Part shown: positions 1-64,000 of the stretch, in pieces | Layout: every line of letters begins with the position of its first letter | Numbering within the stretch: position 1 is the stretch's first letter | Origin: a virus | Length of the DNA: 64,000 nt | IMG/VR virus record: IMGVR_UViG_3300007504_000006 | Location: 1-64,000 of that record | Reading direction: 5' to 3' (one strand) | Made by a program: the position numbers and the translations under genes | The notes under the pieces: model-generated | Databases searched by the model: none | What the model was told of the DNA's origin: nothing | The model's input: the letters and a program-made list of their open reading frames with translations, nothing else

Positions 1-117
1 GAAAAAGTATTTTCTAGAAGTATTAAAGTAAATTATCCAAAATGTCCAAGGTGTAAGTCAGAAGATCTTTATCCTACATCATTTTTTGGTCGAATTGTTA
101 AAGAAGAAAGGAAGTAA
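1..117 (+). CDS. C-terminal end of a gene cut by the window edge; small zinc-ribbon-like protein
   Basis: The first reading frame is open from base 1 to a TAA at 115-117 and encodes the last 38 residues of a protein. The visible part contains a C-P-x-C knuckle (KCPRCK), which is typical of half a zinc ribbon, and ends in a basic tail (KEERK). The next gene starts two bases after the stop, with its Shine-Dalgarno sequence inside this end, so the two are probably translationally coupled. The function cannot be told from this fragment. Confidence 0.6.
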   Translation, partial: EKVFSRSIKVNYPKCPRCKSEDLYPTSFFGRIVKEERK

Positions 118-118
118 T

Positions 119-370
119 ATGAATGATTTTGAACGTGGTAAACGAGATGGCATGCGAGAAACACTTAATAAAGAACTAAAAAGTTCTGCAATGCGTATTG
201 CAATCCTTGAAGAAGATCTCGAAAGAGAGCGTAATAAGAAATGGAGTATTGTTCGCAAGTTAATCCTTGTTGAAATGGAAGGGTATGAAATTGATATGAT
301 TTTAGATGATAACGAAGAATTAACCCTTCATGATAAGATAGAACGAATCAAAGAAGGATTTACTGTATAA
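119..370 (+). CDS. Small charged helical protein of unknown function
   Basis: An 83-residue protein starting MNDFERGKRDG. I chose the ATG at 119 over the upstream in-frame start at 86 because an AGGAAG ribosome-binding site (109-114) sits just before it and because it follows the previous stop directly. The sequence is rich in Glu, Lys and Arg with a helical, coiled-coil-like stretch (residues about 15-45) and an acidic C-terminal half. No enzymatic motif is visible. It resembles the short helical accessory proteins common in T4-like genomes, but I recognise no family. Confidence 0.6.
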   Translation: MNDFERGKRDGMRETLNKELKSSAMRIAILEEDLERERNKKWSIVRKLILVEMEGYEIDMILDDNEELTLHDKIERIKEGFTV

Positions 371-373
371 ACA

Positions 374-381
374 GATAAATA
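374..381 (+). promoter_or_regulatory. T4-late-like promoter box (GATAAATA)
   Basis: GATAAATA lies 26 bases before the ATG at 407, in a gap between genes. It matches the T4-type late promoter core (TATAAATA) at seven of eight positions and resembles boxes before several virion genes in this window. Confidence 0.45.
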
Positions 382-406
382 ATTTTAAACAGTTTAGGAT
401 GTTTAA

Positions 407-1297
407 ATGAAAATTAATGAAGTATGCGAACGTATAAATGAAGTGGTAAACTTTAGTACAATGTCAGATGCTAAATTAAAAAGGTTTATTGCTAGTTTTG
501 GTTCTGGCGACGAACCGATGGGGCAAGTTGCAGGAATGCAATTAAAAGCCGCTAGAAAAGAAGCCAGGAAACGAGGAATATTAAATGAAGCATGTGATGC
601 AAATCAATGTGTAGTCCAAATGGGAACACAACGTGGTTTTAAATCAGGACAAGTAGATCCTAAACTTGTTGATGCTAGTGATGCTAGAGATGACGAGGTG
701 TACGATTGGGAAGGAACATTATCAGACAAGGATTTTGATACATATGATCGTACAAAAATGAAAACATATAGAGATACCGGTAGTAAATGGCAAGCTCATC
801 TAGCAGGAAAACGACAATTAAACAAACCTAAAACATTAATGCAAGCGGTCGGCGAAGCATCCCCTGATCTTCCTTCATCAAACTTTAAGCATACTGAAGA
901 ATTTAGTGTTGAGCACGGAAAAGAAATAGATTTTGCTAAATGGATTGCCCAGCAATTAGAAATAATGGGTGTTACACAAGAACAAGCAGAACGATTATAT
1001 AAAGCCTCAAAAGAAGGCGATTATAGTTGGGTTCATAGATTTGGGGCAAGTCCTAAACTTAAAGCACTTGTAGGTCATAATATTGGTACTGCGATGACAA
1101 GTAATGCAGTAGCAATTCACAATGGTATGGGTCTACATGCAGGTATATTAAAAATAAGTCCAAAACAAAATAGACCTCCATCACGCATTCCCGACGATTT
1201 ATTACCTGGTGGCCCTGACGACGACGAAGCAAGAGATCGTCGACGAGCTGCCGCATTTGGCCCTCCGGCCGATCCACGTGGAATTCAACCATATTAA
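407..1297 (+). CDS. Hypothetical protein, 296 aa, phage-type N-terminus
   Basis: I do not recognise this family. The protein starts MKINEVCERINE, a helical opening also seen in many T4-like phage proteins. The middle contains a clustered acidic segment (DASDARDDEVYDWEG, about residues 90-105). The C-terminal 50 residues are Pro/Gly/Asp/Arg-rich (for example LLPGGPDDDEARDRRR) and look disordered. There are no transmembrane segments and no signal peptide. It is preceded by a late-like promoter box and followed four bases later by a small coiled-coil gene, suggesting one transcript. A virion or prohead-associated role would fit the acidic low-complexity tail, but that is only inference. Confidence 0.6.
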   Translation: MKINEVCERINEVVNFSTMSDAKLKRFIASFGSGDEPMGQVAGMQLKAARKEARKRGILNEACDANQCVVQMGTQRGFKSGQVDPKLVDASDARDDEVYDWEGTLSDKDFDTYDRTKMKTYRDTGSKWQAHLAGKRQLNKPKTLMQAVGEASPDLPSSNFKHTEEFSVEHGKEIDFAKWIAQQLEIMGVTQEQAERLYKASKEGDYSWVHRFGASPKLKALVGHNIGTAMTSNAVAIHNGMGLHAGILKISPKQNRPPSRIPDDLLPGGPDDDEARDRRRAAAFGPPADPRGIQPY

Positions 1298-1300
1298 TAT

Positions 1301-1516
1301 ATGAAAAAACTTTTAGATCAACTACGAGTTGTTTTAGAAAAAAACGAAGCTCGCATCCACGAACTCGTAGGTAAATGTGACGAGCTAGAACACGAAAATG
1401 ATATTCTTCGTATTAGACTAGAAAACAAAGGACTTCATGTACCCACTAACTATACTAAATCAAGAAGGTACCATGACAATAGCAGAGCCCAAAGAGAGTT
1501 CGACTGTAATTTTTGA
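1301..1516 (+). CDS. Small coiled-coil protein
   Basis: A 71-residue protein. The first 48 residues form a clear heptad-type coiled coil rich in Leu, Glu and Lys (for example LEHENDILRIRLENK), followed by a short polar tail with Arg, Asn and Tyr. It begins four bases after the previous stop and its end overlaps the next gene by 44 bases in another frame. No family is recognisable. An oligomeric scaffold or chaperone role is possible but not shown by the sequence. Confidence 0.5.
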   Translation: MKKLLDQLRVVLEKNEARIHELVGKCDELEHENDILRIRLENKGLHVPTNYTKSRRYHDNSRAQREFDCNF

Positions 1517-1865
1517 TTGGGCAAATAAATGGCATAGAGCATTTAAAAAAATAGAACATCATGGACCAGAATTTACAACTATTCGAGTTTATAAAAATGT
1601 AGTTTGTAGAGACGGTTTTACATTTTCCCTCCAAGCAGGTCCTTCACATTATTCCGAACCAAAAGCAGTAGCGAACGAATACGAAGCGTGGGAAATAGGA
1701 TTTCCTTCTGACGAAGAACCGTTATGGATGGAATGGCAAGAGCCAGGTAATGAACCAACTGAAAGTGTATATGGTTGGGTACCTAATAATGTTGTTAATG
1801 CAGTAATTCAAAGACATGGTGGTATAGATGAAAGAGAGTTTATTACAGCCAAGCTCTTAAAATAA
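1473..1865 (+). CDS. Hypothetical protein, 130 aa
   Basis: I chose the ATG at 1473 (MTIAEPKESSTV) because AGAAGG lies just upstream; an earlier in-frame ATG at 1437 sits within the preceding gene and lacks a binding site. The protein is mixed alpha/beta with many aromatic residues. A phrase near residues 60-65 (EAWEIGFPSDE) vaguely recalls the start of the protein at 3487 (YEAWVKCHPDD), but this is weak. No catalytic motif or signal peptide is visible. Function unknown. Confidence 0.55.
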   Translation: MTIAEPKESSTVIFDWANKWHRAFKKIEHHGPEFTTIRVYKNVVCRDGFTFSLQAGPSHYSEPKAVANEYEAWEIGFPSDEEPLWMEWQEPGNEPTESVYGWVPNNVVNAVIQRHGGIDEREFITAKLLK

Positions 1866-1868
1866 ATA
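1861..1868 (+). promoter_or_regulatory. Possible late-like box (AATAAATA), weak
   Basis: AATAAATA overlaps the stop of the preceding gene and lies only five bases before the ATG at 1874. If used, it would give a very short or no leader for that gene, so it may instead serve prs at 2053, or be a chance match in AT-rich DNA. Confidence 0.2.
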
Positions 1869-1873
1869 CATTT

Positions 1874-2038
1874 ATGACAGGACCACATATTGAAGATCAT
1901 TTAACAGAAACCGCTGAAGTAGAACAAGAGCGTGATTATTATAGAGAACAATATGAGGCCGTGCAAAAAGAACTTGAGGTAGTAAAAAAAGAACTATACC
2001 AAATTAAAAAAATTTATTTTAAAGATGGTCATTTTTAA
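1874..2038 (+). CDS. Very small coiled-coil protein, 54 aa
   Basis: An ATG at 1874 opens a 54-codon frame that ends at TAA 2036-2038 and fills the gap before prs. The product is a single amphipathic, strongly charged helix (for example VEQERDYYREQYEAVQKE) ending in KDGHF. The coding-like composition and fit between neighbours support it, although no strong ribosome-binding site precedes it. It resembles the small coiled-coil protein at 1301 in style but not in sequence. Function unknown. Confidence 0.45.
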   Translation: MTGPHIEDHLTETAEVEQERDYYREQYEAVQKELEVVKKELYQIKKIYFKDGHF

Positions 2039-2052
2039 TTCAGAAACTATTT

Positions 2053-2979
2053 ATGAAACTGATTACAGGTAACGCAAATACAAAACTTGCTACTGATATT
2101 GCTAATATTGCCGGCGTTGAATTATGCGAAACTCTAGTAACTAGATTCGCCGACAATGAAATATGGGTAGAAATAAAAGACAACATTCGTGGTGAAGATG
2201 TTTTCCTCATCCAAAGCACATGCAATCCCGCCAACGACAACTTAATGGAATTATTAATAATGGTTGATGCTTGTAAAAGAGCAAGTGCAGGTCGAATTAC
2301 GGCTGTAATACCTTATTATGGTTATGCTAGACAAGATAGAAAACCAGCAGGACGATCACCTATTAGTGCCAAACTTGTTGCTAATATGTTAGAAGCGGCA
2401 GGGGTAGATCGTATGCTAACTATGGATTTACATGCAGGTCAAATTCAAGGTTTTTTTGATATTCCTGTAGATAATCTATATGCCCAACCATTATTTGTTG
2501 AAGACTTATTATCAAGCCCAATGATTAGTGCTGGTAATGCAATAATAGTTTCACCAGATGCAGGCGGAGTTCCCAGAGCAAGAGCAATAGCAAAAAAATT
2601 AAATCTAGATATTGCAATTATAGATAAAAGACGAGATAGGGCTAATGAGTCCGAAGCAATGAACGTCATAGGAGACGTAAAGGGGAAGCAATGCATCATC
2701 GTCGACGACATAATAGATACAGGTGGGACATTAGTAAAAGCCGCACAGGCATTAATAAGCGAAGGCGCCGAAGAAGTGGAAGCATATATAACACACGGTG
2801 TATTAAGCAAAGGCGGAGCGAAGAGGATGGAAAAATCAGCTCTGAATAGATTAGTAATAACTGATACTATTCCTGCACCTGAAAATAAAGTACTAAAAGT
2901 CATTTCAGTTGCGAATATATTTACTGAAGCAATTCGCAGAGTACATCATGATGAATCAATATCAGTATTATTTGAATAA
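2053..2979 (+). CDS. prs: Ribose-phosphate pyrophosphokinase (PRPP synthetase)
   Basis: A full-length 308-residue class I PRPP synthetase, close to the roughly 315 residues of bacterial enzymes. It makes phosphoribosyl pyrophosphate from ribose-5-phosphate and ATP for nucleotide and NAD synthesis. Visible motifs include the N-terminal ATP-site stretch RFADNEIW (about residue 31), IPYYGYARQDRKPAGR (about 87-102), the catalytic loop DKRRDRANES (about 190) and the PRPP-binding loop VDDIIDTGGTL (about 213-223). All key residues appear intact, so it is probably active. The stop overlaps the next ATG (TAATG). In the phage it would act as an auxiliary metabolic gene raising PRPP supply; I see no nicotinamide phosphoribosyltransferase in this window. 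Confidence 0.97.
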   Translation: MKLITGNANTKLATDIANIAGVELCETLVTRFADNEIWVEIKDNIRGEDVFLIQSTCNPANDNLMELLIMVDACKRASAGRITAVIPYYGYARQDRKPAGRSPISAKLVANMLEAAGVDRMLTMDLHAGQIQGFFDIPVDNLYAQPLFVEDLLSSPMISAGNAIIVSPDAGGVPRARAIAKKLNLDIAIIDKRRDRANESEAMNVIGDVKGKQCIIVDDIIDTGGTLVKAAQALISEGAEEVEAYITHGVLSKGGAKRMEKSALNRLVITDTIPAPENKVLKVISVANIFTEAIRRVHHDESISVLFE

Positions 2980-3485
2980 TGGTTATAGATAATTTTTTAG
3001 ATATCGAATCTTTTCGTGAGATTCAAACAATATTATTAAGTGAAGAACCCCACTGGCACTACCAAGATTTTTTGGGTGTATCGACGGACCAAACTAATCA
3101 GTTTTATTTTAGCCATGGCTTCTATGAAGGGTACACATGGATATCACCATTGGCCAGAGTATTAGAGCCATTATTAGAAAAAATTAAACCTATTTGTATT
3201 CTTAATATAAGGGCAAATCTTGTAACTAGAACAAGCGAAATAATAGAAGCCAGTCTTCATTCAGATCTAAAAGGTGTTATATCAGATGAACATAAATTAA
3301 AACAATGGACTACATCAGTATTTTATATAAACGATACTAAAGGTTATACAAAACTTTCAGATGGAACGAAGATTGAATGCAAAGCAAATAGATTATTAAC
3401 TATGTCAAGTGATACTGAACATCTAGGAGCAACATGCACAGATCAAAAACGAAGGGTAATTATAAATTTAAATTATTTTAAATAG
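2979..3485 (+). CDS. 2-oxoglutarate/Fe(II) oxygenase-like protein
   Basis: A 168-residue protein with the layout of a small 2OG-Fe(II) dioxygenase of the prolyl-hydroxylase type. The iron site is suggested by H-x-D in LHSDL (about residue 93), and the distal His and 2OG-binding Arg by TEHLGATCTDQKRRVIINLN near the C-terminus. The segment TTSVFYIND between them matches the core beta-strand that usually precedes the Gly turn. It overlaps prs by one base. The substrate is unknown; phage members of this superfamily may modify proteins or nucleobases. Three more proteins of the superfamily, probably of a different subfamily, occur at 7359, 38064 and 38812. Confidence 0.7.
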   Translation: MVIDNFLDIESFREIQTILLSEEPHWHYQDFLGVSTDQTNQFYFSHGFYEGYTWISPLARVLEPLLEKIKPICILNIRANLVTRTSEIIEASLHSDLKGVISDEHKLKQWTTSVFYINDTKGYTKLSDGTKIECKANRLLTMSSDTEHLGATCTDQKRRVIINLNYFK

Positions 3486-3486
3486 A

Positions 3487-4098
3487 ATGTACGATTACGA
3501 AGCGTGGGTAAAGTGTCATCCAGATGATTTATGGATATTCGACAAACTCATTCTTGCCAAAAAATTAGGATATTTATGCGGACCAGCAGATGTAGCAGTA
3601 CCAAAATCAGATAATTATATAGTTAGACCTTGTGTTAACCTTGCAGGTATGGGCATAGGTGCAGAATTGCGTTTTTTAGAAAAAGGAAGATGGGATTTAG
3701 AACCAGGTTATTTTTGGTGCAAACCTTTTAAAGGTAGACATTTAAGTGTTGATTATGCAATAGATCCTAGCTCACGTACAATAGAACAAGGCGAAACCAT
3801 TGAAGGTTTTAGAAGCCCTGCAAATCCATTATGGAAATTTGATAAATGGATTCGTGTTAAAGATAAATTAAAAATTAACTTCATGTTAACAAAGCTCAAA
3901 GGTTCCTACGAGCATATAAATTGTGAATTTATAGGTGGTAAACTTATAGAAATGCATTTACGACACAATACAGAAATGGGCGATTATAATGAGATAATCC
4001 CTGTATGGGAAGACGAACTTGCTTCCACGACTCCTCCTGACGGATACACCTATGTCGAAGATAAAGATTACAATAGACTCGGTTTTTTCAAACGTTAA
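3487..4098 (+). CDS. Hypothetical protein, possibly ATP-grasp-like
   Basis: A 203-residue protein beginning MYDYEAWVKCHPDDLW. Two stretches recall the ATP-grasp fold: an early strand NYIVRPCVNLAGMGIGA (about residues 43-59), resembling a nucleotide-binding Gly-rich strand, and a late segment EFIGGKLIEMHLRHN (about 147-161), resembling the metal-binding strand of ATP-grasp ligases. No full motif set can be confirmed by eye. It starts two bases after the oxygenase stop and its end overlaps the next gene, so it is part of the prs transcript. If it is an ATP-grasp ligase, its substrates are unknown. Confidence 0.45.
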   Translation: MYDYEAWVKCHPDDLWIFDKLILAKKLGYLCGPADVAVPKSDNYIVRPCVNLAGMGIGAELRFLEKGRWDLEPGYFWCKPFKGRHLSVDYAIDPSSRTIEQGETIEGFRSPANPLWKFDKWIRVKDKLKINFMLTKLKGSYEHINCEFIGGKLIEMHLRHNTEMGDYNEIIPVWEDELASTTPPDGYTYVEDKDYNRLGFFKR

Positions 4099-4360
4099 AG
4101 AATACTTCAAAGAAAGTTACAGACTAAGCCCGCTGGCATTTTATTGTGAAATAGGCGAAGCAACTCTTGTTTGCGGTGCCAGTGCAATATTAACATATAC
4201 TGTATTAGATCCTGCTACTAAAATATTCATACCTATGATGTTTGTAGGCAGTATTTTAGGTGTTATTAGTACATTTAATCGTAAAGCGGCTTTTGCAATT
4301 TTTCTTACTAGTTGGTTTGTAGTAATGAATTCTATTGCATTAATTAAACTTTTTGGTTGA
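4052..4360 (+). CDS. Small integral membrane protein
   Basis: A 102-residue protein starting MSKIKITIDSVF at 4052. The longer in-frame start at 4019 lies deeper in the preceding gene and adds a stretch with no recognisable signal. Three hydrophobic segments suggest transmembrane helices: about residues 30-50 (LVCGASAILTYTV), 55-75 (IFIPMMFVGSILGVIS) and 80-100 (AIFLTSWFVVMNSIALI). The amphipathic N-terminus is probably cytoplasmic. It overlaps the preceding gene by 47 bases. No family was recognised. Its position before the lipoprotein operon hints at envelope-related functions in this region, but this is inference. Confidence 0.6.
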   Translation: MSKIKITIDSVFSNVKEYFKESYRLSPLAFYCEIGEATLVCGASAILTYTVLDPATKIFIPMMFVGSILGVISTFNRKAAFAIFLTSWFVVMNSIALIKLFG

Positions 4361-4384
4361 CAAATATCTTAAAGATAGTATAAT
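4357..4384 (+). promoter_or_regulatory. Strong sigma70-type promoter
   Basis: A perfect -35 box TTGACA (4357-4362) and a perfect -10 box TATAAT (4379-4384) are separated by 16 bases. Transcription should start near 4391 and cover the genes at 4418, 4672 and 5277. This is a host-RNA-polymerase-type promoter, unlike the late boxes elsewhere, so the operon is probably expressed early. Confidence 0.8.
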
Positions 4385-4417
4385 ATATGTATTAGTTAAA
4401 CTTTATTGGAGTTCTCA

Positions 4418-4675
4418 ATGAACGATAATGAATGGGATTTTGTACATGAAGATGTGGCTCTAGAAAATATTAATTTATTTGATATGGAACCACAACAAAA
4501 GTTTAACGATACACATTGCTTGGCACATATTATGTGTTGGGCAGGTGCGTTTCCTAGTGTTTCTCAGGCTAGGAAGAACGGATGGGATCGTCCTGTCCCT
4601 TTTGGGTTTTCTGAATTTAAAGTAGGTAAACGCAAAAGATGTATTTTCATCCTTAATCGAATAGGAGAAAAATGA
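4418..4675 (+). CDS. Small hypothetical protein, first gene of the lipoprotein operon
   Basis: An 85-residue protein starting MNDNEWDFVHED. The ATG at 4418 is chosen because GGAG at 4408-4411 precedes it; an upstream in-frame TTG would overlap that site. The N-terminal third is acidic, the middle has Cys and His residues (DTHCLAHIMCW), and the C-terminus is basic (FKVGKRKRCIFILN), which could be a nucleic-acid-binding or beta-hairpin surface. The last bases overlap the next start (ATGA). It is the leader gene behind a strong sigma70-type promoter. Function unknown. Confidence 0.65.
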   Translation: MNDNEWDFVHEDVALENINLFDMEPQQKFNDTHCLAHIMCWAGAFPSVSQARKNGWDRPVPFGFSEFKVGKRKRCIFILNRIGEK

Positions 4676-5280
4676 GGTATTTTTATTTGGTGCTTGTAGC
4701 ACTTTTAACTGTTGGTTGTTCCAGCAAACAAGAATTGGTTAAAGAGGCCCTTAATAGTGTAGGTGATCGCCCTGGTTGGGTTATGGTACCACCTGGTCCA
4801 GAGGGTAACCAACTTTACTTTGTAGGTACAAGTGCTTTGTATGGCACTGAAAAACATGCCCGCAGAGATGCAAAGCGGGATGCAATCCGGGAAATGTCAG
4901 AATACGTTCGTGTTCTTAATAAGAACAAATTTGAACGAGCGAGTGTTACATATGGCATGGATAGTTTTGTAGTTATGCCTACTGTAAGTGAGCGTAACTT
5001 TGAAAAAATTATGAGTGCATCTACTGCAAACTTTTTGCGTGTACAAGAGATGTACTTTGAACGTGAAGCAGATGCCGCAGGTGTTCCCGGCTACAAATAC
5101 TTTGTACTAACTGGTATTAGCAAAACTGATCTTGAAACAGCATTGCAATCAAATGCAAAAGCCAATGCTGAAGATGCCCAAAAAGCAATGGGGCTTGCTA
5201 GTACTGAAGCGGCAAAGGCACAATGGAAAAATGCCCGTGATTTTTGGAAAGAACTTGCTGAAGATGGCTTTGTACGATGA
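4672..5280 (+). CDS. Lipoprotein, LPP20-like, first of a tandem pair
   Basis: A 202-residue protein with a clear lipoprotein signal: a hydrophobic leader (FYLVLVALL) followed by the lipobox LTVGC with the lipidated Cys at about residue 16. AGGAGAAA precedes the start, and the ATGA overlap with the previous gene indicates coupling. The mature part has a short strand GWVMVPPGP, then NQLYFVGTS and a helix with KRDAIREM, an arrangement resembling LPP20-type outer-membrane lipoproteins. The C-terminus is an alanine-rich helix. The neighbouring protein at 5277 is a clear paralogue. Phage lipoproteins often act in superinfection exclusion or lysis; which one applies here is not shown by the sequence. 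Confidence 0.75.
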   Translation: MRYFYLVLVALLTVGCSSKQELVKEALNSVGDRPGWVMVPPGPEGNQLYFVGTSALYGTEKHARRDAKRDAIREMSEYVRVLNKNKFERASVTYGMDSFVVMPTVSERNFEKIMSASTANFLRVQEMYFEREADAAGVPGYKYFVLTGISKTDLETALQSNAKANAEDAQKAMGLASTEAAKAQWKNARDFWKELAEDGFVR

Positions 5281-6206
5281 ACAAACTATTCGCAATCCTA
5301 CTAGGGGCCTCCCTAGTAGGTTGTGCCTCAACGGCACACAAGCAACCAGTTTTAATATCAGACGATTCTAAACCTAGTTGGGTTGAAGAATACGAATTAG
5401 AAGATTCCACTCACCTGTTTTTTACAGGTATATCCACAAAATATGCAGAAGAACGCAAGGCACTCAAAGACGCCAAATATGATGCTTTGTCTAAATTTTT
5501 AGACTATTGTGGTTTGCATACTAAATTGCATGAAAAGTATATTTCACAAGTAGATGGAAATACTGCAAATGTATTAACAGCCACAAATAAAATAGAAACA
5601 CGCCTAGAAACAAATTCTGAAGCACAAGTAGGACAATTCCGTATTGTTAAAAAATACATGGAAGTATATAATGGTACTAGAGGTAAATTCTATAAAATGT
5701 ATGTATTTGCTAGTGTACCAAAAACTGAAGTTGCTTTAGTTAAAGCATGGAAAAAAGAAAACGATCTACAAAAAATTACCAAACTTAAATCGATTAATAG
5801 TGAGCAATCTGAAATAATAGTACAAACAAGTGAAGAGCTCAATGCGGTACAAAAACAGCTCGAACAATTAACATTTTTAAAAGAACGTGTTTCTGTACTA
5901 TCTATTGAAAATACCGAGCTCATAACTGAAAACAAACAGTTAAAGGAAACATTTCATAAGGACAAGGAAACAATAGAACATCTAACTGTTAGAGTAGATA
6001 AATTAACAAAAGTTAATAAAATATTAAAAGATGATAATGACGATGTTCAAGTTATAAGAAAAAATCTTATAGATGCTTTAAAAACTGCTGAATACATGAC
6101 ACATGAAGCAGAGCATTGGAGAGAAAAATATTATAATAAAGGGCCAGGGGAAGCTCTTGCAGAATTGCTTGGTGTGAAAGAAAGGCCTGTAATAGTTATA
6201 GATTAA
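5277..6206 (+). CDS. Lipoprotein with LPP20-like head and long coiled coil, second of a tandem pair
   Basis: A 309-residue protein with a lipoprotein signal (LFAILLGASLVGC, lipidated Cys at about residue 16) and the same opening pattern as its upstream neighbour: KPSWVEEYELEDSTHLFFTG, followed by a helix with KDAKYDALSKF. It differs in carrying a coiled coil over about residues 165-275 and a short C-terminal domain (GPGEALAELLGV). It overlaps the upstream stop by four bases (ATGA) and ends convergently against the leftward operon with a four-base overlap. A coiled-coil lipoprotein could span the periplasm, as o-spanins do, but no partner i-spanin is visible here. Confidence 0.75.
   Translation: MNKLFAILLGASLVGCASTAHKQPVLISDDSKPSWVEEYELEDSTHLFFTGISTKYAEERKALKDAKYDALSKFLDYCGLHTKLHEKYISQVDGNTANVLTATNKIETRLETNSEAQVGQFRIVKKYMEVYNGTRGKFYKMYVFASVPKTEVALVKAWKKENDLQKITKLKSINSEQSEIIVQTSEELNAVQKQLEQLTFLKERVSVLSIENTELITENKQLKETFHKDKETIEHLTVRVDKLTKVNKILKDDNDDVQVIRKNLIDALKTAEYMTHEAEHWREKYYNKGPGEALAELLGVKERPVIVID
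5297..5320 (+). other. Intragenic 10-bp perfect hairpin in the signal-peptide region
   Basis: CCTACTAGGG (5297-5306) and CCCTAGTAGG (5311-5320) are perfect complements around a four-base GCCT loop, beginning 20 bases after the start codon of the second lipoprotein gene. It is not followed by a T run, so it is not a normal terminator. It may modulate translation or mRNA stability of the second cistron relative to the first. Confidence 0.5.
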
Positions 6207-6487
6207 ACTTCAGTTAATGCTAATTTATATTGTTTACCAGTTTTTTTATTAATTACAAATATATCATTCTCGCCTTCTTGGATCACCCAAGAACCTTTAG
6301 TCCCGTCTACATCATTTCCTGAACGATTAGGTTTATCATTAGACATAATCACGTCAGCAGTACTAAGATCGTTGCACGTTATATCTTCAAACTCAACATT
6401 GTCACCTGGACCTAATCCTTGGGCTACTTGACCTACAACATTATCATCAAAAACTCTTGTAGTTCCAATATAAAGTTTCTTTGCCAT
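6203..6487 (-). CDS. Small fibre-tip-like protein, paralogue of a large fibre C-terminus
   Basis: A 94-residue protein, the last gene of the leftward block. From about residue 35 on it is nearly the same as the last 65 residues of the 1,089-residue fibre at 13167-16436: both contain the order ITCND, STAD, IMSNDKP, RSGN, VDGTKGSWV, QEGE and a closing INxxxGKxYK strand. The first 34 residues (MAKKLYIGTTRVFDD) are unique and resemble a fibre entry strand. It has its own late-like box upstream (6506-6512). It may be a separate tip protein, a trimer cap or a residue of fibre-tip exchange. Confidence 0.75.
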   Translation of the reverse strand: MAKKLYIGTTRVFDDNVVGQVAQGLGPGDNVEFEDITCNDLSTADVIMSNDKPNRSGNDVDGTKGSWVIQEGENDIFVINKKTGKQYKLALTEV

Positions 6488-6505
6488 TATTTTTTTCCTA
6501 TAAAA

Positions 6506-6512
6506 TATTTAG
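6506..6512 (-). promoter_or_regulatory. Late-like promoter box CTAAATA on the minus strand
   Basis: Reading leftward, CTAAATA lies about 20 bases upstream of the ATG of the small fibre-tip-like gene and overlaps the stop of the preceding permease-like gene. The core matches the CTAAATA form reported for late promoters of marine T4-like phages. Confidence 0.4.
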
Positions 6513-7390
6513 CGAATAAGAAGAAAAGAAACTGCAATAATAACTGAGCAAAGAAAAACAACAAAAGTATAATATGTTACTAAGGGAGTTTTAAAATACA
6601 TTTTACCTATAATGAAACATTTATGAACAGGACTTAGCATATAGCCTGCATAATCTATAGCGAAAAACATAGGAAGGTATTGAACACCGAATATACTTGT
6701 AAGAATAGCAGTAAATGCCGCAAACCTTGCAGAAGATCCTAATAAAAAACTACCAGCAAATCCTATCCAAGCACCTGTTACAAGTGACCAATCATTATTT
6801 TCAATATATGCTTTAATTTCATTTGTATAAGATTTAATATAATTACCTAAAACAATAACCAAAAATAATGCTATTAATAGTTTCCAATTAACCCATTCTA
6901 CTGTAACTTCTTTTTGTTTAGGATTAATCCAGATTACATCTTGTTCTTTTAAAAAATAAAATACTAAAAACAATGGAAGAACTATAGCAATCATTGCAAG
7001 AGGCCCCATCACATACATAAATTCTACATATGTTAACCCTAAAACTGCCATAGGTATAATAACAGATTTTTCAAACGGAGACCACAAGTAATAATGATGT
7101 GTACTAAGATAATCTATAATGCCATACCATTTGCGTCTAGAATCTTTAGGTGCCATTGTATCTAAAATACCAGCAGATACAGATACCCTTCCAGGTATAG
7201 GTAGCACACCACATAAAGCACTAACTATAACAACAAATAATCTATTTGATTTTATATATTTGCTTAGAAGATTTAGCACAGGATATATATACCCATTGCG
7301 TTGCACATACGCAGATGTAACCATAATGCCTGCAAGGTACAATACGTACCATTGATTATTAAATATTATTTCTAGCATCAGTTTTTTCAT
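6509..7390 (-). CDS. Polytopic membrane protein, permease-like (possibly DUF401-like)
   Basis: A protein of about 293 residues starting MKKLMLEIIFNNQW at 7390. Longer in-frame starts exist up to 7462 but would lie deep inside the preceding gene; the Met at 7378 is also possible. I count eight to ten hydrophobic helices, with a re-entrant-looking motif CGVLPIPGRVSVSAGILD (about residues 60-77) that recalls the DUF401 family of ion-transporter-like permeases. A matching half-repeat may lie near SFLLGSSARFAAFTAIL. A full-size permease is unusual within a phage tail block. Substrate unknown. The family assignment is from memory of the motif, not a search. Confidence 0.6.
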   Translation of the reverse strand: MKKLMLEIIFNNQWYVLYLAGIMVTSAYVQRNGYIYPVLNLLSKYIKSNRLFVVIVSALCGVLPIPGRVSVSAGILDTMAPKDSRRKWYGIIDYLSTHHYYLWSPFEKSVIIPMAVLGLTYVEFMYVMGPLAMIAIVLPLFLVFYFLKEQDVIWINPKQKEVTVEWVNWKLLIALFLVIVLGNYIKSYTNEIKAYIENNDWSLVTGAWIGFAGSFLLGSSARFAAFTAILTSIFGVQYLPMFFAIDYAGYMLSPVHKCFIIGKMYFKTPLVTYYTFVVFLCSVIIAVSFLLIR

Positions 7391-8087
7391 GTGGGATATG
7401 GGTGTATTCCCACTTAAATTTCTCGGCGTCCCATTCGCTTTCAGTTCCTTTATTAACAACAATATTCATTACAAATGTTAATCTTTTTTCATTTTCCTGG
7501 AATGGATATACTTGATGCAATAAATCAAAATCATAAATCATACCAAAATTTTTCTGTGGTATTATATTCATTAATTCTTGATCTTTTATTATAACATGAC
7601 ATCCCTTATAAGATGCATTATTGGTGATCTCTTGGGTTTTCATATTAAAAAATCGTGATTTCAAATTTCGACCGAATGAGGTTTCTAAAGCAGAATCAAA
7701 ATCATTAAGAAAATATATAAAATTAAAATCATTTGCTTCGTGTATGTGAAGAGGATTAAATTCATTTTTCCTCATTACATTTAGCCATGATGATCGAATT
7801 AGTACATCATTCTTTTCAATTTTTTTAAACTTGCCCATTCTATTATTCAAATCGTGTTCTATATGAGCATGTATAATTTGATTAAACGTGTCTAAATAAA
7901 ATTCATCTAATACCCCATGATTAATAATATATTCATTTTCTATTTCTCCTACCAACATATTATTAGCCTTGGCACCACTTTGATTTATCATAGAAAGAAG
8001 AGAATTACTAAAATTATCAGTAAACGAATCGGTCGCTTCAAAAAAAGTTAAAATTTTATCTTGAAAAGTTTTATGAAATATTTTCAT
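7359..8087 (-). CDS. 2-oxoglutarate/Fe(II) oxygenase-like protein
   Basis: A 242-residue protein whose C-terminal half has the 2OG-Fe(II) oxygenase pattern also seen at 38064 and 38812: a Trp strand followed by His residues (NPLHIHEANDF, about residues 124-134), a Gly/Phe strand (FNFIYFLND) and a distal His with an Arg (LHQVYPFQENEKRLTFVMNI, about 195-214). The N-terminal half is less conserved. It overlaps the upstream U32/methyltransferase gene by four bases, suggesting coupled expression. The substrate is unknown; a protein or glycan associated with the fibres is an inference from position. Confidence 0.65.
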   Translation of the reverse strand: MKIFHKTFQDKILTFFEATDSFTDNFSNSLLSMINQSGAKANNMLVGEIENEYIINHGVLDEFYLDTFNQIIHAHIEHDLNNRMGKFKKIEKNDVLIRSSWLNVMRKNEFNPLHIHEANDFNFIYFLNDFDSALETSFGRNLKSRFFNMKTQEITNNASYKGCHVIIKDQELMNIIPQKNFGMIYDFDLLHQVYPFQENEKRLTFVMNIVVNKGTESEWDAEKFKWEYTHIPHEKTDARNNI

Positions 8088-9727
8088 TTTTTAATTACCG
8101 TAACGTATATACCATTCCACCATTGTGTAGGATTTTCTATTGTGTTTAATACTTTTTTATGAAAAATAAGCTCATGATCTATTTGTTCTAATCCTTTCAT
8201 TGCTCCTATAACAACATTAGGAAAATTTGCGTCATCAAAAATACAAATACATTCGTCTGCAAAACAATCTTTATAATACATTATTGCTTTTTCTATTGTT
8301 TCACTTTCGTGTGGCCCATCGTAAAAAAACAAATCAATATTTTTAATGTCTTTTAAATTTGTATCAAATAAATCACATTCATATGCTGTTACAGAATTAT
8401 TCCCCTTAAACTGTTTTACATTTTTAATAAATTCTTCTTTAGAATTAGGAGGTAAAATTAATTCTTGTGTTAATGGTTGTAAATCTTCTTTCCATGTATC
8501 TACACAAAATGCATTAATATTATTATCTTTCAATACTGCACATGTGCTTAATCCTAAATACGATCCAATTTCTAAATAATTTGTAGAAATACTACCTAAA
8601 CTATTAAGTAAATTAACAATTTTTTGAGAAGATAATCCGTCAATCTCTACTATGATATCCTTATTAACAGAATCTACCAATTCTTTTGTTACATATTTTA
8701 TTTTATCATTACCTTTTATTACACTTTTTTTGTCATACACTTTATCACAATAATGACAATCCCAACATTCAAACTTACAAGTTTTTATTTTTTCACGCCA
8801 TATGTTTATAGGAGCATCTACTAAATTTGTTTCATCTATAAATTCATTAAATGTATCAAATAATATTTCCTTATCTTCGGCATAATTTTTTATAATATGC
8901 ATGGTTTCATTTAATCTAGAAGTATTTTCTCTTCCATGCATTTTAATAACATCAACATATTCTAATAATTCATCCCAATCTTCTTTCCATGGAGGAAAGT
9001 TAGCGGATTTTAAAGGAACAGCCATATCTTCTTGGTCCCATTTATCACACGATACTCTAGACATAGGATCATTAAAATACTGAGCTTCGTTTGTTCTAGA
9101 ATTATTAAATTCATAATGTTCATCCATCATAGGACAATTACCTATGCATCCTTCGTTTGCTAACAATGATAACTTGACTCCAGCATGTTCTTTAGCACGT
9201 TTCATATCTTTTAATTTGTCATGGTCTCGCATTAGATCACGATCTAAATTAACATAGTTAAATCCTGCTTCACCTAAAGCAACTACTTCTCGTGGTTCGG
9301 TTACATTCCGTAATATTGTGTTTTTAATTTCTAATTCAGGAAATGCTGATTGTATTTGTTTTGTTGCAACCCAATGAGTATGTGGAATCGTTGCACTTCG
9401 AACAACTCCGGTATCATAAAGTTGTTTAAAATTTTGTAAAAATAAATCTAAATTATTTTGTGATGGTCGAACTAAAGTATTATTAAATGTTGCAGAAAGT
9501 TGAATACCTGTATCTTTTGATACGTTTATAGCATTGTCTAATATAGATAAATGATCTGGTGGACCATTAAACACATCGCCCATTGCATCTTGAACAAAAG
9601 GTGGCATTCTACTAGTAAAATAAAGATCATATATATAATCTTTATAGGTATGTAAAAAGCCTAAAAAATCATTAAATTGTGGTTCCGTCAATTTTGGATT
9701 GATCGGTATGCTGAATATTTTCTTCAT
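8084..9727 (-). CDS. Fusion of U32-peptidase-like Fe-S domain and SAM methyltransferase
   Basis: A 547-residue two-domain protein. Residues 1 to about 345 resemble U32-family proteins (UbiU/UbiV and related hydroxylation factors): a barrel-like series of strands, then ANEGCIGNCPMMDEHYEF (about 195) and further Cys in VSCDKW and CKFECWDCHYC, which together could hold a 4Fe-4S cluster. Residues about 380-547 form a class I SAM-dependent methyltransferase of the Methyltransf_24 type, with the Gly-rich loop NYLEIGSYLGLST, acidic FCVDTW, and LFFYDGPHES. The start at 9727 is needed for the first barrel strand and overlaps the preceding gene by 56 bases. Neither substrate can be read. The fusion is not one I know. 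Confidence 0.7.
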   Translation of the reverse strand: MKKIFSIPINPKLTEPQFNDFLGFLHTYKDYIYDLYFTSRMPPFVQDAMGDVFNGPPDHLSILDNAINVSKDTGIQLSATFNNTLVRPSQNNLDLFLQNFKQLYDTGVVRSATIPHTHWVATKQIQSAFPELEIKNTILRNVTEPREVVALGEAGFNYVNLDRDLMRDHDKLKDMKRAKEHAGVKLSLLANEGCIGNCPMMDEHYEFNNSRTNEAQYFNDPMSRVSCDKWDQEDMAVPLKSANFPPWKEDWDELLEYVDVIKMHGRENTSRLNETMHIIKNYAEDKEILFDTFNEFIDETNLVDAPINIWREKIKTCKFECWDCHYCDKVYDKKSVIKGNDKIKYVTKELVDSVNKDIIVEIDGLSSQKIVNLLNSLGSISTNYLEIGSYLGLSTCAVLKDNNINAFCVDTWKEDLQPLTQELILPPNSKEEFIKNVKQFKGNNSVTAYECDLFDTNLKDIKNIDLFFYDGPHESETIEKAIMYYKDCFADECICIFDDANFPNVVIGAMKGLEQIDHELIFHKKVLNTIENPTQWWNGIYVTVIKK

Positions 9728-11015
9728 CTAATTTTATTTCAAATAATTTTTTACTATCAGTTAATAGTGGCATTTGTAATCCTTCGAGTGCTTTTTCAGA
9801 ATTAATCTGGCCTTCAACTTGTTTATTAATCTGTCCTATTGTATTAGTTAACAAACCAGAAAAATGTAATGCACCTCTTAATGTTTCTAATTGATCTTCT
9901 TCTGGCATTAATAAGATAGAATCCATATTACCCGAACCTACCCGACCATATGCTATAATATCCATTGCCGCCTGCTTTTGCATTCTAGCCATCCAATATT
10001 TTCGTTCTTCTGTGTCGTCTTCTTTTAAATATTCGTCTAAGTTTTTTTCTTTTGTTTTTTCTAAAAGCTCTAAATATGTTCTAAGTTCGCGTTCACATTG
10101 ACTCATTTTTCGTTTAAAAACAGTTATGTCGTACATTAAGTCTTCGAGCTTAATAACCATCAATTCTTTTTCTAACTGATCCGGTTCTTTTTTAATGTCT
10201 CGTTCAATTATTTTTACACGAACTTCTGCTTCTCGTAAATTTCTTACAATAGATTTATATGCATGATATCGTGTTTCTAACTCCATAAATGATTGATGAA
10301 TTTTTTTGTAAGGAGTTATTCCTGTTTTTTGCACAAAATTAATAGAAGAATAATTAGACTGCCCATTATCAAATTGAAGGGCTGTTTCTAATACTTTTTC
10401 TTCTTCGGGCGAAAAACTTAAATGGTCTCTTACCCAAGTGTCTACTTTTATATTTGTTACATCGCTACTTACAATATCTGTTTTATTGTGTAGCATATCT
10501 GGTAAATTATTTGTTTGTTCCATAAGTCGTCCAAAACTATTATTAAAAATTTTATTATAAATTGAAAATAAATCTTCTCGATCTTTATCTGAACTACCGT
10601 TATTAATACATCCTAACGGAAATGCAGTATTTTTATTAAATCTTTCTTCGTCCCATAATAAACAATTTTTAAAATTATCTTTATTATTAATAATTTTTCT
10701 TTTGTTAAAAACACAACCAAATTTGCCTAATGTTTTAGGAAAAAATATACAAAAATTTTCTATTGTATCATGTGTTTTAATATTAAAATATTCTTGTATA
10801 AATTCTTTAAATGTTAAGCCAGTTTTAAATTTTATGTCATCTTCTCTTACTAGTTCATTATTTACGTATTTTAAATATATGTTTTCTACATTTTCTAACG
10901 TCGCATATCCAGGATCTTTGCAACAAGGATTTTTTAAACATGATTGGCATGGTTGGGGTGTGCATTTAGAGTTTTTTTGAAGTTCGTATAATTTTTCTGT
11001 TACTTTTTTAAACAT
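9672..11015 (-). CDS. YkgJ-like Cys cluster protein with coiled coil
   Basis: A 447-residue protein. The N-terminal 130 residues hold a Cys-rich motif resembling the YkgJ (zinc/iron-chelating) family: CQSCLKNPCCKDPGYATL (about residues 24-41), followed by FCIFFPKTLGKFGCVFNKR and a later NCLLWDE, spacing that fits the CxxC, CC, C, C pattern. Residues about 230-330 form a long charged coiled coil, followed by a helical tail. It starts one base into the previous stop and its end overlaps the U32-fusion gene. It probably binds a metal; whether it is a virion part or a chaperone for its Cys-containing neighbour is unclear. Confidence 0.55.
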   Translation of the reverse strand: MFKKVTEKLYELQKNSKCTPQPCQSCLKNPCCKDPGYATLENVENIYLKYVNNELVREDDIKFKTGLTFKEFIQEYFNIKTHDTIENFCIFFPKTLGKFGCVFNKRKIINNKDNFKNCLLWDEERFNKNTAFPLGCINNGSSDKDREDLFSIYNKIFNNSFGRLMEQTNNLPDMLHNKTDIVSSDVTNIKVDTWVRDHLSFSPEEEKVLETALQFDNGQSNYSSINFVQKTGITPYKKIHQSFMELETRYHAYKSIVRNLREAEVRVKIIERDIKKEPDQLEKELMVIKLEDLMYDITVFKRKMSQCERELRTYLELLEKTKEKNLDEYLKEDDTEERKYWMARMQKQAAMDIIAYGRVGSGNMDSILLMPEEDQLETLRGALHFSGLLTNTIGQINKQVEGQINSEKALEGLQMPLLTDSKKLFEIKLDEENIQHTDQSKIDGTTI

Positions 11016-12025
11016 TAAAAGTTTAATTTGTTGCCTATATAAGGATTAATAGGATCAGGTAACCATTTTGCCTTTGGATCATCTTCTGTTGTTTTTTCAT
11101 TTGTATCTGTATTAAAGAAGGCCATTCGGTTTCCTTTTCTATTATAGTCTATTTCACCATCTTCTTTTATACCTGGGTCTACCCGTTTTAATGTTTCTGC
11201 CTGTTCGGTAGGCATCATTATACCAAAATAATCTTCATATACAATATTTAAATCCCATATTGTTGTGCATACTTCTACTTTTTTTAATATTTTTTGAGAC
11301 TTAACTAGCATAGTAGAAAGTCTATCTTGATATTCTTCTGCTTTTTCTAATATTTTATTTGACAAAGTTGTTTTATCAAAACTTCTTTCTGTTGCAATAT
11401 AATCTAAAAACGGAGTTACGTGAGCAGGATCATCTTCACCATACGTTAAAAATTCTCTTGCTTCATGTTTTTGTATTTCCCAAGTTGCCGCTTCTAATTC
11501 AGATACATTTTTAATAAATTTTAATTTCTTACTATATTCATTTTCTATAATTTCTTTTGCATATTTTTTCATAAAAGATAATGTAAAATCTTTCATCTCT
11601 TGAGTAAAGTCTATTGCTTGTTTCCAATGTTCATCAGGTATAGCAGGAGTCCAATCCCAAATTACTCCATCACCAGTTTTAAGAACTTTAACAGTATCTC
11701 GTATTTCGGCAAAATGTACAGTACCAAAATAGAATTCATCTTTTGTTATTTCTTCAAACGATCTACCTAGTTGTGGTCTAATTGTTTCTAAAAGAGAATC
11801 ACTTATTTCTACCGCAGATAAACCTAATAAATTATATTTCGACTCACATTTAAAATTTTTATCTTGAAATTCACCACCTGTAATATATGCCTTAATATCT
11901 TCTTCAGGAATTATAATATATCTTAATTTTGCGTCAGGAACTGTCGGACCCGTTACTGGAGTTGGTTCAGTTACAACTGGATCAAAATCCATTGGTGTTG
12001 TTTTTGTCAGGTTATGTGCTGGCAT
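11015..12025 (-). CDS. Hypothetical protein, possible tail-fibre-assembly-like
   Basis: A 336-residue protein with a Pro/Thr-rich N-terminus (PVVTEPTPVTGPTVPDAK). The middle (about residues 180-250) contains a helical segment with EAREFLTYGEDDP, HVTPFLDYIATE and a following KILEKAEEYQDR helix, which recalls the C-terminal region of phage tail-fibre assembly chaperones. It directly follows the fibre genes with a one-base overlap at each end, where fibre chaperones are often encoded. No signal peptide or transmembrane segment is visible. The chaperone idea is inference from position and weak similarity. Confidence 0.5.
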   Translation of the reverse strand: MPAHNLTKTTPMDFDPVVTEPTPVTGPTVPDAKLRYIIIPEEDIKAYITGGEFQDKNFKCESKYNLLGLSAVEISDSLLETIRPQLGRSFEEITKDEFYFGTVHFAEIRDTVKVLKTGDGVIWDWTPAIPDEHWKQAIDFTQEMKDFTLSFMKKYAKEIIENEYSKKLKFIKNVSELEAATWEIQKHEAREFLTYGEDDPAHVTPFLDYIATERSFDKTTLSNKILEKAEEYQDRLSTMLVKSQKILKKVEVCTTIWDLNIVYEDYFGIMMPTEQAETLKRVDPGIKEDGEIDYNRKGNRMAFFNTDTNEKTTEDDPKAKWLPDPINPYIGNKLNF

Positions 12026-13170
12026 TAACTTACCCCTACGTCACAAACAGATGCGGCACCTGTACTACAAAATCCTGATGATTGTCCATAATGTCCTTTA
12101 GGCATACATGCGGCTCCCATTGTTGTTTGAGCATCAGTCGAATATACATATTTTACAGTCCAGTTATTTTGTTGGCCATTATAATCGCCCATTGTATAAC
12201 CCCAATCTTGGCCATCTTCTTGATTTTCTTCACCATTAGAATGATTTTTACCTGGAGACGATAAAACTGCTCCATTACTATCAGCAAACTTATCTTGTCC
12301 GCTTGTAACATTAGTACCAGTACCTACATAATGATGCCCGTGTTTAGAGGATATTGCTTTACATTGTCCATCTGTTCCATAGGTCCAAGTACCGCCTGAT
12401 CCCATTGATCTATTAGACCAATTATAAGAATATTTGTTATTTCCCGCATTCATTAACCAACCCACATCTTCACCTTGGCAACCTGTACCTAATCCTGATG
12501 ACGAAGCAGTAGCGGCAGTATACATAACTTCTGAAGCAAAATGTAAAGAATGAGAAGTTGTACCGTGTGTACCTCCTGCCCATAATCCTTCTTGTGTTTT
12601 TATTCCGGAAGCAGTAGCACAATCATGAACACTAGTACTAAAATTCCAGCCACCTACGTGATTGCCATAACCACTAGTACCATAACTAATTCCTTCAGTT
12701 AACGGATTGTAACCTACGTATCCGTATGAAACACCACTAGAAGAAAAACCACCTGTTGTAGTTATCTTTCTTGTTTGTCCATTTGCGAGACTGTAACTAG
12801 ATAAATTTGTACCGGCAGTAGTATGACCATTATTTTCTAGATATCCATTATGATCGCTATATGTGCCTGACAAATAAGATCCTTCTCTATCTAATTGTTC
12901 CCCACAATAAAGGGTAGTATCTGTTTGATGCCAGGTTTTATTTACAGCCCGCCATGCATTAGATCCTTTATAGCCTGCCGCCAAATAACCATGTGTATAT
13001 ATAGATCTATATCTCCAACCTGATGCTAATGCAGACCCCGGACTACCTGGATATTGCCAGTAAGCACCTTCAGCGGCATCACCTGCCATTAAAAGGCCAC
13101 CTCTTGCTTCTTCTGATGTAGCGGGTATTCCTTGTTCGGTTCTTCCTCTTGATCGAGAATAAATTGTCAT
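12025..13170 (-). CDS. Gly/Ser/Tyr-rich fibre or adhesin protein
   Basis: A 381-residue protein with composition typical of surface-exposed fibre tips: very rich in Gly, Ser, Tyr, Thr, Trp, His and Asn, with no long hydrophobic segment. Repeated short patterns such as GYGNHVGGWNF, SHSLHFASE and WTYGTDGQ suggest a beta-rich fold with aromatic surfaces. Several Cys (YCGEQLD, HDCATAS, TGCQGED, AACMPKG, GFCSTGAASVCD) could form disulfides or bind metal. It overlaps the preceding fibre gene by four bases (ATGA). In style it resembles the proteins at 62004 and 63564. Host-surface binding is an inference. Confidence 0.6.
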   Translation of the reverse strand: MTIYSRSRGRTEQGIPATSEEARGGLLMAGDAAEGAYWQYPGSPGSALASGWRYRSIYTHGYLAAGYKGSNAWRAVNKTWHQTDTTLYCGEQLDREGSYLSGTYSDHNGYLENNGHTTAGTNLSSYSLANGQTRKITTTGGFSSSGVSYGYVGYNPLTEGISYGTSGYGNHVGGWNFSTSVHDCATASGIKTQEGLWAGGTHGTTSHSLHFASEVMYTAATASSSGLGTGCQGEDVGWLMNAGNNKYSYNWSNRSMGSGGTWTYGTDGQCKAISSKHGHHYVGTGTNVTSGQDKFADSNGAVLSSPGKNHSNGEENQEDGQDWGYTMGDYNGQQNNWTVKYVYSTDAQTTMGAACMPKGHYGQSSGFCSTGAASVCDVGVS

Positions 13171-16100
13171 TGTACTTCCTCTAGCATTATTTTATATCGC
13201 TTCCCATTATTTCTATTTATTAAGTACATACTTTCCTCACCTTCTTGCATAACCCACGAACCTTTAGTTCCGTCTACTTCGTTACCAGATCTATCTGGTT
13301 TATCATTACTCATTATTAAGTCAGCAGTACTAATGTCATTGCATGTTATGTCTTGGCAACTAAGATCACCTGTAGTTGTTATATCGCCTGCATACATGTG
13401 AAAATGCCCATCTCTGTCAATTTTAAATTTATCTGCAACATTTCCTAAATTATGTTGTGTACCAAATACTAAATCCATACTATCTGCTAAACTAATAGAA
13501 CGAATTGCTTTTATGTATGCTCCCACTCCGGCATCATGTTTAAACTGCATTTGAACAGTTCTTTCAGCAGTATCATCTCCGGTGTTTTCCATTATTATAT
13601 CTAAATCTGTAGTTTTTGTTATATTAACATCACCACCATCAACATCTAACAGTACTCCTGGTGTTGCTGTTCCTATACCTACTCTATTATTAACAGCATC
13701 AATATGAAACGTAGGTGAATCCCAGGAACTATCTACATATGTTTTAACTGCTTTTTGGGATGGAACAAGAGTATCACTATTTGCCGCAAATGTTCCGTCT
13801 GTATCTATTGCTGATCCGGTAATACTTGTATTAACTGTGACCGTATCCATTATTGGTGAATTAATAGTAGGACTTGTTAATGTTTTAAGTGTTAATGTTT
13901 GGGTATCATCAAGGGTTACAACCGTTGCATCAATTGCAACTGTTAATGTATTAACTGCTCCGCTTGTATCGATACCTGTACCACCTGCTATTGTTAATGT
14001 TTCAGAATTTAATAAAATTTCTAACGATCCAGAATCACTATAAACAGGAAGGGCACTTGCAGTTAATGCTTGTTCAGGTATAGTATTCGAAACAAAATGT
14101 GGGTTACCATTTTTAAAATAAAATATACCGCCTGTTGTTGGAGCAGTTGGAGAAGTAATATTAGCATAATCTGTTTCTAAATGTATACCTGTTTGAGTAG
14201 TTAATATACCACCTGCAGGAATATATAAAGGTCTATATGCACCATCTTGTACAATTAAAGGATCCGAAGGATTTGATTCTTGTTGGTTTATATGAAGTAA
14301 TGCTGTCGGAGCACTTATACCTATACCTACACGACCTTCTCCATAATATGTAGATCCTGCAACTGAACCTATGTTCCAACCAGATCGCATATCCTTTATT
14401 TTAAACTTTGCAGAAGAATTATCCCAAACTAACGACCAATCATTATTTCCTATACCTAATGTACCAGTTTCAACATCGGCTAAATTAGTTAAATTTTCTG
14501 CTGTTATATTTGCCAAATATCCTGCACTAGCATGGTTTCCCCATCCGTATGCAACAACACCTTGTTGAGCATCTTGGCTTACTTGTGGATCTAATATTAT
14601 TGTTCCTGTAGATATTATAGTAGAACCGCCACCTTGAAGTTGTAACCCTGTGCCAACCGATACTCCGGTTAATGGTGTTACCCATTGTAATAAACTACCG
14701 GTTGTACTTAAAAACTGGCCTGCTGTTCCACTATTGCTTATATTCAATTCTTGTATACCGACGTTTGCCGCAGGTAAATTTAATTTTCCACTAGTAACTG
14801 TTAATGTTACATCTTCACCTGCTGTAATTTGAGCCGCAGTTCCTAACGTTATTTTTTCTACTTCTAATCCTTGGGAGGTTGCAGTTAAGGTAATTGGATT
14901 TCCTCCACCAAACCTAATACTTGATGGTACTTGTAAAGTTCCTGCATCATCTGTTAAATTTATAGATCCTAAATCTAATGTATTTGTGTATACAGTATCC
15001 CATATTTTAGAACTAGATCCTATATCATATGTAGACGTAACAGAAGGTAAAACATGTTCAGTAAGGGATCCTACTGCAACAGACCAAGTTAATTTTTTAT
15101 CTTCCACAGTATTGTCTGTTACTATACTAACACCCGATCCTGCAACAAATTCTAATTCCCTTGTAGAATCTATAGAAATAGTAGGTTGACCACTAACAGA
15201 TACTGTAGTAAGATAGTCTCCAAATCCTACTTTTAATACACCCGGACTTGTTTCTGTCATAGTAAATCCTGATGCAACATTAAATTCTACACTAGAAGCA
15301 TTTGTAAATGTTTGGTTATTATATTTAAAATCTGCTGATGAAGGAGATATCCAAATAAAACCTCCTGAAGATCCTAATCCTAATACTTGCCCTGTTGTTC
15401 CGGATCCACCTATATCCATTTCTGGTATGCCAACAGCATTTGGTGATATTGAACTAGCAGTAGAAAATGTTGCTCCCATAAATCTTACTTTTACAAGAGC
15501 ATTATATGCCGGAGGACTTGTAAATGTTAATGTTGTTCCTGTTACGGAATAAGCATTGTCTGCTCCAGGTGTTTGAATTACACCATCTACTGTTACTAAT
15601 AATTGATTAGGTGTACTTGCTAATTGTGATAACGTATATGTCGTTGTTGAAGCATCTCCATAAAAAGTATCTATGTAATATGTGCTTGCTGACAATTTTG
15701 CAGGAGTTATACTACCATCTTGCACAATGGTTTGTACTGTATCCATATTAAGAAAAGTAACAGATATTTCTAAATTGACTGGTATATTTTCTGGAAATAC
15801 AAGTTTTGCCGGACTAGTACCTACAATAGTATAGGTTGATGGTGCTTGATATAAACTATCAACATGAACAAGAACATCAACAGGCTGAGTAGGAACTCTT
15901 GATAAATCAAATTCTTTTGTATTCCCATCAGCAGTAAAAGTGTCAACTGATAAATTTGCTTGAGTAGTCGAAGCAATAGTTATTTTTCCATTTGTAGGAT
16001 CGGTTGTTAATTGAATGCCAGCACCAGATACCATTTCAAGATCACCTGATTCAGGTATTGTTAAATCTGTTTGTCCTGAAACTTTAATAGTATCTAAAAG

Positions 16101-16436
16101 AGTGCCTTCAGTAGGAACAAATTTTGTTAAAACACTATCCCATTTAAGTAAATTACCATCTTGTAATCCTGATTCGTCTATATCACTTAAATCTAATAAT
16201 GCTCCGCCTCCTAAAGATCCCCAAATTGATTGAGTAGAATTATTAGGATCTTTTGAATATCCTTCAAACTTACCTGTTGTTGCGTTATATCGTATAACAC
16301 CTTCAGAAGGAGTAGTTGGGCGTTCAGCAGTTGAACCAGTAGGTATAGATAACCCTTCTACTCCAGTAAATGTAGCATTTCCCTTAATAGTTGGGTTTGT
16401 TGCAAATGTTTTTCCTGTTACTACTGTTCTACTCAT
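13167..16436 (-). CDS. Large modular tail fibre protein, 1,089 aa
   Basis: A long Thr/Ser/Gly-rich beta-repeat protein. Early modules have the phage-fibre pattern of a strand, then VDSLYQAPSTYTIVG or VDGVIQTPGADNAYSV, then a hydrophobic strand ending in VRFMG. Later repeats contain SGQ, a strand and LEFVAGSGVSI. The segment LVPSQKAVKTYVDSSWDS (about residue 895) is a typical knob or trimerisation entry seen in marine phage fibres. The last 65 residues are duplicated as the separate protein at 6203-6487. It overlaps the next gene by four bases. A virion fibre role is well supported by architecture; the receptor is unknown. Confidence 0.85.
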   Translation of the reverse strand: MSRTVVTGKTFATNPTIKGNATFTGVEGLSIPTGSTAERPTTPSEGVIRYNATTGKFEGYSKDPNNSTQSIWGSLGGGALLDLSDIDESGLQDGNLLKWDSVLTKFVPTEGTLLDTIKVSGQTDLTIPESGDLEMVSGAGIQLTTDPTNGKITIASTTQANLSVDTFTADGNTKEFDLSRVPTQPVDVLVHVDSLYQAPSTYTIVGTSPAKLVFPENIPVNLEISVTFLNMDTVQTIVQDGSITPAKLSASTYYIDTFYGDASTTTYTLSQLASTPNQLLVTVDGVIQTPGADNAYSVTGTTLTFTSPPAYNALVKVRFMGATFSTASSISPNAVGIPEMDIGGSGTTGQVLGLGSSGGFIWISPSSADFKYNNQTFTNASSVEFNVASGFTMTETSPGVLKVGFGDYLTTVSVSGQPTISIDSTRELEFVAGSGVSIVTDNTVEDKKLTWSVAVGSLTEHVLPSVTSTYDIGSSSKIWDTVYTNTLDLGSINLTDDAGTLQVPSSIRFGGGNPITLTATSQGLEVEKITLGTAAQITAGEDVTLTVTSGKLNLPAANVGIQELNISNSGTAGQFLSTTGSLLQWVTPLTGVSVGTGLQLQGGGSTIISTGTIILDPQVSQDAQQGVVAYGWGNHASAGYLANITAENLTNLADVETGTLGIGNNDWSLVWDNSSAKFKIKDMRSGWNIGSVAGSTYYGEGRVGIGISAPTALLHINQQESNPSDPLIVQDGAYRPLYIPAGGILTTQTGIHLETDYANITSPTAPTTGGIFYFKNGNPHFVSNTIPEQALTASALPVYSDSGSLEILLNSETLTIAGGTGIDTSGAVNTLTVAIDATVVTLDDTQTLTLKTLTSPTINSPIMDTVTVNTSITGSAIDTDGTFAANSDTLVPSQKAVKTYVDSSWDSPTFHIDAVNNRVGIGTATPGVLLDVDGGDVNITKTTDLDIIMENTGDDTAERTVQMQFKHDAGVGAYIKAIRSISLADSMDLVFGTQHNLGNVADKFKIDRDGHFHMYAGDITTTGDLSCQDITCNDISTADLIMSNDKPDRSGNEVDGTKGSWVMQEGEESMYLINRNNGKRYKIMLEEVQ

Positions 16437-16448
16437 TTAAATAGTCTC

Positions 16449-19307
16449 CTATAATGCTGTTACATCTTTAACTACAATTATACCATGCATGGGGGCATGA
16501 GCCGTACATTGATAAATGTAATTACCGCTTATTACTTGAGGTACTGTCCAAAATAATGTACCATCAATTTTTCCTTGGGCACTTGAACCATATGACCAAA
16601 CATTAGACGTACTAAGATGCCTTAACCCTGTATCATATGCATTAGTTGTGTTTCCTGTAACACCTTCACCTGCGGCTGTTTTTATAACAAATCCGTGGCC
16701 CGAACAATCTAATGCAAATGCATATGTATGGCCGCCTATAACATATATTGTAGGACTTACTGCCGCACTTCCACCTAAGTCATTTCCTGTTACCGCAATT
16801 GTATCAATTGCAAAATATGTATTTGATATTACATAATCATACACTGGCGTTTGAACAAAAAATGTTCTTGCCGCGGCACGTCTTGACTCATATGCGGCTT
16901 CAGCCGCCGCAAAAGTTACAGTATCATTAGTGGAATTTGTTGTAATGGTTATTCCTGTACCTTCAACTAAAGTTACTGTATCACCTGGTTGATCAGCAGT
17001 AAGAGAATTTTGTCCAGATACTGCAATATTTTTATATGTATCTTGTGTTACTGATGACGCCGCAATTGTTAATGTATCGGTTGTGGAATCTGGTGTAATT
17101 GTAACATTAGAACCACCCACAAATGTTAAAGTATCTGTAGCCGAATCTGCTGTTATTGTGCTACCACCTGATACTGCAATTGAAGTAAATGCTGTTGTTG
17201 CTTGGGCAGAATTAGTAATTGTTATACTATCGGCACTATCGTCGGTTGCGATTGCAATACCTGTTCCTGCAATTACTGTTAATGTATCACCTGTTACAGA
17301 TCCATTATCAGCAACGACATCATTTTGTCCTTGAACACTAACTGTTCCAAAAGCAGTAGTAGGAGTTTGGTTACCACCACCTGATGCAGTAGAATTAATT
17401 GTTAAAGTTTGAGCGGCCGCATCGGTTGTTATTGTGACATTAGTTCCTGCAACAAATTCTAAAGTATCTTCTGAGCCTACCGCAACAACATTGTCTTGTC
17501 CTGAAACAGAAATCGTTTTAAAAACATCTGTACTTAAAGAAGAATCAATAGTAAGAACATCACCAGCAATACTAGTTGTAATATTAGTACCACCAGTAAC
17601 AGTTAATACGTCTGTCGAACTGTTTGCTGTTACTGTTCCAGTATCTGCATTTAGGGTTGCCCATAAATCTTGAGTGGTTCCTCCGCCACCGCCACTACCG
17701 CCGGTGTTTGTAATTGTAATAGTATTTCCTGCTCTTGTAGTATCTATACCAGTACCACCAGCAATAGTAAGTTCATCTGTTACACTTGTTGCTTCTGCTG
17801 ATCCTCCCGAATCTGCTGTAACTTTATAATATACACCTGATGGAACTTCAGTCGATTTTGCTACTTTAATCCATTCTCCACTATTACTAGTTGCAGAATA
17901 ATATAATTCATTATTTGCTACACCTACGCAACCCGGATAAGTTGCCGCATCAATTGCACTTTCTAATCCGCTTTTTAATGAAAAGTTATTTTTAAATTTT
18001 GCATTATGCGGAACTAAAAAATCACCATTAACAGTTAATCCTGTTGCTACTTCTGTTCCTGTAGTTTTTATTATTAAAACACTTGTGTCATGATTTTTAA
18101 AATCAAATAAAGGTCTTGTTGTAATTGCTTCTGGCGTACCATACGAATAATCTACTACTTCTCCGCCTTTTCTAACTATGAAATCCATCATAGAAGTAGT
18201 ACCAGTATCCTTTGCTGTAGGAACTTCACCGATAACACTCATACTAGCAAGAGTTGTACTAGATTCTACTCCTCCTCTAACAGTAGGAGCCAACGTTGCT
18301 GTTGTTGTAGATCCGCTTGACATTTCTACAAAATCATTGGTAGCATCTGAAATTGTACCTCTAAAAAATATTTCTCGATTAGTACTAGCAGGATGATTTA
18401 TTTGAATTTTACTACCAAAGGATAATTGATTTTGAAATATTACATCTCCTCCAAATGTAATATCTCCGGCCAAGGTATAATTACCTGTATTTTTAACGTA
18501 ACCAGGTTCAATTGAAAATACGTTATTGTTTAAGTCTAATCCGGTACCTGGAGTATATGCCAAATCTGGAGCATCAATTGTAATTTCATTAGCATTTTGT
18601 GTTAATGTAATATTAGTACCTTGTTTGATACTTCTAAATTGTAAATCACCTGTAGTATTATCTTTAGCAAAAAATACTTGTACTTCACCTGCACCTCTAT
18701 TAGATGCTAAGTTTGATTCGCCTGTATTTTCTACAAATTCTAATGCGGTTTCGCCTGTGTTAACTCTTAACCATTTATGTTGTTCGCCTGTATAATTACT
18801 TGGAGTATCTGTAAGTCCGGTAAAATCAGAGGAACCGCCTCCTCCGCCACCACCTCCAGTAGGCATATCTACTGGTTTATATTGTTGTGCATTAGATTGG
18901 TATTGGAGTATTTGTCCATCAGTAATGCCCGAATCATCTACATTTAATAAATTAGTAAGATTCTGAGTTGTTATATTTTTTAAGTAACTTTCTAATGAAT
19001 GATCACCCCAAGAGTAAGCAGTTTGTGCATTTGTAAGAGTTGTTTGTGTACTAGCATCTAATGCTATTGTACCAGAAGCAGTTATTGGGCCGCCATCTAT
19101 TCCTGTACCAGTATCAATCTGGGTAACAGTACCTGTTCCAGTACCTACAAATTCGCTATGTAACAGTATTCGGTGTCCTCCTATAGTGGCTCCGTCATGT
19201 ACTCTTAATGTGTTTAGGTCAGTATCTACTGTTACTTCGCCTTGAGCTCCTGTAAATGAAGCATGTTGAGTAGTACTTCCTCTTCTAAATTTTACTTCTG
19301 TACTCAT
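16449..19307 (-). CDS. Tail fibre with C-terminal cupredoxin-like (type 1 copper) domain
   Basis: A 952-residue fibre. The start MSTEVKFRRGSTTQHASF is the usual entry of marine phage fibres. The body is built of repeats such as SGQDNVVAVGSEDTLEFVAG and a DTP module (FTGLTDTPSNYTG, about 155-170). The last 130 residues form a cupredoxin-like domain: GHTYAFALDCSGHGFVIKT supplies a His, and the end loop QCTAHAPMHG gives Cys-x2-His-x2-Met, the spacing of amicyanin-type blue copper sites, so all four type 1 copper ligands appear present. In related phage fibres the same fold is common; whether copper is bound is untested. A poly-Gly linker occurs near residue 150. Confidence 0.85.
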   Translation of the reverse strand: MSTEVKFRRGSTTQHASFTGAQGEVTVDTDLNTLRVHDGATIGGHRILLHSEFVGTGTGTVTQIDTGTGIDGGPITASGTIALDASTQTTLTNAQTAYSWGDHSLESYLKNITTQNLTNLLNVDDSGITDGQILQYQSNAQQYKPVDMPTGGGGGGGGSSDFTGLTDTPSNYTGEQHKWLRVNTGETALEFVENTGESNLASNRGAGEVQVFFAKDNTTGDLQFRSIKQGTNITLTQNANEITIDAPDLAYTPGTGLDLNNNVFSIEPGYVKNTGNYTLAGDITFGGDVIFQNQLSFGSKIQINHPASTNREIFFRGTISDATNDFVEMSSGSTTTATLAPTVRGGVESSTTLASMSVIGEVPTAKDTGTTSMMDFIVRKGGEVVDYSYGTPEAITTRPLFDFKNHDTSVLIIKTTGTEVATGLTVNGDFLVPHNAKFKNNFSLKSGLESAIDAATYPGCVGVANNELYYSATSNSGEWIKVAKSTEVPSGVYYKVTADSGGSAEATSVTDELTIAGGTGIDTTRAGNTITITNTGGSGGGGGTTQDLWATLNADTGTVTANSSTDVLTVTGGTNITTSIAGDVLTIDSSLSTDVFKTISVSGQDNVVAVGSEDTLEFVAGTNVTITTDAAAQTLTINSTASGGGNQTPTTAFGTVSVQGQNDVVADNGSVTGDTLTVIAGTGIAIATDDSADSITITNSAQATTAFTSIAVSGGSTITADSATDTLTFVGGSNVTITPDSTTDTLTIAASSVTQDTYKNIAVSGQNSLTADQPGDTVTLVEGTGITITTNSTNDTVTFAAAEAAYESRRAAARTFFVQTPVYDYVISNTYFAIDTIAVTGNDLGGSAAVSPTIYVIGGHTYAFALDCSGHGFVIKTAAGEGVTGNTTNAYDTGLRHLSTSNVWSYGSSAQGKIDGTLFWTVPQVISGNYIYQCTAHAPMHGIIVVKDVTAL

Positions 19308-19316
19308 TTTGTTTCC

Positions 19317-21341
19317 TTATGCAACTGTTTGCCCTGCAAGTTTATAAATTTTACCTGTTCCTGTAGGAGCATATGATAATCGTGTTATAATATATAATTC
19401 TTTATTAATATCTTCTCCAAACCCTGTAATAAATTCGGTACCAACATCTATTGCTATAGGGTTTAATTGATTTATTTGATACATATCTGGTACTGGTTCC
19501 TTTAAGTAATATAATTTTCCCGAAGGATTGTTCCAATCTGTAGTCCAATCAGCAAAAACATATTTTCCAACTAATTCTGTACAAGTGGCTCCCCTATAAA
19601 CAACCCCACCTATAACTGATAGTCCATTAATTGCTCCGCCTGAATGTGTGTATGATGCAACAGGATTTTCAAAACCATTCATAAATGTATTAACATCTGT
19701 ACCTGCGGCAGTAGCAAGAGCAATACCATGATCTAAATCATATACATTATCTCCTTCTTTTACACTCCATCCATAGTTTTTACCATTTTTAACAATATCA
19801 ATTTCTTCTATAGTATTTTGTCCTACATCCCCTGTCCAACATTTTCCTGTAGTTTGATCTACACTGAGTCCGTATGGATTTCTAAATCCATAAGCGAATA
19901 TTTCTTCTTTATAAGTAGAATGATCTTTGTATGGATTATCTGTTGGTATAGCATAATTTGTATATGCTGATGAACCTATATCTACATTTATTCTTAAAAC
20001 TTTTCCTAATAAATTAGTTCTGTCTTGAGCTAAATGATCTGGATCACCTTGCCCTCCGCCGTCGCCTGTTCCAATATACAAAAACCCATCGGGCCCAAAA
20101 GTTATGGCGCCTCCATTATGGTTACTTGCAGGTTGATCAAATTGTAAAATAATTACCTCAGTACTAATATCTACTGTATCATCATTTGCAGGATCGGTAA
20201 CTGTATACCTAGCCAATATAGATTCGTGATCAATTCCTGCACCCGATTTTGCTTTAGAATAATAAACAAAAACCCAACCATTAGTATTATAACTAGGATG
20301 AAACGCTAATCCTAGTAAACCTCGTTCATCATAAGATGTACTTAAAGATTGTATAGTTGATGATAAATCTAAAAATGGAGTTGACAAAATGGTAGAACCT
20401 TTGTATACTTTAATTTTACCTGATTGTTCTGCAATGAATAATCTTTCATCATGACCTGTATTTGTTAATACAACAGGCCCTTCTAATCCAGTAGTATGAT
20501 CTAAAAATACATTTAAATTAACTGCCGTGTCATCTGAAATAAATCCGTTATCTTGTTCTGCCTCGTGGGCCACTAAATCACCAAAATCTACAGGAATTAA
20601 TCCGTAATCTGTTTTATTAAGGGTATAATCAGGTGTTCGTATTTTTATTTGGTTTGTGCCTTCTTCGCTAATAACAATACCATCACCTGCTAGTAATCTT
20701 TTAAATTCTAAATTAACATTACTTTTTTGTTTAAATATACCTATGCCTTCTGTATTTGTGCCGGCATTGCTTGCACTATTTGCTTCGCCACCTACTGCTC
20801 CTGGAGCAGTTTGCCATGTTAATGTTCCTGTGCCATCTGTCATTAAAAATTGACCAGATGTTCCAGCGGATGAAGGAAATGCTAATTCATTTAATTTTAA
20901 CGCACCACCTGCTCCTACTTCTATTTTTAAATCGGTGTTTAATGCAGATATAATTTTCTTTTCATTTAAATTTAAATCTCCCCCTAATACAGGAGTAGCA
21001 TCATTTTGAACGGCAGTAAATTGTTCTGTGTAAGCCAATGTTTGACTTGAACCAGGTATTGCCCTATATACTACAACGGCTGTTTCGCCTGCTTCTAATG
21101 ATGAACTAAATGCAATTTGTGTTCCACTTGCTAAATTTGTTACACTATAATCAACTCCTGGCTTTTGTGTAACACCATCTATTGTTACATCTAGTGCCGC
21201 AACATCTTTAGGAGAACCTGTTGTCAAGGTAAACGAAGTACCTGGGCCAGTAAATGTATCATACTGAAAGTCAGGTATATTTTGTATATCATCGTAATCA
21301 ACTGCGGCTAAAACCGCTTCATATCGTTGACCATAGTACAT
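19317..21341 (-). CDS. Tail fibre fused to a PQQ-type sugar dehydrogenase beta-propeller
   Basis: A 674-residue protein. Residues 1 to about 270 are fibre-like, starting with a VDGVTQKPGVDYSVTN module. Residues about 275-674 match the glucose/sorbosone dehydrogenase family (PF07995-type, six-bladed propeller): RGLLGLAFHPSYNTNG, NHNGGAITFGPDGFLYIGTG, GGQGDP, QDRTNLLGKVLRINVD, YGFRNPYGLS, GDVGQNTIEEID, GKNYGW, YTHSGG and a closing GKIYKLAG. The His of NHNGG and the Arg-Asn of FRNP correspond to PQQ-contacting residues of known members. There is no signal peptide. It either oxidises surface sugars or, more likely, uses the propeller as a carbohydrate receptor. The fusion looks complete, not a frameshift. 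Confidence 0.88.
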   Translation of the reverse strand: MYYGQRYEAVLAAVDYDDIQNIPDFQYDTFTGPGTSFTLTTGSPKDVAALDVTIDGVTQKPGVDYSVTNLASGTQIAFSSSLEAGETAVVVYRAIPGSSQTLAYTEQFTAVQNDATPVLGGDLNLNEKKIISALNTDLKIEVGAGGALKLNELAFPSSAGTSGQFLMTDGTGTLTWQTAPGAVGGEANSASNAGTNTEGIGIFKQKSNVNLEFKRLLAGDGIVISEEGTNQIKIRTPDYTLNKTDYGLIPVDFGDLVAHEAEQDNGFISDDTAVNLNVFLDHTTGLEGPVVLTNTGHDERLFIAEQSGKIKVYKGSTILSTPFLDLSSTIQSLSTSYDERGLLGLAFHPSYNTNGWVFVYYSKAKSGAGIDHESILARYTVTDPANDDTVDISTEVIILQFDQPASNHNGGAITFGPDGFLYIGTGDGGGQGDPDHLAQDRTNLLGKVLRINVDIGSSAYTNYAIPTDNPYKDHSTYKEEIFAYGFRNPYGLSVDQTTGKCWTGDVGQNTIEEIDIVKNGKNYGWSVKEGDNVYDLDHGIALATAAGTDVNTFMNGFENPVASYTHSGGAINGLSVIGGVVYRGATCTELVGKYVFADWTTDWNNPSGKLYYLKEPVPDMYQINQLNPIAIDVGTEFITGFGEDINKELYIITRLSYAPTGTGKIYKLAGQTVA

Positions 21342-21673
21342 TAACTTCTCTCCAAAACACTTGCAAATATTTCACAATCTGTATGTGTAGCCGCAACTTT
21401 TAATGCGTCATCTGCTTCTAAGTTAATTGGCTTATCCAAACTCAATGTTGTATTCGGTGGTATAGGTACTTTAGATAATACTATGTTATCTGAAGTAGCA
21501 CTATTATCATACACTTTTAATGTAATTTGTACATTAGAAGTAGCATGTTTATTAGCAATATACAAACCATGAATAATTGCCGCGACTTGGTTTGCCGCAT
21601 TTGCTGTATACATTGTTTCGTCGGTATCTGCCGCCGAAATTGTATGACTTGCATTTTTAAATGAACTTGCCAT
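21341..21673 (-). CDS. Small beta-rich virion protein
   Basis: A 110-residue protein made of short beta-strands (for example VQITLKVYDNSATSDNIVL, then LSLDKPINLEADDALKV) with no signal peptide or membrane segment. This strand-rich pattern, with a closing CEIFASVLE, is typical of small structural proteins that sit between fibre genes in marine myophages. The stop overlaps the next ATG (TAATG), indicating coupling to the sugar-dehydrogenase fibre. The likely role is an adaptor or decoration protein; this is inferred from fold style and position. Confidence 0.6.
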   Translation of the reverse strand: MASSFKNASHTISAADTDETMYTANAANQVAAIIHGLYIANKHATSNVQITLKVYDNSATSDNIVLSKVPIPPNTTLSLDKPINLEADDALKVAATHTDCEIFASVLERS

Positions 21674-21683
21674 ATTTTATCCG

Positions 21684-24600
21684 TTATGCGAATGCAATAG
21701 CAAAAGCAATTGCATCGTCTTCTTCTATATAAGCACTTCCGCCAGGTCCACTAACTGCTAAGTTACCTATCTGTATATTGTTGCCTTGTTGTATTACAGA
21801 AATACCTGTTCCTGCTGAAATAGAATGAAATTCTAAATCTACACCTGTTTTTTGTTTAAATACTCCAGTTCCTGTCCCAACATTAGATACAGTATTTGCT
21901 TCACCAGTAGAGGTATCAGGGGCAACACCTGGTTCCCATTTACTAGTTACTGAGTTCCATATTAATACATCATTATTTGCTGGAGCATTTGCATAATCTA
22001 CATCAGCAAGGTCACTTGCATTTTTAGATCCAAAATTTGTATCAACACGAGCCTCAGTATAATATTTATTTGTACTTCCTTCTATAACATTGTCTGTACT
22101 AATAGTTCCGCCAACTGTATAATTTGTTAAATCAGCTTCTCCAAGGTATCCTAATGCGGTTTTATTAGTAAATCCTATCGCGGCATTTGTTTCATCTACT
22201 GTTAATAAAAATGTATCTGATCCTGCAAAAGAAGCAGGAGTATCTGTTAACTCTAAAAATGTAGTAGTAGGTGGTTCTACAAATTCTAAATCAGCACCTG
22301 TTGCGGCAACTCTTAAATATTTTCCTGTTTGCCCGCTCATTGTACTAGGTGTATCAGTAAGCCCTGCAAAGGTTGTAATATCGTCGGGGGCATCAACAAA
22401 CTCCAATGCCGTGCCACCTGTATTAACTTTTATATATTTTCCAGCATCTCCGGTTGAAATACCTGGTGTATCTTGTAATGCAGAAAATGTATCAACTTGA
22501 ACTGGAGGATTAACAAACTCTAATCCTGTTTCATTTGCTTTAATTGCAATATACTTTCCACCTTCATTTGCCATAGTACTAGGTGTATCGTCTAAATTAA
22601 TAAAAGTCTTATCTGTAAAAATAAGACCCGTGGCACCCGAATTAACTGTTACTAATTTACCTTCGTTAGTTGAGTAAGTATTAGGTAAAACATCATTTAA
22701 ATTAATAAAATCTGTAATAGTTGTAGGAACATCTGTAAATTGTAATCCGGTTGCTCCGCTATTAACAATTAACATTTTTCCTACGTTACCAGAAAATGTT
22801 GGAGGAGTATCTGTTTGCCCAATAAATGTTGGATTACCATCTATAGTTACTGTAACGTTATCGCCTACTGCTGACGCATTTACTCCATCACCAACAAAAT
22901 CTAAATAACCGACTTCATATGTTAATGTAGTTCCTTCATTTCTAATGCTTACTTTAGGATAATCAGACCAAATAAATTTATTATTTGCAAAATCATATTG
23001 TAAAAATTTATCGTCATCGCCTTGTACTGGAGTATCAACATCAATTATTTGTCCTAAAGTTAATGCTTTCCATTTATATGAATTAGTTCCATAATCATAA
23101 TATAATACTTTTTCATCGTCTGCTTGTATTGATCCTGCTACATCTAACAATTGGGTTAGTGTGTAATCACGAAATTTAAACGAGGTAGTTGCATGATTAT
23201 AATATGCTATTTGTTGATCATTAGTGGAAGTCAGAGCATCTACATCTTCTAAATTTTTAAGTTCATAGGCTTTCCACTTAAACGATGTTGACGGATGATC
23301 ATAATATAAAAAATTAGTATCATTGCTTCCTGAAACAGGAGCAACATCATATAAATCAGTAAAATTTTCTTGTGTTACATTTTGTAAAAATGTTTGGTTT
23401 ATAAATTCTAAACCTGTACCATCATTTTTAACTTTTACAAAATATCCTGCCGAACCTGTATAATTTGCCGGAGTATCAGTTAAATCTATAAACTCATCAG
23501 GTACACTTACATCAGCAAATTCAAGTGACGTTTCATTAGTAGCAACTTTAACAAACTTTCCTGCTTGGCTAGTGTAAGTACTAGGGGTATCAGTTAAACC
23601 TGTAAAAACGGTTGCACCTGTTGCTGATTTATCATCTAATACCCAAGTACCATTTAAATATGAAATAATTTTACCATTGGATACACCAGTAACATTTACA
23701 TCTGTTAATCCTGCTAATGTATTAGATCCTGTATCTAATTGTGGAGTAAATTTTGTACCATCATATTTTAAAACTTGATTAAGAACAGGAGTTGTTGTGG
23801 TTGTATCTACATCTGTTAAATCATCTAATACAGTAGGTATAGATAATGTCGAATTTACCCATTTATTAGTAGTACCTGCAACCCAACGTAATACCTGATC
23901 AACTGTTGGCGAAGTTGTTGATGTATCTACATCTGTTAAATCATCAATACTAGCAGGAACAACGGTAAGTTCTTCTTTCCATTTTTGAGCAATTGAATTC
24001 CATCTTAAAAAATATCCATTAGTACTAACATTTAACGCCGAAGTATCAACATCTCGTATATCAGTTAAATCATCATCATCCTTATCAAAATAATTTTGGG
24101 TTGCATGATTAGTCCAAGCATGGGCGGCATCCCAATTAGTAATTTTTTGTTGGGTTATTCCAGACGAAACATGAGCACCAAATACAGGATCAGTTTCTGT
24201 ATAAGTTTTTAGGTATCCTTCAACACTATGATCTCCCCATCCGTGGGCTGTGTCCCAATCGGTAATTTTTGCAGTAGTAATATTACCTGCAGGTGAAGCA
24301 AGGAATACAGGATCTTGTTCGTCTAATGGTGTGTATGTAAAAACACCTGTTGTATTATCATACGTTAATGTTGATGTTGCATTTGCTGTTGCATTTGTTA
24401 CAGATAAATCTGTTAAATCTACAGTACCTGATGATCCCCATTCTAATGTCGAACCTGTCGAAGGGAATCGTAATACTTGTCCTGCCGCACCAATAACACC
24501 TGGTATTGTATATTTGCCATCAACAACAATATTGTTATTATTATCTACAATTTCATTTGTTATTGTTAATGTTTTTTGTTGCCATGTAATTGTTGCTCCG

Positions 24601-25880
24601 GACCCATCACCTGATCCGTTTGTATCTTGATTGAAATCATATAATTGTTCAGCAGTATCATTTGCCGCTACTATCTGTAAAAATGCTCCTGCTGAACCAT
24701 CGGTTATTCTGGTTCCAGTAGATTCACCATAAGTAATACCATTGGTATATATCTGACCTGAAGCATGTGTACCATCCGATACAGTTGAAAATTCAAATTG
24801 ACTGTTTACTAATGTTGCATTACTTGTATCAAATTTATATGTGCCTCCTGCAACAAAATTAAAAGATGTAATAGCAGTACCTGCTCCAACTATTCCTGTA
24901 GCATCTTCAAAAATATATTTTCCGCTGTCAAATTTTACATAATATGTTTGAGTAGTTATAGGAGGTGCAGTAGTTGTTAAAACAATACCATTACCTTCGG
25001 CTAAAGTTATTTCATCTACCGCTGTGGCTGTAAGTTTATCTTGGCCTGCTATATTCCAATGTTTAAACGTACTTTCCATAGCAATTTTCATTGCTTTGTT
25101 GCCTAAATCAGTTAATGCAAACCCGCTATCTACATCAAACTGTATCGATGTTATATCTGAATTAGTAACATTTGCACCAGTGCCTGTTTCTTTTACTTCT
25201 AAATTAAAAGTAGTACCGGTACCTCCTGTGAAGTTTTGTAAACCTTCGGCACCAATATATCTATATCCTTTGAGCAAATATACAGAATGTGTGTAAACTC
25301 CACTTGATTGTGTTAATAATGGATCTCTAAGATTTCCATTAGGATTACCTACCATTACAAATACACCAGATTCATAATCCCAGTAATATTCTTCATCTGT
25401 AGATTGTGGATATATTTCTTCGTAATCTTGTCTTGCTGTTAAGTCGTAATTACCATTACCTCCGCCAGCAAGTGCTATTGCAAATTTAGGCAAATATGTT
25501 GCACCATATGTTGCTCTAAGCCAATTAGTGAGTCTAGTAGTACCGTCACCTACTGTAGAACATGCAAGCCATGATCGTTGATCTGCTACAGTAGGATCTC
25601 GTGTTAATTCTATAACACCTGCAGATTCGCCAACTGCGGTACCTGCTACAGCACCATTTTTATATTGATAAGAATTAACAGTAGCAGTATTAACATCACT
25701 GGCGACAGCAGGTATTAAATGACTGTCTAACCATAAATTGTGGGTTGGATTTGGAATAGGACTAACTATGGCTTCGTTATTTGGTCCTTTCTCGTGGTCA
25801 AATGCCGTTCGAGCTTTACCATAATTGACTTTTTTATCAATCCTATTCGTGATTACATCATTTAAATTATATGTCGGCAT
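21684..25880 (-). CDS. Large tail fibre with tandem DTP repeats and a degenerate cupredoxin-like domain
   Basis: A 1,398-residue fibre. About residues 300-440 form a domain resembling the cupredoxin module of marine phage fibres (YKFDTSNATL, then FEFSTVSDGTHASG), but the copper ligands are missing: the expected Gly-His is replaced by Asn-Ser-Gln, and the expected Cys/His/Met loop is replaced by a LYDFNQDTNGSGDG stretch. The middle has repeats on LTDVDT or LTQLLDV. From about residue 755 on there are eight DTP repeats (a Phe strand, L-x-DTP, a Gly turn and GLEFV). The C-terminus is short and acidic. Two bases separate it from the upstream lysozyme fibre. Confidence 0.85.
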   Translation of the reverse strand: MPTYNLNDVITNRIDKKVNYGKARTAFDHEKGPNNEAIVSPIPNPTHNLWLDSHLIPAVASDVNTATVNSYQYKNGAVAGTAVGESAGVIELTRDPTVADQRSWLACSTVGDGTTRLTNWLRATYGATYLPKFAIALAGGGNGNYDLTARQDYEEIYPQSTDEEYYWDYESGVFVMVGNPNGNLRDPLLTQSSGVYTHSVYLLKGYRYIGAEGLQNFTGGTGTTFNLEVKETGTGANVTNSDITSIQFDVDSGFALTDLGNKAMKIAMESTFKHWNIAGQDKLTATAVDEITLAEGNGIVLTTTAPPITTQTYYVKFDSGKYIFEDATGIVGAGTAITSFNFVAGGTYKFDTSNATLVNSQFEFSTVSDGTHASGQIYTNGITYGESTGTRITDGSAGAFLQIVAANDTAEQLYDFNQDTNGSGDGSGATITWQQKTLTITNEIVDNNNNIVVDGKYTIPGVIGAAGQVLRFPSTGSTLEWGSSGTVDLTDLSVTNATANATSTLTYDNTTGVFTYTPLDEQDPVFLASPAGNITTAKITDWDTAHGWGDHSVEGYLKTYTETDPVFGAHVSSGITQQKITNWDAAHAWTNHATQNYFDKDDDDLTDIRDVDTSALNVSTNGYFLRWNSIAQKWKEELTVVPASIDDLTDVDTSTTSPTVDQVLRWVAGTTNKWVNSTLSIPTVLDDLTDVDTTTTTPVLNQVLKYDGTKFTPQLDTGSNTLAGLTDVNVTGVSNGKIISYLNGTWVLDDKSATGATVFTGLTDTPSTYTSQAGKFVKVATNETSLEFADVSVPDEFIDLTDTPANYTGSAGYFVKVKNDGTGLEFINQTFLQNVTQENFTDLYDVAPVSGSNDTNFLYYDHPSTSFKWKAYELKNLEDVDALTSTNDQQIAYYNHATTSFKFRDYTLTQLLDVAGSIQADDEKVLYYDYGTNSYKWKALTLGQIIDVDTPVQGDDDKFLQYDFANNKFIWSDYPKVSIRNEGTTLTYEVGYLDFVGDGVNASAVGDNVTVTIDGNPTFIGQTDTPPTFSGNVGKMLIVNSGATGLQFTDVPTTITDFINLNDVLPNTYSTNEGKLVTVNSGATGLIFTDKTFINLDDTPSTMANEGGKYIAIKANETGLEFVNPPVQVDTFSALQDTPGISTGDAGKYIKVNTGGTALEFVDAPDDITTFAGLTDTPSTMSGQTGKYLRVAATGADLEFVEPPTTTFLELTDTPASFAGSDTFLLTVDETNAAIGFTNKTALGYLGEADLTNYTVGGTISTDNVIEGSTNKYYTEARVDTNFGSKNASDLADVDYANAPANNDVLIWNSVTSKWEPGVAPDTSTGEANTVSNVGTGTGVFKQKTGVDLEFHSISAGTGISVIQQGNNIQIGNLAVSGPGGSAYIEEDDAIAFAIAFA
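22190..23620 (-). repeat. Eight tandem DTP fibre repeats of about 32 residues
   Basis: Within the 1,398-residue fibre, a unit of roughly 30 to 33 residues recurs about eight times: F-x-x-L-x-DTP, a short Tyr/Ser/Gly turn, GKxxKV and a final GLEFV strand. Examples are FTGLTDTPSTYTSQAGKFVK, FIDLTDTPANYTGSAGYFVK and FAGLTDTPSTMSGQTGKYLR. Copies differ at the DNA level. One further copy lies in the fibre at 16449-19307. Confidence 0.85.
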
Positions 25881-25881
25881 A

Positions 25882-28800
25882 TTAACTCCAATCCTCTACT
25901 GATATTGCGGTTACTGAATCTCCGTTTTCTATACCAAATCGTACTAGCACATGTTTATGAGTTGCTAAACCAGTATTTGCTGTTCCTAAATCTAAATTAG
26001 CATATGCATTTGTTAATACTGTATTAACCGCAAATGCTCCTTGGTCTGCGGCTGTACCTTGTCGTCTTACACCATCTGATCCGTTGCCGCCAGCACCTGT
26101 ATTTGATCCTGGAAATTCTGCTCCACCATATAATGTACTACAATCTAACCAACCATTTAAACCACTTGTGTTATCGGTATCGTATCCTGGAAATGCTATA
26201 TAAAGAGATGATACTTTTCCCGATATCTTAATAGCAAATTTTGCCATACTATTTCGTTGGAAACACATTGTAAAATATTGTGTAACACTAGACAGTCTAC
26301 CACCACCACCGAGATCTGCATTTGCAGGTAAGTAACCTGACGAAAAATCTTCTAGTGTGTGTTTAATTTCATTTAAATAACATCCTGCTTCATTTGTACC
26401 AGGTAATGTATCATTTTGACTATCCCATGCATATGTTGTATAATAATTGTTACTTGTATCTGTATAAGCAGGATAATCATGATCTGTTCCTGTCCAAGGA
26501 CCATTAATACGTATTAAATCTGGTGCTCCGCTAACTGCCGCACCTACAGTTATATTATTAGGTAATGCCGCTTCATCTAATGTTGGAGATTCGATCCAAT
26601 ACATTAATTTTGTAGTATCTGTGACATTAGCACCAGAACCATTTACGTTTTCTGCTCTTGATTTTATTTTTCCGTCTTTTCCTAATCCTGAACCATTTAT
26701 ATTAACAGTTAAATCATTTAATGTAACTGGGGTACTAACACCTACATTTTTATTAGGAACATATCCATGAAGATTTGTATGAGTTTTTACACTTGGAGGT
26801 AACATATCATCATGGGTATAAGTCTGGGTAGATATTGCAGTTCCAGTATCATTACTAATTGTAAGAGGTGTTGTTGTGTATCTATAAGTTTGCCCTGTAA
26901 GATTTGATAATGTTTGACCTGTTATAGATATACTAGCACCGGTATTATAAAACGCAATACCAGACATATATCTATATGTGGCTGTTCCTGCTACTGAAGT
27001 TCCCCATCCAGCAATTGTCGGAACATCAGTCATATCATCATATACCCATTTGGCTTGATAGGTTGATGTTCCATCATCGTGCTTTAATTGCATTGTATTG
27101 TAACCTATCGGAACTGTAGGGAAATGTACTTTTGCTACAAATTCTTTATAAAAATTATCAGGATAAGTGTTATGGTTTAAAAGATTTGCGTCACGTTCAG
27201 CAGTAATTTCTAATTGTCCGCTTGCATCTACATTTCCTGAACTATCATATCTGTTTACTTGAGGCGATCCATTAAACACTACCATACCATCTGGTGATCC
27301 ATCAGCTGATTCATTGATATGGGCTTTTAATGTTCCAGCATATGTACCATTTGATGGAAATTCGTTACTCCATTGCGTTGTATCAGAAACCATAGAAGAT
27401 GTTACTTGCCTGTTAACAGCGGTTGAGGCAGGTGGTGCCGAAGACCCGGCGGTATTATCATCTGTATCATCACATATGTGAGGTTGGGTACCTACACTGG
27501 ACGGAGGATTTATAGTAGAACCTGTTAACCCATCTGGTGCAGTAGGTGCTTTTCTTATTTCAATATAATCTGCTTTGTTTTCAGTATCATCAGTACCACC
27601 AGCATAACTATTATCTGTAGATGTAATTAATTTTACAGTTCGTAGTAATGGTGATCCTGTATTAGTATATGTATTAGTTGGATTTTCTGCTGAACTTGTA
27701 TTAGAATCTCCAAAATCCCACGAATATGCTGGGTTAAGAGAGACGCCATTATCTGTTAATCCTGTAGATGACCCTGTAAATTGTACAATATTAGATGCAC
27801 CATTAGCATCGGCTCCACCATTAACAGGATCATATTTTATAAAATCAAATCCTATTCGAGGATCTACATAATCAGGACTACCATTTGCTGAAGTATTTTG
27901 ATTTGTAAATGCTCCGCTAAATCCTGCTCTAGGATCTACATTAACTGTTATAGTTGTTACAGATGTTGTATCTGAATTATTAGAGCCTCTTAAATTTTGT
28001 GCTTTTAAGGTTACATCAAATGTTTCTGCAACAAGATCATCTGCTAAAGTAAAATAATGTTCTATATCATTGAGATAATCACCATCAACATTACTACCGC
28101 CTGTTACAACTGTATCGCTTGTTGAATCGCCCCAATCCCATGTAAATGTTGTATCTCCCCAAGTGCCTAAATTTGCAGAAGTATTTGTAAATCTTACAGG
28201 ATGTCCTTCTTGTGTATTAGTTGCACCTTGAGCATTAGTATCTCCAGATTCATCATTGTTACCTGTTATTAAGTTGTTTACATTAAAAGATGCAACAGGT
28301 TCTATATATCCGCTAATATGATCTGTTTTTTCTAAACTAGCAGTAGCACCTACACCTCCTTGGGCGGTTGTACTTCTACACCAAACTTTAGGAGACCATT
28401 GTGTATCTGCTGTAACCGTATTGCCACCTACATCATAATCATATGTGTGTGTTTTTGTAGATGCCCATTCGATCCAATTTGATTCAACATGAGCATTATC
28501 ACCATTAGTATTAGCACTTGCAGGAAATTTTGAACCGTCTCCAAATTCAATCATCCAATAATGTGTATACAACGATGCTGATGTATCAAATTCTATTTCT
28601 CTACCTGCTTGTGGGCCTCCTAGATCAACTACTGTATCATTATTTGTTGTAGTCCATGCAGGTTCAGGTGCAGGTGTCCATAGTTCAACTGCGGCATCTT
28701 TTTTATAAATCGAATAACTACCCTCTGTTAATCCTGTTGTACCTGTTGCAGATTGACATTTTAATGTCATAGTTACATTAATATCACCACCTGCAACAGA

Positions 28801-31464
28801 TGTAAAACTTTGATCATAATATCCGTTGCTTATTGTAGTTGTATCGTTTGCTACATTAACTGTATTAGCCGGTGTTGTAACATCTTCAAACTCCCAATCT
28901 GCATGAGTAGCGTCTCCTGGATTCGAAATAGTAAATCTTACAGTTAATGGCACAGCAGGAGATGCTCCGCCTTCTAATGGAGAATTAGTAAATGCCGCAC
29001 CTTGAACATATGTATTATTTTTTATATTTTTAATAGTTTCGTTTAACCCATCCATTGCATCAGTTATAGTACCAGTAACGTCAAACCCAGATAACAATGT
29101 GCCTCCACTATAAGTAGAACTTTTTTGATAATAGGCTCCGTCGTTAAATGTTGTATCAGTTGGTGCTCCTAACGCACCACCTCCGCCTCCAGCTGAAGCA
29201 GGAGAATTTATCCAAGCCGCTCCATCCCAAGTTAATACATCGTTGGCTTGAACACTTGTTATAGTTGTATCTGTTAATCCTACTACAGTTCCTGCGGCAC
29301 CTGCTTGATTTATCCATTTGTTATTTGAAGAATCCCACGTTAATACATCTCCTCCTGAAGGAGTTGTTATTGTAGTATCAGTTAATCCTGATACAGTTAA
29401 TGCACCTGCATCTGTTAAATCTACTTCAGTTTGTTCATAACTCATCCAGTATGGTTTTCCGTCTGCTTTTGTATAAAAATATCCACCTTCACCATCTGCT
29501 GGTTGTGTTGGCGTAGACCCTTGTTCGGTTGATATATGAATTAATCCGCCAACATTTACAGAAGTATTAAATCCCCACATGTCTGTAGTTTTACTCCAGG
29601 TAATAGTTTTATCTGATGCGGCTTTAAGTATAATACCGCCTCCATCTGCTGTGTCATTTGTTGGGGTTCCTACTGTTCCTATTTCAATATGTATATCATC
29701 TACTTGAAGAGTAGTACTGTTTACAATTGTTTGAGTTCCGTTGACTGTAAGATTACCATTAACAATTAAATCATCAAATGTTACATCATCTGTTGTGTTT
29801 AAATCTTGATCAAAAATTGTTGCTGTAAGAGTGCCATTAACAATTAAATCATTAAATGTTACATCATCTGTTGTGTTTAAAGTTTGATCATAACTAGAAA
29901 CTGTAGCCCATGTTCTATCGCCTTTTAAAAATTTAACTTCGTCTCCTGCTACTGGTGCAGGTACTAAACCTTCTGTTCCGTCTGTAGTAGATGTTGCTCC
30001 TCCAAATGGAGCTCCACCAGCATAGTTGTTTGCGTGTATTTCTTTAGGAATACCTGATTGATCTTGTGTCCAATCTATGTGTTGATCTGCGGACCAATTT
30101 GTTAATTGATTATGATCCCAGTCAGAATTAACATATGTTGTATTAGGTGGTACTGCCCATACACCTGTTGCACTTAAATATTTTAATTGATCTCCTGCTA
30201 CTGGTGCAGGAACAAATCCATATGCTCCATTTACTGACGAAGATGCTCCGGAAAAATTACTTGGTTTGTTTGTTAAGTCATCATAACTACCGCTAAACAA
30301 ATTAGGTTTATTTGTTAAGTCATTATAGTTTCCTGAAAATGCATCTAATATTCCATATCCTGCAATAGTTGTTGGTACTTCAGTTAAATTAGCAAATACA
30401 CCATTAAATACATTATCCCCCGAGCCTACCGGAGTTGACCATGAACCTAAGTGATTTAAAAATTGACCATCAGATCCACCGGGCGGTAACCATTGTGAAA
30501 CAATATGCGAATGTGTAGATGTTCCGCCGCCAGTACCGGAGCCTGTTCCCCCTCCACCACCTCCTGTGGTAGTGCCTGTTGTAGTTTCAGAAATAGTAAT
30601 AGGTAAACCAGTTTGTGGTGCTTCTGTTGTAGTTGTTGTTGAAATTAATGTACTAAGTTGAGCATATTCTGTTTCAGGTGTAGTTTTAACAACATACTGT
30701 TCAACAGGTGTACTAGCATCAATAGTAGTATCTGTTTCTTGTTTTACTAAATTAATAATTCTGCGTCTGTCAATTTCAGATATATCTTTTATAAATTTAG
30801 TAGTTTCTTTATAATAAGCATATTGGGCTTGCTGTTGAGCAGTTTTATCAACACCACCATCTTTATTTTTAAGAGTAAGATAATTTTTTCTTATATATTG
30901 AATACCTTCGTTCCGTAACCATGACCTAGGTTTCATGCTACCATAGTTACATAATCTAAACAATGACGCTTCTGCAATTCTACGAGTAGGAGTTCTGTTA
31001 TCTATTTGTATTGCAGATGATACTTGGTCAATAGTACCTTTTTGAATAAAATAAATTAAATCAAATTCATATCCTTCAGTCTGGGTATAATCGATTGAAC
31101 CAGTATCATAAAACATACTAACTAAAGCATCCCATTGATGCTGTAAAACAAATTCAGGACTATTGTTTAACCGTTTGCGAAGATTATTTTGTGCTTTAGT
31201 AACATCTGTAATCCATAATCTATATGCATTTGTTTCTGTTATACCATTAGGAAAAGCATCACCAGAATATCTATAACCCATTACATATTTTTCACCATCC
31301 CAATGGCGATGGCCGCGATATAATTCTTTACCTAACATAAAGTTAAGTCCGGCGTCACTTATTGCGGCTGTCTTGGTGTTTATAGGAGTAGAAGAATAAT
31401 GAGGTGATAATGATTGATCATCATAATTTATCTCTATCGGTAATTCTTTATATCTAGTAGCCAT
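25882..31464 (-). CDS. Giant fibre or baseplate protein with N-terminal T4-lysozyme-like domain and PKD domains
   Basis: An 1,860-residue protein. Residues about 35-195 resemble the GH24 (T4 lysozyme) fold: MLGKELYRGHRHWDGEKYVM keeps the E-x8-D spacing of the T4 catalytic pair, the central helix region has WDALVSMFYDTGSID, and RRIAEASLFRLCNYG matches the RR-x-x-E-x-x-LF motif. The third catalytic Thr position reads Met. A Thr/Gly linker (residues about 275-310) leads to fibre repeats, including a duplicated NTTDDVTFDDLIVNG. Three PKD-like domains follow (about residues 930-1290), with TFTWDWGDST and PAYSWDFGDSN. The C-terminus is a fibre-like beta domain. It probably carries peptidoglycan hydrolysis or binding at the tail. 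Confidence 0.82.
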   Translation of the reverse strand: MATRYKELPIEINYDDQSLSPHYSSTPINTKTAAISDAGLNFMLGKELYRGHRHWDGEKYVMGYRYSGDAFPNGITETNAYRLWITDVTKAQNNLRKRLNNSPEFVLQHQWDALVSMFYDTGSIDYTQTEGYEFDLIYFIQKGTIDQVSSAIQIDNRTPTRRIAEASLFRLCNYGSMKPRSWLRNEGIQYIRKNYLTLKNKDGGVDKTAQQQAQYAYYKETTKFIKDISEIDRRRIINLVKQETDTTIDASTPVEQYVVKTTPETEYAQLSTLISTTTTTEAPQTGLPITISETTTGTTTGGGGGGTGSGTGGGTSTHSHIVSQWLPPGGSDGQFLNHLGSWSTPVGSGDNVFNGVFANLTEVPTTIAGYGILDAFSGNYNDLTNKPNLFSGSYDDLTNKPSNFSGASSSVNGAYGFVPAPVAGDQLKYLSATGVWAVPPNTTYVNSDWDHNQLTNWSADQHIDWTQDQSGIPKEIHANNYAGGAPFGGATSTTDGTEGLVPAPVAGDEVKFLKGDRTWATVSSYDQTLNTTDDVTFNDLIVNGTLTATIFDQDLNTTDDVTFDDLIVNGNLTVNGTQTIVNSTTLQVDDIHIEIGTVGTPTNDTADGGGIILKAASDKTITWSKTTDMWGFNTSVNVGGLIHISTEQGSTPTQPADGEGGYFYTKADGKPYWMSYEQTEVDLTDAGALTVSGLTDTTITTPSGGDVLTWDSSNNKWINQAGAAGTVVGLTDTTITSVQANDVLTWDGAAWINSPASAGGGGGALGAPTDTTFNDGAYYQKSSTYSGGTLLSGFDVTGTITDAMDGLNETIKNIKNNTYVQGAAFTNSPLEGGASPAVPLTVRFTISNPGDATHADWEFEDVTTPANTVNVANDTTTISNGYYDQSFTSVAGGDINVTMTLKCQSATGTTGLTEGSYSIYKKDAAVELWTPAPEPAWTTTNNDTVVDLGGPQAGREIEFDTSASLYTHYWMIEFGDGSKFPASANTNGDNAHVESNWIEWASTKTHTYDYDVGGNTVTADTQWSPKVWCRSTTAQGGVGATASLEKTDHISGYIEPVASFNVNNLITGNNDESGDTNAQGATNTQEGHPVRFTNTSANLGTWGDTTFTWDWGDSTSDTVVTGGSNVDGDYLNDIEHYFTLADDLVAETFDVTLKAQNLRGSNNSDTTSVTTITVNVDPRAGFSGAFTNQNTSANGSPDYVDPRIGFDFIKYDPVNGGADANGASNIVQFTGSSTGLTDNGVSLNPAYSWDFGDSNTSSAENPTNTYTNTGSPLLRTVKLITSTDNSYAGGTDDTENKADYIEIRKAPTAPDGLTGSTINPPSSVGTQPHICDDTDDNTAGSSAPPASTAVNRQVTSSMVSDTTQWSNEFPSNGTYAGTLKAHINESADGSPDGMVVFNGSPQVNRYDSSGNVDASGQLEITAERDANLLNHNTYPDNFYKEFVAKVHFPTVPIGYNTMQLKHDDGTSTYQAKWVYDDMTDVPTIAGWGTSVAGTATYRYMSGIAFYNTGASISITGQTLSNLTGQTYRYTTTPLTISNDTGTAISTQTYTHDDMLPPSVKTHTNLHGYVPNKNVGVSTPVTLNDLTVNINGSGLGKDGKIKSRAENVNGSGANVTDTTKLMYWIESPTLDEAALPNNITVGAAVSGAPDLIRINGPWTGTDHDYPAYTDTSNNYYTTYAWDSQNDTLPGTNEAGCYLNEIKHTLEDFSSGYLPANADLGGGGRLSSVTQYFTMCFQRNSMAKFAIKISGKVSSLYIAFPGYDTDNTSGLNGWLDCSTLYGGAEFPGSNTGAGGNGSDGVRRQGTAADQGAFAVNTVLTNAYANLDLGTANTGLATHKHVLVRFGIENGDSVTAISVEDWS

Positions 31465-31467
31465 TCA

Positions 31468-32682
31468 TTAACCTGCAAACCCCGGTGTTAAACCTTCACC
31501 TAGTGGCATTAATTTTTTATCTTCGTGTCCTAACCATGGTTCATGCTCAGGTACTCTTGTACATACACTTTGTAATACACTAACATTTCCGACTAATGGA
31601 GCAGGCTCTGGAGGAACTGCATCTGTAGCACTACCACCATTTAAATCTAATCTTGCCGCTTTAACAGTAGTTTGACCAGCAGTTATAAGACTTCCATCTA
31701 AGTCTGCTTGTATAACATAATTCATAGCAGTTTTCATTTGAAAGTCACCTGTTGTAGCATTTATATTAATTCCATCTGAACCTTCTGCTCTTATTTTTAT
31801 ACTACCCTTTGATTGTATATTAATGTCTCCGTCAACATGTAAATTAAAATCTTTAAGTGAATGATAAGATATATCGTCTGTACAAAACACATCCATTTTG
31901 CCTTCATTAGTAAGTTCTACCCAAGCAGTTCCATCTCTGTTAATAATATATACTATTCCTTTTTCGTCATTAAGTAATAATTGGGCACCACCAGCAGTTC
32001 GTAATCGTATACCTTTATCGATACCTGCATCATCTCCATCATCCATTACAAATTGATGTTGTTCTGGTGTTAGAATACCAAATACTCTACTAGGACTTTC
32101 TCTTCTAGCACCGCTAGTACATGTTCCTCTAATTGCATCATATTGAGCTAATGAAAGAAGTCCCTGTAATTCAAGAGCTTCTTTCATTGGCTTATGAGCA
32201 GGGCGTAATGTAGGTAATTTATCATACTTGTTTTTTTCTGCACCAGGTGCTGGTCCTTCATATGTCATAGCAGACGGAATACCCGGTACTGTAAAATTAA
32301 CATTTTCTTGGAAGAAACAACCTAACCAAACTCCTTCGTTTAAATCTCCATTAATAAAACCTACTAACCCTTCTGTTTCTATAGTAGGCGGAACCATCCA
32401 CATACCGTAAGCAGTTTGGGTGTCTTTAAATGCAGTAGACATTGGTTTTTGTAAGTACGGATTAGATGCTCCAGCAAACGGTGACAAATATCTAACACTA
32501 ATCCATGTATCTTCTCTAGAAGGATGTCCAATTTCAGGTATATAAACTTGTAATCTACCCATAGCGGCCGAATCAAGAGTTCGTTTAATATATGCTCTAT
32601 ACATATAGGGCATAGATCTAATCTTAATATTACTACCACCACTTCCGTTTACTGCTACCTGTGTTTTAAATTCTACTGCCAT
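31468..32682 (-). CDS. 5: Baseplate central spike protein, gp5-like with OB-fold
   Basis: A 404-residue protein. The N-terminal 150 residues match the OB-fold of T4 gp5: a strand with GRLQVYIPEIGHP (about 42-54), YGMWMVPPTIETEGLVGFIN and GVWLGCFFQE. This is followed by a spike-like beta region (for example GKMDVFCTDDISYHSLKDF, then LHVDGDINIQSKGSIKIRAE), as in the gp5 triple-beta-helix. The lysozyme domain found inside T4 gp5 is absent; a lysozyme-like domain appears instead in the adjacent 25882-31464 protein. It lies next to the M15-like and hub proteins, as expected for a baseplate centre. Confidence 0.82.
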   Translation of the reverse strand: MAVEFKTQVAVNGSGGSNIKIRSMPYMYRAYIKRTLDSAAMGRLQVYIPEIGHPSREDTWISVRYLSPFAGASNPYLQKPMSTAFKDTQTAYGMWMVPPTIETEGLVGFINGDLNEGVWLGCFFQENVNFTVPGIPSAMTYEGPAPGAEKNKYDKLPTLRPAHKPMKEALELQGLLSLAQYDAIRGTCTSGARRESPSRVFGILTPEQHQFVMDDGDDAGIDKGIRLRTAGGAQLLLNDEKGIVYIINRDGTAWVELTNEGKMDVFCTDDISYHSLKDFNLHVDGDINIQSKGSIKIRAEGSDGININATTGDFQMKTAMNYVIQADLDGSLITAGQTTVKAARLDLNGGSATDAVPPEPAPLVGNVSVLQSVCTRVPEHEPWLGHEDKKLMPLGEGLTPGFAG

Positions 32683-32685
32683 ATT

Positions 32686-33318
32686 TTACTCCGGTACACA
32701 TCCTAATTCAAACCATTGGTCTGCATCTTTTTCCCTAGACCAATATTTTTTTGCACCTCTACGTCTTCCACAATCTCTAAATTCAAAATAATTTTTATTC
32801 CAACCTGTTCCATAATTTGCATCTGTATATTTTTGAAATAAATCATCTCCGCCATTACCGCCCCAATGAAAACCTTGAGTTTCTGCAAGTTGTCCTATTT
32901 CTTTCCAATGTGCTTTATTTGCAGATGTTACAGATCCGTCTGCTTCATGTAAATATTTTGTTTTGTTTACACTATTAACACTAACAACTTCTATTCTAAA
33001 TGCAGTACCTGTTAAGTGATGACTATCTTTATAATCATGTTTAAGTGTATCTTTTTTACGTAAGTCTTTGTGTTTACTCAATGGTCTAACACCTGTTATT
33101 ATTTTAATAATATAAATGCTTCCGTGAGCTTTTGCATTTATAACAAAGTTTGCCGCAAGTTTTCGTAACTTAGGATGCAATCTTGCTATCTCAATATTAG
33201 TTCCAATATCATCTGTACTAGGAAAAGACCAATTGCCATCTTTATCGGGTCTTTCACCAAACCCTGCGTAACTACCTACTGGAGGTTTTTCGCCAAATTG
33301 TGTTTTATATGTTGCCAT
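32686..33318 (-). CDS. M15 peptidase-like (VanY/endolysin fold) baseplate protein, probably inactive
   Basis: A 210-residue protein resembling D-Ala-D-Ala carboxypeptidase or L-Ala-D-Glu peptidase folds. The zinc motif S-x-H-x2-G-x-A-x-D reads SHHLTGTAFR: His is kept but Asp is replaced by Arg. The final motif, normally W-G-G...H-F-E, reads FHWGGNGGDD followed by NYFEFRD, so the last zinc-ligand His is replaced by Tyr. I checked the first site in the nucleotides. It is thus likely catalytically dead or altered. Encoded between the hub candidate and the spike, it may be a peptidoglycan-binding or structural part of the tip. Confidence 0.7.
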   Translation of the reverse strand: MATYKTQFGEKPPVGSYAGFGERPDKDGNWSFPSTDDIGTNIEIARLHPKLRKLAANFVINAKAHGSIYIIKIITGVRPLSKHKDLRKKDTLKHDYKDSHHLTGTAFRIEVVSVNSVNKTKYLHEADGSVTSANKAHWKEIGQLAETQGFHWGGNGGDDLFQKYTDANYGTGWNKNYFEFRDCGRRRGAKKYWSREKDADQWFELGCVPE

Positions 33319-33329
33319 TTTATTTCCTG

Positions 33330-35597
33330 TTATGCATCTTCCCTAGATTGTTGATCGGCTAGTTCTTCTTCAAATCGTTCTTTGTTAAACTTTTGTTGAT
33401 TATATCCGCCTTCTCCTTTTTCCTTATCAGAGTATGCACTTTGAGCTGAGGCTTTATCTCTTGCCGCACGGTTTTCTAAACTAATTTCTTCTTCACTTGT
33501 AAATCTCAATAAAGTAGGTCGAGCTTTTTCATAATTAGTTCCAAGATCCCTTACTGCTCCTAATGATTGAGTAAATGCTCCATTTGTAAATCGTGATATA
33601 ACAGAAGTTACTTTAAATATTCCACTTATTGTTGTATTGTCGACAAATTCCATTTTTCCTGTATCTTCATCTGGTTCTACAGGACTTCTAACATTTAACC
33701 AAAATAAATTTGCTCCCTGTTCGTATATTGCAAAATCTGCTATACCTGTAGTAGCATTTCTAAATTGTTTAGTTAAATTTGACATACCTAACCAAAATGG
33801 ATCACCTTTAATTTCTAAATCTATTTTAGCCAATTCATTACCGCCAGATAATTCCATATACATATTACCTAATTGTATCCGGCCTGTACTTTGATCAGGT
33901 GTTATATTTTTTTGTAAGGCATCATCTGTATCTACAGTATCTGACGAAACAGTATACATTGAAATGTCTTCTTGAGTCGAAGGTAATGCATACGACTCTA
34001 CAAATAAACCACTGCCTTTTCTAACATTTGTGCCAGTTTCACTTGCAAGTGCCGCTTGAGCTTTTTCTAATCCTTCTGCATCTGTAGGATTTGCACCATA
34101 TACCAATCCTTGATCGCTCATAGGTCCATATGTTTTACCATAATATTTTCTAAGAGATGGAGGCAAATCATTTGGTTTTCTCATCTTTTTTGCTTCTTCA
34201 CCGTTTTGAGAAGCACCTACTTTTAACTTTTTTGAATTTTGTGATCCTTCTCTTTGAGCTTGGTGTCCTGCTCTAATTGGCATTGCTCTAAAATATGTGA
34301 GATTAAAATTCATATCAAAATTTAATACTTCTGTGTTTAATCCTGTAAAATTATAATCGTATCGTTTAGTAAGTAATTGTTCTTCTAATAATTTGTTTAT
34401 TCGTTTTTTCATTACATCAGGATCATTAAATTGTGTAGCTAATTCACCTGAATAAACAGCGGGTTCTTTATATGGTGCAAACGAATACAAATACTTTCTA
34501 GAATATCTTTTTCTTTTTATATCGTATTCACCAAATCTCATATCACAAACTAAACGAAAAACTACCGCAATATTTGATGCATCTGTCATAGGACCATCAG
34601 GACCTTCTTGTCGTAAATACCCTTTCCCATCGGTAGTTTCTACACTTTGAAATTCTGTTGTTGCTCCCATTACAGTATTCAAAATATCTGGAATGTGAGA
34701 TCCTTTTGCTATCTGAATCATTAACTTAGAACTATCTGTAAAATGTCGTGTTGATCGGTCATTTGTGGTTGCTTTTAAATTGGCAAATTTATAATCTTTC
34801 CATTTGGGATCTAATATAATATAATATTCATCTTTAATAAAATGTGCTTCAGCATCAACTTCATCTTGGGCACATTTATTTAGAAATGCTTGAAATCCTT
34901 TAACCCATTCGCCTAATGTAGATGCGGCTAAAGTAGAAACATTTTTTATAGTTGGGCCAGTTCCACCGGCATATGATGAAACACCTGGTGATGTTGCAGA
35001 TATTCTATATTGTCCACCTTTTTCTGTTATTGATATATTCATACTTTCTAACATAAGAGGATAAACAAAATAATATTCAGACTGTCCTGCCTCTACATTT
35101 TCTGCATTACCATTATTAAACATTACTTCTAATAAGTATGTTGCTTCTTTTGGTGTTTTAATTCCTAAATCTTTACATGCTCTATTAATATAATCTAATA
35201 ATGCGGCGCCATGTGTTTCAACTATTGTTATGTTAAAACCTTTTCCTTGTGCAGATCTAGTTCCTTGATTCCAACTTACTGCCGCCATTATTTCTAAATC
35301 TACTATATTAAATACTGCCGTTGTTGCAGTTTCGGCGATTACTATTTTTTTCTTATTGTTTAAAGATAAATTATGAACAATAGTTGGATGGCATATACTT
35401 AATCGAAGATAATATGTTGCGGAAGGCATAGAACTTAAAGCATTACCTAAAAAACCCCTATGGGAATATTTTAAAGAATCTTTAGGAGCATAAGAAGACT
35501 TTGTTTTTGTTGCGGAGGCCGCTTGTCTTCGACCAAATTGCTCGTACCCTTTTTCTTGTTGGGTGTTTGGCTCTAAAAACCCAAATTCTTCAGACAT
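33330..35597 (-). CDS. Large baseplate hub candidate, 755 aa
   Basis: A long soluble protein with no signal peptide. It contains beta-rich N-terminal parts (LRLSICHPTIVHNLSLNNK, about 67-85), a middle region with FQAFLNKCAQDEVDAEAHF and a C-terminal structural region ending in a charged disordered tail. It starts MSEEFGFLEPN and lies directly upstream of the M15-like and gp5-like genes, which is where the T4-type hub (gp27) would be expected. The size is much larger than T4 gp27 (about 390 residues), so it may be a fusion or a different hub. No active-site motif was found. Confidence 0.55.
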   Translation of the reverse strand: MSEEFGFLEPNTQQEKGYEQFGRRQAASATKTKSSYAPKDSLKYSHRGFLGNALSSMPSATYYLRLSICHPTIVHNLSLNNKKKIVIAETATTAVFNIVDLEIMAAVSWNQGTRSAQGKGFNITIVETHGAALLDYINRACKDLGIKTPKEATYLLEVMFNNGNAENVEAGQSEYYFVYPLMLESMNISITEKGGQYRISATSPGVSSYAGGTGPTIKNVSTLAASTLGEWVKGFQAFLNKCAQDEVDAEAHFIKDEYYIILDPKWKDYKFANLKATTNDRSTRHFTDSSKLMIQIAKGSHIPDILNTVMGATTEFQSVETTDGKGYLRQEGPDGPMTDASNIAVVFRLVCDMRFGEYDIKRKRYSRKYLYSFAPYKEPAVYSGELATQFNDPDVMKKRINKLLEEQLLTKRYDYNFTGLNTEVLNFDMNFNLTYFRAMPIRAGHQAQREGSQNSKKLKVGASQNGEEAKKMRKPNDLPPSLRKYYGKTYGPMSDQGLVYGANPTDAEGLEKAQAALASETGTNVRKGSGLFVESYALPSTQEDISMYTVSSDTVDTDDALQKNITPDQSTGRIQLGNMYMELSGGNELAKIDLEIKGDPFWLGMSNLTKQFRNATTGIADFAIYEQGANLFWLNVRSPVEPDEDTGKMEFVDNTTISGIFKVTSVISRFTNGAFTQSLGAVRDLGTNYEKARPTLLRFTSEEEISLENRAARDKASAQSAYSDKEKGEGGYNQQKFNKERFEEELADQQSREDA

Positions 35598-35608
35598 ATT
35601 TTCTTCCT

Positions 35609-35905
35609 CTACTGCAAATATGAACTTATATCAGACTGATTAGGTGTTAATATTTCTACACCTTCATTAAAATCCCATACAGGATCATTTAACTTATCAG
35701 GATTTAACATTTTAAAAACCCACCATAACTGAGGTGTCCCATATAATTCGTTGCTTAAAAGATCAGGACGATTTCTATGGTGTCTTGAAATTATCATAGT
35801 TATTTCATTACCTGTAACCTCGACTTCTGGTGCTTTCCATATTCCTAATCTACCTGCATCCATCGGAGTTAATGCGTATATACTATTAGTTTTATATGTT
35901 GCCAT
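35609..35905 (-). CDS. 53: Baseplate wedge protein, gp53-like
   Basis: A 98-residue protein with a pattern shared by T4 gp53-type baseplate wedge subunits: a strand entry with YALTPMDAGRLGI, then RNRPDLLSNELYGTPQLWWV, a middle MLNPDKLNDPVWDFN and a LysM-like closing strand GVEILTP. The order D-L-L-x-x-x-L-Y-G-T-P-x-L-W-W-V is characteristic. The length is shorter than T4 gp53 (196 residues) but similar to marine homologues. It overlaps its upstream neighbour by one base. Confidence 0.78.
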   Translation of the reverse strand: MATYKTNSIYALTPMDAGRLGIWKAPEVEVTGNEITMIISRHHRNRPDLLSNELYGTPQLWWVFKMLNPDKLNDPVWDFNEGVEILTPNQSDISSYLQ

Positions 35906-36540
35906 TAAATAAATCCGTCCTTAACTAATTTTCCTGATTTAAAATCGTTCATAGTAAATTTTGTTCTAAGTTTACTAGGAGTTTGTTGTATTACCATATC
36001 AATTACCAAATTTAACATGCTAGGTACTTTTGAATTAAATCCATCTGAAAATCCTGCTTCTGCTGAATCTGTTTCTACATCTATATAATCGACATCTTGT
36101 CCTAAATCATATGCAAATGAACGAATTAAAACTGGAACATTACTAAACATTAAATCACCATATGCACTAAATTTTAATACAGGTGGAGGAGTTCCTCTTT
36201 TTTTATCATTCATCCCAAAATGCATTTTTGTTACAATACGTAAAAAATGCAAAACTGCAATCATGTAATGCCCTTCTGCCGCAGATTGAGCAGTTAGCGG
36301 ACCAGACACTTGTAAATTAGGCGGTCTACTTTTAGTAAAATAACTAACAGGATAATTTGTATGTGCCGTTTCATATTCACCATATTCTGCTTGATGAGAT
36401 ATATTAATAGTTGGTGTGTAAGGCCAAATTATCCCATTAAATTTTTTAAGGGGTAATAAAATAGGATTTGGTGCACCAGACTCTGTTTCTAATATATCAC
36501 TATTTCTTGGTAACGATACTCTTGCTCGTATATCTTTCAT
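35905..36540 (-). CDS. Baseplate tail-tube cap or initiator protein (gp48/gp54-like)
   Basis: A 211-residue protein with a strand motif FNGIIWPYTPTINISHQAEY (about residues 34-53), then a Pro-rich turn KSRPPNLQVSGPLTAQSAAE and a helix HYMIAVLHFLRIVTKMHFG. This pattern recalls T4-type gp48 or gp54 proteins that start the tail tube on the baseplate. It is shorter than T4 gp48 (364 residues). The gene overlaps the preceding one by four bases (ATGA) and precedes the gp53-like wedge, consistent with a baseplate role. I cannot decide between the gp48 and gp54 type. Confidence 0.6.
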   Translation of the reverse strand: MKDIRARVSLPRNSDILETESGAPNPILLPLKKFNGIIWPYTPTINISHQAEYGEYETAHTNYPVSYFTKSRPPNLQVSGPLTAQSAAEGHYMIAVLHFLRIVTKMHFGMNDKKRGTPPPVLKFSAYGDLMFSNVPVLIRSFAYDLGQDVDYIDVETDSAEAGFSDGFNSKVPSMLNLVIDMVIQQTPSKLRTKFTMNDFKSGKLVKDGFI

Positions 36541-37175
36541 CGCCTAATTCCTCGCATTACTATGCCAAATATTCTATCTCTAGATTTAGAATCGGTTTGT
36601 ATGTTTCCAAAATAATCATTGAATAATTCTCGCATTTGTAATTGATCATCTTCTTTTATTATATCGGATCTAAATTTTGAAGCGTTCATTCCGCCTTCCA
36701 TACTAGGTACTGTATATTTGTAAGAACGCTCTTGTCCTGTTTCAGGGTCTACAGAAGGTTCAGGTAATATATTTTCAGTATATTCTTGTACAACATTACC
36801 GGATTTTAATCGTTCAGCATCCTTAACACCTAATGCTAATACTACATAATTAGAAGAAGGATCCCTTCCTACTTTAGTTAAATCAGGTCTGTATGGCATA
36901 GTTTCTATAATATGATCTTTTGGTACTCCATACATTGTTGCAATTATATCTGCCTTCTCCTGAAATGTAAATGGATCAGTAGAGTAGTCACCTGCCGCAT
37001 GTGCCTGTTGTTGTTTTTTACCAAACATAGTAGCGATAAATACGTTGTTGGCACCAAACTTTTCACTTAAATGTTTATATACACCATAATGCCCTTTATG
37101 CATAGGCTGGAATCTGCCTCCATAAAATACAACCGGTGTTTTAGCAATTGCTTCAAAAAGTTCAAGAATTCTCAT
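36537..37175 (-). CDS. Nucleotidyltransferase of the NMN adenylyltransferase/cytidylyltransferase superfamily
   Basis: A 212-residue protein with the hallmark nucleotide-binding motif GRFQPMHKGHYG (about residues 20-31), whose G-R-F-Q-P-x-H-x-G-H form is typical of NadM-type NMN adenylyltransferases, and a C-terminal MNASKFRS loop that resembles the ISSTxxR phosphate-binding motif. It is the first gene of the leftward block, 10 to 15 bases after a late-like box. If active, it would adenylylate NMN or activate another small phosphate. With prs at 2053 it could join an NAD-related pathway, but no partner gene is visible here. Confidence 0.78.
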   Translation of the reverse strand: MRILELFEAIAKTPVVFYGGRFQPMHKGHYGVYKHLSEKFGANNVFIATMFGKKQQQAHAAGDYSTDPFTFQEKADIIATMYGVPKDHIIETMPYRPDLTKVGRDPSSNYVVLALGVKDAERLKSGNVVQEYTENILPEPSVDPETGQERSYKYTVPSMEGGMNASKFRSDIIKEDDQLQMRELFNDYFGNIQTDSKSRDRIFGIVMRGIRR

Positions 37176-37180
37176 ATTAA

Positions 37181-37188
37181 TATTTATT
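37181..37188 (-). promoter_or_regulatory. Late-like promoter box AATAAATA for the leftward block
   Basis: On the minus strand AATAAATA lies six bases before the ATG of the first leftward baseplate gene. It is flanked by a divergent sigma70-type promoter for gp55 at 37199-37227. The short distance would give a very short leader. Confidence 0.45.
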
Positions 37189-37198
37189 CGAAAAATTC

Positions 37199-37227
37199 TT
37201 GACTTTTTTTACCTTATAATGTATAAT
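37199..37227 (+). promoter_or_regulatory. Sigma70-type promoter before the gp55-like gene
   Basis: TTGACT (37199-37204), a 17-base spacer and a perfect TATAAT (37222-37227). It lies 27 bases before the ATG at 37255, and an SD-like GGAG occurs at 37247-37250. The gp55-type sigma gene would thus be transcribed by host-type polymerase before late genes. Confidence 0.75.
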
Positions 37228-37254
37228 AATAGCAGTAAATAACCACGGAGAATC

Positions 37255-38064
37255 ATGGCTGTAAAACGAAATTATTTAAACAATAAAGATATTTTAAAAC
37301 AAATACATTTATCAAAACAGACATATTGTGCATATACACATGATAAATTTAAGGATTACGATTTAATTGTAGCAGAACATGTTAATTGTATTGATATTGA
37401 AGATTTAACAGACGAAAATAAAGAAGAGGCAATTACCAATCGTAAAAAACGATTAGAAATTGACAAGGATGTAGAAGTAGAAATTGATCCAAATGATATT
37501 GTTTATAGAGTTTATGACTTTGCACACATACCTTTAGAACCAGGCAGAAAAAATAAACCTAAAACAATAGCGGATCATCATGCTAAAGTAAATTTTCCTC
37601 CTTTTAAACACTATGTTTGGAATCAAAATAAAAACAGATATAAAGAAGTAGCAAGATCACATTGGAAGGGCACTATTTCTACAGGTAAGTTTTGTGTTGA
37701 ACATGGATACATGACAGATGAACTTGCTAATATGTGTATGAAACTTACAGAACGATATGCTACACGATCTAATTGGCGAGGGTACACTTATGTAGATGAA
37801 ATGCGGTCGCAAGCATTATTGCAACTATCACAAATTTCATTACAATTTGATGAGAGCAAATCACAAAACCCATTTGCATATTATACTGCCGCAATTACAA
37901 ATTCTTTTACACGAGTATTAAATGTCGAAAAACGTAGTCAAAATATACGTGACGATCTACTAGAAAAAGCAGGACATAATCCTAGTTATACTAGACAAGT
38001 AGCACATCAAATTGCTATTGCTGAAAAAGCAGAAACAGAAAGAAGAGAACGAGGCGAAGTATAA
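37255..38064 (+). CDS. 55: Late-transcription sigma factor, gp55-like
   Basis: A 269-residue protein whose C-terminal half has the signature of T4-type gp55 sigma factors: YVDEMRSQALLQLSQISLQF (about residues 180-199) matches the sigma region 2 helix, followed by NPFAYYTAAITNSFTRVLN (about 207-225) and QNIRDDLLEKAG. gp55 directs host RNA polymerase to late boxes of the TATAAATA type with help of the sliding clamp. Recurring late-like boxes in this window fit this function. It has its own sigma70-type promoter. Its stop overlaps the next ATG by one base. Confidence 0.9.
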   Translation: MAVKRNYLNNKDILKQIHLSKQTYCAYTHDKFKDYDLIVAEHVNCIDIEDLTDENKEEAITNRKKRLEIDKDVEVEIDPNDIVYRVYDFAHIPLEPGRKNKPKTIADHHAKVNFPPFKHYVWNQNKNRYKEVARSHWKGTISTGKFCVEHGYMTDELANMCMKLTERYATRSNWRGYTYVDEMRSQALLQLSQISLQFDESKSQNPFAYYTAAITNSFTRVLNVEKRSQNIRDDLLEKAGHNPSYTRQVAHQIAIAEKAETERRERGEV

Positions 38065-38822
38065 TGCTTCATAGTAGAATCGATTTTAATGAAGACATTG
38101 CAACAAATGTTAGGTTATTTAATCCGTTTGGACCTAACATGTTTTATATGTCATTAAAAGATCGACATACAGCAGAACTGTTAGAAATAATTAATAAACT
38201 TAGTAGCCAACAAGATATAAAAGATAAATTAAATGCAATTGGTCAAATTGTTCACGGTACTAAAGGAAAAGAAAATCAAAAAAATAGTATAGTTGATGGA
38301 GAAATGTATCCTATACGTACAGAATTTTTAGAAGAAAATGATAAACAAATTCTTATAGATGTAATTACAAATTTAACATTAACATATGCTCAAATTGTTA
38401 CTTCTCATGCTAAAGATGATCTTGCATTAAGAGATGATTCTGATGCCATTGAAAAACTAAAAAAAGAAGAAAATGAATATGTGGCCGAAATACAAGGTCT
38501 TTGGTATGTTAAAATGAAGGCTGGAGATTTTCATATACTACATGAACATTCTACATCTGGAGCAACTATGAGTGGAGCAATATATTTAGATGTACCTGAG
38601 TTACCTTGGCCACAAGGTAATATAAATTGGATTCCTCCTGGCGGAGAAAACACTATGTATAATAGTACATGGCAACTTAGTCCTAAATCAGGCGATGTTA
38701 TTATGTGGCCTGCATGGTTATTACATACAGTATATCCATTTAAAAGTGATAAAGAACGAATTATGATTTCTTTTAATTCTATTTTATTAACCCAAAAAGG
38801 GGAGAAGTATAATGCTTTATAG
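38064..38822 (+). CDS. 2-oxoglutarate/Fe(II) oxygenase-like protein, tandem copy 1
   Basis: A 252-residue protein with the 2OG-FeII_Oxy_5-type pattern: GDFHILHEHSTSG (about residue 155, His ligands), the strand SGAIYLDVPELPWPQGN, and a distal His and Arg in LLHTVYPFKSDKERIMISFN. It is clearly paralogous to the next gene: both start with the form DIGTDA or DIATNV followed by FNPFGPN, and their central strands align throughout. It starts inside the gp55 stop (one-base overlap). The substrate is unknown; tandem copies suggest different substrates or a heteromeric enzyme. Confidence 0.8.
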   Translation: MLHSRIDFNEDIATNVRLFNPFGPNMFYMSLKDRHTAELLEIINKLSSQQDIKDKLNAIGQIVHGTKGKENQKNSIVDGEMYPIRTEFLEENDKQILIDVITNLTLTYAQIVTSHAKDDLALRDDSDAIEKLKKEENEYVAEIQGLWYVKMKAGDFHILHEHSTSGATMSGAIYLDVPELPWPQGNINWIPPGGENTMYNSTWQLSPKSGDVIMWPAWLLHTVYPFKSDKERIMISFNSILLTQKGEKYNAL

Positions 38823-39570
38823 TAATATTAATATTAATTCCGATATTGGAACTGATGCAAGTTTTTTTAATCCATTTGGTCCTAATATTTTATATTATAA
38901 ATTACAACCCGATGTTTTAAAAAAAACATTAGATTGTGTAAATGCATACCGAAGTGATCGAGAATATATCGAAGAATTAAAAACCAAAGGACAAATAATC
39001 CAAGGAACTAGATCACAAGAAAGTCAATCAAATTCTATTGTTAGTGGTGAAATGCTACTAATAGAACAAGAGTTTCAAGAAAAACATTTTGATAATATTA
39101 TTCAAGATATTATTAATATAACTAGTTATAATTATGGATTACAATCTGCTAAATTTAGTGTATTCGATATGGGTATGCGAGATATACAAGACGAATATAT
39201 AAAAGAAATTGACGAAGATATATCGTCATTGAAAGTTTCTATTAAAGATTGTTGGTTTGTTGTTTTAAAAGAAGGAGATTTCCATATTTTACATGAACAT
39301 CATTATGGAGGAGCAATTCTTAGTGGAGCAATTTATTTAGATGTACCTGAAAAGCCGTGGCCTCAAGGTAATATTAATTGGATAGTTAATGGAGTTTCAA
39401 CTCATATGTTTAACTCTAGTTGGGGATTACAACCAACCACAGGAGATGTTTTTATGTGGCCGTCTTGGATTAAACATTCAGTGTATCCTTTTAAAGGAGA
39501 AGGAGAACGAATTATGATATCGTTTAATGCAACCCTTTTACGTGCAAGAGATAAAAAAAATGACAAATAA
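38812..39570 (+). CDS. 2-oxoglutarate/Fe(II) oxygenase-like protein, tandem copy 2
   Basis: A 252-residue paralogue of the preceding gene, exactly the same length. Iron-site residues are kept: GDFHILHEHHYGGAILSG, SGAIYLDVPEKPWPQGN and IKHSVYPFKGEGERIMISFN. It overlaps the first copy by 11 bases and gp47 by 11 bases, so the group is tightly packed. The two copies align over the whole length, indicating duplication of an entire gene, with divergence mostly in the helical middle (about residues 80-130). Confidence 0.8.
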   Translation: MLYSNININSDIGTDASFFNPFGPNILYYKLQPDVLKKTLDCVNAYRSDREYIEELKTKGQIIQGTRSQESQSNSIVSGEMLLIEQEFQEKHFDNIIQDIINITSYNYGLQSAKFSVFDMGMRDIQDEYIKEIDEDISSLKVSIKDCWFVVLKEGDFHILHEHHYGGAILSGAIYLDVPEKPWPQGNINWIVNGVSTHMFNSSWGLQPTTGDVFMWPSWIKHSVYPFKGEGERIMISFNATLLRARDKKNDK

Positions 39571-40588
39571 TTTATTTAAAAAAGTAGCATGTTTTACAGA
39601 TATACATTTTGGTTTAAGAAATAATAGTAGATTACACAATACAGATTGTGAAGAATTTATTAAATGGTTTATTGAAGAAGCTAAAAAAGAAAAATGTGAA
39701 ACTTGTATATTTTTAGGTGATTGGCATCATCATAGGGCATCTATTAATGTTAGCACATTAAATTATACAATGTCTAATTTAGAATTTTTATCTAAAGCAT
39801 TTACAAATGTATTTGTTATAATGGGCAATCATGATTTATTTTACAGAGATAAACGAGAAATTAATAGTGTAGCATTTGGTGGATTATATGATAATGTACA
39901 TATTGTAAATAGTATTTTTACAGAAGGTGATGTTAGCATTGTTCCATGGTTGGTACAAGACGAATGGAAGGAAATGCCTAATATAAAATCTAGGTATATA
40001 TTTGGTCATTTCGAATTAGGCGGATTTCAAATGAATCAACTTGTAGCAATGCCAGAAAATGGAGGATTGGGACAACAACATTTTAAAAATCAAGAATATG
40101 TTTTTAGCGGTCACTTTCATAATAGACAACAACAAAAAAATGTAGTGTATATAGGTAATACTTTTCCACATAATTATTCTGATACTTGGCAAGATAATAG
40201 AGGAATGATGATATTAGAATGGGGTAAAGAACCACAATATACTGCATGGCCAAATGCACCATCATTTAAAACAATTAATCTTAGTAAATTAATTGATGCA
40301 CCAGAAAAATATTTAAAACCAAAAACATATATAAGAGTAACATTAGACATAGATATTTCATATGAAGAAGCAACTCATATTAAACAAGCATTTACAGACG
40401 AATATAAATTACGAGAAATAGTATTATTACCAGAACGAGAGGACGAACACGAGGTAGATTGGTCCGAAGGAGAGGTTCCAAAATTTGAATCTGTAGATCA
40501 AATAGTATTAAGCGAACTTTCTACTATTAAATCGACCCATATTGATAACAATAAATTGGTTGACATCTATAACAATCTGACTGTATAA
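39560..40588 (+). CDS. 47: Recombination endonuclease subunit gp47 (Mre11/SbcD-like)
   Basis: A 342-residue protein with all calcineurin-type phosphoesterase motifs: DIHFG (about residue 14), GDWHHHR (about 51), GNHD (about 88), GHFE and GHFHNR (about 191). I use the ATG at 39560 (MTNNLFKKVACFTDIH), which is 11 bases inside the preceding stop; a longer in-frame start at 39527 lies within the preceding gene. With gp46 it forms a nuclease that resects DNA ends for recombination-dependent replication. It is followed by gp46 with a promoter in the last bases of this gene. Confidence 0.95.
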   Translation: MTNNLFKKVACFTDIHFGLRNNSRLHNTDCEEFIKWFIEEAKKEKCETCIFLGDWHHHRASINVSTLNYTMSNLEFLSKAFTNVFVIMGNHDLFYRDKREINSVAFGGLYDNVHIVNSIFTEGDVSIVPWLVQDEWKEMPNIKSRYIFGHFELGGFQMNQLVAMPENGGLGQQHFKNQEYVFSGHFHNRQQQKNVVYIGNTFPHNYSDTWQDNRGMMILEWGKEPQYTAWPNAPSFKTINLSKLIDAPEKYLKPKTYIRVTLDIDISYEEATHIKQAFTDEYKLREIVLLPEREDEHEVDWSEGEVPKFESVDQIVLSELSTIKSTHIDNNKLVDIYNNLTV

Positions 40589-40589
40589 T
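40560..40589 (+). promoter_or_regulatory. Sigma70-type promoter before gp46
   Basis: TTGACA (40560-40565), an 18-base spacer and TATAAT (40584-40589), at the end of gp47. The ATG of gp46 begins at 40598, only about nine bases after the -10 box, so transcripts starting at the usual distance would be leaderless or nearly so. Confidence 0.65.
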
Positions 40590-40597
40590 AATAGATT

Positions 40598-42331
40598 ATG
40601 CTTACTATCAAAGAAATTACCATCAAGAATTTTATGAGTGTTGGTAATGTAACACAAGGAGTTCTTTTAAACGATACTGGTTTAACTTTAGTTCTTGGAA
40701 ACAATTTAGATTTAGGCGGAGACGGGTCACGCAATGGTACAGGAAAAACAACTCTTGTAAATGCGTTATCTTATGGTCTATTTGGTCTTCCATTAACTAA
40801 TATCAGACGTGATAATTTAATCAATAAAACCAATGGCAAACATATGCTTGTCACGATTGAATTTTCATGCAATCGTGTAACGTATAGAATTGAACGAGGA
40901 CGTAAACCAGGTATATTAAAATTTTATGTTAACGACTCTGAACAAATAGATGAAACAGACGAAGGACAAGGTGAAAGTAAATTAACACAAAAGCAAATAG
41001 ATAAAGTTCTAGGTATGACACATAATATGTTTAAACATGTTATGGCACTTAATACATACACAGAACCTTTTCTTGCTATGAAACAAAATGATCAACGAAA
41101 CTTAATAGAAGAATTGTTAGGTATTACTTTACTTTCAGAAAAAGCGGCATTATTAAAAGAATTAGTTAAAGAAACAAAAGATAACCATAAAGAAGAAGAA
41201 TACAGAATAGGTGGAATTCAACAAGCAAATGAACAAATAGAAAGTTCTATTAACGATTTACAACGTCGAAGTGATTTGTGGGACAGGAAGCATAAAGAAA
41301 ATATAGAAGAATTAAAAAATAAATTACTAGAATTATCTGAAGTAGATATAGATATAGAATTGCAAGCTCATAAGGACTTAGAAGCATATAGTGAGCTTCA
41401 AAGAAAAACGTCGCAATTAGACGGGAATATTGCACAAATTGACACCAAAATCTCCAAGTTAAATCAAGACCTATCAAGTATAAAAGATGATGCATGTTAC
41501 GTATGTGGAAAACCATTAGATGATGAGTTGCATAAAAAACTATTAAAAACAAAAGAAGATAAATTAAAAAATTATACAGAAGAAGTGTCTGAGTATAAAC
41601 GAGAAAGAGAAGACCTAGGATCGTTAGGCAAGCAACCAATTACCCATTATGATAAAATAAGCGATGCATATAATCACAAAACAACATTAGATACGTTATC
41701 AAATCAATTAGAAAGTAAATTAACAGAAACAAATCAGTACATAGAACAAATAGAAACACTTCAAGATAAAGGATTACAAGAAATAAATTGGAACAAAATT
41801 AACGAATTAAATAATTTAAAAGAACACCAAGAATTTTTATTAAAGCTTCTTACAAATAAGGATTCTTTTATAAGAAAGAAGATTATAGACCAAAACTTAG
41901 CATATTTAAATACAAGGCTTAAATATTACTTACAAAAACTAGGTCTACCACATTATGTAAATTTTCAAAGTGATTTAACTGTAGAAATTACAGAGCATGG
42001 AAGAGATTTAGATTTTGATAACTTATCACGAGGAGAGCGTAATAGGCTTATACTAGGTTTAAGTTTCTCGTTTAGGGATATATTTGAATCTATGAATACT
42101 CCAATTAATTTAATGTTTATAGACGAATTAATTGACTCCGGAATGGACACAACCGGAGTTGAGTCTGCATTGGCTGAGCTTAAAAGAATTACAAGGGAAC
42201 GAAATAAAAATATATTTTTAATTTCACATAAAGACGAACTTGTAGGACGAGTAAATGATATATTAAATGTAGTTAAAGAAGATGGATTTACATCATTTAG
42301 TTGCGATAAGGAAGTACTAGAACATGTCTGA
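40598..42331 (+). CDS. 46: Recombination endonuclease subunit gp46 (Rad50/SbcC-like ATPase)
   Basis: A 577-residue SMC-type ATPase. It has a Walker A GSRNGTGKTT (about residues 44-53), a coiled coil interrupted by a zinc hook CYVCGKPLDD (about 300), an ABC signature LSRGERNRLILGLS (about 478) and a Walker B LMFIDELIDSGMD (about 510). It is the partner of gp47 just upstream. The 577 residues agree with T4 gp46 (560). The end overlaps the next small gene by eight bases. It acts in DNA-end processing and recombination-dependent replication. Confidence 0.96.
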   Translation: MLTIKEITIKNFMSVGNVTQGVLLNDTGLTLVLGNNLDLGGDGSRNGTGKTTLVNALSYGLFGLPLTNIRRDNLINKTNGKHMLVTIEFSCNRVTYRIERGRKPGILKFYVNDSEQIDETDEGQGESKLTQKQIDKVLGMTHNMFKHVMALNTYTEPFLAMKQNDQRNLIEELLGITLLSEKAALLKELVKETKDNHKEEEYRIGGIQQANEQIESSINDLQRRSDLWDRKHKENIEELKNKLLELSEVDIDIELQAHKDLEAYSELQRKTSQLDGNIAQIDTKISKLNQDLSSIKDDACYVCGKPLDDELHKKLLKTKEDKLKNYTEEVSEYKREREDLGSLGKQPITHYDKISDAYNHKTTLDTLSNQLESKLTETNQYIEQIETLQDKGLQEINWNKINELNNLKEHQEFLLKLLTNKDSFIRKKIIDQNLAYLNTRLKYYLQKLGLPHYVNFQSDLTVEITEHGRDLDFDNLSRGERNRLILGLSFSFRDIFESMNTPINLMFIDELIDSGMDTTGVESALAELKRITRERNKNIFLISHKDELVGRVNDILNVVKEDGFTSFSCDKEVLEHV

Positions 42332-42527
42332 AACACCATGGATTGATAGAAGATCATTATTAGACATAACTCAACAATCTAGAGGAGGAGCTGGATTGGC
42401 ACCATTAGATATGGGATATGTATACGTCTTTAAAAACGGAGAAACCAGACATTGTTTAGATGACTCGGAGGCATATAACTTTTATGCAGATAACAAAGAA
42501 CGACTTGACTCAGAACCAACAATTTAA
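42324..42527 (+). CDS. Small hypothetical protein downstream of gp46
   Basis: A 67-residue protein starting MSETPWIDRRSLLD, overlapping the gp46 stop by eight bases. It has an N-terminal acidic/Trp segment, a Gly-rich middle (QQSRGGAGLAPLDMG) and a YVYVFKNGETRHCLDD hairpin. The DHODH-like gene starts inside its end in another frame. No family is recognised. Confidence 0.55.
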   Translation: MSETPWIDRRSLLDITQQSRGGAGLAPLDMGYVYVFKNGETRHCLDDSEAYNFYADNKERLDSEPTI

Positions 42528-43236
42528 ATTTTTTATAGCGGCCCCGTTTGGCAATTATATTAAACATAAAAATGCAATTAATGTTAGAGGTTCTTTTACA
42601 ATATTACGTAGACCAGGATTAATTAAACAACTATTTAGAACTCTTAGATATGATTTTTCTAAAAAAGGATGGAAGAACGAATTAGGACTCCGTAATCCGG
42701 GTATAAAACACGGACTTAATAAATACAGAAACAACGGCAAAGAAGTTATAAGTATTGCCGCAATTATGCCTAGAGATTGGGGTGACTTTGCAAAAGACAT
42801 ACCCGATCATGTAAACTTAGAATTAAATTTAAGTTGTCCAAATATCGATAAAGTAGAAATAGATTATAAAGCTCTTACTAAGTTTTATAATGCATTTTGG
42901 GATAATAAACGAGAATGGTGTATAGCCAAAATATCGCCCCTATCTACAGAGGACGAAATCAAGCGATTATTAGACATTGGGTTTGGTCAGATCCACTGCT
43001 CCAACACCCTCCCTATTACTGGCGGAGGATTGAGCGGAAAGGAATTGATAAGTTACACGATCAAACTCATAGATTACATAAAGACACACTTTCCCTCAGT
43101 GAAGATTATCGCAGGAGGAGGGATTGATCATATAGATATTGTAAATTACTATAAAGGTAAAGGTGCAGATTATTTCAGTTTAGGAACTGTATGTTTTACA
43201 CCTTGGAAATTATCAAAAATACTTAATGCCAAGTAA
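42484..43236 (+). CDS. Dihydroorotate dehydrogenase-like flavoprotein
   Basis: An about 250-residue protein with the FMN TIM-barrel pattern of DHODH: FFIAAPFGNYI (about residue 17), NLELNLSCPNIDKV (about 120), ISPLSTEDEIKRLLDIGFGQ, HCSNTLPITGGGLSGKELIS (about 175), IIAGGGIDHIDIV and DYFSLGTVCF for FMN phosphate binding. The Cys in LSCPN corresponds to the catalytic base of class 1A enzymes. I chose the Met at 42484 because GGAGG lies at 42467-42471; the start at 42460 is possible. It oxidises dihydroorotate to orotate in pyrimidine synthesis; phage use fits nucleotide supply. It is shorter than bacterial enzymes (about 310-340). Confidence 0.82.
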   Translation: MQITKNDLTQNQQFKFFIAAPFGNYIKHKNAINVRGSFTILRRPGLIKQLFRTLRYDFSKKGWKNELGLRNPGIKHGLNKYRNNGKEVISIAAIMPRDWGDFAKDIPDHVNLELNLSCPNIDKVEIDYKALTKFYNAFWDNKREWCIAKISPLSTEDEIKRLLDIGFGQIHCSNTLPITGGGLSGKELISYTIKLIDYIKTHFPSVKIIAGGGIDHIDIVNYYKGKGADYFSLGTVCFTPWKLSKILNAK

Positions 43237-43756
43237 AAGTAAAATAAAAGGCAGTTCATTTGAAAGAGAAATAGCAAAAGAACTATCGGATTTATATAAT
43301 GAGAGCTTTGTAAGAACTCCATCGTCGGGTGCTTATGTTGGCGGCTCTAATGTTGCAAGAAAAGATTTTTTATCCGAGGGTCAGGTACAATCCTTCAGAG
43401 GAGACATAATACCACCCGACGACTGGAAATATTTTAATGTTGAATGTAAATCGTATGCTGATTTCCCTTTCCACCAATTACTATACCAAGGCGATATTAG
43501 ACTATTAGATGAATGGATAGAACAAATACTAGAAGTGGCAGAAGAAAAAGATTTAAACTTATTGATACTAAAATTTAACCGCAAAGGCAAATACATAGGC
43601 TTCCAAGAACACTTACTTAATTCCTCATTTTATACATATAGACACGCAAATTATAAAGGCTGGATTTTTACAAGCTACAAAGATTTTATGGAACAAAACA
43701 ATGGCTCAATTAAATACCTCTCAGTTGAAGGGGTACCACAGCCTCTATTGTCGTAA
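43226..43756 (+). CDS. PD-(D/E)XK nuclease-like protein
   Basis: A 176-residue basic protein with the PD-(D/E)XK layout: an early Glu helix KGSSFEREIAKELSDL (about residues 8-23), an Asp in SFRGDIIPPDD (about 57-67) and FNVECKSYADF (about 72-82), where Glu-x-Lys completes the site. This pattern occurs in Holliday-junction resolvases and phage homing or repair nucleases. It overlaps the DHODH-like gene by 11 bases. A structured, non-coding stretch follows directly. A role in recombination beside gp46/gp47 is plausible, but it may also be a free-standing homing nuclease. Confidence 0.6.
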   Translation: MPSKSKIKGSSFEREIAKELSDLYNESFVRTPSSGAYVGGSNVARKDFLSEGQVQSFRGDIIPPDDWKYFNVECKSYADFPFHQLLYQGDIRLLDEWIEQILEVAEEKDLNLLILKFNRKGKYIGFQEHLLNSSFYTYRHANYKGWIFTSYKDFMEQNNGSIKYLSVEGVPQPLLS

Positions 43757-44100
43757 GACCGGTTGAGAACGAGTACGCTCGTTCGGATCTCCGTGGCAAA
43801 AGCAGAAAAAATGAGTAGGCTCTCCTGACAATTGGAACCTACAAGGTATATAAGGTAGATCTAATTGCTTTATATAAACCTGCGTTGGATAAGCAGAACG
43901 TAAAAAGGTACAGCCCAACCGCCTTAACCTATTTGGTTGTTCTATTAGAATGTGCTATGTCCGAAGGAAATAGTTATCTTAGCCTTAAACAGGCTAAGTG
44001 TGACTTGACTCTCAGGAAATAGTTAAATAGTAATAGTATAAATTCGATCTGAATTACGAAGTAATGAAAGATCGTGATGAGCTTTAGCTCATCATTAAAG
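43757..44100 (+). ncRNA. Candidate structured non-coding RNA or leader, 344 bases
   Basis: This is the only stretch above 300 bases without a gene. It has at least six clear stem-loops: 43767-43784 (7 bp, UACG loop), 43815-43842 (GTAGG/CCTAC), 43847-43876 (TATATAA/TTATATA), 43978-43998 (8 bp, five-base loop), 44045-44074 (CGATCT/AGATCG with an inner ATTAC/GTAAT stem) and 44075-44094 (8 bp, TTTA loop). A long-range CCTGA (43825-43829) / TCAGG (44012-44016) pairing is possible. No open frame over a few codons fits. It could be an independent RNA or the leader of the HAD gene at 44109, whose AGGAAGG site follows directly. Confidence 0.55.
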
Positions 44101-44108
44101 GAAGGTAA

Positions 44109-44630
44109 ATGAAACTAACAGAATTTGATTATCCTCAAATATACTGCGACATGGACGGCGTTTTAGTAGATTTAATAGAAGGTGCAACAAAAATATTAGG
44201 TTATAATTTTGCTGAACGTTATGGTTACGTTTCAGGAAAGCACGAACTATGGGATAAATTAGCAGAAGAAAAATTATTTTGGGCAGAGTTACCTCCTATG
44301 CCTGATATGAAACAACTTTGGGGATTTATATCAACTTTCCAACCTTATATATTAACCGCTGTTCCTGCTGTTCGGTTAATATGGGATCCTCCAGCAGGAA
44401 TTCAAAAAGCAATGTGGTGTGAAAAAAACTTAGGTATTAGCAAAGATAGAGTGTATGCTGTAAAACGCTCAGATAAAAAACACTTTGCTAAATCGCACGA
44501 CGGTCGACCTAATATATTAATTGATGACCATCAACAAAATATTAATGAATGGAATAAAGCAGGAGGAAAAGGAATACTCCACACATCTGCAAGTAACAGT
44601 ATTAAACAATTAGAAGGTATTGGCTTCTAA
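44109..44630 (+). CDS. HAD-superfamily phosphatase, 5'(3')-nucleotidase-like
   Basis: A 173-residue protein with HAD motifs in order: CDMDGVLVDL (about residues 13-22, nucleophile Asp and the +2 Asp), ILTAVP (about 78-83, motif II Thr), the motif III Lys near SDKKHFAKS (about 119-127) and ILIDDHQQNINEW (about 136-148, motif IV). The size and the insertion WAELPPMPDMKQLW fit 5'(3')-deoxyribonucleotidase or T4-type phosphatase relatives. AAGGAAGG precedes the ATG. It may recycle nucleotides. It ends convergently with a four-base overlap against the leftward gp26 extension. Confidence 0.82.
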   Translation: MKLTEFDYPQIYCDMDGVLVDLIEGATKILGYNFAERYGYVSGKHELWDKLAEEKLFWAELPPMPDMKQLWGFISTFQPYILTAVPAVRLIWDPPAGIQKAMWCEKNLGISKDRVYAVKRSDKKHFAKSHDGRPNILIDDHQQNINEWNKAGGKGILHTSASNSIKQLEGIGF

Positions 44631-44860
44631 AGATTTTGTTGCTGTTTCTTTCCTGCCTTTGCATCAAGTTTTTGTTTAACAATTTCAAAAAACATTTCTC
44701 TTTCATCATAGGTCAACATCCACATATCATTGTATGATATCATTCCATCTGAAAACACAACCAGTTCCATTAAATTCTTTTGAAAGGCTCTTACATCATC
44801 TTTCATTTCTTGTAAGATTTCCTGAATTTCGTCAGGAGTTGATTGTAAGAGCCTTAGGCG
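44627..44860 (-). CDS. C-terminal extension frame of the gp26-like protein, reached by -1 frameshift
   Basis: In the -1 frame the gp26-like reading frame continues for 77 residues beyond the slip at 44860, ending at TAG 44627-44629. The product RLRLLQSTPDEIQEILQEMK is followed by a helix-rich end (SDGMISYNDMWMLTYDERE). An internal ATG at 44806 would give only 59 residues, but the frame is open back to the slip site, has coding character there, and lacks a start. Fused, the protein would be 442 residues (365 plus 77). The fusion recalls G/GT-type tail assembly chaperone extensions; the neighbouring gene is a tape-measure candidate. Confidence 0.75.
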   Translation of the reverse strand, partial: RLRLLQSTPDEIQEILQEMKDDVRAFQKNLMELVVFSDGMISYNDMWMLTYDEREMFFEIVKQKLDAKAGKKQQQNL

Positions 44861-44866
44861 AAAAAA
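44784..44866 (-). other. Programmed -1 ribosomal frameshift signal (slippery heptamer plus stem)
   Basis: On the minus strand the heptamer T-TTT-TTC (44866 to 44860) matches X-XXY-YYZ in the gp26-like frame, and tRNA-Phe can re-pair after slipping back one base. Four bases later begins an 11-bp perfect stem: AAGGCTCTTAC (44855 to 44845) pairs with GTAAGAGCCTT (44794 to 44784). Inside the loop a second hairpin, TCCTGA/TCAGGA, occurs. The zero-frame TAA (44856-44854) overlaps the spacer and stem start. All three elements of a classic -1 signal are present. Confidence 0.8.
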
Positions 44867-45954
44867 AGGGTCGGATCAAACACAATAGGAGTAGAAGATT
44901 TAGATGAACACTTTTCGCAATCAAATTCTATGATGTTATTAAAACCTACATCTGTTATTTCTACTATTTTTTCTGATATAGACCCAAAAGAAGTTCGTCC
45001 TATATCATGTAACCATTCAGCAATTAATTGTTTGTCCTCAATTGAAGCAGTTGGTGTGTCTACTTTTATTATAGACCGTAATACTAGCTCATACGTTATT
45101 TCGGTAATTTTCTTTAATGATTTGCCTAATTCTACTTGTTTTTCGGCATCAGTGGTATCATCATTTGCTAATATATTATTAGTAATCGCAGACCTTTCAA
45201 AATTTGCCAATGCTGATTGAATTTGACAACGAAGATCATATGGTTTAACATATACAGTTAAATCGCCTATTACTATTTTATATTGTTTTTCGAGACCTGT
45301 TATTTGTGTATCTAATAAAAATTCTATATCTACATTAAATTCGGTAGATGTATTACATTTTGTACACAAACCACTATAAGCTAATTCTTTCCCATATGTT
45401 ACTAGTCGTATTGCTAACATTAAAACATTAAAATCTGGTCCAGGAATATCATTTGGATTTTCAATATCTGGTACACACGATTTCATTACTTCAATTAATG
45501 ATTCACCGTTCATTAAAATATCCGGAGATTTGAATAATAATTCATCTCTTGCAGTCATAGGTCTTACTAAAATTTCATTTAAGTTTGATAACTTAGGAGG
45601 TATAGTATAAAAGTTACCATTACTAGGTAATATTACATATACTCCGGGAGGTCTATGATATTGCATTAACGGATTAGAAGAATTAGTTTCTAAAACAGTA
45701 TGTCGCACATTATGTTTTTTTGATTCAACTGTTTTTCCACCCTCACCTGAAACAGGTGTCTCTCGCTCAATTTTTTCTTTTTTAATCTGTTTTTTGGGAG
45801 TTGTTGAAAAATTATCTAATGCTTGATTTGCTATTTTTAATACAGGTTCTGCTTCTGGATTGTCTTTATATTTTTCTATAAATTGTTCTACTTGTTCTTT
45901 TGATTCATTAATGTCATAAAACTCGTTTAATATAACATTTGCATCTTCGGGCAT
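44854..45954 (-). CDS. 26: T4 gp26-like baseplate hub protein
   Basis: A 366-residue protein with features of the T4 gp26-type baseplate family: RPMTARDELLFKSPDILMNG (about residues 131-150), then LIEVMKSCVPDI, a Cys-knuckle segment LCTKCNTS (about 197-204) and a C-terminal zinc-like pair CEKCSS before FDPTLFFA and TAA. Residues 1-100 are charged and probably flexible. An AAGGAGG site precedes the start. A TATAAATA box on the minus strand lies upstream. The gene ends within a frameshift signal that adds 77 residues. In T4, gp26 takes part in baseplate central assembly; tail-assembly-chaperone-like function is suggested by the frameshift. Confidence 0.78.
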   Translation of the reverse strand: MPEDANVILNEFYDINESKEQVEQFIEKYKDNPEAEPVLKIANQALDNFSTTPKKQIKKEKIERETPVSGEGGKTVESKKHNVRHTVLETNSSNPLMQYHRPPGVYVILPSNGNFYTIPPKLSNLNEILVRPMTARDELLFKSPDILMNGESLIEVMKSCVPDIENPNDIPGPDFNVLMLAIRLVTYGKELAYSGLCTKCNTSTEFNVDIEFLLDTQITGLEKQYKIVIGDLTVYVKPYDLRCQIQSALANFERSAITNNILANDDTTDAEKQVELGKSLKKITEITYELVLRSIIKVDTPTASIEDKQLIAEWLHDIGRTSFGSISEKIVEITDVGFNNIIEFDCEKCSSKSSTPIVFDPTLFFA

Positions 45955-45964
45955 TTTCCTCCTT

Positions 45965-45972
45965 AATAAATA
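45965..45972 (+). promoter_or_regulatory. Late-like promoter box AATAAATA (rightward)
   Basis: AATAAATA lies 29 bases before the tape-measure candidate ATG at 46002. It is followed by TATATAAC and stands 10 bases from a divergent TATAAATA box on the other strand. Confidence 0.5.
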
Positions 45973-45982
45973 TATATAACTC

Positions 45983-45990
45983 TATTTATA
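45983..45990 (-). promoter_or_regulatory. Perfect T4-late-like box TATAAATA (leftward)
   Basis: On the minus strand TATAAATA at 45990 to 45983 lies 28 bases before the gp26-like start at 45954, with AAGGAGG directly before that ATG. This is an exact match to the T4 late promoter core. Confidence 0.6.
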
Positions 45991-46001
45991 GGCAGAAATT
46001 C

Positions 46002-48563
46002 ATGGCATCTATACAACTTCCAGGCGTAGGCTCAGTAGAAATACCTGATTTTGCTACAGATTACACATTACAACAAGTATTAAATGTTCTTTCTAGTCAA
46101 GAAGCAGAACGTATCCAGGCCTTAGGAGAAATTAACCAAACACTTGTTACAGGATCAAATGTAAGTAGAGCTCAATTAGCTAGAGATACAGAGACAGCAT
46201 CTAATACTGGAAGAATGTCTCGAATGCAGGCAGTCCAACATAGAACCAATCTTCAGACATTAAATCAAATGAAAGCTCAGCATAAAGAAATGTTATCTGC
46301 TCAAAAAAGAGCATCTGGGGCTTTCGCTCAACAAATGCCACAAATTATGAGAATGGCTGGTTCAATGATATCAGGAAAAGGTATTAGTGATGCATTAAGT
46401 ATGATGCCAGGTGGCCTTGGCCAAGGGATAGCATTAGCAACAAAAGTTGTAGGAGAATTTGCCGATTCTCAACGCAGATTAACAGATGTAGGTATGGGAT
46501 TAGGAACATCTATTATTAATACAGGAGAAGCAATTAGTAGTTTTAATGTGCCATTAAGTGAATTAGAACGAATTGCAGGATCAAATGCAGTAACTTTAAA
46601 TTACCTTAATGATACTACTATGGATATGACAAAGGCACATAAGGACTTATTAGATCAAGGAGTCAGACCTGGTGTTTTTGCATTTGGATTAATATCGAAA
46701 ACAGCAAGAGATAGCATGAAAGAATTTGGTAATTTTGGATTTACAGTAACAGAAGTAAATTCTTTCTTAGCAGAATATTTAGAAACTGATCGAAAACGAG
46801 GAGTATTAGCACAGAACTCTGCTGTAAATTTAGCCGCAAATTTTAAAGCACTAGCCCAAGAAACTGCCGCCTATGCTTACGATACAGGTAGAAATCGCAA
46901 AGATTTAATGAAAGCCCAAATAGAAAATTTAAATCGTACTGATGCATCAACGTATGCTATGATGCTTAGAATGAAAGGCGAAGAAGGTGCGGCAGAAACA
47001 TTTGAAAAGAATTTAGCATTAATTACAAATGAAATGAAATCTCGATATGGAGAAAATGCAGATTCGATGATTGATGCATGGATACAAGCTCAAACACAAG
47101 GTAGAGGTCTAGAAGCAACAGAAGCAGGTGCAGAATTTATGGCTATGTTAGGACCAGCAGGTGCTGTTTTAGATCAAATGGCAAGATCTGGAGAAGCAAT
47201 AGACCCTGCAATGTTTGGTAAATTTCATAAAGCATTAGAACAATCAGTAAAATCATATGACACTCAAAATTTTCAATTATTAGCAACTCAACATGAATCT
47301 TTACAAACAGCAGGTCGTATGTTATCTGAAGCTAGAACTACTACTGCCGAATCTCGACATCAAGCAAAATTACGATTGAAAGAAGGAGCCCAATTATTAA
47401 AAGCAAATGAAGCAGTAGTTACAGTAACAACAGATTTACAACAAGGAATGTTAAGAGTAACTAATGCAATGGTTGGAGAGGGAGGGGCCCTTCAACCTGC
47501 ACTTAAAAAAGCAATTGAATCAGTTGGACAATTTACAACTGCAATAGGGCAAGCGGCAAAAGGTGAAGGATTAGCCGCTTCGGCTACTATCGGAAAAATG
47601 TTATTGGACAATCCTTGGCAATTTTTGGCGATGGGAGCAGGTGCTTCAATGCTACCTAATGTTAATAAAATGTTTCCACAATCAGGAACATCTATGGCAA
47701 ACCAAAATAAATTTGCTAGTAGTTTGGCTATGTCACAATTAGGTTCCGCAACGGTTGGTCAAGGAAATAAAGTATTAAGAGGAGGACAAACATATGAGCT
47801 AAAGAACAATATATTTACAGATCCTAATTCCGGTTTGGACTACAAATATGATCCCAAAACTGGAAAATTTACACCAACTAAAGGAGCCATAAAATCTATT
47901 ACAGGTGGAACTGCGAGTAAAGCCATAACAGGAATGAAAGGTGGTACATTATCAGGTATATTTTCCATTGGAATAGCAATGATGGAAGGTTATGAAGAAT
48001 TACAAAGATCAGAATCAGAATTTAATGCACAATGGGGTGGTGCTGACGTAAATAAAGATTCGCAAGAATATAAAGATGCGGTCGCATTAAGAGATAAAAG
48101 AAGAAAAGATATTGCAATTAAAACTTTAGGAAAAGGTGGCGGCGGTATGGGCGGTTCTATGTTGATGGGTGGCCTTGTAGGAATGCTAGGTGGCGGACCA
48201 TTAATGTCGATATTAGGAACTGCACTCGGTGGTTATTATGGTTACAAATGGGGTGGCGAAGCGGCAGAACAAGTAACTGGTAGAGAAGATATTTTTACTA
48301 CAATGCAAGAAAGTATGGGCGAACATGGTAACGAATATACGCAAGGTCAAAAATTAGCACAAGAACAACAAAAAATTATAAACATGGAAAAAGCCAAAAC
48401 AGATCCTCAATATTTAGAATTAACAAAAATACAAAAATTATTAGTAGATCATGGAACAAAATTAGATGTAATTGCTGGTGCATCAGCATCTACCGCTATA
48501 GAAACAACAAAGATAACCAGAACACAAAGCCCGGCTATAGGCCCTCCTGGGAGAAATTATTAA
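46002..48563 (+). CDS. Tape-measure/tail-length protein candidate, 853 aa
   Basis: The in-frame ORF starts at 45939, but MASIQLPGVG at 46002 is the better start because the earlier codons overlap the divergent promoter region and encode a non-family-like peptide. Of 853 residues, about 60-130 are helical and charged, and the body is helix-rich with Gly/Ala/Met. A hydrophobic Gly-rich stretch lies near the C-terminus (GGGGMGGSMLMGGLVGMLGG, about residues 715-735), similar to membrane-active segments of tape-measure proteins. It lies beside the gp26-like chaperone candidate, as tape-measure genes do. T4 gp29 analogy is inference from size, composition and place. Confidence 0.6.
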   Translation: MASIQLPGVGSVEIPDFATDYTLQQVLNVLSSQEAERIQALGEINQTLVTGSNVSRAQLARDTETASNTGRMSRMQAVQHRTNLQTLNQMKAQHKEMLSAQKRASGAFAQQMPQIMRMAGSMISGKGISDALSMMPGGLGQGIALATKVVGEFADSQRRLTDVGMGLGTSIINTGEAISSFNVPLSELERIAGSNAVTLNYLNDTTMDMTKAHKDLLDQGVRPGVFAFGLISKTARDSMKEFGNFGFTVTEVNSFLAEYLETDRKRGVLAQNSAVNLAANFKALAQETAAYAYDTGRNRKDLMKAQIENLNRTDASTYAMMLRMKGEEGAAETFEKNLALITNEMKSRYGENADSMIDAWIQAQTQGRGLEATEAGAEFMAMLGPAGAVLDQMARSGEAIDPAMFGKFHKALEQSVKSYDTQNFQLLATQHESLQTAGRMLSEARTTTAESRHQAKLRLKEGAQLLKANEAVVTVTTDLQQGMLRVTNAMVGEGGALQPALKKAIESVGQFTTAIGQAAKGEGLAASATIGKMLLDNPWQFLAMGAGASMLPNVNKMFPQSGTSMANQNKFASSLAMSQLGSATVGQGNKVLRGGQTYELKNNIFTDPNSGLDYKYDPKTGKFTPTKGAIKSITGGTASKAITGMKGGTLSGIFSIGIAMMEGYEELQRSESEFNAQWGGADVNKDSQEYKDAVALRDKRRKDIAIKTLGKGGGGMGGSMLMGGLVGMLGGGPLMSILGTALGGYYGYKWGGEAAEQVTGREDIFTTMQESMGEHGNEYTQGQKLAQEQQKIINMEKAKTDPQYLELTKIQKLLVDHGTKLDVIAGASASTAIETTKITRTQSPAIGPPGRNY

Positions 48564-48567
48564 ATGG

Positions 48568-48603
48568 TTGACAAAACACATATAAGAGCATATAATATAA
48601 ATA
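48568..48603 (+). promoter_or_regulatory. Overlapping sigma70-type and T4-late promoters before gp20
   Basis: TTGACA (48568-48573), a 17-base spacer and TATAAT (48591-48596) form a perfect sigma70-type promoter. A perfect late box TATAAATA (48596-48603) shares its last base. A short leader with AGGA (48611-48614) then leads to the ATG at 48621. Two promoter types at one site imply transcription of the capsid operon by both early and late modes, or a chance overlap in AT-rich DNA. Confidence 0.7.
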
Positions 48604-48620
48604 TTACTATAGGATAATAT

Positions 48621-50330
48621 ATGAGCTGGAAAAAACATTTTACAGTATACCAATTCGGTAATACTAAAAAAGTAGGACAATCACATACAAGTGCAAGTAA
48701 ATTTGGTTCTTGGTTACCTGAAGTTTATACAGGACAACCTAATAGAATTGAACGTTATGTTCAATACGACCAAATGGATATAGATTCTGAAGTTAATGCG
48801 GCTTTAGATACTATTGCTGAATTTTCGACACAATTTGTAGATAAAACAAATATACCATTTGAAGTCGAATGGAAAGAAGATTCAACAGAAACTGAAGTAG
48901 CATTATTAGAAAAAGCATTAGAACAATGGAATAATCTAAACGATTGGGATAAACGTATTTGGAGAATATTTAGAAATACATGTAAATATGGAGACCAATT
49001 TTTTATTAGAGACCCGGAAACATATGAATGGAATTGGGTTAATCCAATGGATGTTACAAAAGTAGTTATTAATGAGGCAAAAGGTAAAGAACCAGAACAA
49101 TATATTGTTCGCAATTTAGCATTAAATTTACAAGAAAAAACAGCATCAAATATTATTCCGCATAGTGATCAATTTGCATCAGTTACCGCTATGCAACGAG
49201 GTGGTATTATTGACCGAGGAGCATATGGTACAGGTAGTGGTCATAGTCAAAGCGGATATGGTGGCGGAGAACAAGAAGAATACGGAGTTGACGCAAATCA
49301 TATGGTGCATTTAGGAATGACAGAAGGCATGGATATTAATTGGCCTTTTGGTCAAAGCATTCTTGATCCGGTGTTTAAAACGTACAAGCAAAAAGAATTA
49401 CTAGAAGATTCTATTATAATTTATAGAGTACAGCGAGCTCCAGAACGTAGAGTATTTTACATAGATGTGGGAAACATGCCATCACACAAAGCAATGGGAT
49501 TTGTAGAGCGTGTGAAAAATGAAATTCACCAACGTAGAATACCAAATAAAACTGGAGGAGGCACAACAATCATGGATGCTAGTTACAATCCTCTTTCAAT
49601 AATGGAAGATTACTTTTTTGCACAAACAGCAGAGGGAAGAGGATCTAAAGTTGAAGTATTACCTGGAGGTGAGAATTTAGGGCAGATAGATGATTTAAGG
49701 TATTTTACAAATAAAATTTTAAGAGCGTTAAGAGTACCTAGTTCTTACCTCCCAACAGGTCCAGATGATGGAACTTCAAGTTATGTTGACGGACGAGTAG
49801 GTACTGCATTTATTCAAGAATATAGATTTACAAAATATTGTCAACGTATACAAGCATTATTAGGACCTACATTTGACAAAGAATTTAAACTCTTTTTAAA
49901 ATGGAAAGGTATTAATATTGATTCAGGTACGTTTGAACTTAGATTTACGGATCCGCAGAGCTTTAGTCAATATAGAGAAGTAGAAGTTGATCAAGCTAGA
50001 TCAGCAGTATTCAGTGGACTTGCAGAAGCACCATATATGTCTAAGCGTTTTGCATTAAAGAAATACCTAGGACTTTCAGAAGATGAAATAGTAGAAAATG
50101 AGCAAATGTGGAGACAAGAAAATGGTGAGCAAGATACACAATTAGATCCTGAAAGTGATATGAGCGGATTAGGAGCAGTAGGAGTTCAACCTATGGATCC
50201 AAATATGATGCAACCTATGGAAGCCGAACCACTGCCAGGAGCAGAGGATCCAATGGATCCTGCAGGAGCAGAAGGATCGGCATCACCTATTACCGGCGAC
50301 GAACTACCAGATGCACCAGGAGCAGTATAA
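48621..50330 (+). CDS. 20: Portal vertex protein gp20
   Basis: A 569-residue portal protein matching the T4 gp20 family (T4: 524). Conserved stretches include DIDSEVNAALDTIAEFSTQF (about residues 54-73), LEDSIIIYRVQRAPERRVFY (about 258-277), IDVGNMPSHKAMGFVERVKN, the segment YFFAQTAEGRGSKVEVLPGG and LRALRVPSSYLPTGPDDG (about 370). The C-terminal 60 residues are Pro/Gly/Asp-rich and disordered. It forms the dodecameric ring at the packaging vertex. The next gene overlaps its stop by one base (TAATG). Confidence 0.97.
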   Translation: MSWKKHFTVYQFGNTKKVGQSHTSASKFGSWLPEVYTGQPNRIERYVQYDQMDIDSEVNAALDTIAEFSTQFVDKTNIPFEVEWKEDSTETEVALLEKALEQWNNLNDWDKRIWRIFRNTCKYGDQFFIRDPETYEWNWVNPMDVTKVVINEAKGKEPEQYIVRNLALNLQEKTASNIIPHSDQFASVTAMQRGGIIDRGAYGTGSGHSQSGYGGGEQEEYGVDANHMVHLGMTEGMDINWPFGQSILDPVFKTYKQKELLEDSIIIYRVQRAPERRVFYIDVGNMPSHKAMGFVERVKNEIHQRRIPNKTGGGTTIMDASYNPLSIMEDYFFAQTAEGRGSKVEVLPGGENLGQIDDLRYFTNKILRALRVPSSYLPTGPDDGTSSYVDGRVGTAFIQEYRFTKYCQRIQALLGPTFDKEFKLFLKWKGINIDSGTFELRFTDPQSFSQYREVEVDQARSAVFSGLAEAPYMSKRFALKKYLGLSEDEIVENEQMWRQENGEQDTQLDPESDMSGLGAVGVQPMDPNMMQPMEAEPLPGAEDPMDPAGAEGSASPITGDELPDAPGAV

Positions 50331-50590
50331 TGAAAGATTATGTAGAAATGATGAAAGAATTTAGACAATTATCTGAAGCACCAAAATCAGATAATGTAGG
50401 TACACAATACGAAGAAATTGACGATCAATCAAAATATGAATATGACGACAGTCGGCGCCCTCGATTAACACTTACACATTTGAACAAATTGAAAAAAATG
50501 CGTAAGTTAAAAAAGTTAGATCTTGATAAAAGATACAAATTTTTTAAAGAAATTTACGGAATCCCACCAGCACCTCCTCCAACGATGTAA
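50330..50590 (+). CDS. Small basic protein after the portal gene
   Basis: An 86-residue protein starting MKDYVEMMKEFRQLSEAPKS. The middle has acidic and Tyr-rich parts (YEEIDDQSKYEYDDSRRP), and the C-terminal half is very basic (LNKLKKMRKLKKLDLDKR), ending in a Pro-rich tail. It lies where T4 has small prohead-core proteins (gp67, gp68) between gp20 and gp21. The basic helix might contact DNA or the acidic core protein that follows. No family assignment is possible by eye. Confidence 0.6.
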   Translation: MKDYVEMMKEFRQLSEAPKSDNVGTQYEEIDDQSKYEYDDSRRPRLTLTHLNKLKKMRKLKKLDLDKRYKFFKEIYGIPPAPPPTM

Positions 50591-50600
50591 TTTTTTTCCA

Positions 50601-50625
50601 AAAAAGGCGATTTTTAGACCTTTTT
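50601..50625 (+). terminator. Weak candidate terminator
   Basis: AAAAAGG (50601-50607) and CCTTTTT (50619-50625) can form a 7-bp AT-rich stem. The T run is part of the stem, so it would be an inefficient terminator; it lies between the small basic gene and the next late-like box. Confidence 0.3.
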
Positions 50626-50646
50626 CTAAGCTATTTCTCTCTCGAA

Positions 50647-50655
50647 TTGTAAATA
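50647..50655 (+). promoter_or_regulatory. Weak late-like box before the acidic core gene
   Basis: TTGTAAATA (50647-50655) contains the TAAATA part of the late core but has G-T before it rather than T-A-T. It lies 37 bases before the ATG at 50693. Support is modest. Confidence 0.3.
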
Positions 50656-50692
50656 TTAATAGTTTCAAAACGCTTTCTTTAGGAGTAATTAT

Positions 50693-51568
50693 ATGACCAC
50701 GAGAGAAAAACTTGAAAAGGTCCTCGAATTTATCATAAACGAGGAAAATGAAAAGGCCAGCGACCTCCTTCATGATGTATTTGTGGAAAAGGCTCGAGGC
50801 ATTTACGAAGAGATTGCAACCGAAGACGAAGATCTTGAGGAAGCAACAGAAGAAGAAGTCGAGGAAGCAAAATCCGACGACGACAAAGAAGATAAAGAAC
50901 AAGTAGACGAAGCAGACATTCAAGATCAATTTGCAGACGAAGTCGAAACCGACAGCGAAATGATTGATCAAGAAGAAGTAGCAGAAGAAGATCCAATAGG
51001 TGACGAAATGCCTATGGATGATGAAATGGGTGACGCAGAAGGCGAAGATCCTGTTGAAGATGCTTTTATGAATGTTGAAGATGCTTTAGACGAACTTAAA
51101 GCCGAATTTGCTCAACTAATGGGTGACGAAGAGCCAGTAGATATGGACGACGAAGCACCAGTAGATGATATGAGCGATATGGTTGACGCAGAAGAAGAAG
51201 ATCCATTAATGATGGGTGGAAACGACGAAGAACCAGTAGAAGAAGAACTTGATTACGAACAAGTTGGTGAAGGTGCAGTAAATGTTCCAGATCCAAATAT
51301 GAGCGAAACAGGTTTTGCAGCCGCTGGTGGATCTACCGGAGCAGTAGGTAACAAATCCCCTGTAGCAAGTAAAAATGATATGGGCGGAACCGCTGTTAAA
51401 GTTAATGATGGTTCTGAAGGCGATCATGGTGACAATGCTGTTAAAGAAGATAACGCAGGAAACGTAAATGTACCAGGCGGAAAAGCAGGAAAAGCACAAT
51501 CAAATGTAGCCGATCCAAAAAACAGTGAAGAAGCAAGTAATAAAAAATCACCAATAGATGGTTCGTAA
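50693..51568 (+). CDS. Highly acidic prohead-core-like protein, 291 aa
   Basis: A protein dominated by Asp and Glu over about residues 40-190, in repeats such as EEPVDMDDEAPVDDMSDMVD and DPIGDEMPMDDEMGD. The N-terminus is a Glu/Lys helix with MTTREKLEKVLEFIINEEN. The end is Gly/Asn/Ala-rich with NVPG and GKSP-like stretches. It lies between gp20 and gp21 where T4 has the internal core proteins gp67 and gp68. Several L-x-E or I-x-E sites could be cut by the gp21 protease. The role is scaffold core; this follows from position and composition only. Confidence 0.65.
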   Translation: MTTREKLEKVLEFIINEENEKASDLLHDVFVEKARGIYEEIATEDEDLEEATEEEVEEAKSDDDKEDKEQVDEADIQDQFADEVETDSEMIDQEEVAEEDPIGDEMPMDDEMGDAEGEDPVEDAFMNVEDALDELKAEFAQLMGDEEPVDMDDEAPVDDMSDMVDAEEEDPLMMGGNDEEPVEEELDYEQVGEGAVNVPDPNMSETGFAAAGGSTGAVGNKSPVASKNDMGGTAVKVNDGSEGDHGDNAVKEDNAGNVNVPGGKAGKAQSNVADPKNSEEASNKKSPIDGS

Positions 51569-51579
51569 GGAAAAAATAA

Positions 51580-52209
51580 ATGGGCGTAACATTAGTAGAG
51601 AAATTAAGTTTTGATCAAGCTAATATACAAGTAGAATCCGTTGATGACAATGGAACAAAGAATCTCTTTATGAGAGGTGTCTTTATTCAAGGTGATGTTA
51701 AGAATCAAAATCAACGGGTTTACCCAATTAATGAAATTAATAAAGCGGTAAAATCGCTAAAAGAAAAAATAACCTCAGGGTTTTCGGTATTAGGAGAAGC
51801 CGACCATCCAGAAGATCTAACAGTTAATTTAGATCGTGTTTCTCATGTAATAACAGAAATGGATATGCATGGAGCAGATGGAGTAGGAAAACTTAAAATT
51901 TTACCAACGCCTATGGGGAATCTAGTTAAAACACTATTAGAGAGTGGTGTTAAACTAGGTGTTAGTTCAAGGGGATCAGGAAATGTCAGTGAAGGTGGAA
52001 AGGTCTCCGATTTTGAAATTGTGACAGTTGATATTGTCGCACAACCGAGTGCCCCTAACGCTTACCCGGATCCAATTTACGAGAAGCTGGAAAATTACAA
52101 AAAAGGCGGATCATTGTTGGAATTAGCTGAAGCAGTTAGGTATGATAAAAAGGCACAAAAGCACCTTACTAAAGGGATCACTACATTTATTAGTGATCTT
52201 AAATTTTAG
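51580..52209 (+). CDS. 21: Prohead protease gp21
   Basis: A 209-residue serine protease of the T4 gp21 type (S78/U9 clan, herpesvirus-assemblin-like fold). It has GEADHPED with catalytic His76 and LGVSSRGSGNV with the nucleophile Ser at about 129-130. The following strand VSDFEIVTVDIVAQPSAP completes the pattern. It processes scaffold and capsid proteins during head maturation. Together with gp22 and gp23 it follows the T4 order, 11 bases after the acidic core gene and 11 before gp22. Confidence 0.95.
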   Translation: MGVTLVEKLSFDQANIQVESVDDNGTKNLFMRGVFIQGDVKNQNQRVYPINEINKAVKSLKEKITSGFSVLGEADHPEDLTVNLDRVSHVITEMDMHGADGVGKLKILPTPMGNLVKTLLESGVKLGVSSRGSGNVSEGGKVSDFEIVTVDIVAQPSAPNAYPDPIYEKLENYKKGGSLLELAEAVRYDKKAQKHLTKGITTFISDLKF

Positions 52210-52220
52210 GAGAATTTAAT

Positions 52221-53357
52221 ATGGCAGACGCTTTTGAAGAACTATTAGGTGGAGACGTCCTGTCGGAAGATGTTAAAACTTCATTAACAGAGGCTTGGGA
52301 AGCAAAACTTTCCGAGGCTCGTGAGCAGATTACTAATGAAATCCGCGAAGAATTTGCAACTCGTTATACAAACGACAAGACGCAAATTGTTGAAGCAATG
52401 GATAATATGTTGACTGATGCTATTAAGCAAGAAGTCGAAGAATTTGCTCATGATAAAGGTGCATTAGTTGAGGCACGAGTTCAGTACAAACAAAAAATGC
52501 AAGAACACGCAGAAGTATTGGACAAGTTCTTAATGGATGCTCTTAAGAAGGAAATAACTGAACTTCGAGAGGATAGAAACACCCAAGGCGAAAACTTTAA
52601 AAAATTAGAAGGTTTTGTCTTGAAACAGTTAACAAAAGAGTTGAATGAATTCCATAGCGATAAACAGGCTGTAGTAGAACAGAAGGTTAAACTCGTTACG
52701 GAAGGAAAACAACTTTTACGTAACACAAAAGCTAATTTTGTCAAGAAGGCCGCAGAAAAAGTAGAAAACATTGTTGAAAGTACACTTCGAGGAGAGATTG
52801 GTGCTTTGAAAGAAGATATCAAATCAGCCCGAGAAAATTCTTTCGGAAGAAAGATGTTTGAAGCATTTGCGGCAGAATTTATGACAAGTCACTTAGCTGA
52901 AGGGACAGAAGTTAAAAAACTGTCTCACAAACTTAAAGAGCTAGAGGGACAACTTGAAGAGGCTAACGTACAAATTTCGTCAAAACAAGTAGAAATTTCC
53001 GAAGCTCAAAAACAGGCTCGTATTGCAGAAGGTAAGCAAGAACGAGATAAAACTTTATCAGAATTGTTGACACCTCTTTCTAGAGATAAGAAAGAGATTA
53101 TGGAAGATCTGTTATCTACAGTACAAACAGAAAATCTTAAAAAACAGTATGAGAAATACTTACCAACAGTTCTTAATGAAAATGTTAAAAAAGAAGCAAA
53201 AAGTACCGCTTCTAAAAAGACATTAAAAGAAAATGTACAGCCAAAAGCTAGAACACAGAAAACTGTGATAACAGGTAATAAACCAGTTCATGTATCGCCG
53301 GAAACGACTGATGCACAGGCTGAGATTATTAACCTTAGAAAACTAGCAGGAATATAA
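52221..53357 (+). CDS. 22: Prohead scaffold protein gp22
   Basis: A 378-residue, almost wholly helical protein with charged heptads, as expected of the scaffold core (T4 gp22: 269). The start MADAFEELLGGDVLSEDVKT and the coiled coil over about residues 30-290 fit the family; it has many L-x-E gp21 cleavage-like sites. The C-terminus ends in AEIINLRKLAGI, which may bind the shell. AGGAGAATTT precedes the start. It lies directly before the capsid gene, with 19 bases between. Confidence 0.85.
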   Translation: MADAFEELLGGDVLSEDVKTSLTEAWEAKLSEAREQITNEIREEFATRYTNDKTQIVEAMDNMLTDAIKQEVEEFAHDKGALVEARVQYKQKMQEHAEVLDKFLMDALKKEITELREDRNTQGENFKKLEGFVLKQLTKELNEFHSDKQAVVEQKVKLVTEGKQLLRNTKANFVKKAAEKVENIVESTLRGEIGALKEDIKSARENSFGRKMFEAFAAEFMTSHLAEGTEVKKLSHKLKELEGQLEEANVQISSKQVEISEAQKQARIAEGKQERDKTLSELLTPLSRDKKEIMEDLLSTVQTENLKKQYEKYLPTVLNENVKKEAKSTASKKTLKENVQPKARTQKTVITGNKPVHVSPETTDAQAEIINLRKLAGI

Positions 53358-53376
53358 TTTTTAAGGAGAATTAATT

Positions 53377-54546
53377 ATGGCAGACGCACTATTTGAGTCC
53401 AACTGGCAACCAACTAAGGACGCTCTGTGCGAAGGACTAGAAGGCAACAAAAGAACAGTAATGGAAACCACATTAGAAAATACACGTCAAGCACTGATGG
53501 AGACAGCAGGAGCAGGCGCAACTAATGCAGGTAACGTTGCAACGTTAAACAAAGTTATCCTTCCTGTTATCAGAAGGGTAATGCCTACTGTTATCGCAAA
53601 CGAGCTAATTGGTGTACAGCCAATGACTGGTCCAGTAGGACAAATTCATACTCTGCGTGTAAGATATGCAGATACAGATAATGGAGCAACCGCGGGTGAA
53701 GAAGCATTGAGCCCATTTAAGATTGCTAATTCATATTCTGGAGCACCAGGAACAAGTGCCGCTCCGAGCGCCACAGGCGTTATGGAGGGGATTCCCGGTA
53801 ATAAAATGTCAATCCAAATCTTGAAGCAAACAGTTGAAGCGAAGACTCGCAGACTGTCCGCTCGTTGGACTTTTGAAGCATCTCAGGATGCCCAAAGCCA
53901 GCATGGTATTGATGTTGAGGCTGAAGTTATGGCCGCTCTTGCACAAGAGATTACTACAGAAATCGATCAAGAAATTATCGGTTCTTTAACAACTTTATCA
54001 GGAACAGCAGTTGACACATATGACCAATCCGCTGTTTCGGGTACAGCAACTTTTGTTGGTGACGAACACGCCGCATTAGCAGTTCTGGTAAATAGAGCCG
54101 CTAATATTATCGCCGCACGTACACGTCGTGGCGCAGGTAACTGGGTAGTTGTTAGTCCATTAGCACTGACAATCCTTCAAAGTGCAACAACTTCTGCGTT
54201 CGCAAGAACAACTGAAGGTACTTTTGAAGCACCAACTAACACAAAATTTGTTGGAACTTTAAATAGTTCAGTTCGTGTTTATGTAAATCAGTATGCCGCT
54301 GATAGCGCCGCAGTACTGGTTGGTTATAAGGGCCCAGGTGAAATGGATGCCGCAAGTTTTTATTGCCCATACATTCCGCTGATGAGCTCCGGGGTTGTAC
54401 TTGATCCTAGTTCATTCGAACCAGTCGTTTCCTTTATGACACGATATGGTTATGTTGAGCTTTCGAACCAAGCTTCATCCTTGGGTAACGCCGCTGACTA
54501 CTTGGCAAATATTGCCGTTACTAACGCAAACGTTAAGTTTCAGTAA
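53377..54546 (+). CDS. 23: Major capsid protein gp23
   Basis: A 389-residue HK97-fold capsid protein similar to short marine T4-like gp23. Family stretches include LNKVILPVIRRVMPTVIANE (about residues 60-79), LIGVQPMTGPVGQIHTLRVR (about 80-99), ARTRRGAGNWVVVSPLALTI (about 248-267) and DYLANIAVTNANVKFQ at the end. The N-terminal region has an ALMETAGAG segment in which Leu-Met-Glu fits the L/I-x-E gp21 cleavage rule, after residue 42. A strong terminator follows. It is the head shell. Confidence 0.97.
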   Translation: MADALFESNWQPTKDALCEGLEGNKRTVMETTLENTRQALMETAGAGATNAGNVATLNKVILPVIRRVMPTVIANELIGVQPMTGPVGQIHTLRVRYADTDNGATAGEEALSPFKIANSYSGAPGTSAAPSATGVMEGIPGNKMSIQILKQTVEAKTRRLSARWTFEASQDAQSQHGIDVEAEVMAALAQEITTEIDQEIIGSLTTLSGTAVDTYDQSAVSGTATFVGDEHAALAVLVNRAANIIAARTRRGAGNWVVVSPLALTILQSATTSAFARTTEGTFEAPTNTKFVGTLNSSVRVYVNQYAADSAAVLVGYKGPGEMDAASFYCPYIPLMSSGVVLDPSSFEPVVSFMTRYGYVELSNQASSLGNAADYLANIAVTNANVKFQ

Positions 54547-54570
54547 ACCGTTACTTTATTGGTTACAAAA

Positions 54571-54599
54571 GGGTATATTTTCGGATATACCCTTTTTTT
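54571..54599 (+). terminator. Intrinsic terminator after gp23
   Basis: GGGTATAT (54571-54578) pairs with ATATACCC (54585-54592) around a six-base loop, followed by seven T (54593-54599). It is a textbook terminator that ends the gp20-gp23 transcript. Confidence 0.9.
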
Positions 54600-54601
54600 A
54601 T

Positions 54602-54609
54602 GATAAATA
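54602..54609 (+). promoter_or_regulatory. Late-like promoter box GATAAATA
   Basis: GATAAATA at 54602-54609, followed by TTATT, directly after the gp23 terminator. The block GATAAATATTATT is repeated at 55139. It lies about 69 bases before the ATG at 54678. Confidence 0.5.
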
Positions 54610-54677
54610 TTATTGCCCGAAAGGGTTTATGGGGTACACCCACCCCGTAGTTGGATAGAACCACAAAGGAGAAACAA

Positions 54678-55070
54678 ATGGGAAGACCTATTAATAAAAG
54701 ACACTTCGGTACCCCTGATTCGGGTCTCGATTTTAAATGTAGATATCATCATGGATCATTATCTGATGGTTGGATTGTTAAACAAGTTGGCTCAAAACGT
54801 TTTAAGTGTACAAATAAAGCCGGCAACGAAAAAATTTGTACTTTAGTCGACAAAGCACAAGGATCATTAGCAGAAGGCGAAATGACTATTAGTGTTAAAG
54901 ATAGTGCAGATAGTAATGCTATTAAGCGAGTAACAAAAATTACAGGTAGACGAGTTACATTATCAGGTGGAACTCAAATTCCTTGGGATTTTACTGGCAC
55001 AGGAGCAACTGTTGAAATGGAAGAAGCCGGAACTGACTCTGACAATACTGGCGGAGATAACTTCGAATAA
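54678..55070 (+). CDS. Small virion structural protein (decoration- or neck-like)
   Basis: A 130-residue protein starting MGRPINKRHFG at 54678; AAAGGAG lies just upstream, while the ORF extends further 5' to 54651. It has short strands and a C-terminal acidic tail (EEAGTDSDNTGGDNF). The basic start and YHHGSLSDGWIVKQVGSKRF segment are typical of marine T4-like structural proteins that I cannot name. Its position right after gp23 with its own late-like box and terminator suggests a separately expressed virion part, such as a head decoration protein. Confidence 0.65.
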   Translation: MGRPINKRHFGTPDSGLDFKCRYHHGSLSDGWIVKQVGSKRFKCTNKAGNEKICTLVDKAQGSLAEGEMTISVKDSADSNAIKRVTKITGRRVTLSGGTQIPWDFTGTGATVEMEEAGTDSDNTGGDNFE

Positions 55071-55079
55071 TCTATTCTA

Positions 55080-55112
55080 AAATGGGGCATCCTTTGCCCC
55101 ATTTCTCTTTTT
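55080..55112 (+). terminator. Intrinsic terminator
   Basis: AAATGGGGCA (55080-55089) pairs with TGCCCCATTT (55095-55104) around the loop TCCTT, followed by CTCTTTTT. This 10-bp GC-core stem lies 10 bases after the stop of the small structural gene. Confidence 0.85.
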
Positions 55113-55138
55113 AATACCTTAATAAAATAAATTTCAAA

Positions 55139-55146
55139 GATAAATA
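55139..55146 (+). promoter_or_regulatory. Late-like promoter box GATAAATA (second copy)
   Basis: GATAAATA at 55139-55146, followed by TTATT, the same 13-base sequence as at 54602-54614. It lies 26 bases before the ATG at 55172. Confidence 0.55.
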
Positions 55147-55171
55147 TTATTAATGGAGTGTAGGATGAATA

Positions 55172-55594
55172 ATGGCTTTAAAAACTACCAGTTTAATTTC
55201 AGAAGAATCAGTAACAGCATCAAATCTTAAAACAACAAATGCGGCTACAGCAGGTGATGCGGTAGCAACAGATGGTGCTGGAAATTTAGTTTTTAAAACA
55301 TTACATGGTGCACAACCAACTGTAACATATAAAAATGCAGATTTTACAATTACCGCTGGCGAAAATGTCCAAGTTGATACAAGAGCTAATCCTGTTAATA
55401 TAACTTTACCAGCAAATCCAAATGTAGGAGATGCGGTTAGGATATCTGATGGCGGAGGAAACTTTGCAAGTTTAAATGTTACAGTTTTACGCAATGGAAA
55501 TACTATTATGGATTTAGGAGATGATTTATTAGTAGATTATAATAACGCATCTTTTGGTTTATCTTATAATGGTTCCACTTGGAGAATATTTTAA
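55172..55594 (+). CDS. Small beta-rich virion protein, fibre/collar-like
   Basis: A 140-residue beta-rich protein (MALKTTSLISEESVTASNLK). Its middle has a fibre-like module with ENVQVDTRANPVNITLPANP and GDAVRISDGGGNFAS strands, and it ends with a closing strand NASFGLSYNGSTWRIF. No membrane segment is present. The stop overlaps the next ATG (TAATG). It probably is a fibre-attached or whisker-like component, inferred from fold style and place before the giant fibre. Confidence 0.6.
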   Translation: MALKTTSLISEESVTASNLKTTNAATAGDAVATDGAGNLVFKTLHGAQPTVTYKNADFTITAGENVQVDTRANPVNITLPANPNVGDAVRISDGGGNFASLNVTVLRNGNTIMDLGDDLLVDYNNASFGLSYNGSTWRIF

Positions 55595-56034
55595 TGGCGA
55601 TTTATCTTTCAGATTATTTAAGTCCCTCTGCAGGTTCAGTTACAGGTGGAGGTCAAGTTAACACAATATCTGACGAATATGCTTATCATGCATTTAAACG
55701 AGATGCAGATGGCTTGCTAACTTATACTAAAGTAAAATTAAATGGAACAGAATCAATAGATCTTACTGATGATACAGGATTTGCATATAATGGTTTAGAA
55801 GATATGCTTGACGGTACATTAGACGATGGAACAACCCAAACTAATTCTCTTCCTGTAGGATATGAAGAAACAGGAAGAAATCAATGGGATACTAATATAG
55901 GTAATCGAAATCATGACCAATTTAGATTTGATAATTTAAAATTATTTTATTATTTAAATAGTGGTGGTAAGTTAGTAGCAAGGTATAAACAAGATTATGT
56001 TTATGTATCAACAGGTGGATCAACAGCAGTTTAA
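55594..56034 (+). CDS. Small virion protein, fibre-associated
   Basis: A 146-residue protein starting MAIYLSDYLSPSAGSV at 55594, chosen because its ATG overlaps the stop of the preceding gene. It contains Gly/Thr-rich loops, Asp-rich turns (YNGLEDMLDGTLDDG) and an aromatic end (RYKQDYVYVSTGGST). The strand-loop style fits the neighbouring structural proteins. Function unknown; a fibre or neck part is inferred. Confidence 0.6.
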   Translation: MAIYLSDYLSPSAGSVTGGGQVNTISDEYAYHAFKRDADGLLTYTKVKLNGTESIDLTDDTGFAYNGLEDMLDGTLDDGTTQTNSLPVGYEETGRNQWDTNIGNRNHDQFRFDNLKLFYYLNSGGKLVARYKQDYVYVSTGGSTAV

Positions 56035-56059
56035 AGTATAATTTTAATGGAAATTTTTG

Positions 56060-56067
56060 AATAAATA
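56060..56067 (+). promoter_or_regulatory. Late-like promoter box AATAAATA
   Basis: AATAAATA at 56060-56067, followed by TATT, lies 28 bases before the ATG of the giant fibre at 56095. Its position matches the other late-like boxes. Confidence 0.5.
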
Positions 56068-56094
56068 TATTAAATCATATAAGGGATCACACTA

Positions 56095-59000
56095 ATGGCT
56101 GATTTTATTCTAGGACGATTAAAGTTCAAATGGAAAGGTGACTGGGTTACCTCCACACAATATATTATAGATGATATTATTAAGTATGGAGCCAATACAT
56201 ATGTATGTATTGTTAATCATACTTCTGGTACTTTCTATACAGATTTAGATTCTAATTCGTACTGGTCTTTGCATACTGAAAGTTTTGCTTATAATTCGAG
56301 CAGTACTGCATGGGCTTCAGGCACTGAATATAAAAATAATGACGTAGTACGTTGGGGAGCGAATTTATATATTTGTAATGCTCATCATACTTCAGCCGCA
56401 GATTGGGCAACTAATTCAGCTAAATTTACTTTATTCGTACCAGGTTTAGAATTTGAAGATTCCTATAGTAATACTACACAATATCAAACAGGTGATGTTG
56501 TTACATATGGTGGATATACTTATACTGCAAAACAAGATTCAATAGGTAATTTACCTACTGCTACTACATACTGGGATTTATTTACTACTGGATTTAATGT
56601 TAAAGGTGAATATAATGCAGGTACAGCATATAATCCAGGTGATGTAGTAACTAGAAATGGTTATGTATATGTAGCAAAAGTAGACACTACAGGTAATGCT
56701 CCTACAATCCAAGATACAGATTCTAATTCACCTACATACAATGAAACAATTACAAATTCAGCTTATTGGGATTTAATTAATACAGGTTTTAAGTTCCAAG
56801 GAGATTGGTCCGGAGCATCAACTTATTATTTAGGTGATGTAGTAAAAGAAGGAAATAGTTCATATATTTGTGTAGATGAACACACAGGTGATGGTACCTC
56901 ATCCTCTGCTACTAAACCTCCATCGGCTTATTGGGATACATTGGCGGCAGGTGATACAACTATTGTTATGAATACACCTGGTGACATAATGATTCGAACC
57001 TCTACTAATACAAAATTAAATGTAGGTAAAAAAGGTTGGAAATTACGAGCAGATGAAGGACAAAATTATCCTGTACATTGGGATCCAGATGATGAATCAT
57101 ATACATGGTATGTTGATCCTCATAAAGGATCGGATGAAGAAAATCTTACCTACAGTCCCGGTGTAGTTTCAACAGGAAGTATGAGCACAGGCGAAGAATC
57201 AACTTGTACAAGAGACTTAGGATATGTGTTAGATGCTTCAAAATATGATATGGCAATGGGCACAAACTATATGCAACATATAGTAGGTCATAGAATGCAA
57301 TATGGTGTAAATGTAACAACCGGCGACAGATTAAGAGTATTAGGTGCTATTGATCATGCAAAATTAGCAACCATTGATATTAATAGTGTTAAAAATGAAA
57401 ATGCAATACTTCAAGAAGTTACCCAAGCATTTGATGAAGTTGTTGATATTATAAACAATGGTCATGCCGCGGCAGATGCCGCATCGTTTCCAGCATTTGG
57501 AGCAAGCACAAATAAACAAAATGCAGTATTACAAATGCAAGCAAATAAAAATTTTATTGCCGCAGAAGTAAATGCATGGGTAGAAGATTATATTGGGGCC
57601 ATGACAACACAAGAACAAGATTTATGTACAAGAGATTTAGGTTATGTTGTTAATGCCGCAAAAAATGATATGGCAATTGGCACAAATTATATGGCAGTTA
57701 TTACTGGCATTAGATTTAACTATGGGTTATATACTACATCCTCAGATAAAGTAAGAGTTCAAGATGCTATTGATCATTCGCAAGCATCAATTAAAGCATT
57801 AACTAATGTATCCGGAGCGGCTGAAACCGCAATAGATGCCGCCTATGCAGAAATTAAAGATATTATAGATAATGGTAATTCTTCTGCTGATGCTTTAACT
57901 TTTCCAGATTTTAATACAGGTAGATCAGATTGGACAGATAGAAAAAATGGTGGTTCCCAATTACAGGCAAATAAAGATTTTATTGCCGCAGATGTAAATG
58001 CATGGGTTACACAAAATTATCCATCTCATTTTGGTACATATGATGAAGCAAAATGTACAAGAGACTCAGGTTATCTTGTAGATGCTTTAACGTACGATTT
58101 AATGTATGGAGGTGATAGTGCAAGTGTAATAATGGCTAAGTCATTTTTTGATGGTGGAGTTTCACAATTAACAACTCCAACTGAAAGAAATGTAACTGTT
58201 TTAGCATATCAACATATGGCAACAATTGCAAGTGCTATTGTTCAAGAAACAACAGTAACACCCCAAACAGGAAACAGCGAAACTCAAGATACAACTGGTA
58301 CAGCCGCTACAGCCGCAGAAGGAACAATAGTTTCTAATTTAATGCAAATTACAGAAGATGCAATTACTGCTAATAGTGCTTCAGGTATACCAGCGGCTAC
58401 CTATCCAGATGTTGCAACCTCAACTCATATTACACCACATACAGATATTACAACAGATCAAACAACAATTATATCTAATGCGGTGGCTTCAGTTGCGAGT
58501 AGTGCTGGTTATGTTCACGATGCATCAAAATGTACACGAGACACAAAATATTTTGTTGATGCTATGTGTTATGATTTAATGTATGGAGGAGATTTTGGTA
58601 CTCTAGTATCTGCTAAATCTTTTTTTGATGCTGGAGTTTCTCAAATACCAGCAAATCATAGAGAAACAACAGGTTTAGCATATAATTATATGGCAGATGT
58701 ATTTAAGTATTGTATAGAAAAAACTACAGCATGGAATCCGGAACAATCTGTAATAACTCAAGATACTTCAAACAATGCAGGAACAAGTGCAGAAACTACA
58801 ATAGTAGATACAAATTTACAAGTTATAGAAGATGCAGTTAAAAATAATACTGCACCAACAGCATCAATAACATATCCTTCTATAGGAAATGCTTCTGCAA
58901 ATAACACTACAGCATTTAATGATATAACATCAAGTCAAGCAACTATTATATCAAATGCAGTGGCGGCAGTGGCGGCAGGACAAATAACAGGTGAAGGTAT

Positions 59001-61992
59001 ATCTGATTATGCAAGTGGTACAGCATATATTGCAGGTCATGTATGTCGATGGGCTCCTCCGACATGGGCAAATGCAGGAACATACACATTAGGTGAATTG
59101 GTTGCTCACACAGATGCAACCCATCCAGCCGTAAATAAATCAAGATGGTATAAATGTATAGATGCTACAAATGCAGGTACAACTGCTCCATCGACAGGAG
59201 GTACTGTATCGGCTCCGTGGAAATTAATTGCACCATCAGATCCTATTACACAAACAACAGCAGTAGATCCGAATAATGTTAATGTATATTATGGTAAAGA
59301 TCGATTATATGGAAGAACGGATATTACAACTACTACTAATTTTGGTGGTAACGAAACAATGTATAAAGTATACATGGCCATAAAAGATAGATCAGGTGTT
59401 GAACCAATAAATGCAGAAACAGGAAAAATAAATGATGGTTGGCGGGAAGTATTAAATGGTTTAAAAGTTGATGTATATGGTCAGGTAACAGGTGTTATTA
59501 CATGGGGTAAAAATCCAAGTGCGGCATTTAAAACAATTAGATATGCTTGTTCTAAAGCAAGATCTGGAGACCAAATTCAGGCGGCACCAGGAGTATATAA
59601 AGAGTTCTTACCAATAGTAATTCCTGCAGGTGTAGGTCTTCTAGGAAAAGAAATGCGTACAACTTTTGTTGAACCAAATATGGAAGACGACGGCGGGAAC
59701 GGAGTTGGAGTATCTATGTTAGGAGCAGGGTATCCTAATAATGAAGTTGCTATGTTTTATTGTAATGATGCAGTAACAGTTAGAGGTTTTACATTTAGAG
59801 GATTAGGAGGAATGGTAAAAGGGGTAGGTAGTCCTCATGAAGAGCCTATAGTTAAAGGTGTATGTTTTAGATTAGATCCTAATGGTGCAGTTAATCTTAA
59901 ATCTCCATTTATTCAAAATGCAGTATCAATTTGTGATGGTGGTGGAGGAATATACTGTGATGGTCATGATGCTCCATATGGCAAATATGCAAGTTTTTGT
60001 ACAAATGATTTTACTCAAATAAACTCAGATGGATTTGGATTATTTGCAACAAACAAAGGAAGAATTGAAGCGGTATCAGTGTTTACATATTATTGTCATG
60101 TAGGATTTACAACAACTCATGGCGGTGTTATACGTGCCGCAAACTGTAATAACTCATATGGAGAATATGGTTCAGTTTCTGAAGGTAACTTTGCAAATGA
60201 AACAAATTTAACTCAAAAAGTGGCATCTATAGATAATAGAACAGGTGAGGCCTTACCTTATAGAGTAGTTGTTGATGAAGTACAAGGCAAAGTTATACGA
60301 ATGGAATTTCAATATGCAGGTGAAACATATACAAGTTCTCAAGTTGCATTTGAAGCAGTTGGAGATAATGATGCAGGAACATCAGGAGCAGGTGGAGCGG
60401 CTACATTTACATCTACCCATGTTAACAATGGAATAATACGGATAACAGCATCAAATAATATATCAGCTCTTAATAGATATATCGGAAATGCTCAAACTGG
60501 AACAAATCCATCCTCAGGAACAGATGCTACTATTCAATTAACAGCAACATCTAATACAGTACCTGCGGCAAATTTTATAGGAATGACAGTTAATTGTTTA
60601 AGTGGTGCTGGAGCAGGACAATGGGGAATTATTAAATCTTATGATTTTGCCACAAAAATGGCAACAATAGATGGTGTGTGGACATCAATGACAGGTGATG
60701 CAACATCTGCACCAGATTATACTACTGTTTATGAAGTAGAACCTACTGTAGGTTTTACAGGTGGAGCGGCTCCGACTACAGTAGCAAAATTACGATGCCA
60801 AGTATCGAATGCGAGTACTGTAGAAGAAATTCTTATTATAGATCCAGGCCAAGGATATGATCCTACTAATATGCCTACTTTAACTATAACAGATCCAGGT
60901 GCAAATCAATCTGAAATAACTGGTTACAATGCTACAATGACTTTAGGTGATGGTGTACCAGTATGGACACGAACATCAGGCGGAGGAGGTTATCCAACAG
61001 GAATGACCCAAGGACAACTTACACCAGGAACAACAACAGCAACTATAGCAGGTGATGGATTTGCAGAAGTACCACAGGTAGGCGGTTATATGCAAGTAAA
61101 AGGGTTATATAGAGAACCTAAAGATGGATCAAATATGGAAATAGGAAGTGATCAAACATTTTATACCGTGGTTAATGTTGTAGGTTATACTAATGCTCAG
61201 GAAGGTACTCCAGTAGGTACTGCTAGAATTCAAATATCACCACAAATGACAACTGCAAAAGCACATGTTCATGGTACTAGTGTTCAATTTAGAGAAGAAT
61301 ATTCTAGTTGTAGAATGACAGGTCATGACTTTTTAGATATTGGTACAGGAGATTTTACAACATCTAATTATCCAGGAATACCAACTCAAAATGCAGACCC
61401 ATCCCACGAAGTTCAAGAACATTGTGGTGGAAGAGTATTTTTTACATCAACAGACCAAGATGGTAACTATAGTGTTGGAGGATTATTTTCAGTACAACAA
61501 TCAACAGGACGAGCAACTCTTAATGCAGAAGATTTTTCATTAGCAGGATTGAATGAATTAAAACTTGGTGCATTACAATTTTCAGGATATGGTGCAACAA
61601 TTGATGAGTTTTCCACTGACGGAACGTTAAGTGGTAATTCAGATAGTGCATTAGTAACAGAAAAAGCAATTAAAACGTATATTACAACCCAATTAGGAGG
61701 TGGTGATAACCAATTAGAGGTAAATACTGCTACAGTAGGTAATGTTTATATTGCTGGAACCACAGTTTCGACAAAAGCCGCATCAGGTCAAGATTTACAA
61801 ATAACTTCCGATAGTGGAAAAGTTGTGTTTACTGGTGAACCACAATCATCGGTGGCAGTAACAACTGATACTAGTTTAATTACAAAAACCTACTTTGAGG
61901 ACAATTTTTTAACTCAAAATTTAGTTTCAGATATTATGGAAACTTTAGATAATAATAGAGTAGCAGGAACAGCATCACCGGATACACCTTAA
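56095..61992 (+). CDS. Giant fibre/baseplate protein with CBM-like repeats and pectin-lyase-like region, 1,965 aa
   Basis: The N-terminal 285 residues contain five tandem carbohydrate-binding-module-like repeats of about 50 residues: a W/Y strand, then Y-x-x-G-D-V-V, G-Y-x-Y-x-A/C, and a closing Y-W-D-L, as in TQYQTGDVVTYGGYTYTAKQ. Next come four repeats headed by CTRD (CTRDLGYVLDASKYDMAMG, about residues 365-830), and a later single copy of the CBM-like unit. The part about residues 1130-1380 looks like a right-handed beta-helix (TVRGFTFRGLGGMV, YYCHVGFTTTHGGVIRAANC). The end has a SALVTEKAIKTYITTQLGG knob entry. It is a fibre or tail spike; enzymatic activity is not shown. Confidence 0.82.
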   Translation: MADFILGRLKFKWKGDWVTSTQYIIDDIIKYGANTYVCIVNHTSGTFYTDLDSNSYWSLHTESFAYNSSSTAWASGTEYKNNDVVRWGANLYICNAHHTSAADWATNSAKFTLFVPGLEFEDSYSNTTQYQTGDVVTYGGYTYTAKQDSIGNLPTATTYWDLFTTGFNVKGEYNAGTAYNPGDVVTRNGYVYVAKVDTTGNAPTIQDTDSNSPTYNETITNSAYWDLINTGFKFQGDWSGASTYYLGDVVKEGNSSYICVDEHTGDGTSSSATKPPSAYWDTLAAGDTTIVMNTPGDIMIRTSTNTKLNVGKKGWKLRADEGQNYPVHWDPDDESYTWYVDPHKGSDEENLTYSPGVVSTGSMSTGEESTCTRDLGYVLDASKYDMAMGTNYMQHIVGHRMQYGVNVTTGDRLRVLGAIDHAKLATIDINSVKNENAILQEVTQAFDEVVDIINNGHAAADAASFPAFGASTNKQNAVLQMQANKNFIAAEVNAWVEDYIGAMTTQEQDLCTRDLGYVVNAAKNDMAIGTNYMAVITGIRFNYGLYTTSSDKVRVQDAIDHSQASIKALTNVSGAAETAIDAAYAEIKDIIDNGNSSADALTFPDFNTGRSDWTDRKNGGSQLQANKDFIAADVNAWVTQNYPSHFGTYDEAKCTRDSGYLVDALTYDLMYGGDSASVIMAKSFFDGGVSQLTTPTERNVTVLAYQHMATIASAIVQETTVTPQTGNSETQDTTGTAATAAEGTIVSNLMQITEDAITANSASGIPAATYPDVATSTHITPHTDITTDQTTIISNAVASVASSAGYVHDASKCTRDTKYFVDAMCYDLMYGGDFGTLVSAKSFFDAGVSQIPANHRETTGLAYNYMADVFKYCIEKTTAWNPEQSVITQDTSNNAGTSAETTIVDTNLQVIEDAVKNNTAPTASITYPSIGNASANNTTAFNDITSSQATIISNAVAAVAAGQITGEGISDYASGTAYIAGHVCRWAPPTWANAGTYTLGELVAHTDATHPAVNKSRWYKCIDATNAGTTAPSTGGTVSAPWKLIAPSDPITQTTAVDPNNVNVYYGKDRLYGRTDITTTTNFGGNETMYKVYMAIKDRSGVEPINAETGKINDGWREVLNGLKVDVYGQVTGVITWGKNPSAAFKTIRYACSKARSGDQIQAAPGVYKEFLPIVIPAGVGLLGKEMRTTFVEPNMEDDGGNGVGVSMLGAGYPNNEVAMFYCNDAVTVRGFTFRGLGGMVKGVGSPHEEPIVKGVCFRLDPNGAVNLKSPFIQNAVSICDGGGGIYCDGHDAPYGKYASFCTNDFTQINSDGFGLFATNKGRIEAVSVFTYYCHVGFTTTHGGVIRAANCNNSYGEYGSVSEGNFANETNLTQKVASIDNRTGEALPYRVVVDEVQGKVIRMEFQYAGETYTSSQVAFEAVGDNDAGTSGAGGAATFTSTHVNNGIIRITASNNISALNRYIGNAQTGTNPSSGTDATIQLTATSNTVPAANFIGMTVNCLSGAGAGQWGIIKSYDFATKMATIDGVWTSMTGDATSAPDYTTVYEVEPTVGFTGGAAPTTVAKLRCQVSNASTVEEILIIDPGQGYDPTNMPTLTITDPGANQSEITGYNATMTLGDGVPVWTRTSGGGGYPTGMTQGQLTPGTTTATIAGDGFAEVPQVGGYMQVKGLYREPKDGSNMEIGSDQTFYTVVNVVGYTNAQEGTPVGTARIQISPQMTTAKAHVHGTSVQFREEYSSCRMTGHDFLDIGTGDFTTSNYPGIPTQNADPSHEVQEHCGGRVFFTSTDQDGNYSVGGLFSVQQSTGRATLNAEDFSLAGLNELKLGALQFSGYGATIDEFSTDGTLSGNSDSALVTEKAIKTYITTQLGGGDNQLEVNTATVGNVYIAGTTVSTKAASGQDLQITSDSGKVVFTGEPQSSVAVTTDTSLITKTYFEDNFLTQNLVSDIMETLDNNRVAGTASPDTP

Positions 61993-62003
61993 AAGGATAA
62001 ATT

Positions 62004-63551
62004 ATGGCAACAGGTACAACAACAAAACAAACATTATTAGATCAAATAGATAGTAAAGTAACGACTGCAAATGCAACAGAAGTATCGCAACTTGCTAAAT
62101 CTATTAATAATGTACAAGAAGTAGTTCAAGAGGATAGGGTATTTTCTCAGCATCCAAGAGGGTCAAATGAATTGTATTTTGAACGAGATGCAGAATTTGT
62201 TATTTGGTGTGGTAGACAACAAAATCATGACTATGCTGGTGGTGGTTCTCTTATATATGATAGTAATTTAGATATTTACGATAGTACTAAATTTGCAGGA
62301 TATCATTGTTATAATGGAGGTGTTGATGGTACATATGGTCATCATGGTTGGGGTTCAACCGAAGCATGGGATCATGGTGGAAATCATTGTTGGTTAGACA
62401 CTACCTGCCATTCACATCAATATCATTGTTATATTGCTGGAACAGATGCAATAGGTGAATTAGGCCATTATAGATTAAAAATGGGAGAAGGCGGACATAT
62501 AGGTTATTATACTTCTCATTTAGGTACCTTTAGAAATCGAGAAATGTCTAAAATAGGATCTTGGGAAGTCCGTGATAATAGATATTATGTTACCTATACT
62601 CATAATCAATGTGGTATTCTCAATAGATTTATGACAGAACATGGTAGAGCAACTGCAACATCAACAAAACATATACCTGGTCAAACAGGTAACAATTATG
62701 GTTGTACCTCATTTAACAGAAAACGAAAAGAAGCGGTTTTTATTAATCCTGCTCAACCTGTAATGGATTATGCTAGTCATCATTTAACTTCTACAAATAG
62801 TCATCACTGGAATGCTATTACTAATGGTGGTGAGATGTACGCTATGGAAGGCAACCAAATGAATAGGCATCGTTGCCGAATATATTATGGTATCCAGCAG
62901 ATTGATGGTGCAACTAACTTAGAAAAAGTATTAGATGATAAAACTGCAAAAAATTTATACTTTAATTGGATTTATGGTATGAATAATAGTTATATAGGTT
63001 CACATTGGCAACAAAAATGTACTTTAGTTGATAATGGATCTATTTTTGCAATGACACAAAATCCATATAACTCGTATACATTGGCAAGATTAGTTAGACA
63101 ACGAGATGATAGAGCAATTAGGTTTGAAACAAGACAGACACAACGATGTAACAATTGCTACGGTCAACATGACAATCACACCGCAGGTGTGAGAATTGTA
63201 ATGAGTAGAAATAAACGTAATGTATGCATGTTTGGACCATATTATTATTATGGCGCAGGAATGTGCGGTTGGATTATTGCAAGAGATACATCAAGAGAAT
63301 ATCCGGAATTATGGAGTTACCATACAAGTCACGGAGTACAAATAAGTCCATTTAGAGATGCAGATTTTTATTTACATGTGTCGCATGATTGGAATGATTG
63401 GAGCGGTTATAATAAAACTTCAAGAATAGCTTTTCAAAACGGAAAAGGACATTTTGAATCGTATTGGGTTGGTAATCAAATGGATTCAAATGGGCACACT
63501 ACACAACATCCGGCAGTTTGTCCACTTCATAAAGACGGTTTAACATATTAA
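62004..63551 (+). CDS. His/Cys/Tyr-rich fibre-like protein, 515 aa
   Basis: A 515-residue protein. The first 45 residues are a polar helix (MATGTTTKQTLLDQIDSKVT), like the next protein's start. The rest is extremely rich in His, Cys, Tyr, Trp, Asn and Gly, for example GGNHCWLDTTCHSHQYHCYI and CTLVDNGSIFAMTQNPYN. No long hydrophobic segment is present. The many His and Cys may bind metals or form disulfides. In style it resembles the minus-strand protein at 12025. AAAGGA precedes the ATG. A tip or adhesin role is inferred. Confidence 0.65.
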   Translation: MATGTTTKQTLLDQIDSKVTTANATEVSQLAKSINNVQEVVQEDRVFSQHPRGSNELYFERDAEFVIWCGRQQNHDYAGGGSLIYDSNLDIYDSTKFAGYHCYNGGVDGTYGHHGWGSTEAWDHGGNHCWLDTTCHSHQYHCYIAGTDAIGELGHYRLKMGEGGHIGYYTSHLGTFRNREMSKIGSWEVRDNRYYVTYTHNQCGILNRFMTEHGRATATSTKHIPGQTGNNYGCTSFNRKRKEAVFINPAQPVMDYASHHLTSTNSHHWNAITNGGEMYAMEGNQMNRHRCRIYYGIQQIDGATNLEKVLDDKTAKNLYFNWIYGMNNSYIGSHWQQKCTLVDNGSIFAMTQNPYNSYTLARLVRQRDDRAIRFETRQTQRCNNCYGQHDNHTAGVRIVMSRNKRNVCMFGPYYYYGAGMCGWIIARDTSREYPELWSYHTSHGVQISPFRDADFYLHVSHDWNDWSGYNKTSRIAFQNGKGHFESYWVGNQMDSNGHTTQHPAVCPLHKDGLTY

Positions 63552-63563
63552 GGTGATTTAACA

Positions 63564-64000
63564 ATGGCAAATGAAACTATTAAACAAGCAAAAGATGCAG
63601 TTTTAGATAGAATAACAACATTAGCAGAAGATGCTAATACAAATGCTTCAGATACTATATTATTAACAGATGCATTAACAACAGTTAATGATGGAGTAGA
63701 TGAAACTACAGCAATTAAACCAGCACCAGATTATCATTATCGTAATACTAGACCAGAATATGGTGTATGGTCTTCACACCATAGTCATGGTGGTGGAGGA
63801 ACAATTGTTGATGAATTAGCATATCCTATTAGACAACGAGGATATTGGCATAGTAGTTATGAAGATACTGCCGATGGTTGTTGGAATGGTATTTATTCCG
63901 GCGGAATGAAAGAACAATGGGCTGATAATAACTGTTATTATAGATGTAATGATCATGCACCAACCGGTGCAGATTGTTATTTAAATGGTACAACTTCTTG
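63564..64000 (+). CDS. N-terminal part of a second His/Cys/Tyr-rich fibre-like protein, cut by window end
   Basis: From the ATG at 63564 (AGGTGA upstream) the frame stays open to the window end, encoding at least 145 residues. It starts MANETIKQAKDAVLDRITTL, an N-terminal helix of the same type as the preceding protein, and continues with aromatic and His-rich stretches (HHSHGGGGTIVDEL, GYWHSSYEDTADGCWNG, NNCYYRCNDH). It is clearly related to the 515-residue protein by design, suggesting a tandem family of fibre-tip-like proteins. The end is not visible. Confidence 0.7.
   Translation, partial: MANETIKQAKDAVLDRITTLAEDANTNASDTILLTDALTTVNDGVDETTAIKPAPDYHYRNTRPEYGVWSSHHSHGGGGTIVDELAYPIRQRGYWHSSYEDTADGCWNGIYSGGMKEQWADNNCYYRCNDHAPTGADCYLNGTTS

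Follow-up and report, generated by a model that had tools for sequence, protein, structure and literature searches.

Which reaction, and on which substrate, does a phage perform with a protein that joins a U32-like half to a methyltransferase and is encoded among tail fibre genes? The question is raised by one open reading frame in a 64,000-nucleotide stretch of viral DNA (positions 1 to 64,000 of record IMGVR_UViG_3300007504_000006, hereafter the window). A preliminary description of this locus had read the gene as a U32-like Fe-S domain fused to a SAM methyltransferase and had placed it, with three neighbours, in a small modification module inherited with the fibres. The frame is real and its coordinates are exact; it lies on the minus strand, the plus strand of the same interval being full of stops. 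The observation of a fusion gene in a fibre block is thus confirmed, and the interpretation built on it is partly supported. In PHROGs the whole protein corresponds to phrog_1458 and its N-terminal half to phrog_36869, both families of unassigned function. The start of the gene overlaps the upstream phrog_1409 gene by 56 nt, an arrangement likewise present in P-HM2. The features discussed below are collected in the table.

Table. Features of the fusion gene and its surroundings (positions in the window)
Feature	Coordinates	Strand	Evidence
U32-like/O-methyltransferase fusion gene, 547 aa	8084..9727	minus	phrog_1458; cyanophage T4-GC 354
Predicted U32-like TIM-barrel domain with Cys tail, residues 1-345	8693..9727	minus	predicted model and 5d88 match
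First conserved Cys/His group: C194, C198, H204, C227	9047..9148	minus	invariant in 64 homologues
Second Cys group: C317-x3-C321-x2-C324-x2-C327	8747..8779	minus	conservation in 64 homologues
Class I SAM O-methyltransferase domain, COMT/TrmR-like, residues 351-547	8087..8677	minus	PF13578 and fold
Putative divalent-metal ligands D470, D498, D499	8231..8320	minus	invariant in 32 methyltransferase halves
Upstream partner, 447 aa, Cys-rich N-terminus and phrog_1409 C half	9672..11015	minus	PHROGs
phrog_1604 partner (T4-GC 352 family)	11015..12025	minus	PHROGs
phrog_1417 Gly/Ser/Thr/Tyr-rich protein (T4-GC 351, annotated sericin-like)	12025..13170	minus	PHROGs
Tail fibre protein of the block	13167..16436	minus	phrog_892 match at C-terminus
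2OG-Fe(II) oxygenase	7359..8087	minus	PF13759, E 7.1e-8, above cut-off
DUF401 membrane protein (permease-like)	6509..7462	minus	PF04165, E 2.1e-9

The two halves of the protein

The Methyltransf_24-type domain that had been proposed for the same frame is borne out by Pfam: PF13578 matches residues 385-499 with an E-value of 9.5e-10 and 39.7 bits against a cut-off of 26.3. The Gly-rich motif and the acidic residues are present, G388, G392, D470, D498 and D499 being invariant and E386 nearly so. The fold is that of the COMT-type O-methyltransferases, with Z-scores up to 16.9 (TomG), and the small-molecule O-methyltransferases COMT, TomG and MycF are all close to it. With a profile of 32 methyltransferase halves, the best PDB sequence match is TrmR (YrrM), a distant one (E 1.7e-4); D470, D498 and D499 align with the D and DN positions of TrmR, which we take to be metal ligands.

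For the N-terminal half, the claimed U32-like nature finds support in fold and in a bridging protein, but not in a direct sequence match. A Pfam search gave nothing above threshold for this half, PF01136 (peptidase family U32) included, and PF01136 is likewise without a match in five stand-alone bacterial relatives. A profile of the N half against six genuine U32 proteins, drawn from the same bacterial genome set, gave a weak alignment (E 0.013, score 26.9; maximum of 40 shuffles 19.8). The structural model from a 64-sequence alignment (pLDDT 86.5, pTM 0.88) has the U32 protein Mk0906 (5d88) as its best PDB match in Foldseek (E 2.6e-8), and VIA-align superposes 220 of 247 residues on it with Z 16.5 and rmsd 3.0, the next, unrelated barrels reaching 12.7. 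In the full-length model the first Cys region is poorly ordered (pLDDT below 50 at residues 193-236). The bridge is provided by ORF039 of Escherichia phage EcS1, which itself matches PF01136 (E 6.1e-11) and aligns with the fusion-family profile over about 300 columns, both Cys regions included (E 1.3e-4; score 39.1 compared with at most 26.6 in 40 column shuffles). Because the predicted fold is nearest to 5d88 and ORF039 matches PF01136 while aligning with the fusion family, the N half is here termed U32-like and taken as a divergent branch not covered by PF01136.

EcS1 ORF039 (L322:6482-7654) and its close relative in Providencia phage PSTCR6 (L323:5494-6657) lie beside putative thymidylate synthase/dCMP hydroxymethylase genes, the former also by an arabinose-5-phosphate isomerase and a nucleotidyltransferase-like gene, and this type of protein may take part in DNA base hypermodification.

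The cysteine motif from which the preliminary description started corresponds to residues 190-207, and the later Cys pairs it had noticed are the second group of the table, which proved to be conserved. All 64 aligned homologues have C194, C198, C227, C317 and C321, and conservation is at least 90% at C324 and at C327; judged by this alignment, the cysteines are not there by chance. The published four-Cys U32 motif (CX6CX15CX3/4C or the UbiU/UbiV variants; PMC6747719) is absent: there are seven conserved cysteines (194, 198, 227, 317, 321, 324 and 327) with other spacing, enough for at least one putative Fe-S cluster. A radical SAM reading of the CxxxCxxC at 317-324 was rejected, PF04055 giving no match, and matches to HI_0552 (E 0.011), NrfH (E 0.12) and Cas-phi (E 0.026) were set aside as below cut-offs or of chance strength.

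The departure from the known U32 spacings could also mean that catalysis has been lost in the N half, which would then be a structural or metal-binding scaffold bringing the methyltransferase to the fibre, with methylation as the only reaction. However, the N half is the more conserved of the two (63% mean column identity over 64 sequences, against 44% over 32 sequences for the methyltransferase half), and bacteria possess stand-alone N domains without a fused methyltransferase; we regard such a scaffold as quite improbable.

That the two halves work together is suggested by the ways in which they are combined. The loci of phrog_1409-type and DUF401-type relatives (best 80 per scan) hold 143 ORFs with the N domain and 143 with the methyltransferase domain, both being present in 123. 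Among the 20 ORFs with the N domain only, 16 are directly followed by a separate methyltransferase gene; of the remaining four, two are cut off where their contigs end, L195 (522 aa) has a methyltransferase that is sub-threshold or absent, and L207 has an unlabelled 187-aa ORF further along. Split, neighbouring N-domain and methyltransferase genes occur in several phage lineages. Since fused, split and bacterial stand-alone forms all exist, the family supports two putatively cooperating activities.

Occurrence and gene neighbourhood

Many phages of aquatic origin carry the fusion beside their fibre genes. By tblastn the fusion was found in 123 of 50,697 phage records, all of them cyanophages by name; it is annotated as a hypothetical protein among the matches listed, and it is T4-GC 354 in P-SSM4, Syn19 and P-HM2. 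In viral contigs the full-length protein retrieved 44 loci, and an alignment of the N domain at least 585 confirmed relatives among 599 candidate stretches, the best 80 of which were used. Among the listings of our literature searches there was no description of such a fusion, or of fibre modification in phages.

Bacterial and archaeal genomes (84,980) yielded eight loci of the family. Two of these (L052 and L053) lie on short contigs in the company of phage-like genes, among them phrog_1604-like and phrog_1409-like genes in both and fibre-like genes in L052. The other six (L054-L059) carry a stand-alone N domain of about 330-370 aa with no fused methyltransferase. The stand-alone gene is rare (6 of 398 genomes of one order, 2 of 155 of one class), and five of the six genomes with it also possess a canonical U32 gene. 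In two Campylobacterota assemblies it adjoins an outer-membrane efflux protein, an ABC exporter and an HlyD protein (Pfam-backed for L057). Elsewhere it neighbours DUF6445 and a radical SAM/SPASM protein (L056), lies near a Trp halogenase and kinase-like genes (L156), or shares a region with genes for a GLUG-repeat protein and a sulfotransferase (L158); the housekeeping genes and the CRISPR type III-looking set, identified by eye, at L059 are uninformative. These contexts fit a tailoring of secreted proteins or peptides, in few cases and in assemblies that may be misbinned. One further assembly (G329), from the order to which the Sulfurimonas locus belongs, carries two diverged N-domain relatives of about 540-550 aa each in tandem (L155, 665-2323 and 2338-3954).

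The fibre block named by the preliminary description is real, with phrog_892 and other tail families beside the fusion, and in phages the gene order around the fusion is strongly conserved. Neighbours were counted in 110 non-duplicate viral loci, what remained of 138 focal-gene sources after setting aside 16 duplicates or window copies, eight cellular-assembly loci, three named-phage loci and the window itself; a locus was scored only where its flank measured 3 kb or more (93 upstream, 91 downstream), and the counts lean to closer relatives, the best 80 of 585, 484 and 549 per scan having been used. Upstream of the fusion, phrog_1409 is found in 90 of 93 loci, phrog_1417 in 81 and phrog_1604 in 77; downstream, DUF401 is found in 70 of 91. 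Dereplication at 90% identity (62 loci) leaves phrog_1409 upstream in 50 of 55 and, downstream in 54 scored loci, DUF401 in 41, phrog_7084 in 24, a 2OG oxygenase (any of several seeds) in 17 and a Trp halogenase in four. The reverse count agrees: a U32-like gene lies downstream in all 78 phrog_1409 loci and upstream in 58 of 63 DUF401 loci, each set being the best 80 of a longer list. In the phage records, T4-GC 352 (phrog_1604) and T4-GC 353 (phrog_1409) each match 123, equal to the fusion in number and in organism breakdown.

The three neighbours once thought to complete the module fared unequally. The 2OG oxygenase and the permease-like DUF401 protein (for which an internal ATG would give a shorter form of 293 aa) were correctly recognised. 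The gene called YkgJ-like is rich in cysteines at its N-terminus, but neither Pfam nor NCBIfam identifies a domain in it, and phrog_1409 accounts for its C half. As to co-occurrence, the permease is frequent, but the window's 2OG profile family follows the fusion in only 25 of 91 loci (the window's own 2OG protein as query retrieved three close relatives only) and the YkgJ-like N-terminus precedes it in 2 of 93, so YkgJ was rejected as a core partner. A fixed set of four genes (U32-methyltransferase, YkgJ, 2OG oxygenase and permease) is not conserved together.

Several other features of this region deserve mention. After the permease lies a 94-aa ORF (6203-6487) that is 70% identical to part of the fibre of the block, and the two share a match to the C-terminal end of phrog_892, as though a second copy of the fibre tip had been placed where the module ends. 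The phrog_274 gene (T4-GC 100; window 2979-3485, L046:13689-14198) carries the annotation 'DNA endonuclease V (denV)' and to the eye resembles a 2OG oxygenase (HxD...H...R). In Pfam the window copy has a sub-threshold PF13640 match (E 0.028) and the P-SSM4 copy has no match; the denV label is doubtful, not disproved. Positions 2053-2979 hold an auxiliary metabolic gene, which encodes a ribose-phosphate pyrophosphokinase (Pribosyltran_N, E 2e-54).

Possible chemistry and substrate

We consider it probable that the protein is a U32-like Fe-S hydroxylase fused to an O-methyltransferase. Among proteins of known structure, the methyltransferase half is nearest in sequence to TrmR, an enzyme that methylates a hydroxyl made by U32 proteins, and for this reason hydroxylation followed by O-methylation is the likeliest and most economical chemistry by analogy. 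The fusion would then be a two-step tailoring enzyme, made together with the tail fibres: the U32-like barrel, with a Cys-bound Fe-S centre, would hydroxylate the substrate as TrhP, RlhA and UbiUV do, and the C-terminal, presumably metal-dependent domain would methylate the new hydroxyl, as its TrmR and COMT relatives suggest. Co-occurrence points to a product of the fibre block as the likeliest substrate; in this scheme phrog_1409 and phrog_1604 would be the enzyme's constant helpers, and the DUF401 membrane protein would have an auxiliary part. This full statement, fibre-linked target and both helpers included, we put forward tentatively, its chances being a little short of even; fibre tailoring is favoured over other targets for a substrate that is putative. 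Against it may be held that synteny is conserved for many genes of T4-like phages anyway, that the DUF401 membrane protein is left unexplained, that TrmR acts on tRNA and not on protein, and that the fibre-like GC351 matches more phage records than the fusion does (147 versus 123).

The target could, alternatively, be RNA. TrmR, the best PDB sequence match of the methyltransferase half, methylates ho5U34, the hydroxyl of which is made with the help of U32 proteins of the same operon (PMC6599085), and a fusion that mimicked this route from U32 protein (TrhP) to TrmR would, during infection, give the tRNA of host or phage a methoxylated nucleoside, for instance mo5U. TrhP and TrmR act sequentially, and yceA (TrhO), another tRNA hydroxylase gene, is reported to be fused with trmR in Phytophthora and a diatom (PMC6599085). 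However, our fusion sits in a fibre block and no tRNA gene was found within the 64 kb window, in bacteria the stand-alone relatives have genes for secretion or for protein/peptide modification as neighbours, and most genomes with such a relative possess a canonical U32 gene besides; we therefore regard RNA modification as unlikely.

Somewhat unlikely, too, is that the fusion acts on a quinone, a surface sugar, an aromatic acid or some other small molecule, lipid or glycan, which DUF401 would move, the fibre site then being only a convenient operon. UbiUV is a precedent for a small substrate (PMC6747719), COMT, TomG and MycF are close in fold to the methyltransferase half, and DUF401 is a frequent downstream neighbour; moreover, all nine phage records with DUF401 carry the fusion, even where about 58 kb separate the two genes, which lie far from each other in six of the nine. 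Yet these nine are the only ones among the 123 fusion records in which DUF401 is detectable, so transport by DUF401 is not needed everywhere, and it is phrog_1409 and phrog_1604, not DUF401, that track the fusion most strictly.

Returning to fibre tailoring, other enzymes are found on the fibre side of cyanophage genomes. The fibre genes of syn9 and Syn10 are followed by two halogenase genes, whose coordinates give lengths of 507 and 530 aa. Next to the pair in syn9 come phrog_7084, a number of 2OG oxygenases, a JmjC protein and DUF6445; no U32-like gene was found in these two records. VirX1 is listed as a 531-aa protein of Syn10 (PMC8407142) and, judged by length alone, fits CPUG_00131 of that phage. 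The halogenase of P-SSM2 and of HTVC008M departs from this arrangement and sits among other genes. Related islands of the fusion type carry tryptophan halogenases, and the window's own phage has one at record positions 69492-71207 (L327:7493-9208, minus), a lone gene on the opposite strand, surrounded by a second series of fibre-like genes. The family phrog_7084 (L160:10547-11335, L132:6976-7737 and relatives; no Pfam match) follows the syn9 halogenases and the U32-like/methyltransferase gene alike. Cyanophage 2OG oxygenases were explained by Sullivan et al. 2010 through 2OG/nitrogen signalling or DNA repair (PMC3037559); their fibre-side location suggests that another role may be considered.

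A broader idea, which we hold to be rather doubtful, is that T4-like phages possess a fibre-tailoring island of redox enzymes (the U32-like/O-methyltransferase fusion, VirX1-type halogenases and 2OG oxygenases, with phrog_7084) that would decorate receptor-binding fibres post-translationally, for instance with methoxy groups or halogens on aromatic side chains. To our knowledge the natural substrate of the viral halogenase VirX1 is unknown, and the fusion offers a place to look for it: if the idea were true, VirX1 would act naturally on a fibre protein, and many of the 2OG oxygenases of cyanophages would serve to modify virions and not only as 2OG or DNA-repair factors. More generally, an abundant hypothetical phage protein (at least 585 of 599 candidate stretches in viral contigs) receives a mechanism-level hypothesis, the U32 hydroxylase fold would gain a branch that has an O-methyltransferase of its own and cysteines in a new pattern, and post-translational fibre modification by phages becomes testable.

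Comparison with known systems

A close parallel is the pair TrhP (YegQ/YrrN/YrrO) and TrmR (YrrM), which converts tRNA ho5U to mo5U and likewise consists of a U32-type protein and a COMT-like SAM O-methyltransferase. There, however, the two are separate genes, whereas the fusion is one chain, without a PF01136 match, with other Cys spacing and in a fibre-block context; where TrmR has D..D-N, the fusion has D470, D498 and D499. UbiU and UbiV are U32 proteins with Cys-bound [4Fe-4S] clusters that serve O2-independent quinone synthesis (PMC6747719), and the N half of the fusion shares with them a U32-like predicted fold. Their spacings are given as CX6CX16CX38C and CXnCX12CX3C (PMC6747719), from which C194-x3-C198-x28-C227 and the second group of the fusion differ. 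Mk0906 resembles the N half in fold, but at 12% identity and with no fused methyltransferase. EcS1 ORF039 aligns to most of the N half, yet it matches PF01136, stands without a methyltransferase and lies among nucleotide-metabolism genes instead of fibre genes. The VirX1-type flavin halogenase islands of Syn10 and syn9, finally, differ in their halogenation chemistry and in having no U32-like gene in those records, but they are placed as the fusion is: after fibre genes, together with phrog_7084 and 2OG oxygenases.

Follow-up and report, generated by a model that had tools for sequence, protein, structure and literature searches.

The type-1 cupredoxins, such as amicyanin, auracyanin, plastocyanin, rusticyanin and azurin, are free electron carriers. 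A module at the C-terminus of a phage tail fibre resembles them in predicted fold, in the kinds of ligand and in ligand order, and it has the C-x2-H-x2-M spacing of amicyanin as well. However, this module is part of a phage fibre, falls below every family cut-off tried and is known from sequence and a model. Passages of PMC4059628 describe an axial Gln in place of Met in stellacyanin, and cite a proposal that copper geometry is set by the length of the ligand loop rather than by its sequence.

Metal is known on phage fibres of the HxH type (T4 gp37, alterophage R22Y), and the iron in these fibres is the closest precedent found; PMC11705849 places iron at the HxH sites of T4 fibres and sets out an iron Trojan-horse idea for HxH tail fibres. 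In HxH fibres the iron lies between HxH pairs of the trimer, whereas the fibre described here has one candidate site inside a cupredoxin fold. Assignment to the HxH type was rejected, as no two of the fibre's 14 histidines are two residues apart.

The window, that is, the whole stretch of DNA analysed, comprises positions 1 to 64,000 of the 86,248-base virus record IMGVR_UViG_3300007504_000006 (IMG/VR), and contains a minus-strand run of fibre genes. The capsid protein places the phage nearest to large T4-like phages, with 73% identity to Sinorhizobium phage Phosso and 67% to Cronobacter phage GAP32; "T4-like" is our own label. Other genes in the window include one for a 1965-aa protein with two CBM_5_12 stretches, a chitin-type carbohydrate-binding module (56095-61992, plus strand), and three 2OG-Fe(II) oxygenase-like genes (7359-8087, minus strand; 38064-38822 and 38812-39570, plus strand), which adjoin tail genes or a recombination gene. 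Host-like nucleotide genes encode a ribose-phosphate pyrophosphokinase (2053-2979, plus strand) and a dihydroorotate-dehydrogenase-like protein (42460-43236, plus strand). The features of the module-bearing fibre are the following:

16449..19307, minus strand: tail fibre gene carrying the module (952 aa, ORF call)
19185..19295, minus strand: Mtd_N domain, residues 5-41, probable virion-proximal anchor (Pfam PF18454, E 9.8e-15, above cut-off)
16458..16853, minus strand: predicted cupredoxin-fold module, fibre C-terminus (A3 profile, masked-ligand profile, fold model)
16695..16697, minus strand: His871, upstream ligand candidate (His in 345 of 376 module hits, 11 gaps)
16506..16508, minus strand: Cys934, ligand candidate (Cys in 341 of 376 hits, 15 gaps)
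16497..16499, minus strand: His937, ligand candidate (His in 338 of 376 hits, 17 gaps)
16488..16490, minus strand: Met940, axial ligand candidate (Met in 340 of 376 hits, 18 gaps)

Because the 952-aa fibre begins with Mtd_N, a distal position of the module is probable. The placement of Mtd_N would suit a fibre that is anchored in the virion by its N-terminus and bears the module at the opposite end, and from this we infer that the module forms the fibre "tip".

The sequence-only reading had proposed four copper ligands at the fibre end, with an amicyanin-type loop and a His further upstream. All four are present in the fibre: the loop reads Cys934-Thr-Ala-His937-Ala-Pro-Met940 and His871 lies upstream (positions by script), in a column that is His in most related modules, as listed above. 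The Cys-His-Met spacing also recurs in the alignment with amicyanin, where these three ligands agree; a point against the match is that the upstream His is displaced there by about two residues. C-x2-H-x2-M was found twice in 31,859 residues (six-frame stop-to-stop segments of at least 60 aa), so that the motif alone is weak evidence; it is raised above chance by the family match, by the invariance of the ligands among family members, and by a predicted fold like that of copper proteins. The four ligand positions (His62, Cys125, His128 and Met131 in model numbering) are invariant in six of six hand-picked family members. The axial position is Gln in five of the 376 module hits, and four of 322 unique modules read H-C-H-Q; the modules of loci L145, L012, L179 and L171 are of this kind, with an axial Gln as in stellacyanin.

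The fold was modelled from an alignment of 56 modules (A3), all from the window or from fetched IMG/VR loci, and the AF2 model has a pLDDT of 86.6 and a pTM of 0.82. In this model the module is a cupredoxin beta-sandwich. Foldseek gave 45 PDB matches at E<=0.001, and every one is a copper protein or a chain from a copper-oxidase complex. Rusticyanin is the top match (E 1.1e-5), and the others include nitrite reductase (NiR), plastocyanin, AcoP, auracyanin, amicyanin, pseudoazurin, laccases and cytochrome oxidase subunits (CuA subunits). The TM-scores are modest (0.33-0.48 by query), so the fold call leans on the agreement of several methods. A second structural aligner matched nitrite reductase (Z 11.1, rmsd 4.0 over 120 residues) and 2dv6 (Z 10.3, rmsd 2.8 over 100 residues). 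The modelled strand 119-125 closes with Cys125, and the loop ahead of strand 132-138 holds both His128 and Met131; the same order of Cys, His and Met relative to the last strands is that of cupredoxins. In the model, as in type-1 sites, an upstream His thus precedes a Cys-x2-His-x(n)-Met that is placed about the two final strands.

Profile searches point the same way. Against PDB sequences, the A3 profile matched NiR (E 2.2e-5), auracyanin A (4.9e-5) and amicyanin (9.9e-5), and these together with plastocyanin lie within E 2.2e-5 to 2.8e-4. On the window's own record it gave E 2.9e-28, a value flattered by the presence of the window module in A3. A profile in which the ligand columns were masked still detects the window module (E 9.9e-18, somewhat flattered, since the seed set may include the window's own or a near-identical sequence). 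With the single sequence as query, the best PDB match was an azurin chain, 2xv0 (E 0.24), which we take to be a loop-engineered azurin; the four positions align, and its loop reads C-A-A-H-A-A-M. Among the 56 members of A3, 25 match Pfam Copper-bind (PF00127) at E<=0.1 (best 3.7e-6) and 24 match the plant domain At5g54830-like. The window module itself matched neither of the two, and its Pfam scan was empty up to E 10. Membership of the amicyanin family (NCBIfam TIGR02657) was rejected at 12.3 bits against a cut-off of 110.2; the module is amicyanin-like in its loop spacing only. The cupredoxin layout that had been read at the fibre end is borne out by the agreement of the fold model, the copper-protein matches and the profile matches.

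Another metal, such as zinc, nickel or iron, might occupy the site: the identity of a metal is not readable from sequence, and T4 fibres bear iron at their HxH sites (PMC11705849). However, His, Cys, His and Met in a cupredoxin fold are a copper set, the fold matches are copper proteins and the fibre has no HxH motif. A metal other than copper is therefore considered very unlikely.

Conservation of the site was assessed in samples gathered without reference to the ligands, by DNA patterns for the strand before the His and for the His-to-Cys segment and by the profile with masked ligand columns. Loci sampled with a ligand-containing pattern are biased and were not used alone for this purpose. 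Identical modules, and matches shorter than 70 aa with gaps at the ligands, were left out of the counts. Among the matches listed, which are samples of at most 120 rows per pattern and not full counts, 94 of 102 unique modules in one ligand-blind set have all four ligands, as do 96 of 104 in the other and 294 of 322 when all loci, including the ligand-chosen ones, are combined. The ligand columns hold conservation ranks 3, 6, 9 and 10 among 103 columns, and the residues between the ligands in the loop are variable (2.25-3.22 bits), which argues against a single conserved docking partner.

The sequence-only reading had taken the intact site to be the unusual part. That view does not hold, as intact sites are the family rule in the ligand-blind samples. 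The window copy is thus ordinary within its family, and the metal-site reading is strengthened.

Where the site is incomplete, the upstream His and the Cys-x2-His tend to be lost jointly, in five of eight exceptions in one ligand-blind sample and seven of eight in the other (Fisher p 7e-7 and 4e-10, relatedness ignored). A tree of 118 modules, built without rows having any ligand gap, with fewer than 82 of 103 columns filled or with more than 85% identity, has six changes for the His and eight for Cys-x2-His. Supported independent pairs on this tree stand at 4 to 0 as a rule (p 0.125), too few for significance. The nine site-lost modules keep the scaffold (Gly32 in 9/9, Phe37 in 8/9 and Tyr88 in 9/9). 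In these sequences, joint loss with retention of the scaffold is the pattern that selection on a metal site would predict, and the tree-aware test is consistent with it. One probable member of the site-less class, a long-loop relative of the module by sequence, is in another fibre of the window:

24726..24917, minus strand: ligand-less module relative in fibre ORF 21684-25880, residues about 322-385 (long-loop-module profile)

Scored with the long-loop-module profile over all ORFs examined, this relative has a sequence E of 6e-5, and the stretch itself reaches 2.5e-4.

It may be that the module is a metal-free structural block, in which the cupredoxin fold provides rigidity to the fibre, and that common descent or a part in packing accounts for the retention of the four residues. 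Site-less modules in phage structural genes, probably including the one in the window, retain the scaffold, and their existence means that the cupredoxin fold can function without the site. However, full sites predominate in both ligand-blind samples despite low mean identity, and the distant His tends to disappear along with Cys-x2-His. A metal-free module is considered unlikely.

Related modules had been said to occur in marine phage fibres, and a tblastn search with the window module indeed found them in 258 phage records, nearly all of marine cyanophages. Among the matches listed, most are annotated as gp9 baseplate connectors. A more central module used as the query matched 351 of 50,697 records. 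The C-terminal 142 aa of the fibre, the part scanned against PHROGs, match positions 321-411 of the 412 in phrog_677, the cyanophage gp9 connectors, which have the same C-terminal module (E 2.1e-20) and, in the gp9 proteins examined, the same four ligands. The two proteins differ at the N-terminus, which is T4 gp9/10-like in gp9 and Mtd_N in the window fibre. The gp9 search of solved structures hit T4 gp9 and gp10 through the N-terminus and not through the module (5/5 matches), and no module-bearing phage protein is present among the best 60 of 86 matches to solved structures. In an author-picked set of 13 modules from isolate or single-cell phage records, 11 have the full site; of the two exceptions, L385 is out of register in its alignment, and in L387 the site is gone. 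In one single-cell marine virus (L008, 3120-5291), the module is at the end of a protein read as a subtilisin-like protease, and fold matches in BFVD include S8/S53 peptidases of cyanophages.

The module also occurs beyond phages. Scanning genomes gave 38 loci of bacterial or archaeal assignment; many of them come from MAGs or single cells, and some may be phage or prophage contigs. The proteins at these loci include short secreted-looking ones and others with Lipoprotein_15, DUF7282 or CHRD. Of 44 cellular profile hits, 37 read H-C-H-M and the other seven are gapped at ligand columns. In the secreted bacterial proteins (e.g. L347, L351, L352), the module is 36-65% identical to the phage-module query and keeps the ligands, but its setting is lipoprotein or secreted, with Lipoprotein_15, DUF7282 or CHRD, and there is no virion. 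The modules of four such fusions to these domains (L351, L352, L361 and L356) have no Pfam match above cut-off. In a search of plasmids, no relatives of module L330 were found.

Marine phages have the module in fibres as well as in baseplate fibre connectors, which is compatible with a copper version of the Trojan-horse model, in which the metal-loaded tip would be offered to a host outer-membrane metal-uptake protein, with copper as part of the recognition. The analogy is to the iron idea for HxH tail fibres (PMC11705849). However, the loop around the site is variable, and about two thirds of the modules (215/341) lie away from the ORF end, the remaining 126 being within 30 aa of it. Type-1 copper is, moreover, nearly buried. 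Such a mode of recognition is regarded as decidedly unlikely.

The gene next to the module-bearing fibre encodes a fibre with an enzyme-like domain:

19554..20453, minus strand: GSDH (PQQ-type glucose/sorbosone dehydrogenase-like) barrel in fibre ORF 19317-21341 (minus strand), residues 297-596 (Pfam PF07995, E 8.8e-47)

This strong match on an adjacent fibre raises the idea of a redox pair, in which the barrel would oxidise host-surface sugars and pass the electrons to the copper tip. The barrel has its His and Arg-Asn in common with an annotated aldose sugar dehydrogenase, and the two fibre genes are neighbours in the window, as they are in each of the five related contigs found to have the GSDH fibre, two of which end inside the second gene, ahead of the module. 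A second phage (L028, record G004, a 124-kb contig) also has both domains, in different ORFs: the GSDH in one of 2450 aa and a full-site module in another very long one. However, the contigs with adjoining genes represent a single lineage, and GSDH is present in just one of 49 other module-bearing contigs (23 + 26, module presence verified), the exception being L028. Four loci chosen as kin of the window fibres (L003, L004, L340 and L341, three of which carry GSDH) were left out of that count. In addition, the solved structure that best matches the barrel is HHIP, whose GSDH-like barrel is not known to act as an enzyme. A redox pair is thus highly improbable. The GSDH barrel is a possible partner of the module, outside the core finding, and an electron partnership is not a general pairing.

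The fibre end is probably a cupredoxin-fold module that binds one copper through His871, Cys934, His937 and Met940, in a mononuclear, type-1-like site with a mainly structural role. This reading builds on the sequence, the family membership, the predicted fold, the ligand conservation and the joint loss, all of which are shown here. A structural role is preferred because the ligands are retained although the surrounding loop is variable, because the module occupies different virion proteins and positions, and because no fixed redox partner accompanies it; receptor contact is the second choice. The module would be common to phages and secreted bacterial proteins, and phages would employ it as a rigid outer part of their virion proteins. 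Copper would be acquired after assembly or lysis, and would clamp together the two sheets and the exposed Cys-His-Met loop. The clamped tip would then remain stable in seawater and the shape of the host-facing surface would be fixed. We infer the position at the tip, the identity of the metal as copper, the moment at which it is loaded and its function in stability or at the receptor face. Virions of module-bearing phages may therefore carry copper, chiefly for locking the tip fold or for shaping the receptor face.

Cupredoxins are known and metal-bearing fibres are known; their combination appears to be undescribed in the literature searched. Among the titles of the matches listed from open-licence PMC papers, no description of a cupredoxin in a phage fibre was found. 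The window copy appears to be an ordinary member of a widespread virion module, seemingly undescribed in the searched libraries and open papers. If the copper reading is correct, the module could be named by its function; Pfam, PHROGs and NCBIfam leave it without a cupredoxin name above their cut-offs. Copper would be a structural cofactor of many marine phage particles, which is directly testable in cultured cyanophages. Phage stability or attachment would be tied to seawater copper, and viruses would be placed in the marine copper cycle. A bolder and rather doubtful extension is that the virions of a large share of marine tailed phages bear dedicated type-1 copper sites that serve in attachment. 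Were this true, such sites would be a copper counterpart of the iron Trojan-horse idea, and virus particles would form a recognisable pool of protein-bound copper in seawater.

Follow-up and report, generated by a model that had tools for sequence, protein, structure and literature searches.

Locus and fibre stem

The DNA analysed here (the window) comprises 64,000 nucleotides, positions 1 to 64,000 of the 86,248-base virus record IMGVR_UViG_3300007504_000006, which encodes a T4-type portal (Gp20) and a Gp23 closest to those of jumbo-type T4 relatives (e.g., Sinorhizobium phage Phosso and Cronobacter phage GAP32). From its relatives, many of them cyanophage-like, we infer that the virus is marine. 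The phage also carries a ribose-phosphate pyrophosphokinase gene and a cytidyltransferase-like gene (window 2053-2979, plus strand, and 36537-37175, minus strand). The gene under study is a minus-strand open reading frame (ORF) of 674 codons, with exactly the ends assigned to it in an earlier, sequence-only reading (ORF list); the plus strand of the same interval contains many stops. It lies in a row of tail genes with products of 1860, 1398, 110, 674, 952, and 1089 aa, and the genes around it match tail and baseplate PHROGs (Table 1). Its ATG overlaps by one base the TAA of the 110-aa gene before it, and a Shine-Dalgarno-like site lies upstream; both indicate that it is read within this row. 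Ahead of the operon of the 674-aa gene, no copy of the T4 late-promoter string TATAAATA was found. In the whole window this string occurs twice versus 15 times expected, both times just before genes (45983-45990 on the minus strand; 48596-48603, ahead of gp20).

Table 1. Features of the fibre-propeller gene and adjacent tail genes, in window coordinates
Feature	Position	Strand	Basis
952-aa tail protein, Mtd N-terminal domain, cupredoxin-like C-terminus	16449..19307	-	PF18454 9.8e-15; phrog_677
Fibre with C-terminal GSDH-type propeller, 674 aa	19317..21341	-	ORF; PF07995 E 8.8e-47; same fusion in L001-L006
GSDH-type propeller (residues 272-674)	19320..20528	-	AlphaFold2 pLDDT about 90 over 280-670; Foldseek
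Phe637, Thr639 in place of Arg406, Arg408 of bacterial enzymes	19425..19433	-	Alignment
Thr600 in place of Lys377 (PQQ carboxylate) of bacterial enzymes	19542..19544	-	Alignment
Gly507-Gln508, s-GDH Gly247-Pro248 calcium loop	19818..19823	-	Alignment; Gln as in PQQ-bound 3das
Arg487-Asn488, equivalent of s-GDH Arg228-Asn229	19878..19883	-	Alignment
His408, equivalent of s-GDH catalytic base His144	20118..20120	-	Alignment with Asd enzymes
Linker (residues 241-271), low model confidence	20529..20621	-	pLDDT below 50
Fibre module 3 (residues 183-240), 'GEANSASNAG...FKQKSNVNLEF'	20622..20795	-	In-window fibre similarity
Fibre module 2 (residues 96-182), carries 'GTSGQFLMTDGTGTLTW'	20796..21056	-	L075 and L149 similarity
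Fibre module 1 (residues 1-95), strand-rich, carries 'IDGVTQKPGVDY'	21057..21341	-	PHROG and L075 similarity
110-aa gene directly upstream of the 674-aa gene	21341..21673	-	PHROG 1276; slot marker
Shine-Dalgarno-like site GGAGAG	21348..21353	-	Sequence, upstream of the 674-aa gene's ATG
1398-aa tail fibre, has module 3	21684..25880	-	PHROGs tail families

The first 270 residues were described in the sequence-only reading as fibre modules, and they are indeed shared with other fibres. Module 1 matches a PHROG tail fibre family (1.8e-5 over residues 44-94), and its residues 13-93 match at 39.5% (E 7.5e-13) the fibre found in the same slot of another viral contig, L075. Module 2 likewise matches the L075 fibre (37%, E 2.7e-12) as well as neighbour fibres in contig L149, while module 3 matches the end of the phage's own 1398-aa fibre (52%, E 5.5e-12) and the window's 952-aa protein (31%). 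Modules homologous to known or neighbouring fibres, in a tail-gene locus of a genome with Gp20 and Gp23, are what a T4-like tail fibre should possess. An INPHARED search with the N-terminal 270 residues returned only Agrobacterium phage Atu_ph07 (29%). In the AlphaFold2 model, pLDDT falls below 50 over residues 96-270, and this stem region is unordered. Since no hydrophobic N-terminal segment is present (mean hydropathy over 18 residues peaks at 0.58 within the first 60), the protein lacks a signal peptide, as had been noted earlier.

The 110-aa gene has more than 200 relatives in viral contigs and marks a slot at which fibre ends are exchanged: in many of these contigs the next gene has a similar N-terminus of the type M-x-Y-[ILM]-G and a different end. 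In L075, the gene after the 110-aa one encodes a fibre that is homologous over residues 13-180 but has no Pfam match and no glucose/sorbosone dehydrogenase (GSDH) domain, so that the propeller described below is one among several ends used there. An exchangeable tip on a conserved stem is the arrangement expected of a receptor-binding protein. The slot fibres of two further contigs, L076 and L077, are cut by contig ends. Directly after the L075 fibre lies a 941-aa ORF (L075:7425-10250) with subtilisin-like motifs (LDSGV, GHGTYCA, GTSFSTPMIAG), the Pfam match of which is to an Ig domain only; its motifs suggest that it is perhaps a protease within the fibre cassette.

Propeller domain and its pocket

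The sequence-only reading assigned the last 400 residues to the GSDH family from four motifs (RGLLGLAFHP, NHNGGAITFGPDG, YGFRNPYGLS, and GDVGQ), all of which are present. The family assignment was confirmed by profile search, PF07995 (GSDH) matching at E 8.8e-47 (160.4 bits versus a gathering score of 25); the assigned extent holds for the fold, which spans about residues 272-673, but not for the Pfam match, which covers residues 297-596. A phmmer search of the PDB placed hedgehog-interacting protein (HHIP) first (2.6e-38), with PQQ aldose dehydrogenases next (7e-23 and weaker), and these scores put the similarity far above chance. With 30 aligned sequences from the window and the loci as input, AlphaFold2 produced a confident propeller (pLDDT about 90 over residues 280-670). 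The top Foldseek matches in the PDB are all GSDH-type, as a six-bladed propeller of the s-GDH/Asd type should give: HHIP is best (6.9e-29), followed by E. coli Asd, Thermus 2ism (TM(target) 0.86, rmsd 3.2), s-GDH, and S. coelicolor 3das. Comparison of the five distinct sequences of the window type gave dN/dS values of 0.085-0.39 for the propeller and 0.02-0.30 for the stem; purifying selection acts on both, and the propeller changes faster than the fibre part, as is expected of a tip.

The equivalents of the s-GDH residues His144, Arg228-Asn229, and Gly247 (His408, Arg487, Asn488, and Gly507) are invariant in all 30 distinct phage sequences, in which 61 of 351 columns are invariant. In s-GDH, His144 is the catalytic base, aided by calcium and Arg228, and Asn229 lies at the quinone (PMC6881810). 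The basic residues that would anchor the PQQ carboxylates are missing: no phage sequence has a counterpart of Lys377, Arg406, or Arg408, and the positions are non-basic in most of 33 cellular relatives too, in a last-blade alignment that is less sure because hhalign ends near residue 600. Arg406 is presumably the further conserved PQQ-contact arginine of s-GDH. Lys377 and Arg408 are PQQ contacts in s-GDH, for which another conserved arginine has also been described, and fungal AA12 enzymes hold PQQ without Lys377, by means of His, Trp, and other Arg residues (PMC6881789). The phage domain scores 83.2 bits against TIGR03606, the NCBIfam model of the PQQ-dependent s-GDH subfamily, far below its cut-off of 434.55. 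The earlier suggestion that the domain may even use PQQ to oxidise surface glycans is therefore weakly supported: the His and Arg-Asn at the quinone end are present, but Thr600, Phe637, and Thr639 occupy the three anchor positions, and the closest solved relative is a binding protein. Judged from these residues, PQQ binding is unlikely and enzyme activity doubtful; the AA12 precedent, together with Arg340, His566, and Trp599, which are invariant in the phage sequences, leaves PQQ binding a small probability.

An active quinoprotein on the virion would take up environmental PQQ and calcium and oxidise capsule, LPS, or exopolysaccharide sugars, loosening or marking the surface during adsorption. 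The invariant catalytic His, Arg-Asn, and calcium-loop Gly speak for such an activity; PQQ-bound 3das likewise has Gln at the Pro248 position, and Arg340, His566, and Trp599 could take on roles like those of the AA12 residues. Against it, besides the missing anchors and the TIGR03606 score, no clade member with demonstrated PQQ activity was found, and HHIP, the nearest solved relative, is a binder. Enzymatic oxidation at the fibre therefore has a small, if appreciable, probability.

A cupredoxin-like domain was observed at the C-terminus of the adjacent 952-aa protein (window 16452-16886, minus strand), which matches phrog_677, a baseplate wedge-tail fibre connector family. Its model is of modest confidence (pLDDT 69); the first Foldseek matches are amicyanin, rusticyanin, and plastocyanin (about 1e-4), and the sequence profile matches plastocyanin at 0.0096. 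His871, Cys934, His937, and Met940 are invariant in three relatives and follow the C-x2-H-x2-M pattern of amicyanin, so this second tail protein is predicted to have a blue-copper-like site, which may be unrelated to the propeller. More cupredoxin-like copies are present in fibre and baseplate proteins: in the window's 1398-aa fibre (21684-25880, minus strand, about residues 310-455), where the copper ligands are lost, in L006 (6692-7108), where they are kept, and in L150 (4741-5097), where they are kept in part. Were the propeller an active quinoprotein, this blue-copper-like neighbour would matter greatly. A quinoprotein-type propeller and cupredoxin-like domains occur together in one L150 protein, and the two could conceivably act as redox modules on marine T4-like tails, jointly oxidising sugars of the host surface and passing electrons, or sensing contact by redox; such cooperation is considered very improbable.

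Recurrence and origin in uncultured phages

The same fibre-propeller fusion is found in six IMG/VR contigs from different datasets at 71-100% identity; two of them, 100% identical, may be the same virus as the window. The sequence is of metagenomic origin only, which raises the question of a chimeric contig or chance similarity; the PF07995 score and the conservation of the fusion across the six contigs refute both, and their probability is practically nil. In related contigs the fusion sits in the fibre cassette. Viral genes of this family might also be read as auxiliary metabolic genes encoding soluble enzymes: AA12/L-sorbosone dehydrogenase has been listed for mangrove soil viruses (PMC6460857), the domain is a GSDH family member, and its cellular relatives appear exported. 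The absence of a signal peptide, the 270 residues of fibre modules, and the cassette position rule this out on architecture, and a metabolic role is regarded as extremely improbable.

The propeller also occurs in other tail proteins, a recurrence that went beyond the sequence-only reading. In L149, a 484-aa short fibre consists of about 100 residues of fibre start and the propeller, and adjoins a fibre with the same MSKILVNEIG start. The L150 protein, at least 2,404 aa long, matches a baseplate wedge, contains cupredoxin-like domains, and ends in the propeller. In 34 contigs (L151-L153 and L155-L185; 23 distinct propellers), the GSDH propeller is internal to a protein of about 1.9-3.1 thousand residues with a baseplate-wedge N-terminus. 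A T4 portal is present in 6 of 8 records tested, the remaining two being 20-23 kb fragments. The internal position in the 34 contigs favours a purely structural role, in which the propeller would be a spacer, trimer organiser, or docking site for another tail protein and would have no host ligand. However, the propeller is the C-terminus in the window type, L149, and L150, L075 manages without it in the same slot, and the pocket residues are conserved, which makes a structural piece quite improbable.

The first patterns used for distant viral relatives returned the same six contigs only, and a profile including cellular relatives gave the rest; L154 and L194 were left out as cellular or proviral in appearance. 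The baseplate part of the 34-contig type has 290 INPHARED relatives, mostly cyanophages, in none of which GSDH was found; the domain is thus found repeatedly in uncultured phages but not in isolates that have been sequenced. Elsewhere in INPHARED, the only relatives were four Acinetobacter records (yliI-annotated, 28-29% identity), which were set aside because they resemble cellular genes. At the top of the BFVD matches the only viral GSDH folds are four giant-virus proteins, and no phage protein of this kind is among those listed. With no such fusion in either collection and no description of a GSDH propeller on a phage tail fibre found in the literature, the novelty suggested earlier is supported, and the arrangement appears to be previously undescribed.

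In phylogenetic trees, a single clade (support 100/100) unites the window type with L149 and L150 and groups with Thermoplasmatota and Desulfobacteraceae proteins (95/96); since this one clade occurs in three architectures, the propeller has moved between tail proteins. The baseplate-wedge propellers form a second clade (100/100), apart from the first, yet the data do not reject a common origin of both (p-AU 0.355 and 0.319), and two acquisitions are therefore not claimed. The nearest cellular relatives are exported bacterial and archaeal GSDH proteins (L020-L067), the closest (L020 and L021) being from Thermoplasmatota; identity is 50% to Thermoplasmatota and 45-47% to Desulfobacteraceae proteins.

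Proposed function and known systems

The reading favoured here, held with somewhat better than even confidence, is that the protein is a T4-like fibre whose propeller tip, of enzyme descent, is displayed on the virion and binds a host ligand, probably without PQQ chemistry. A propeller taken from the exported GSDH clade would have become the C-terminal fibre tip; residues 1-270 would anchor the protein to the tail and lengthen it; and the propeller would use its old active-site face to bind some component of the host cell or of its extracellular matrix, a glycan or protein of the surface being the likeliest candidate. Virion display and receptor binding, both proposed in the sequence-only reading, would fit this evidence. 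In favour of binding, the phage protein has no signal peptide, whereas the N-termini of its cellular relatives look exported; the closest solved relative by sequence and structure, HHIP, is a binding protein; the PQQ anchors are absent; and the propeller recurs in other tail and baseplate proteins. Against it stands the retention of His408, Arg487, and Asn488 in every distinct phage sequence, which exceeds the needs of a pure adhesin unless these residues serve the fold or the binding pocket.

With this domain, phage adhesion proteins gain a new domain family, one that turns up repeatedly in uncultured T4-like phages, and some viral 'sorbosone dehydrogenase' genes, sometimes read as metabolic, would be virion parts. 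With its kept catalytic triad and missing cofactor anchors, it provides a clean test case for a receptor binder like HHIP versus another cofactor arrangement, and the compact propeller can probably be expressed easily.

Among known systems, the best solved match by both sequence and fold is the C-terminal propeller of HHIP (7pgm, 3ho4; 28% identity), a GSDH-type propeller used in binding that has the DERGLL, FGPDG, and GFGED motifs in common with the phage domain. The propeller-EGF unit of HHIP binds Hedgehog proteins and glycosaminoglycans (PMC8660895). HHIP differs in that it is secreted by animals, has CRD and EGF parts, carries His-Asp where the phage domain has Arg-Asn, and takes Hedgehog proteins and heparin as ligands. 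With a net charge of -21, the phage propeller is acidic and is judged unlikely to bind heparin as HHIP does. The soluble aldose sugar dehydrogenases (E. coli YliI/Asd 2g8s, P. aerophilum 3a9g, S. coelicolor 3das) and s-GDH (1cru/1cq1) are six-bladed like the phage domain and share the equivalents of His144, Arg228, Asn229, and Gly247, but are exported single-domain enzymes of 18-23% identity with the Lys377, Arg406, and Arg408 that the phage lacks. The exported bacterial and archaeal GSDH proteins have the same pocket residues and the same missing anchors as the phage domain, but are free proteins without fibre modules. GSDH proteins of pithoviruses and marseilleviruses (BFVD A0A481Z5E4 and others) have the same fold (E down to 1.3e-30), but belong to viruses of eukaryotes that have no tail, and one carries the annotation of a leucine-rich repeat protein.

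Propellers are also known from phage adhesion proteins, including the endosialidase tailspikes of K1F and phi92, PhiKZ gp131C, and PRD1 P2 (PMC4901313), which belong to other propeller families with no GSDH member. The trimeric receptor-binding protein Gp45 of phage phi11 has an enzyme-like propeller with a cavity modelled to hold GlcNAc (PMC4901313); it resembles the phage fibre in carrying an enzyme-like propeller in a tail receptor-binding protein, with a pocket thought to hold sugar, and differs in having five blades, glutamine cyclotransferase rather than PF07995 as its nearest enzyme relative, and an S. aureus siphophage as its source. HHIP and phi11 Gp45 are thus precedents for the step from an enzyme-like propeller to a binder.
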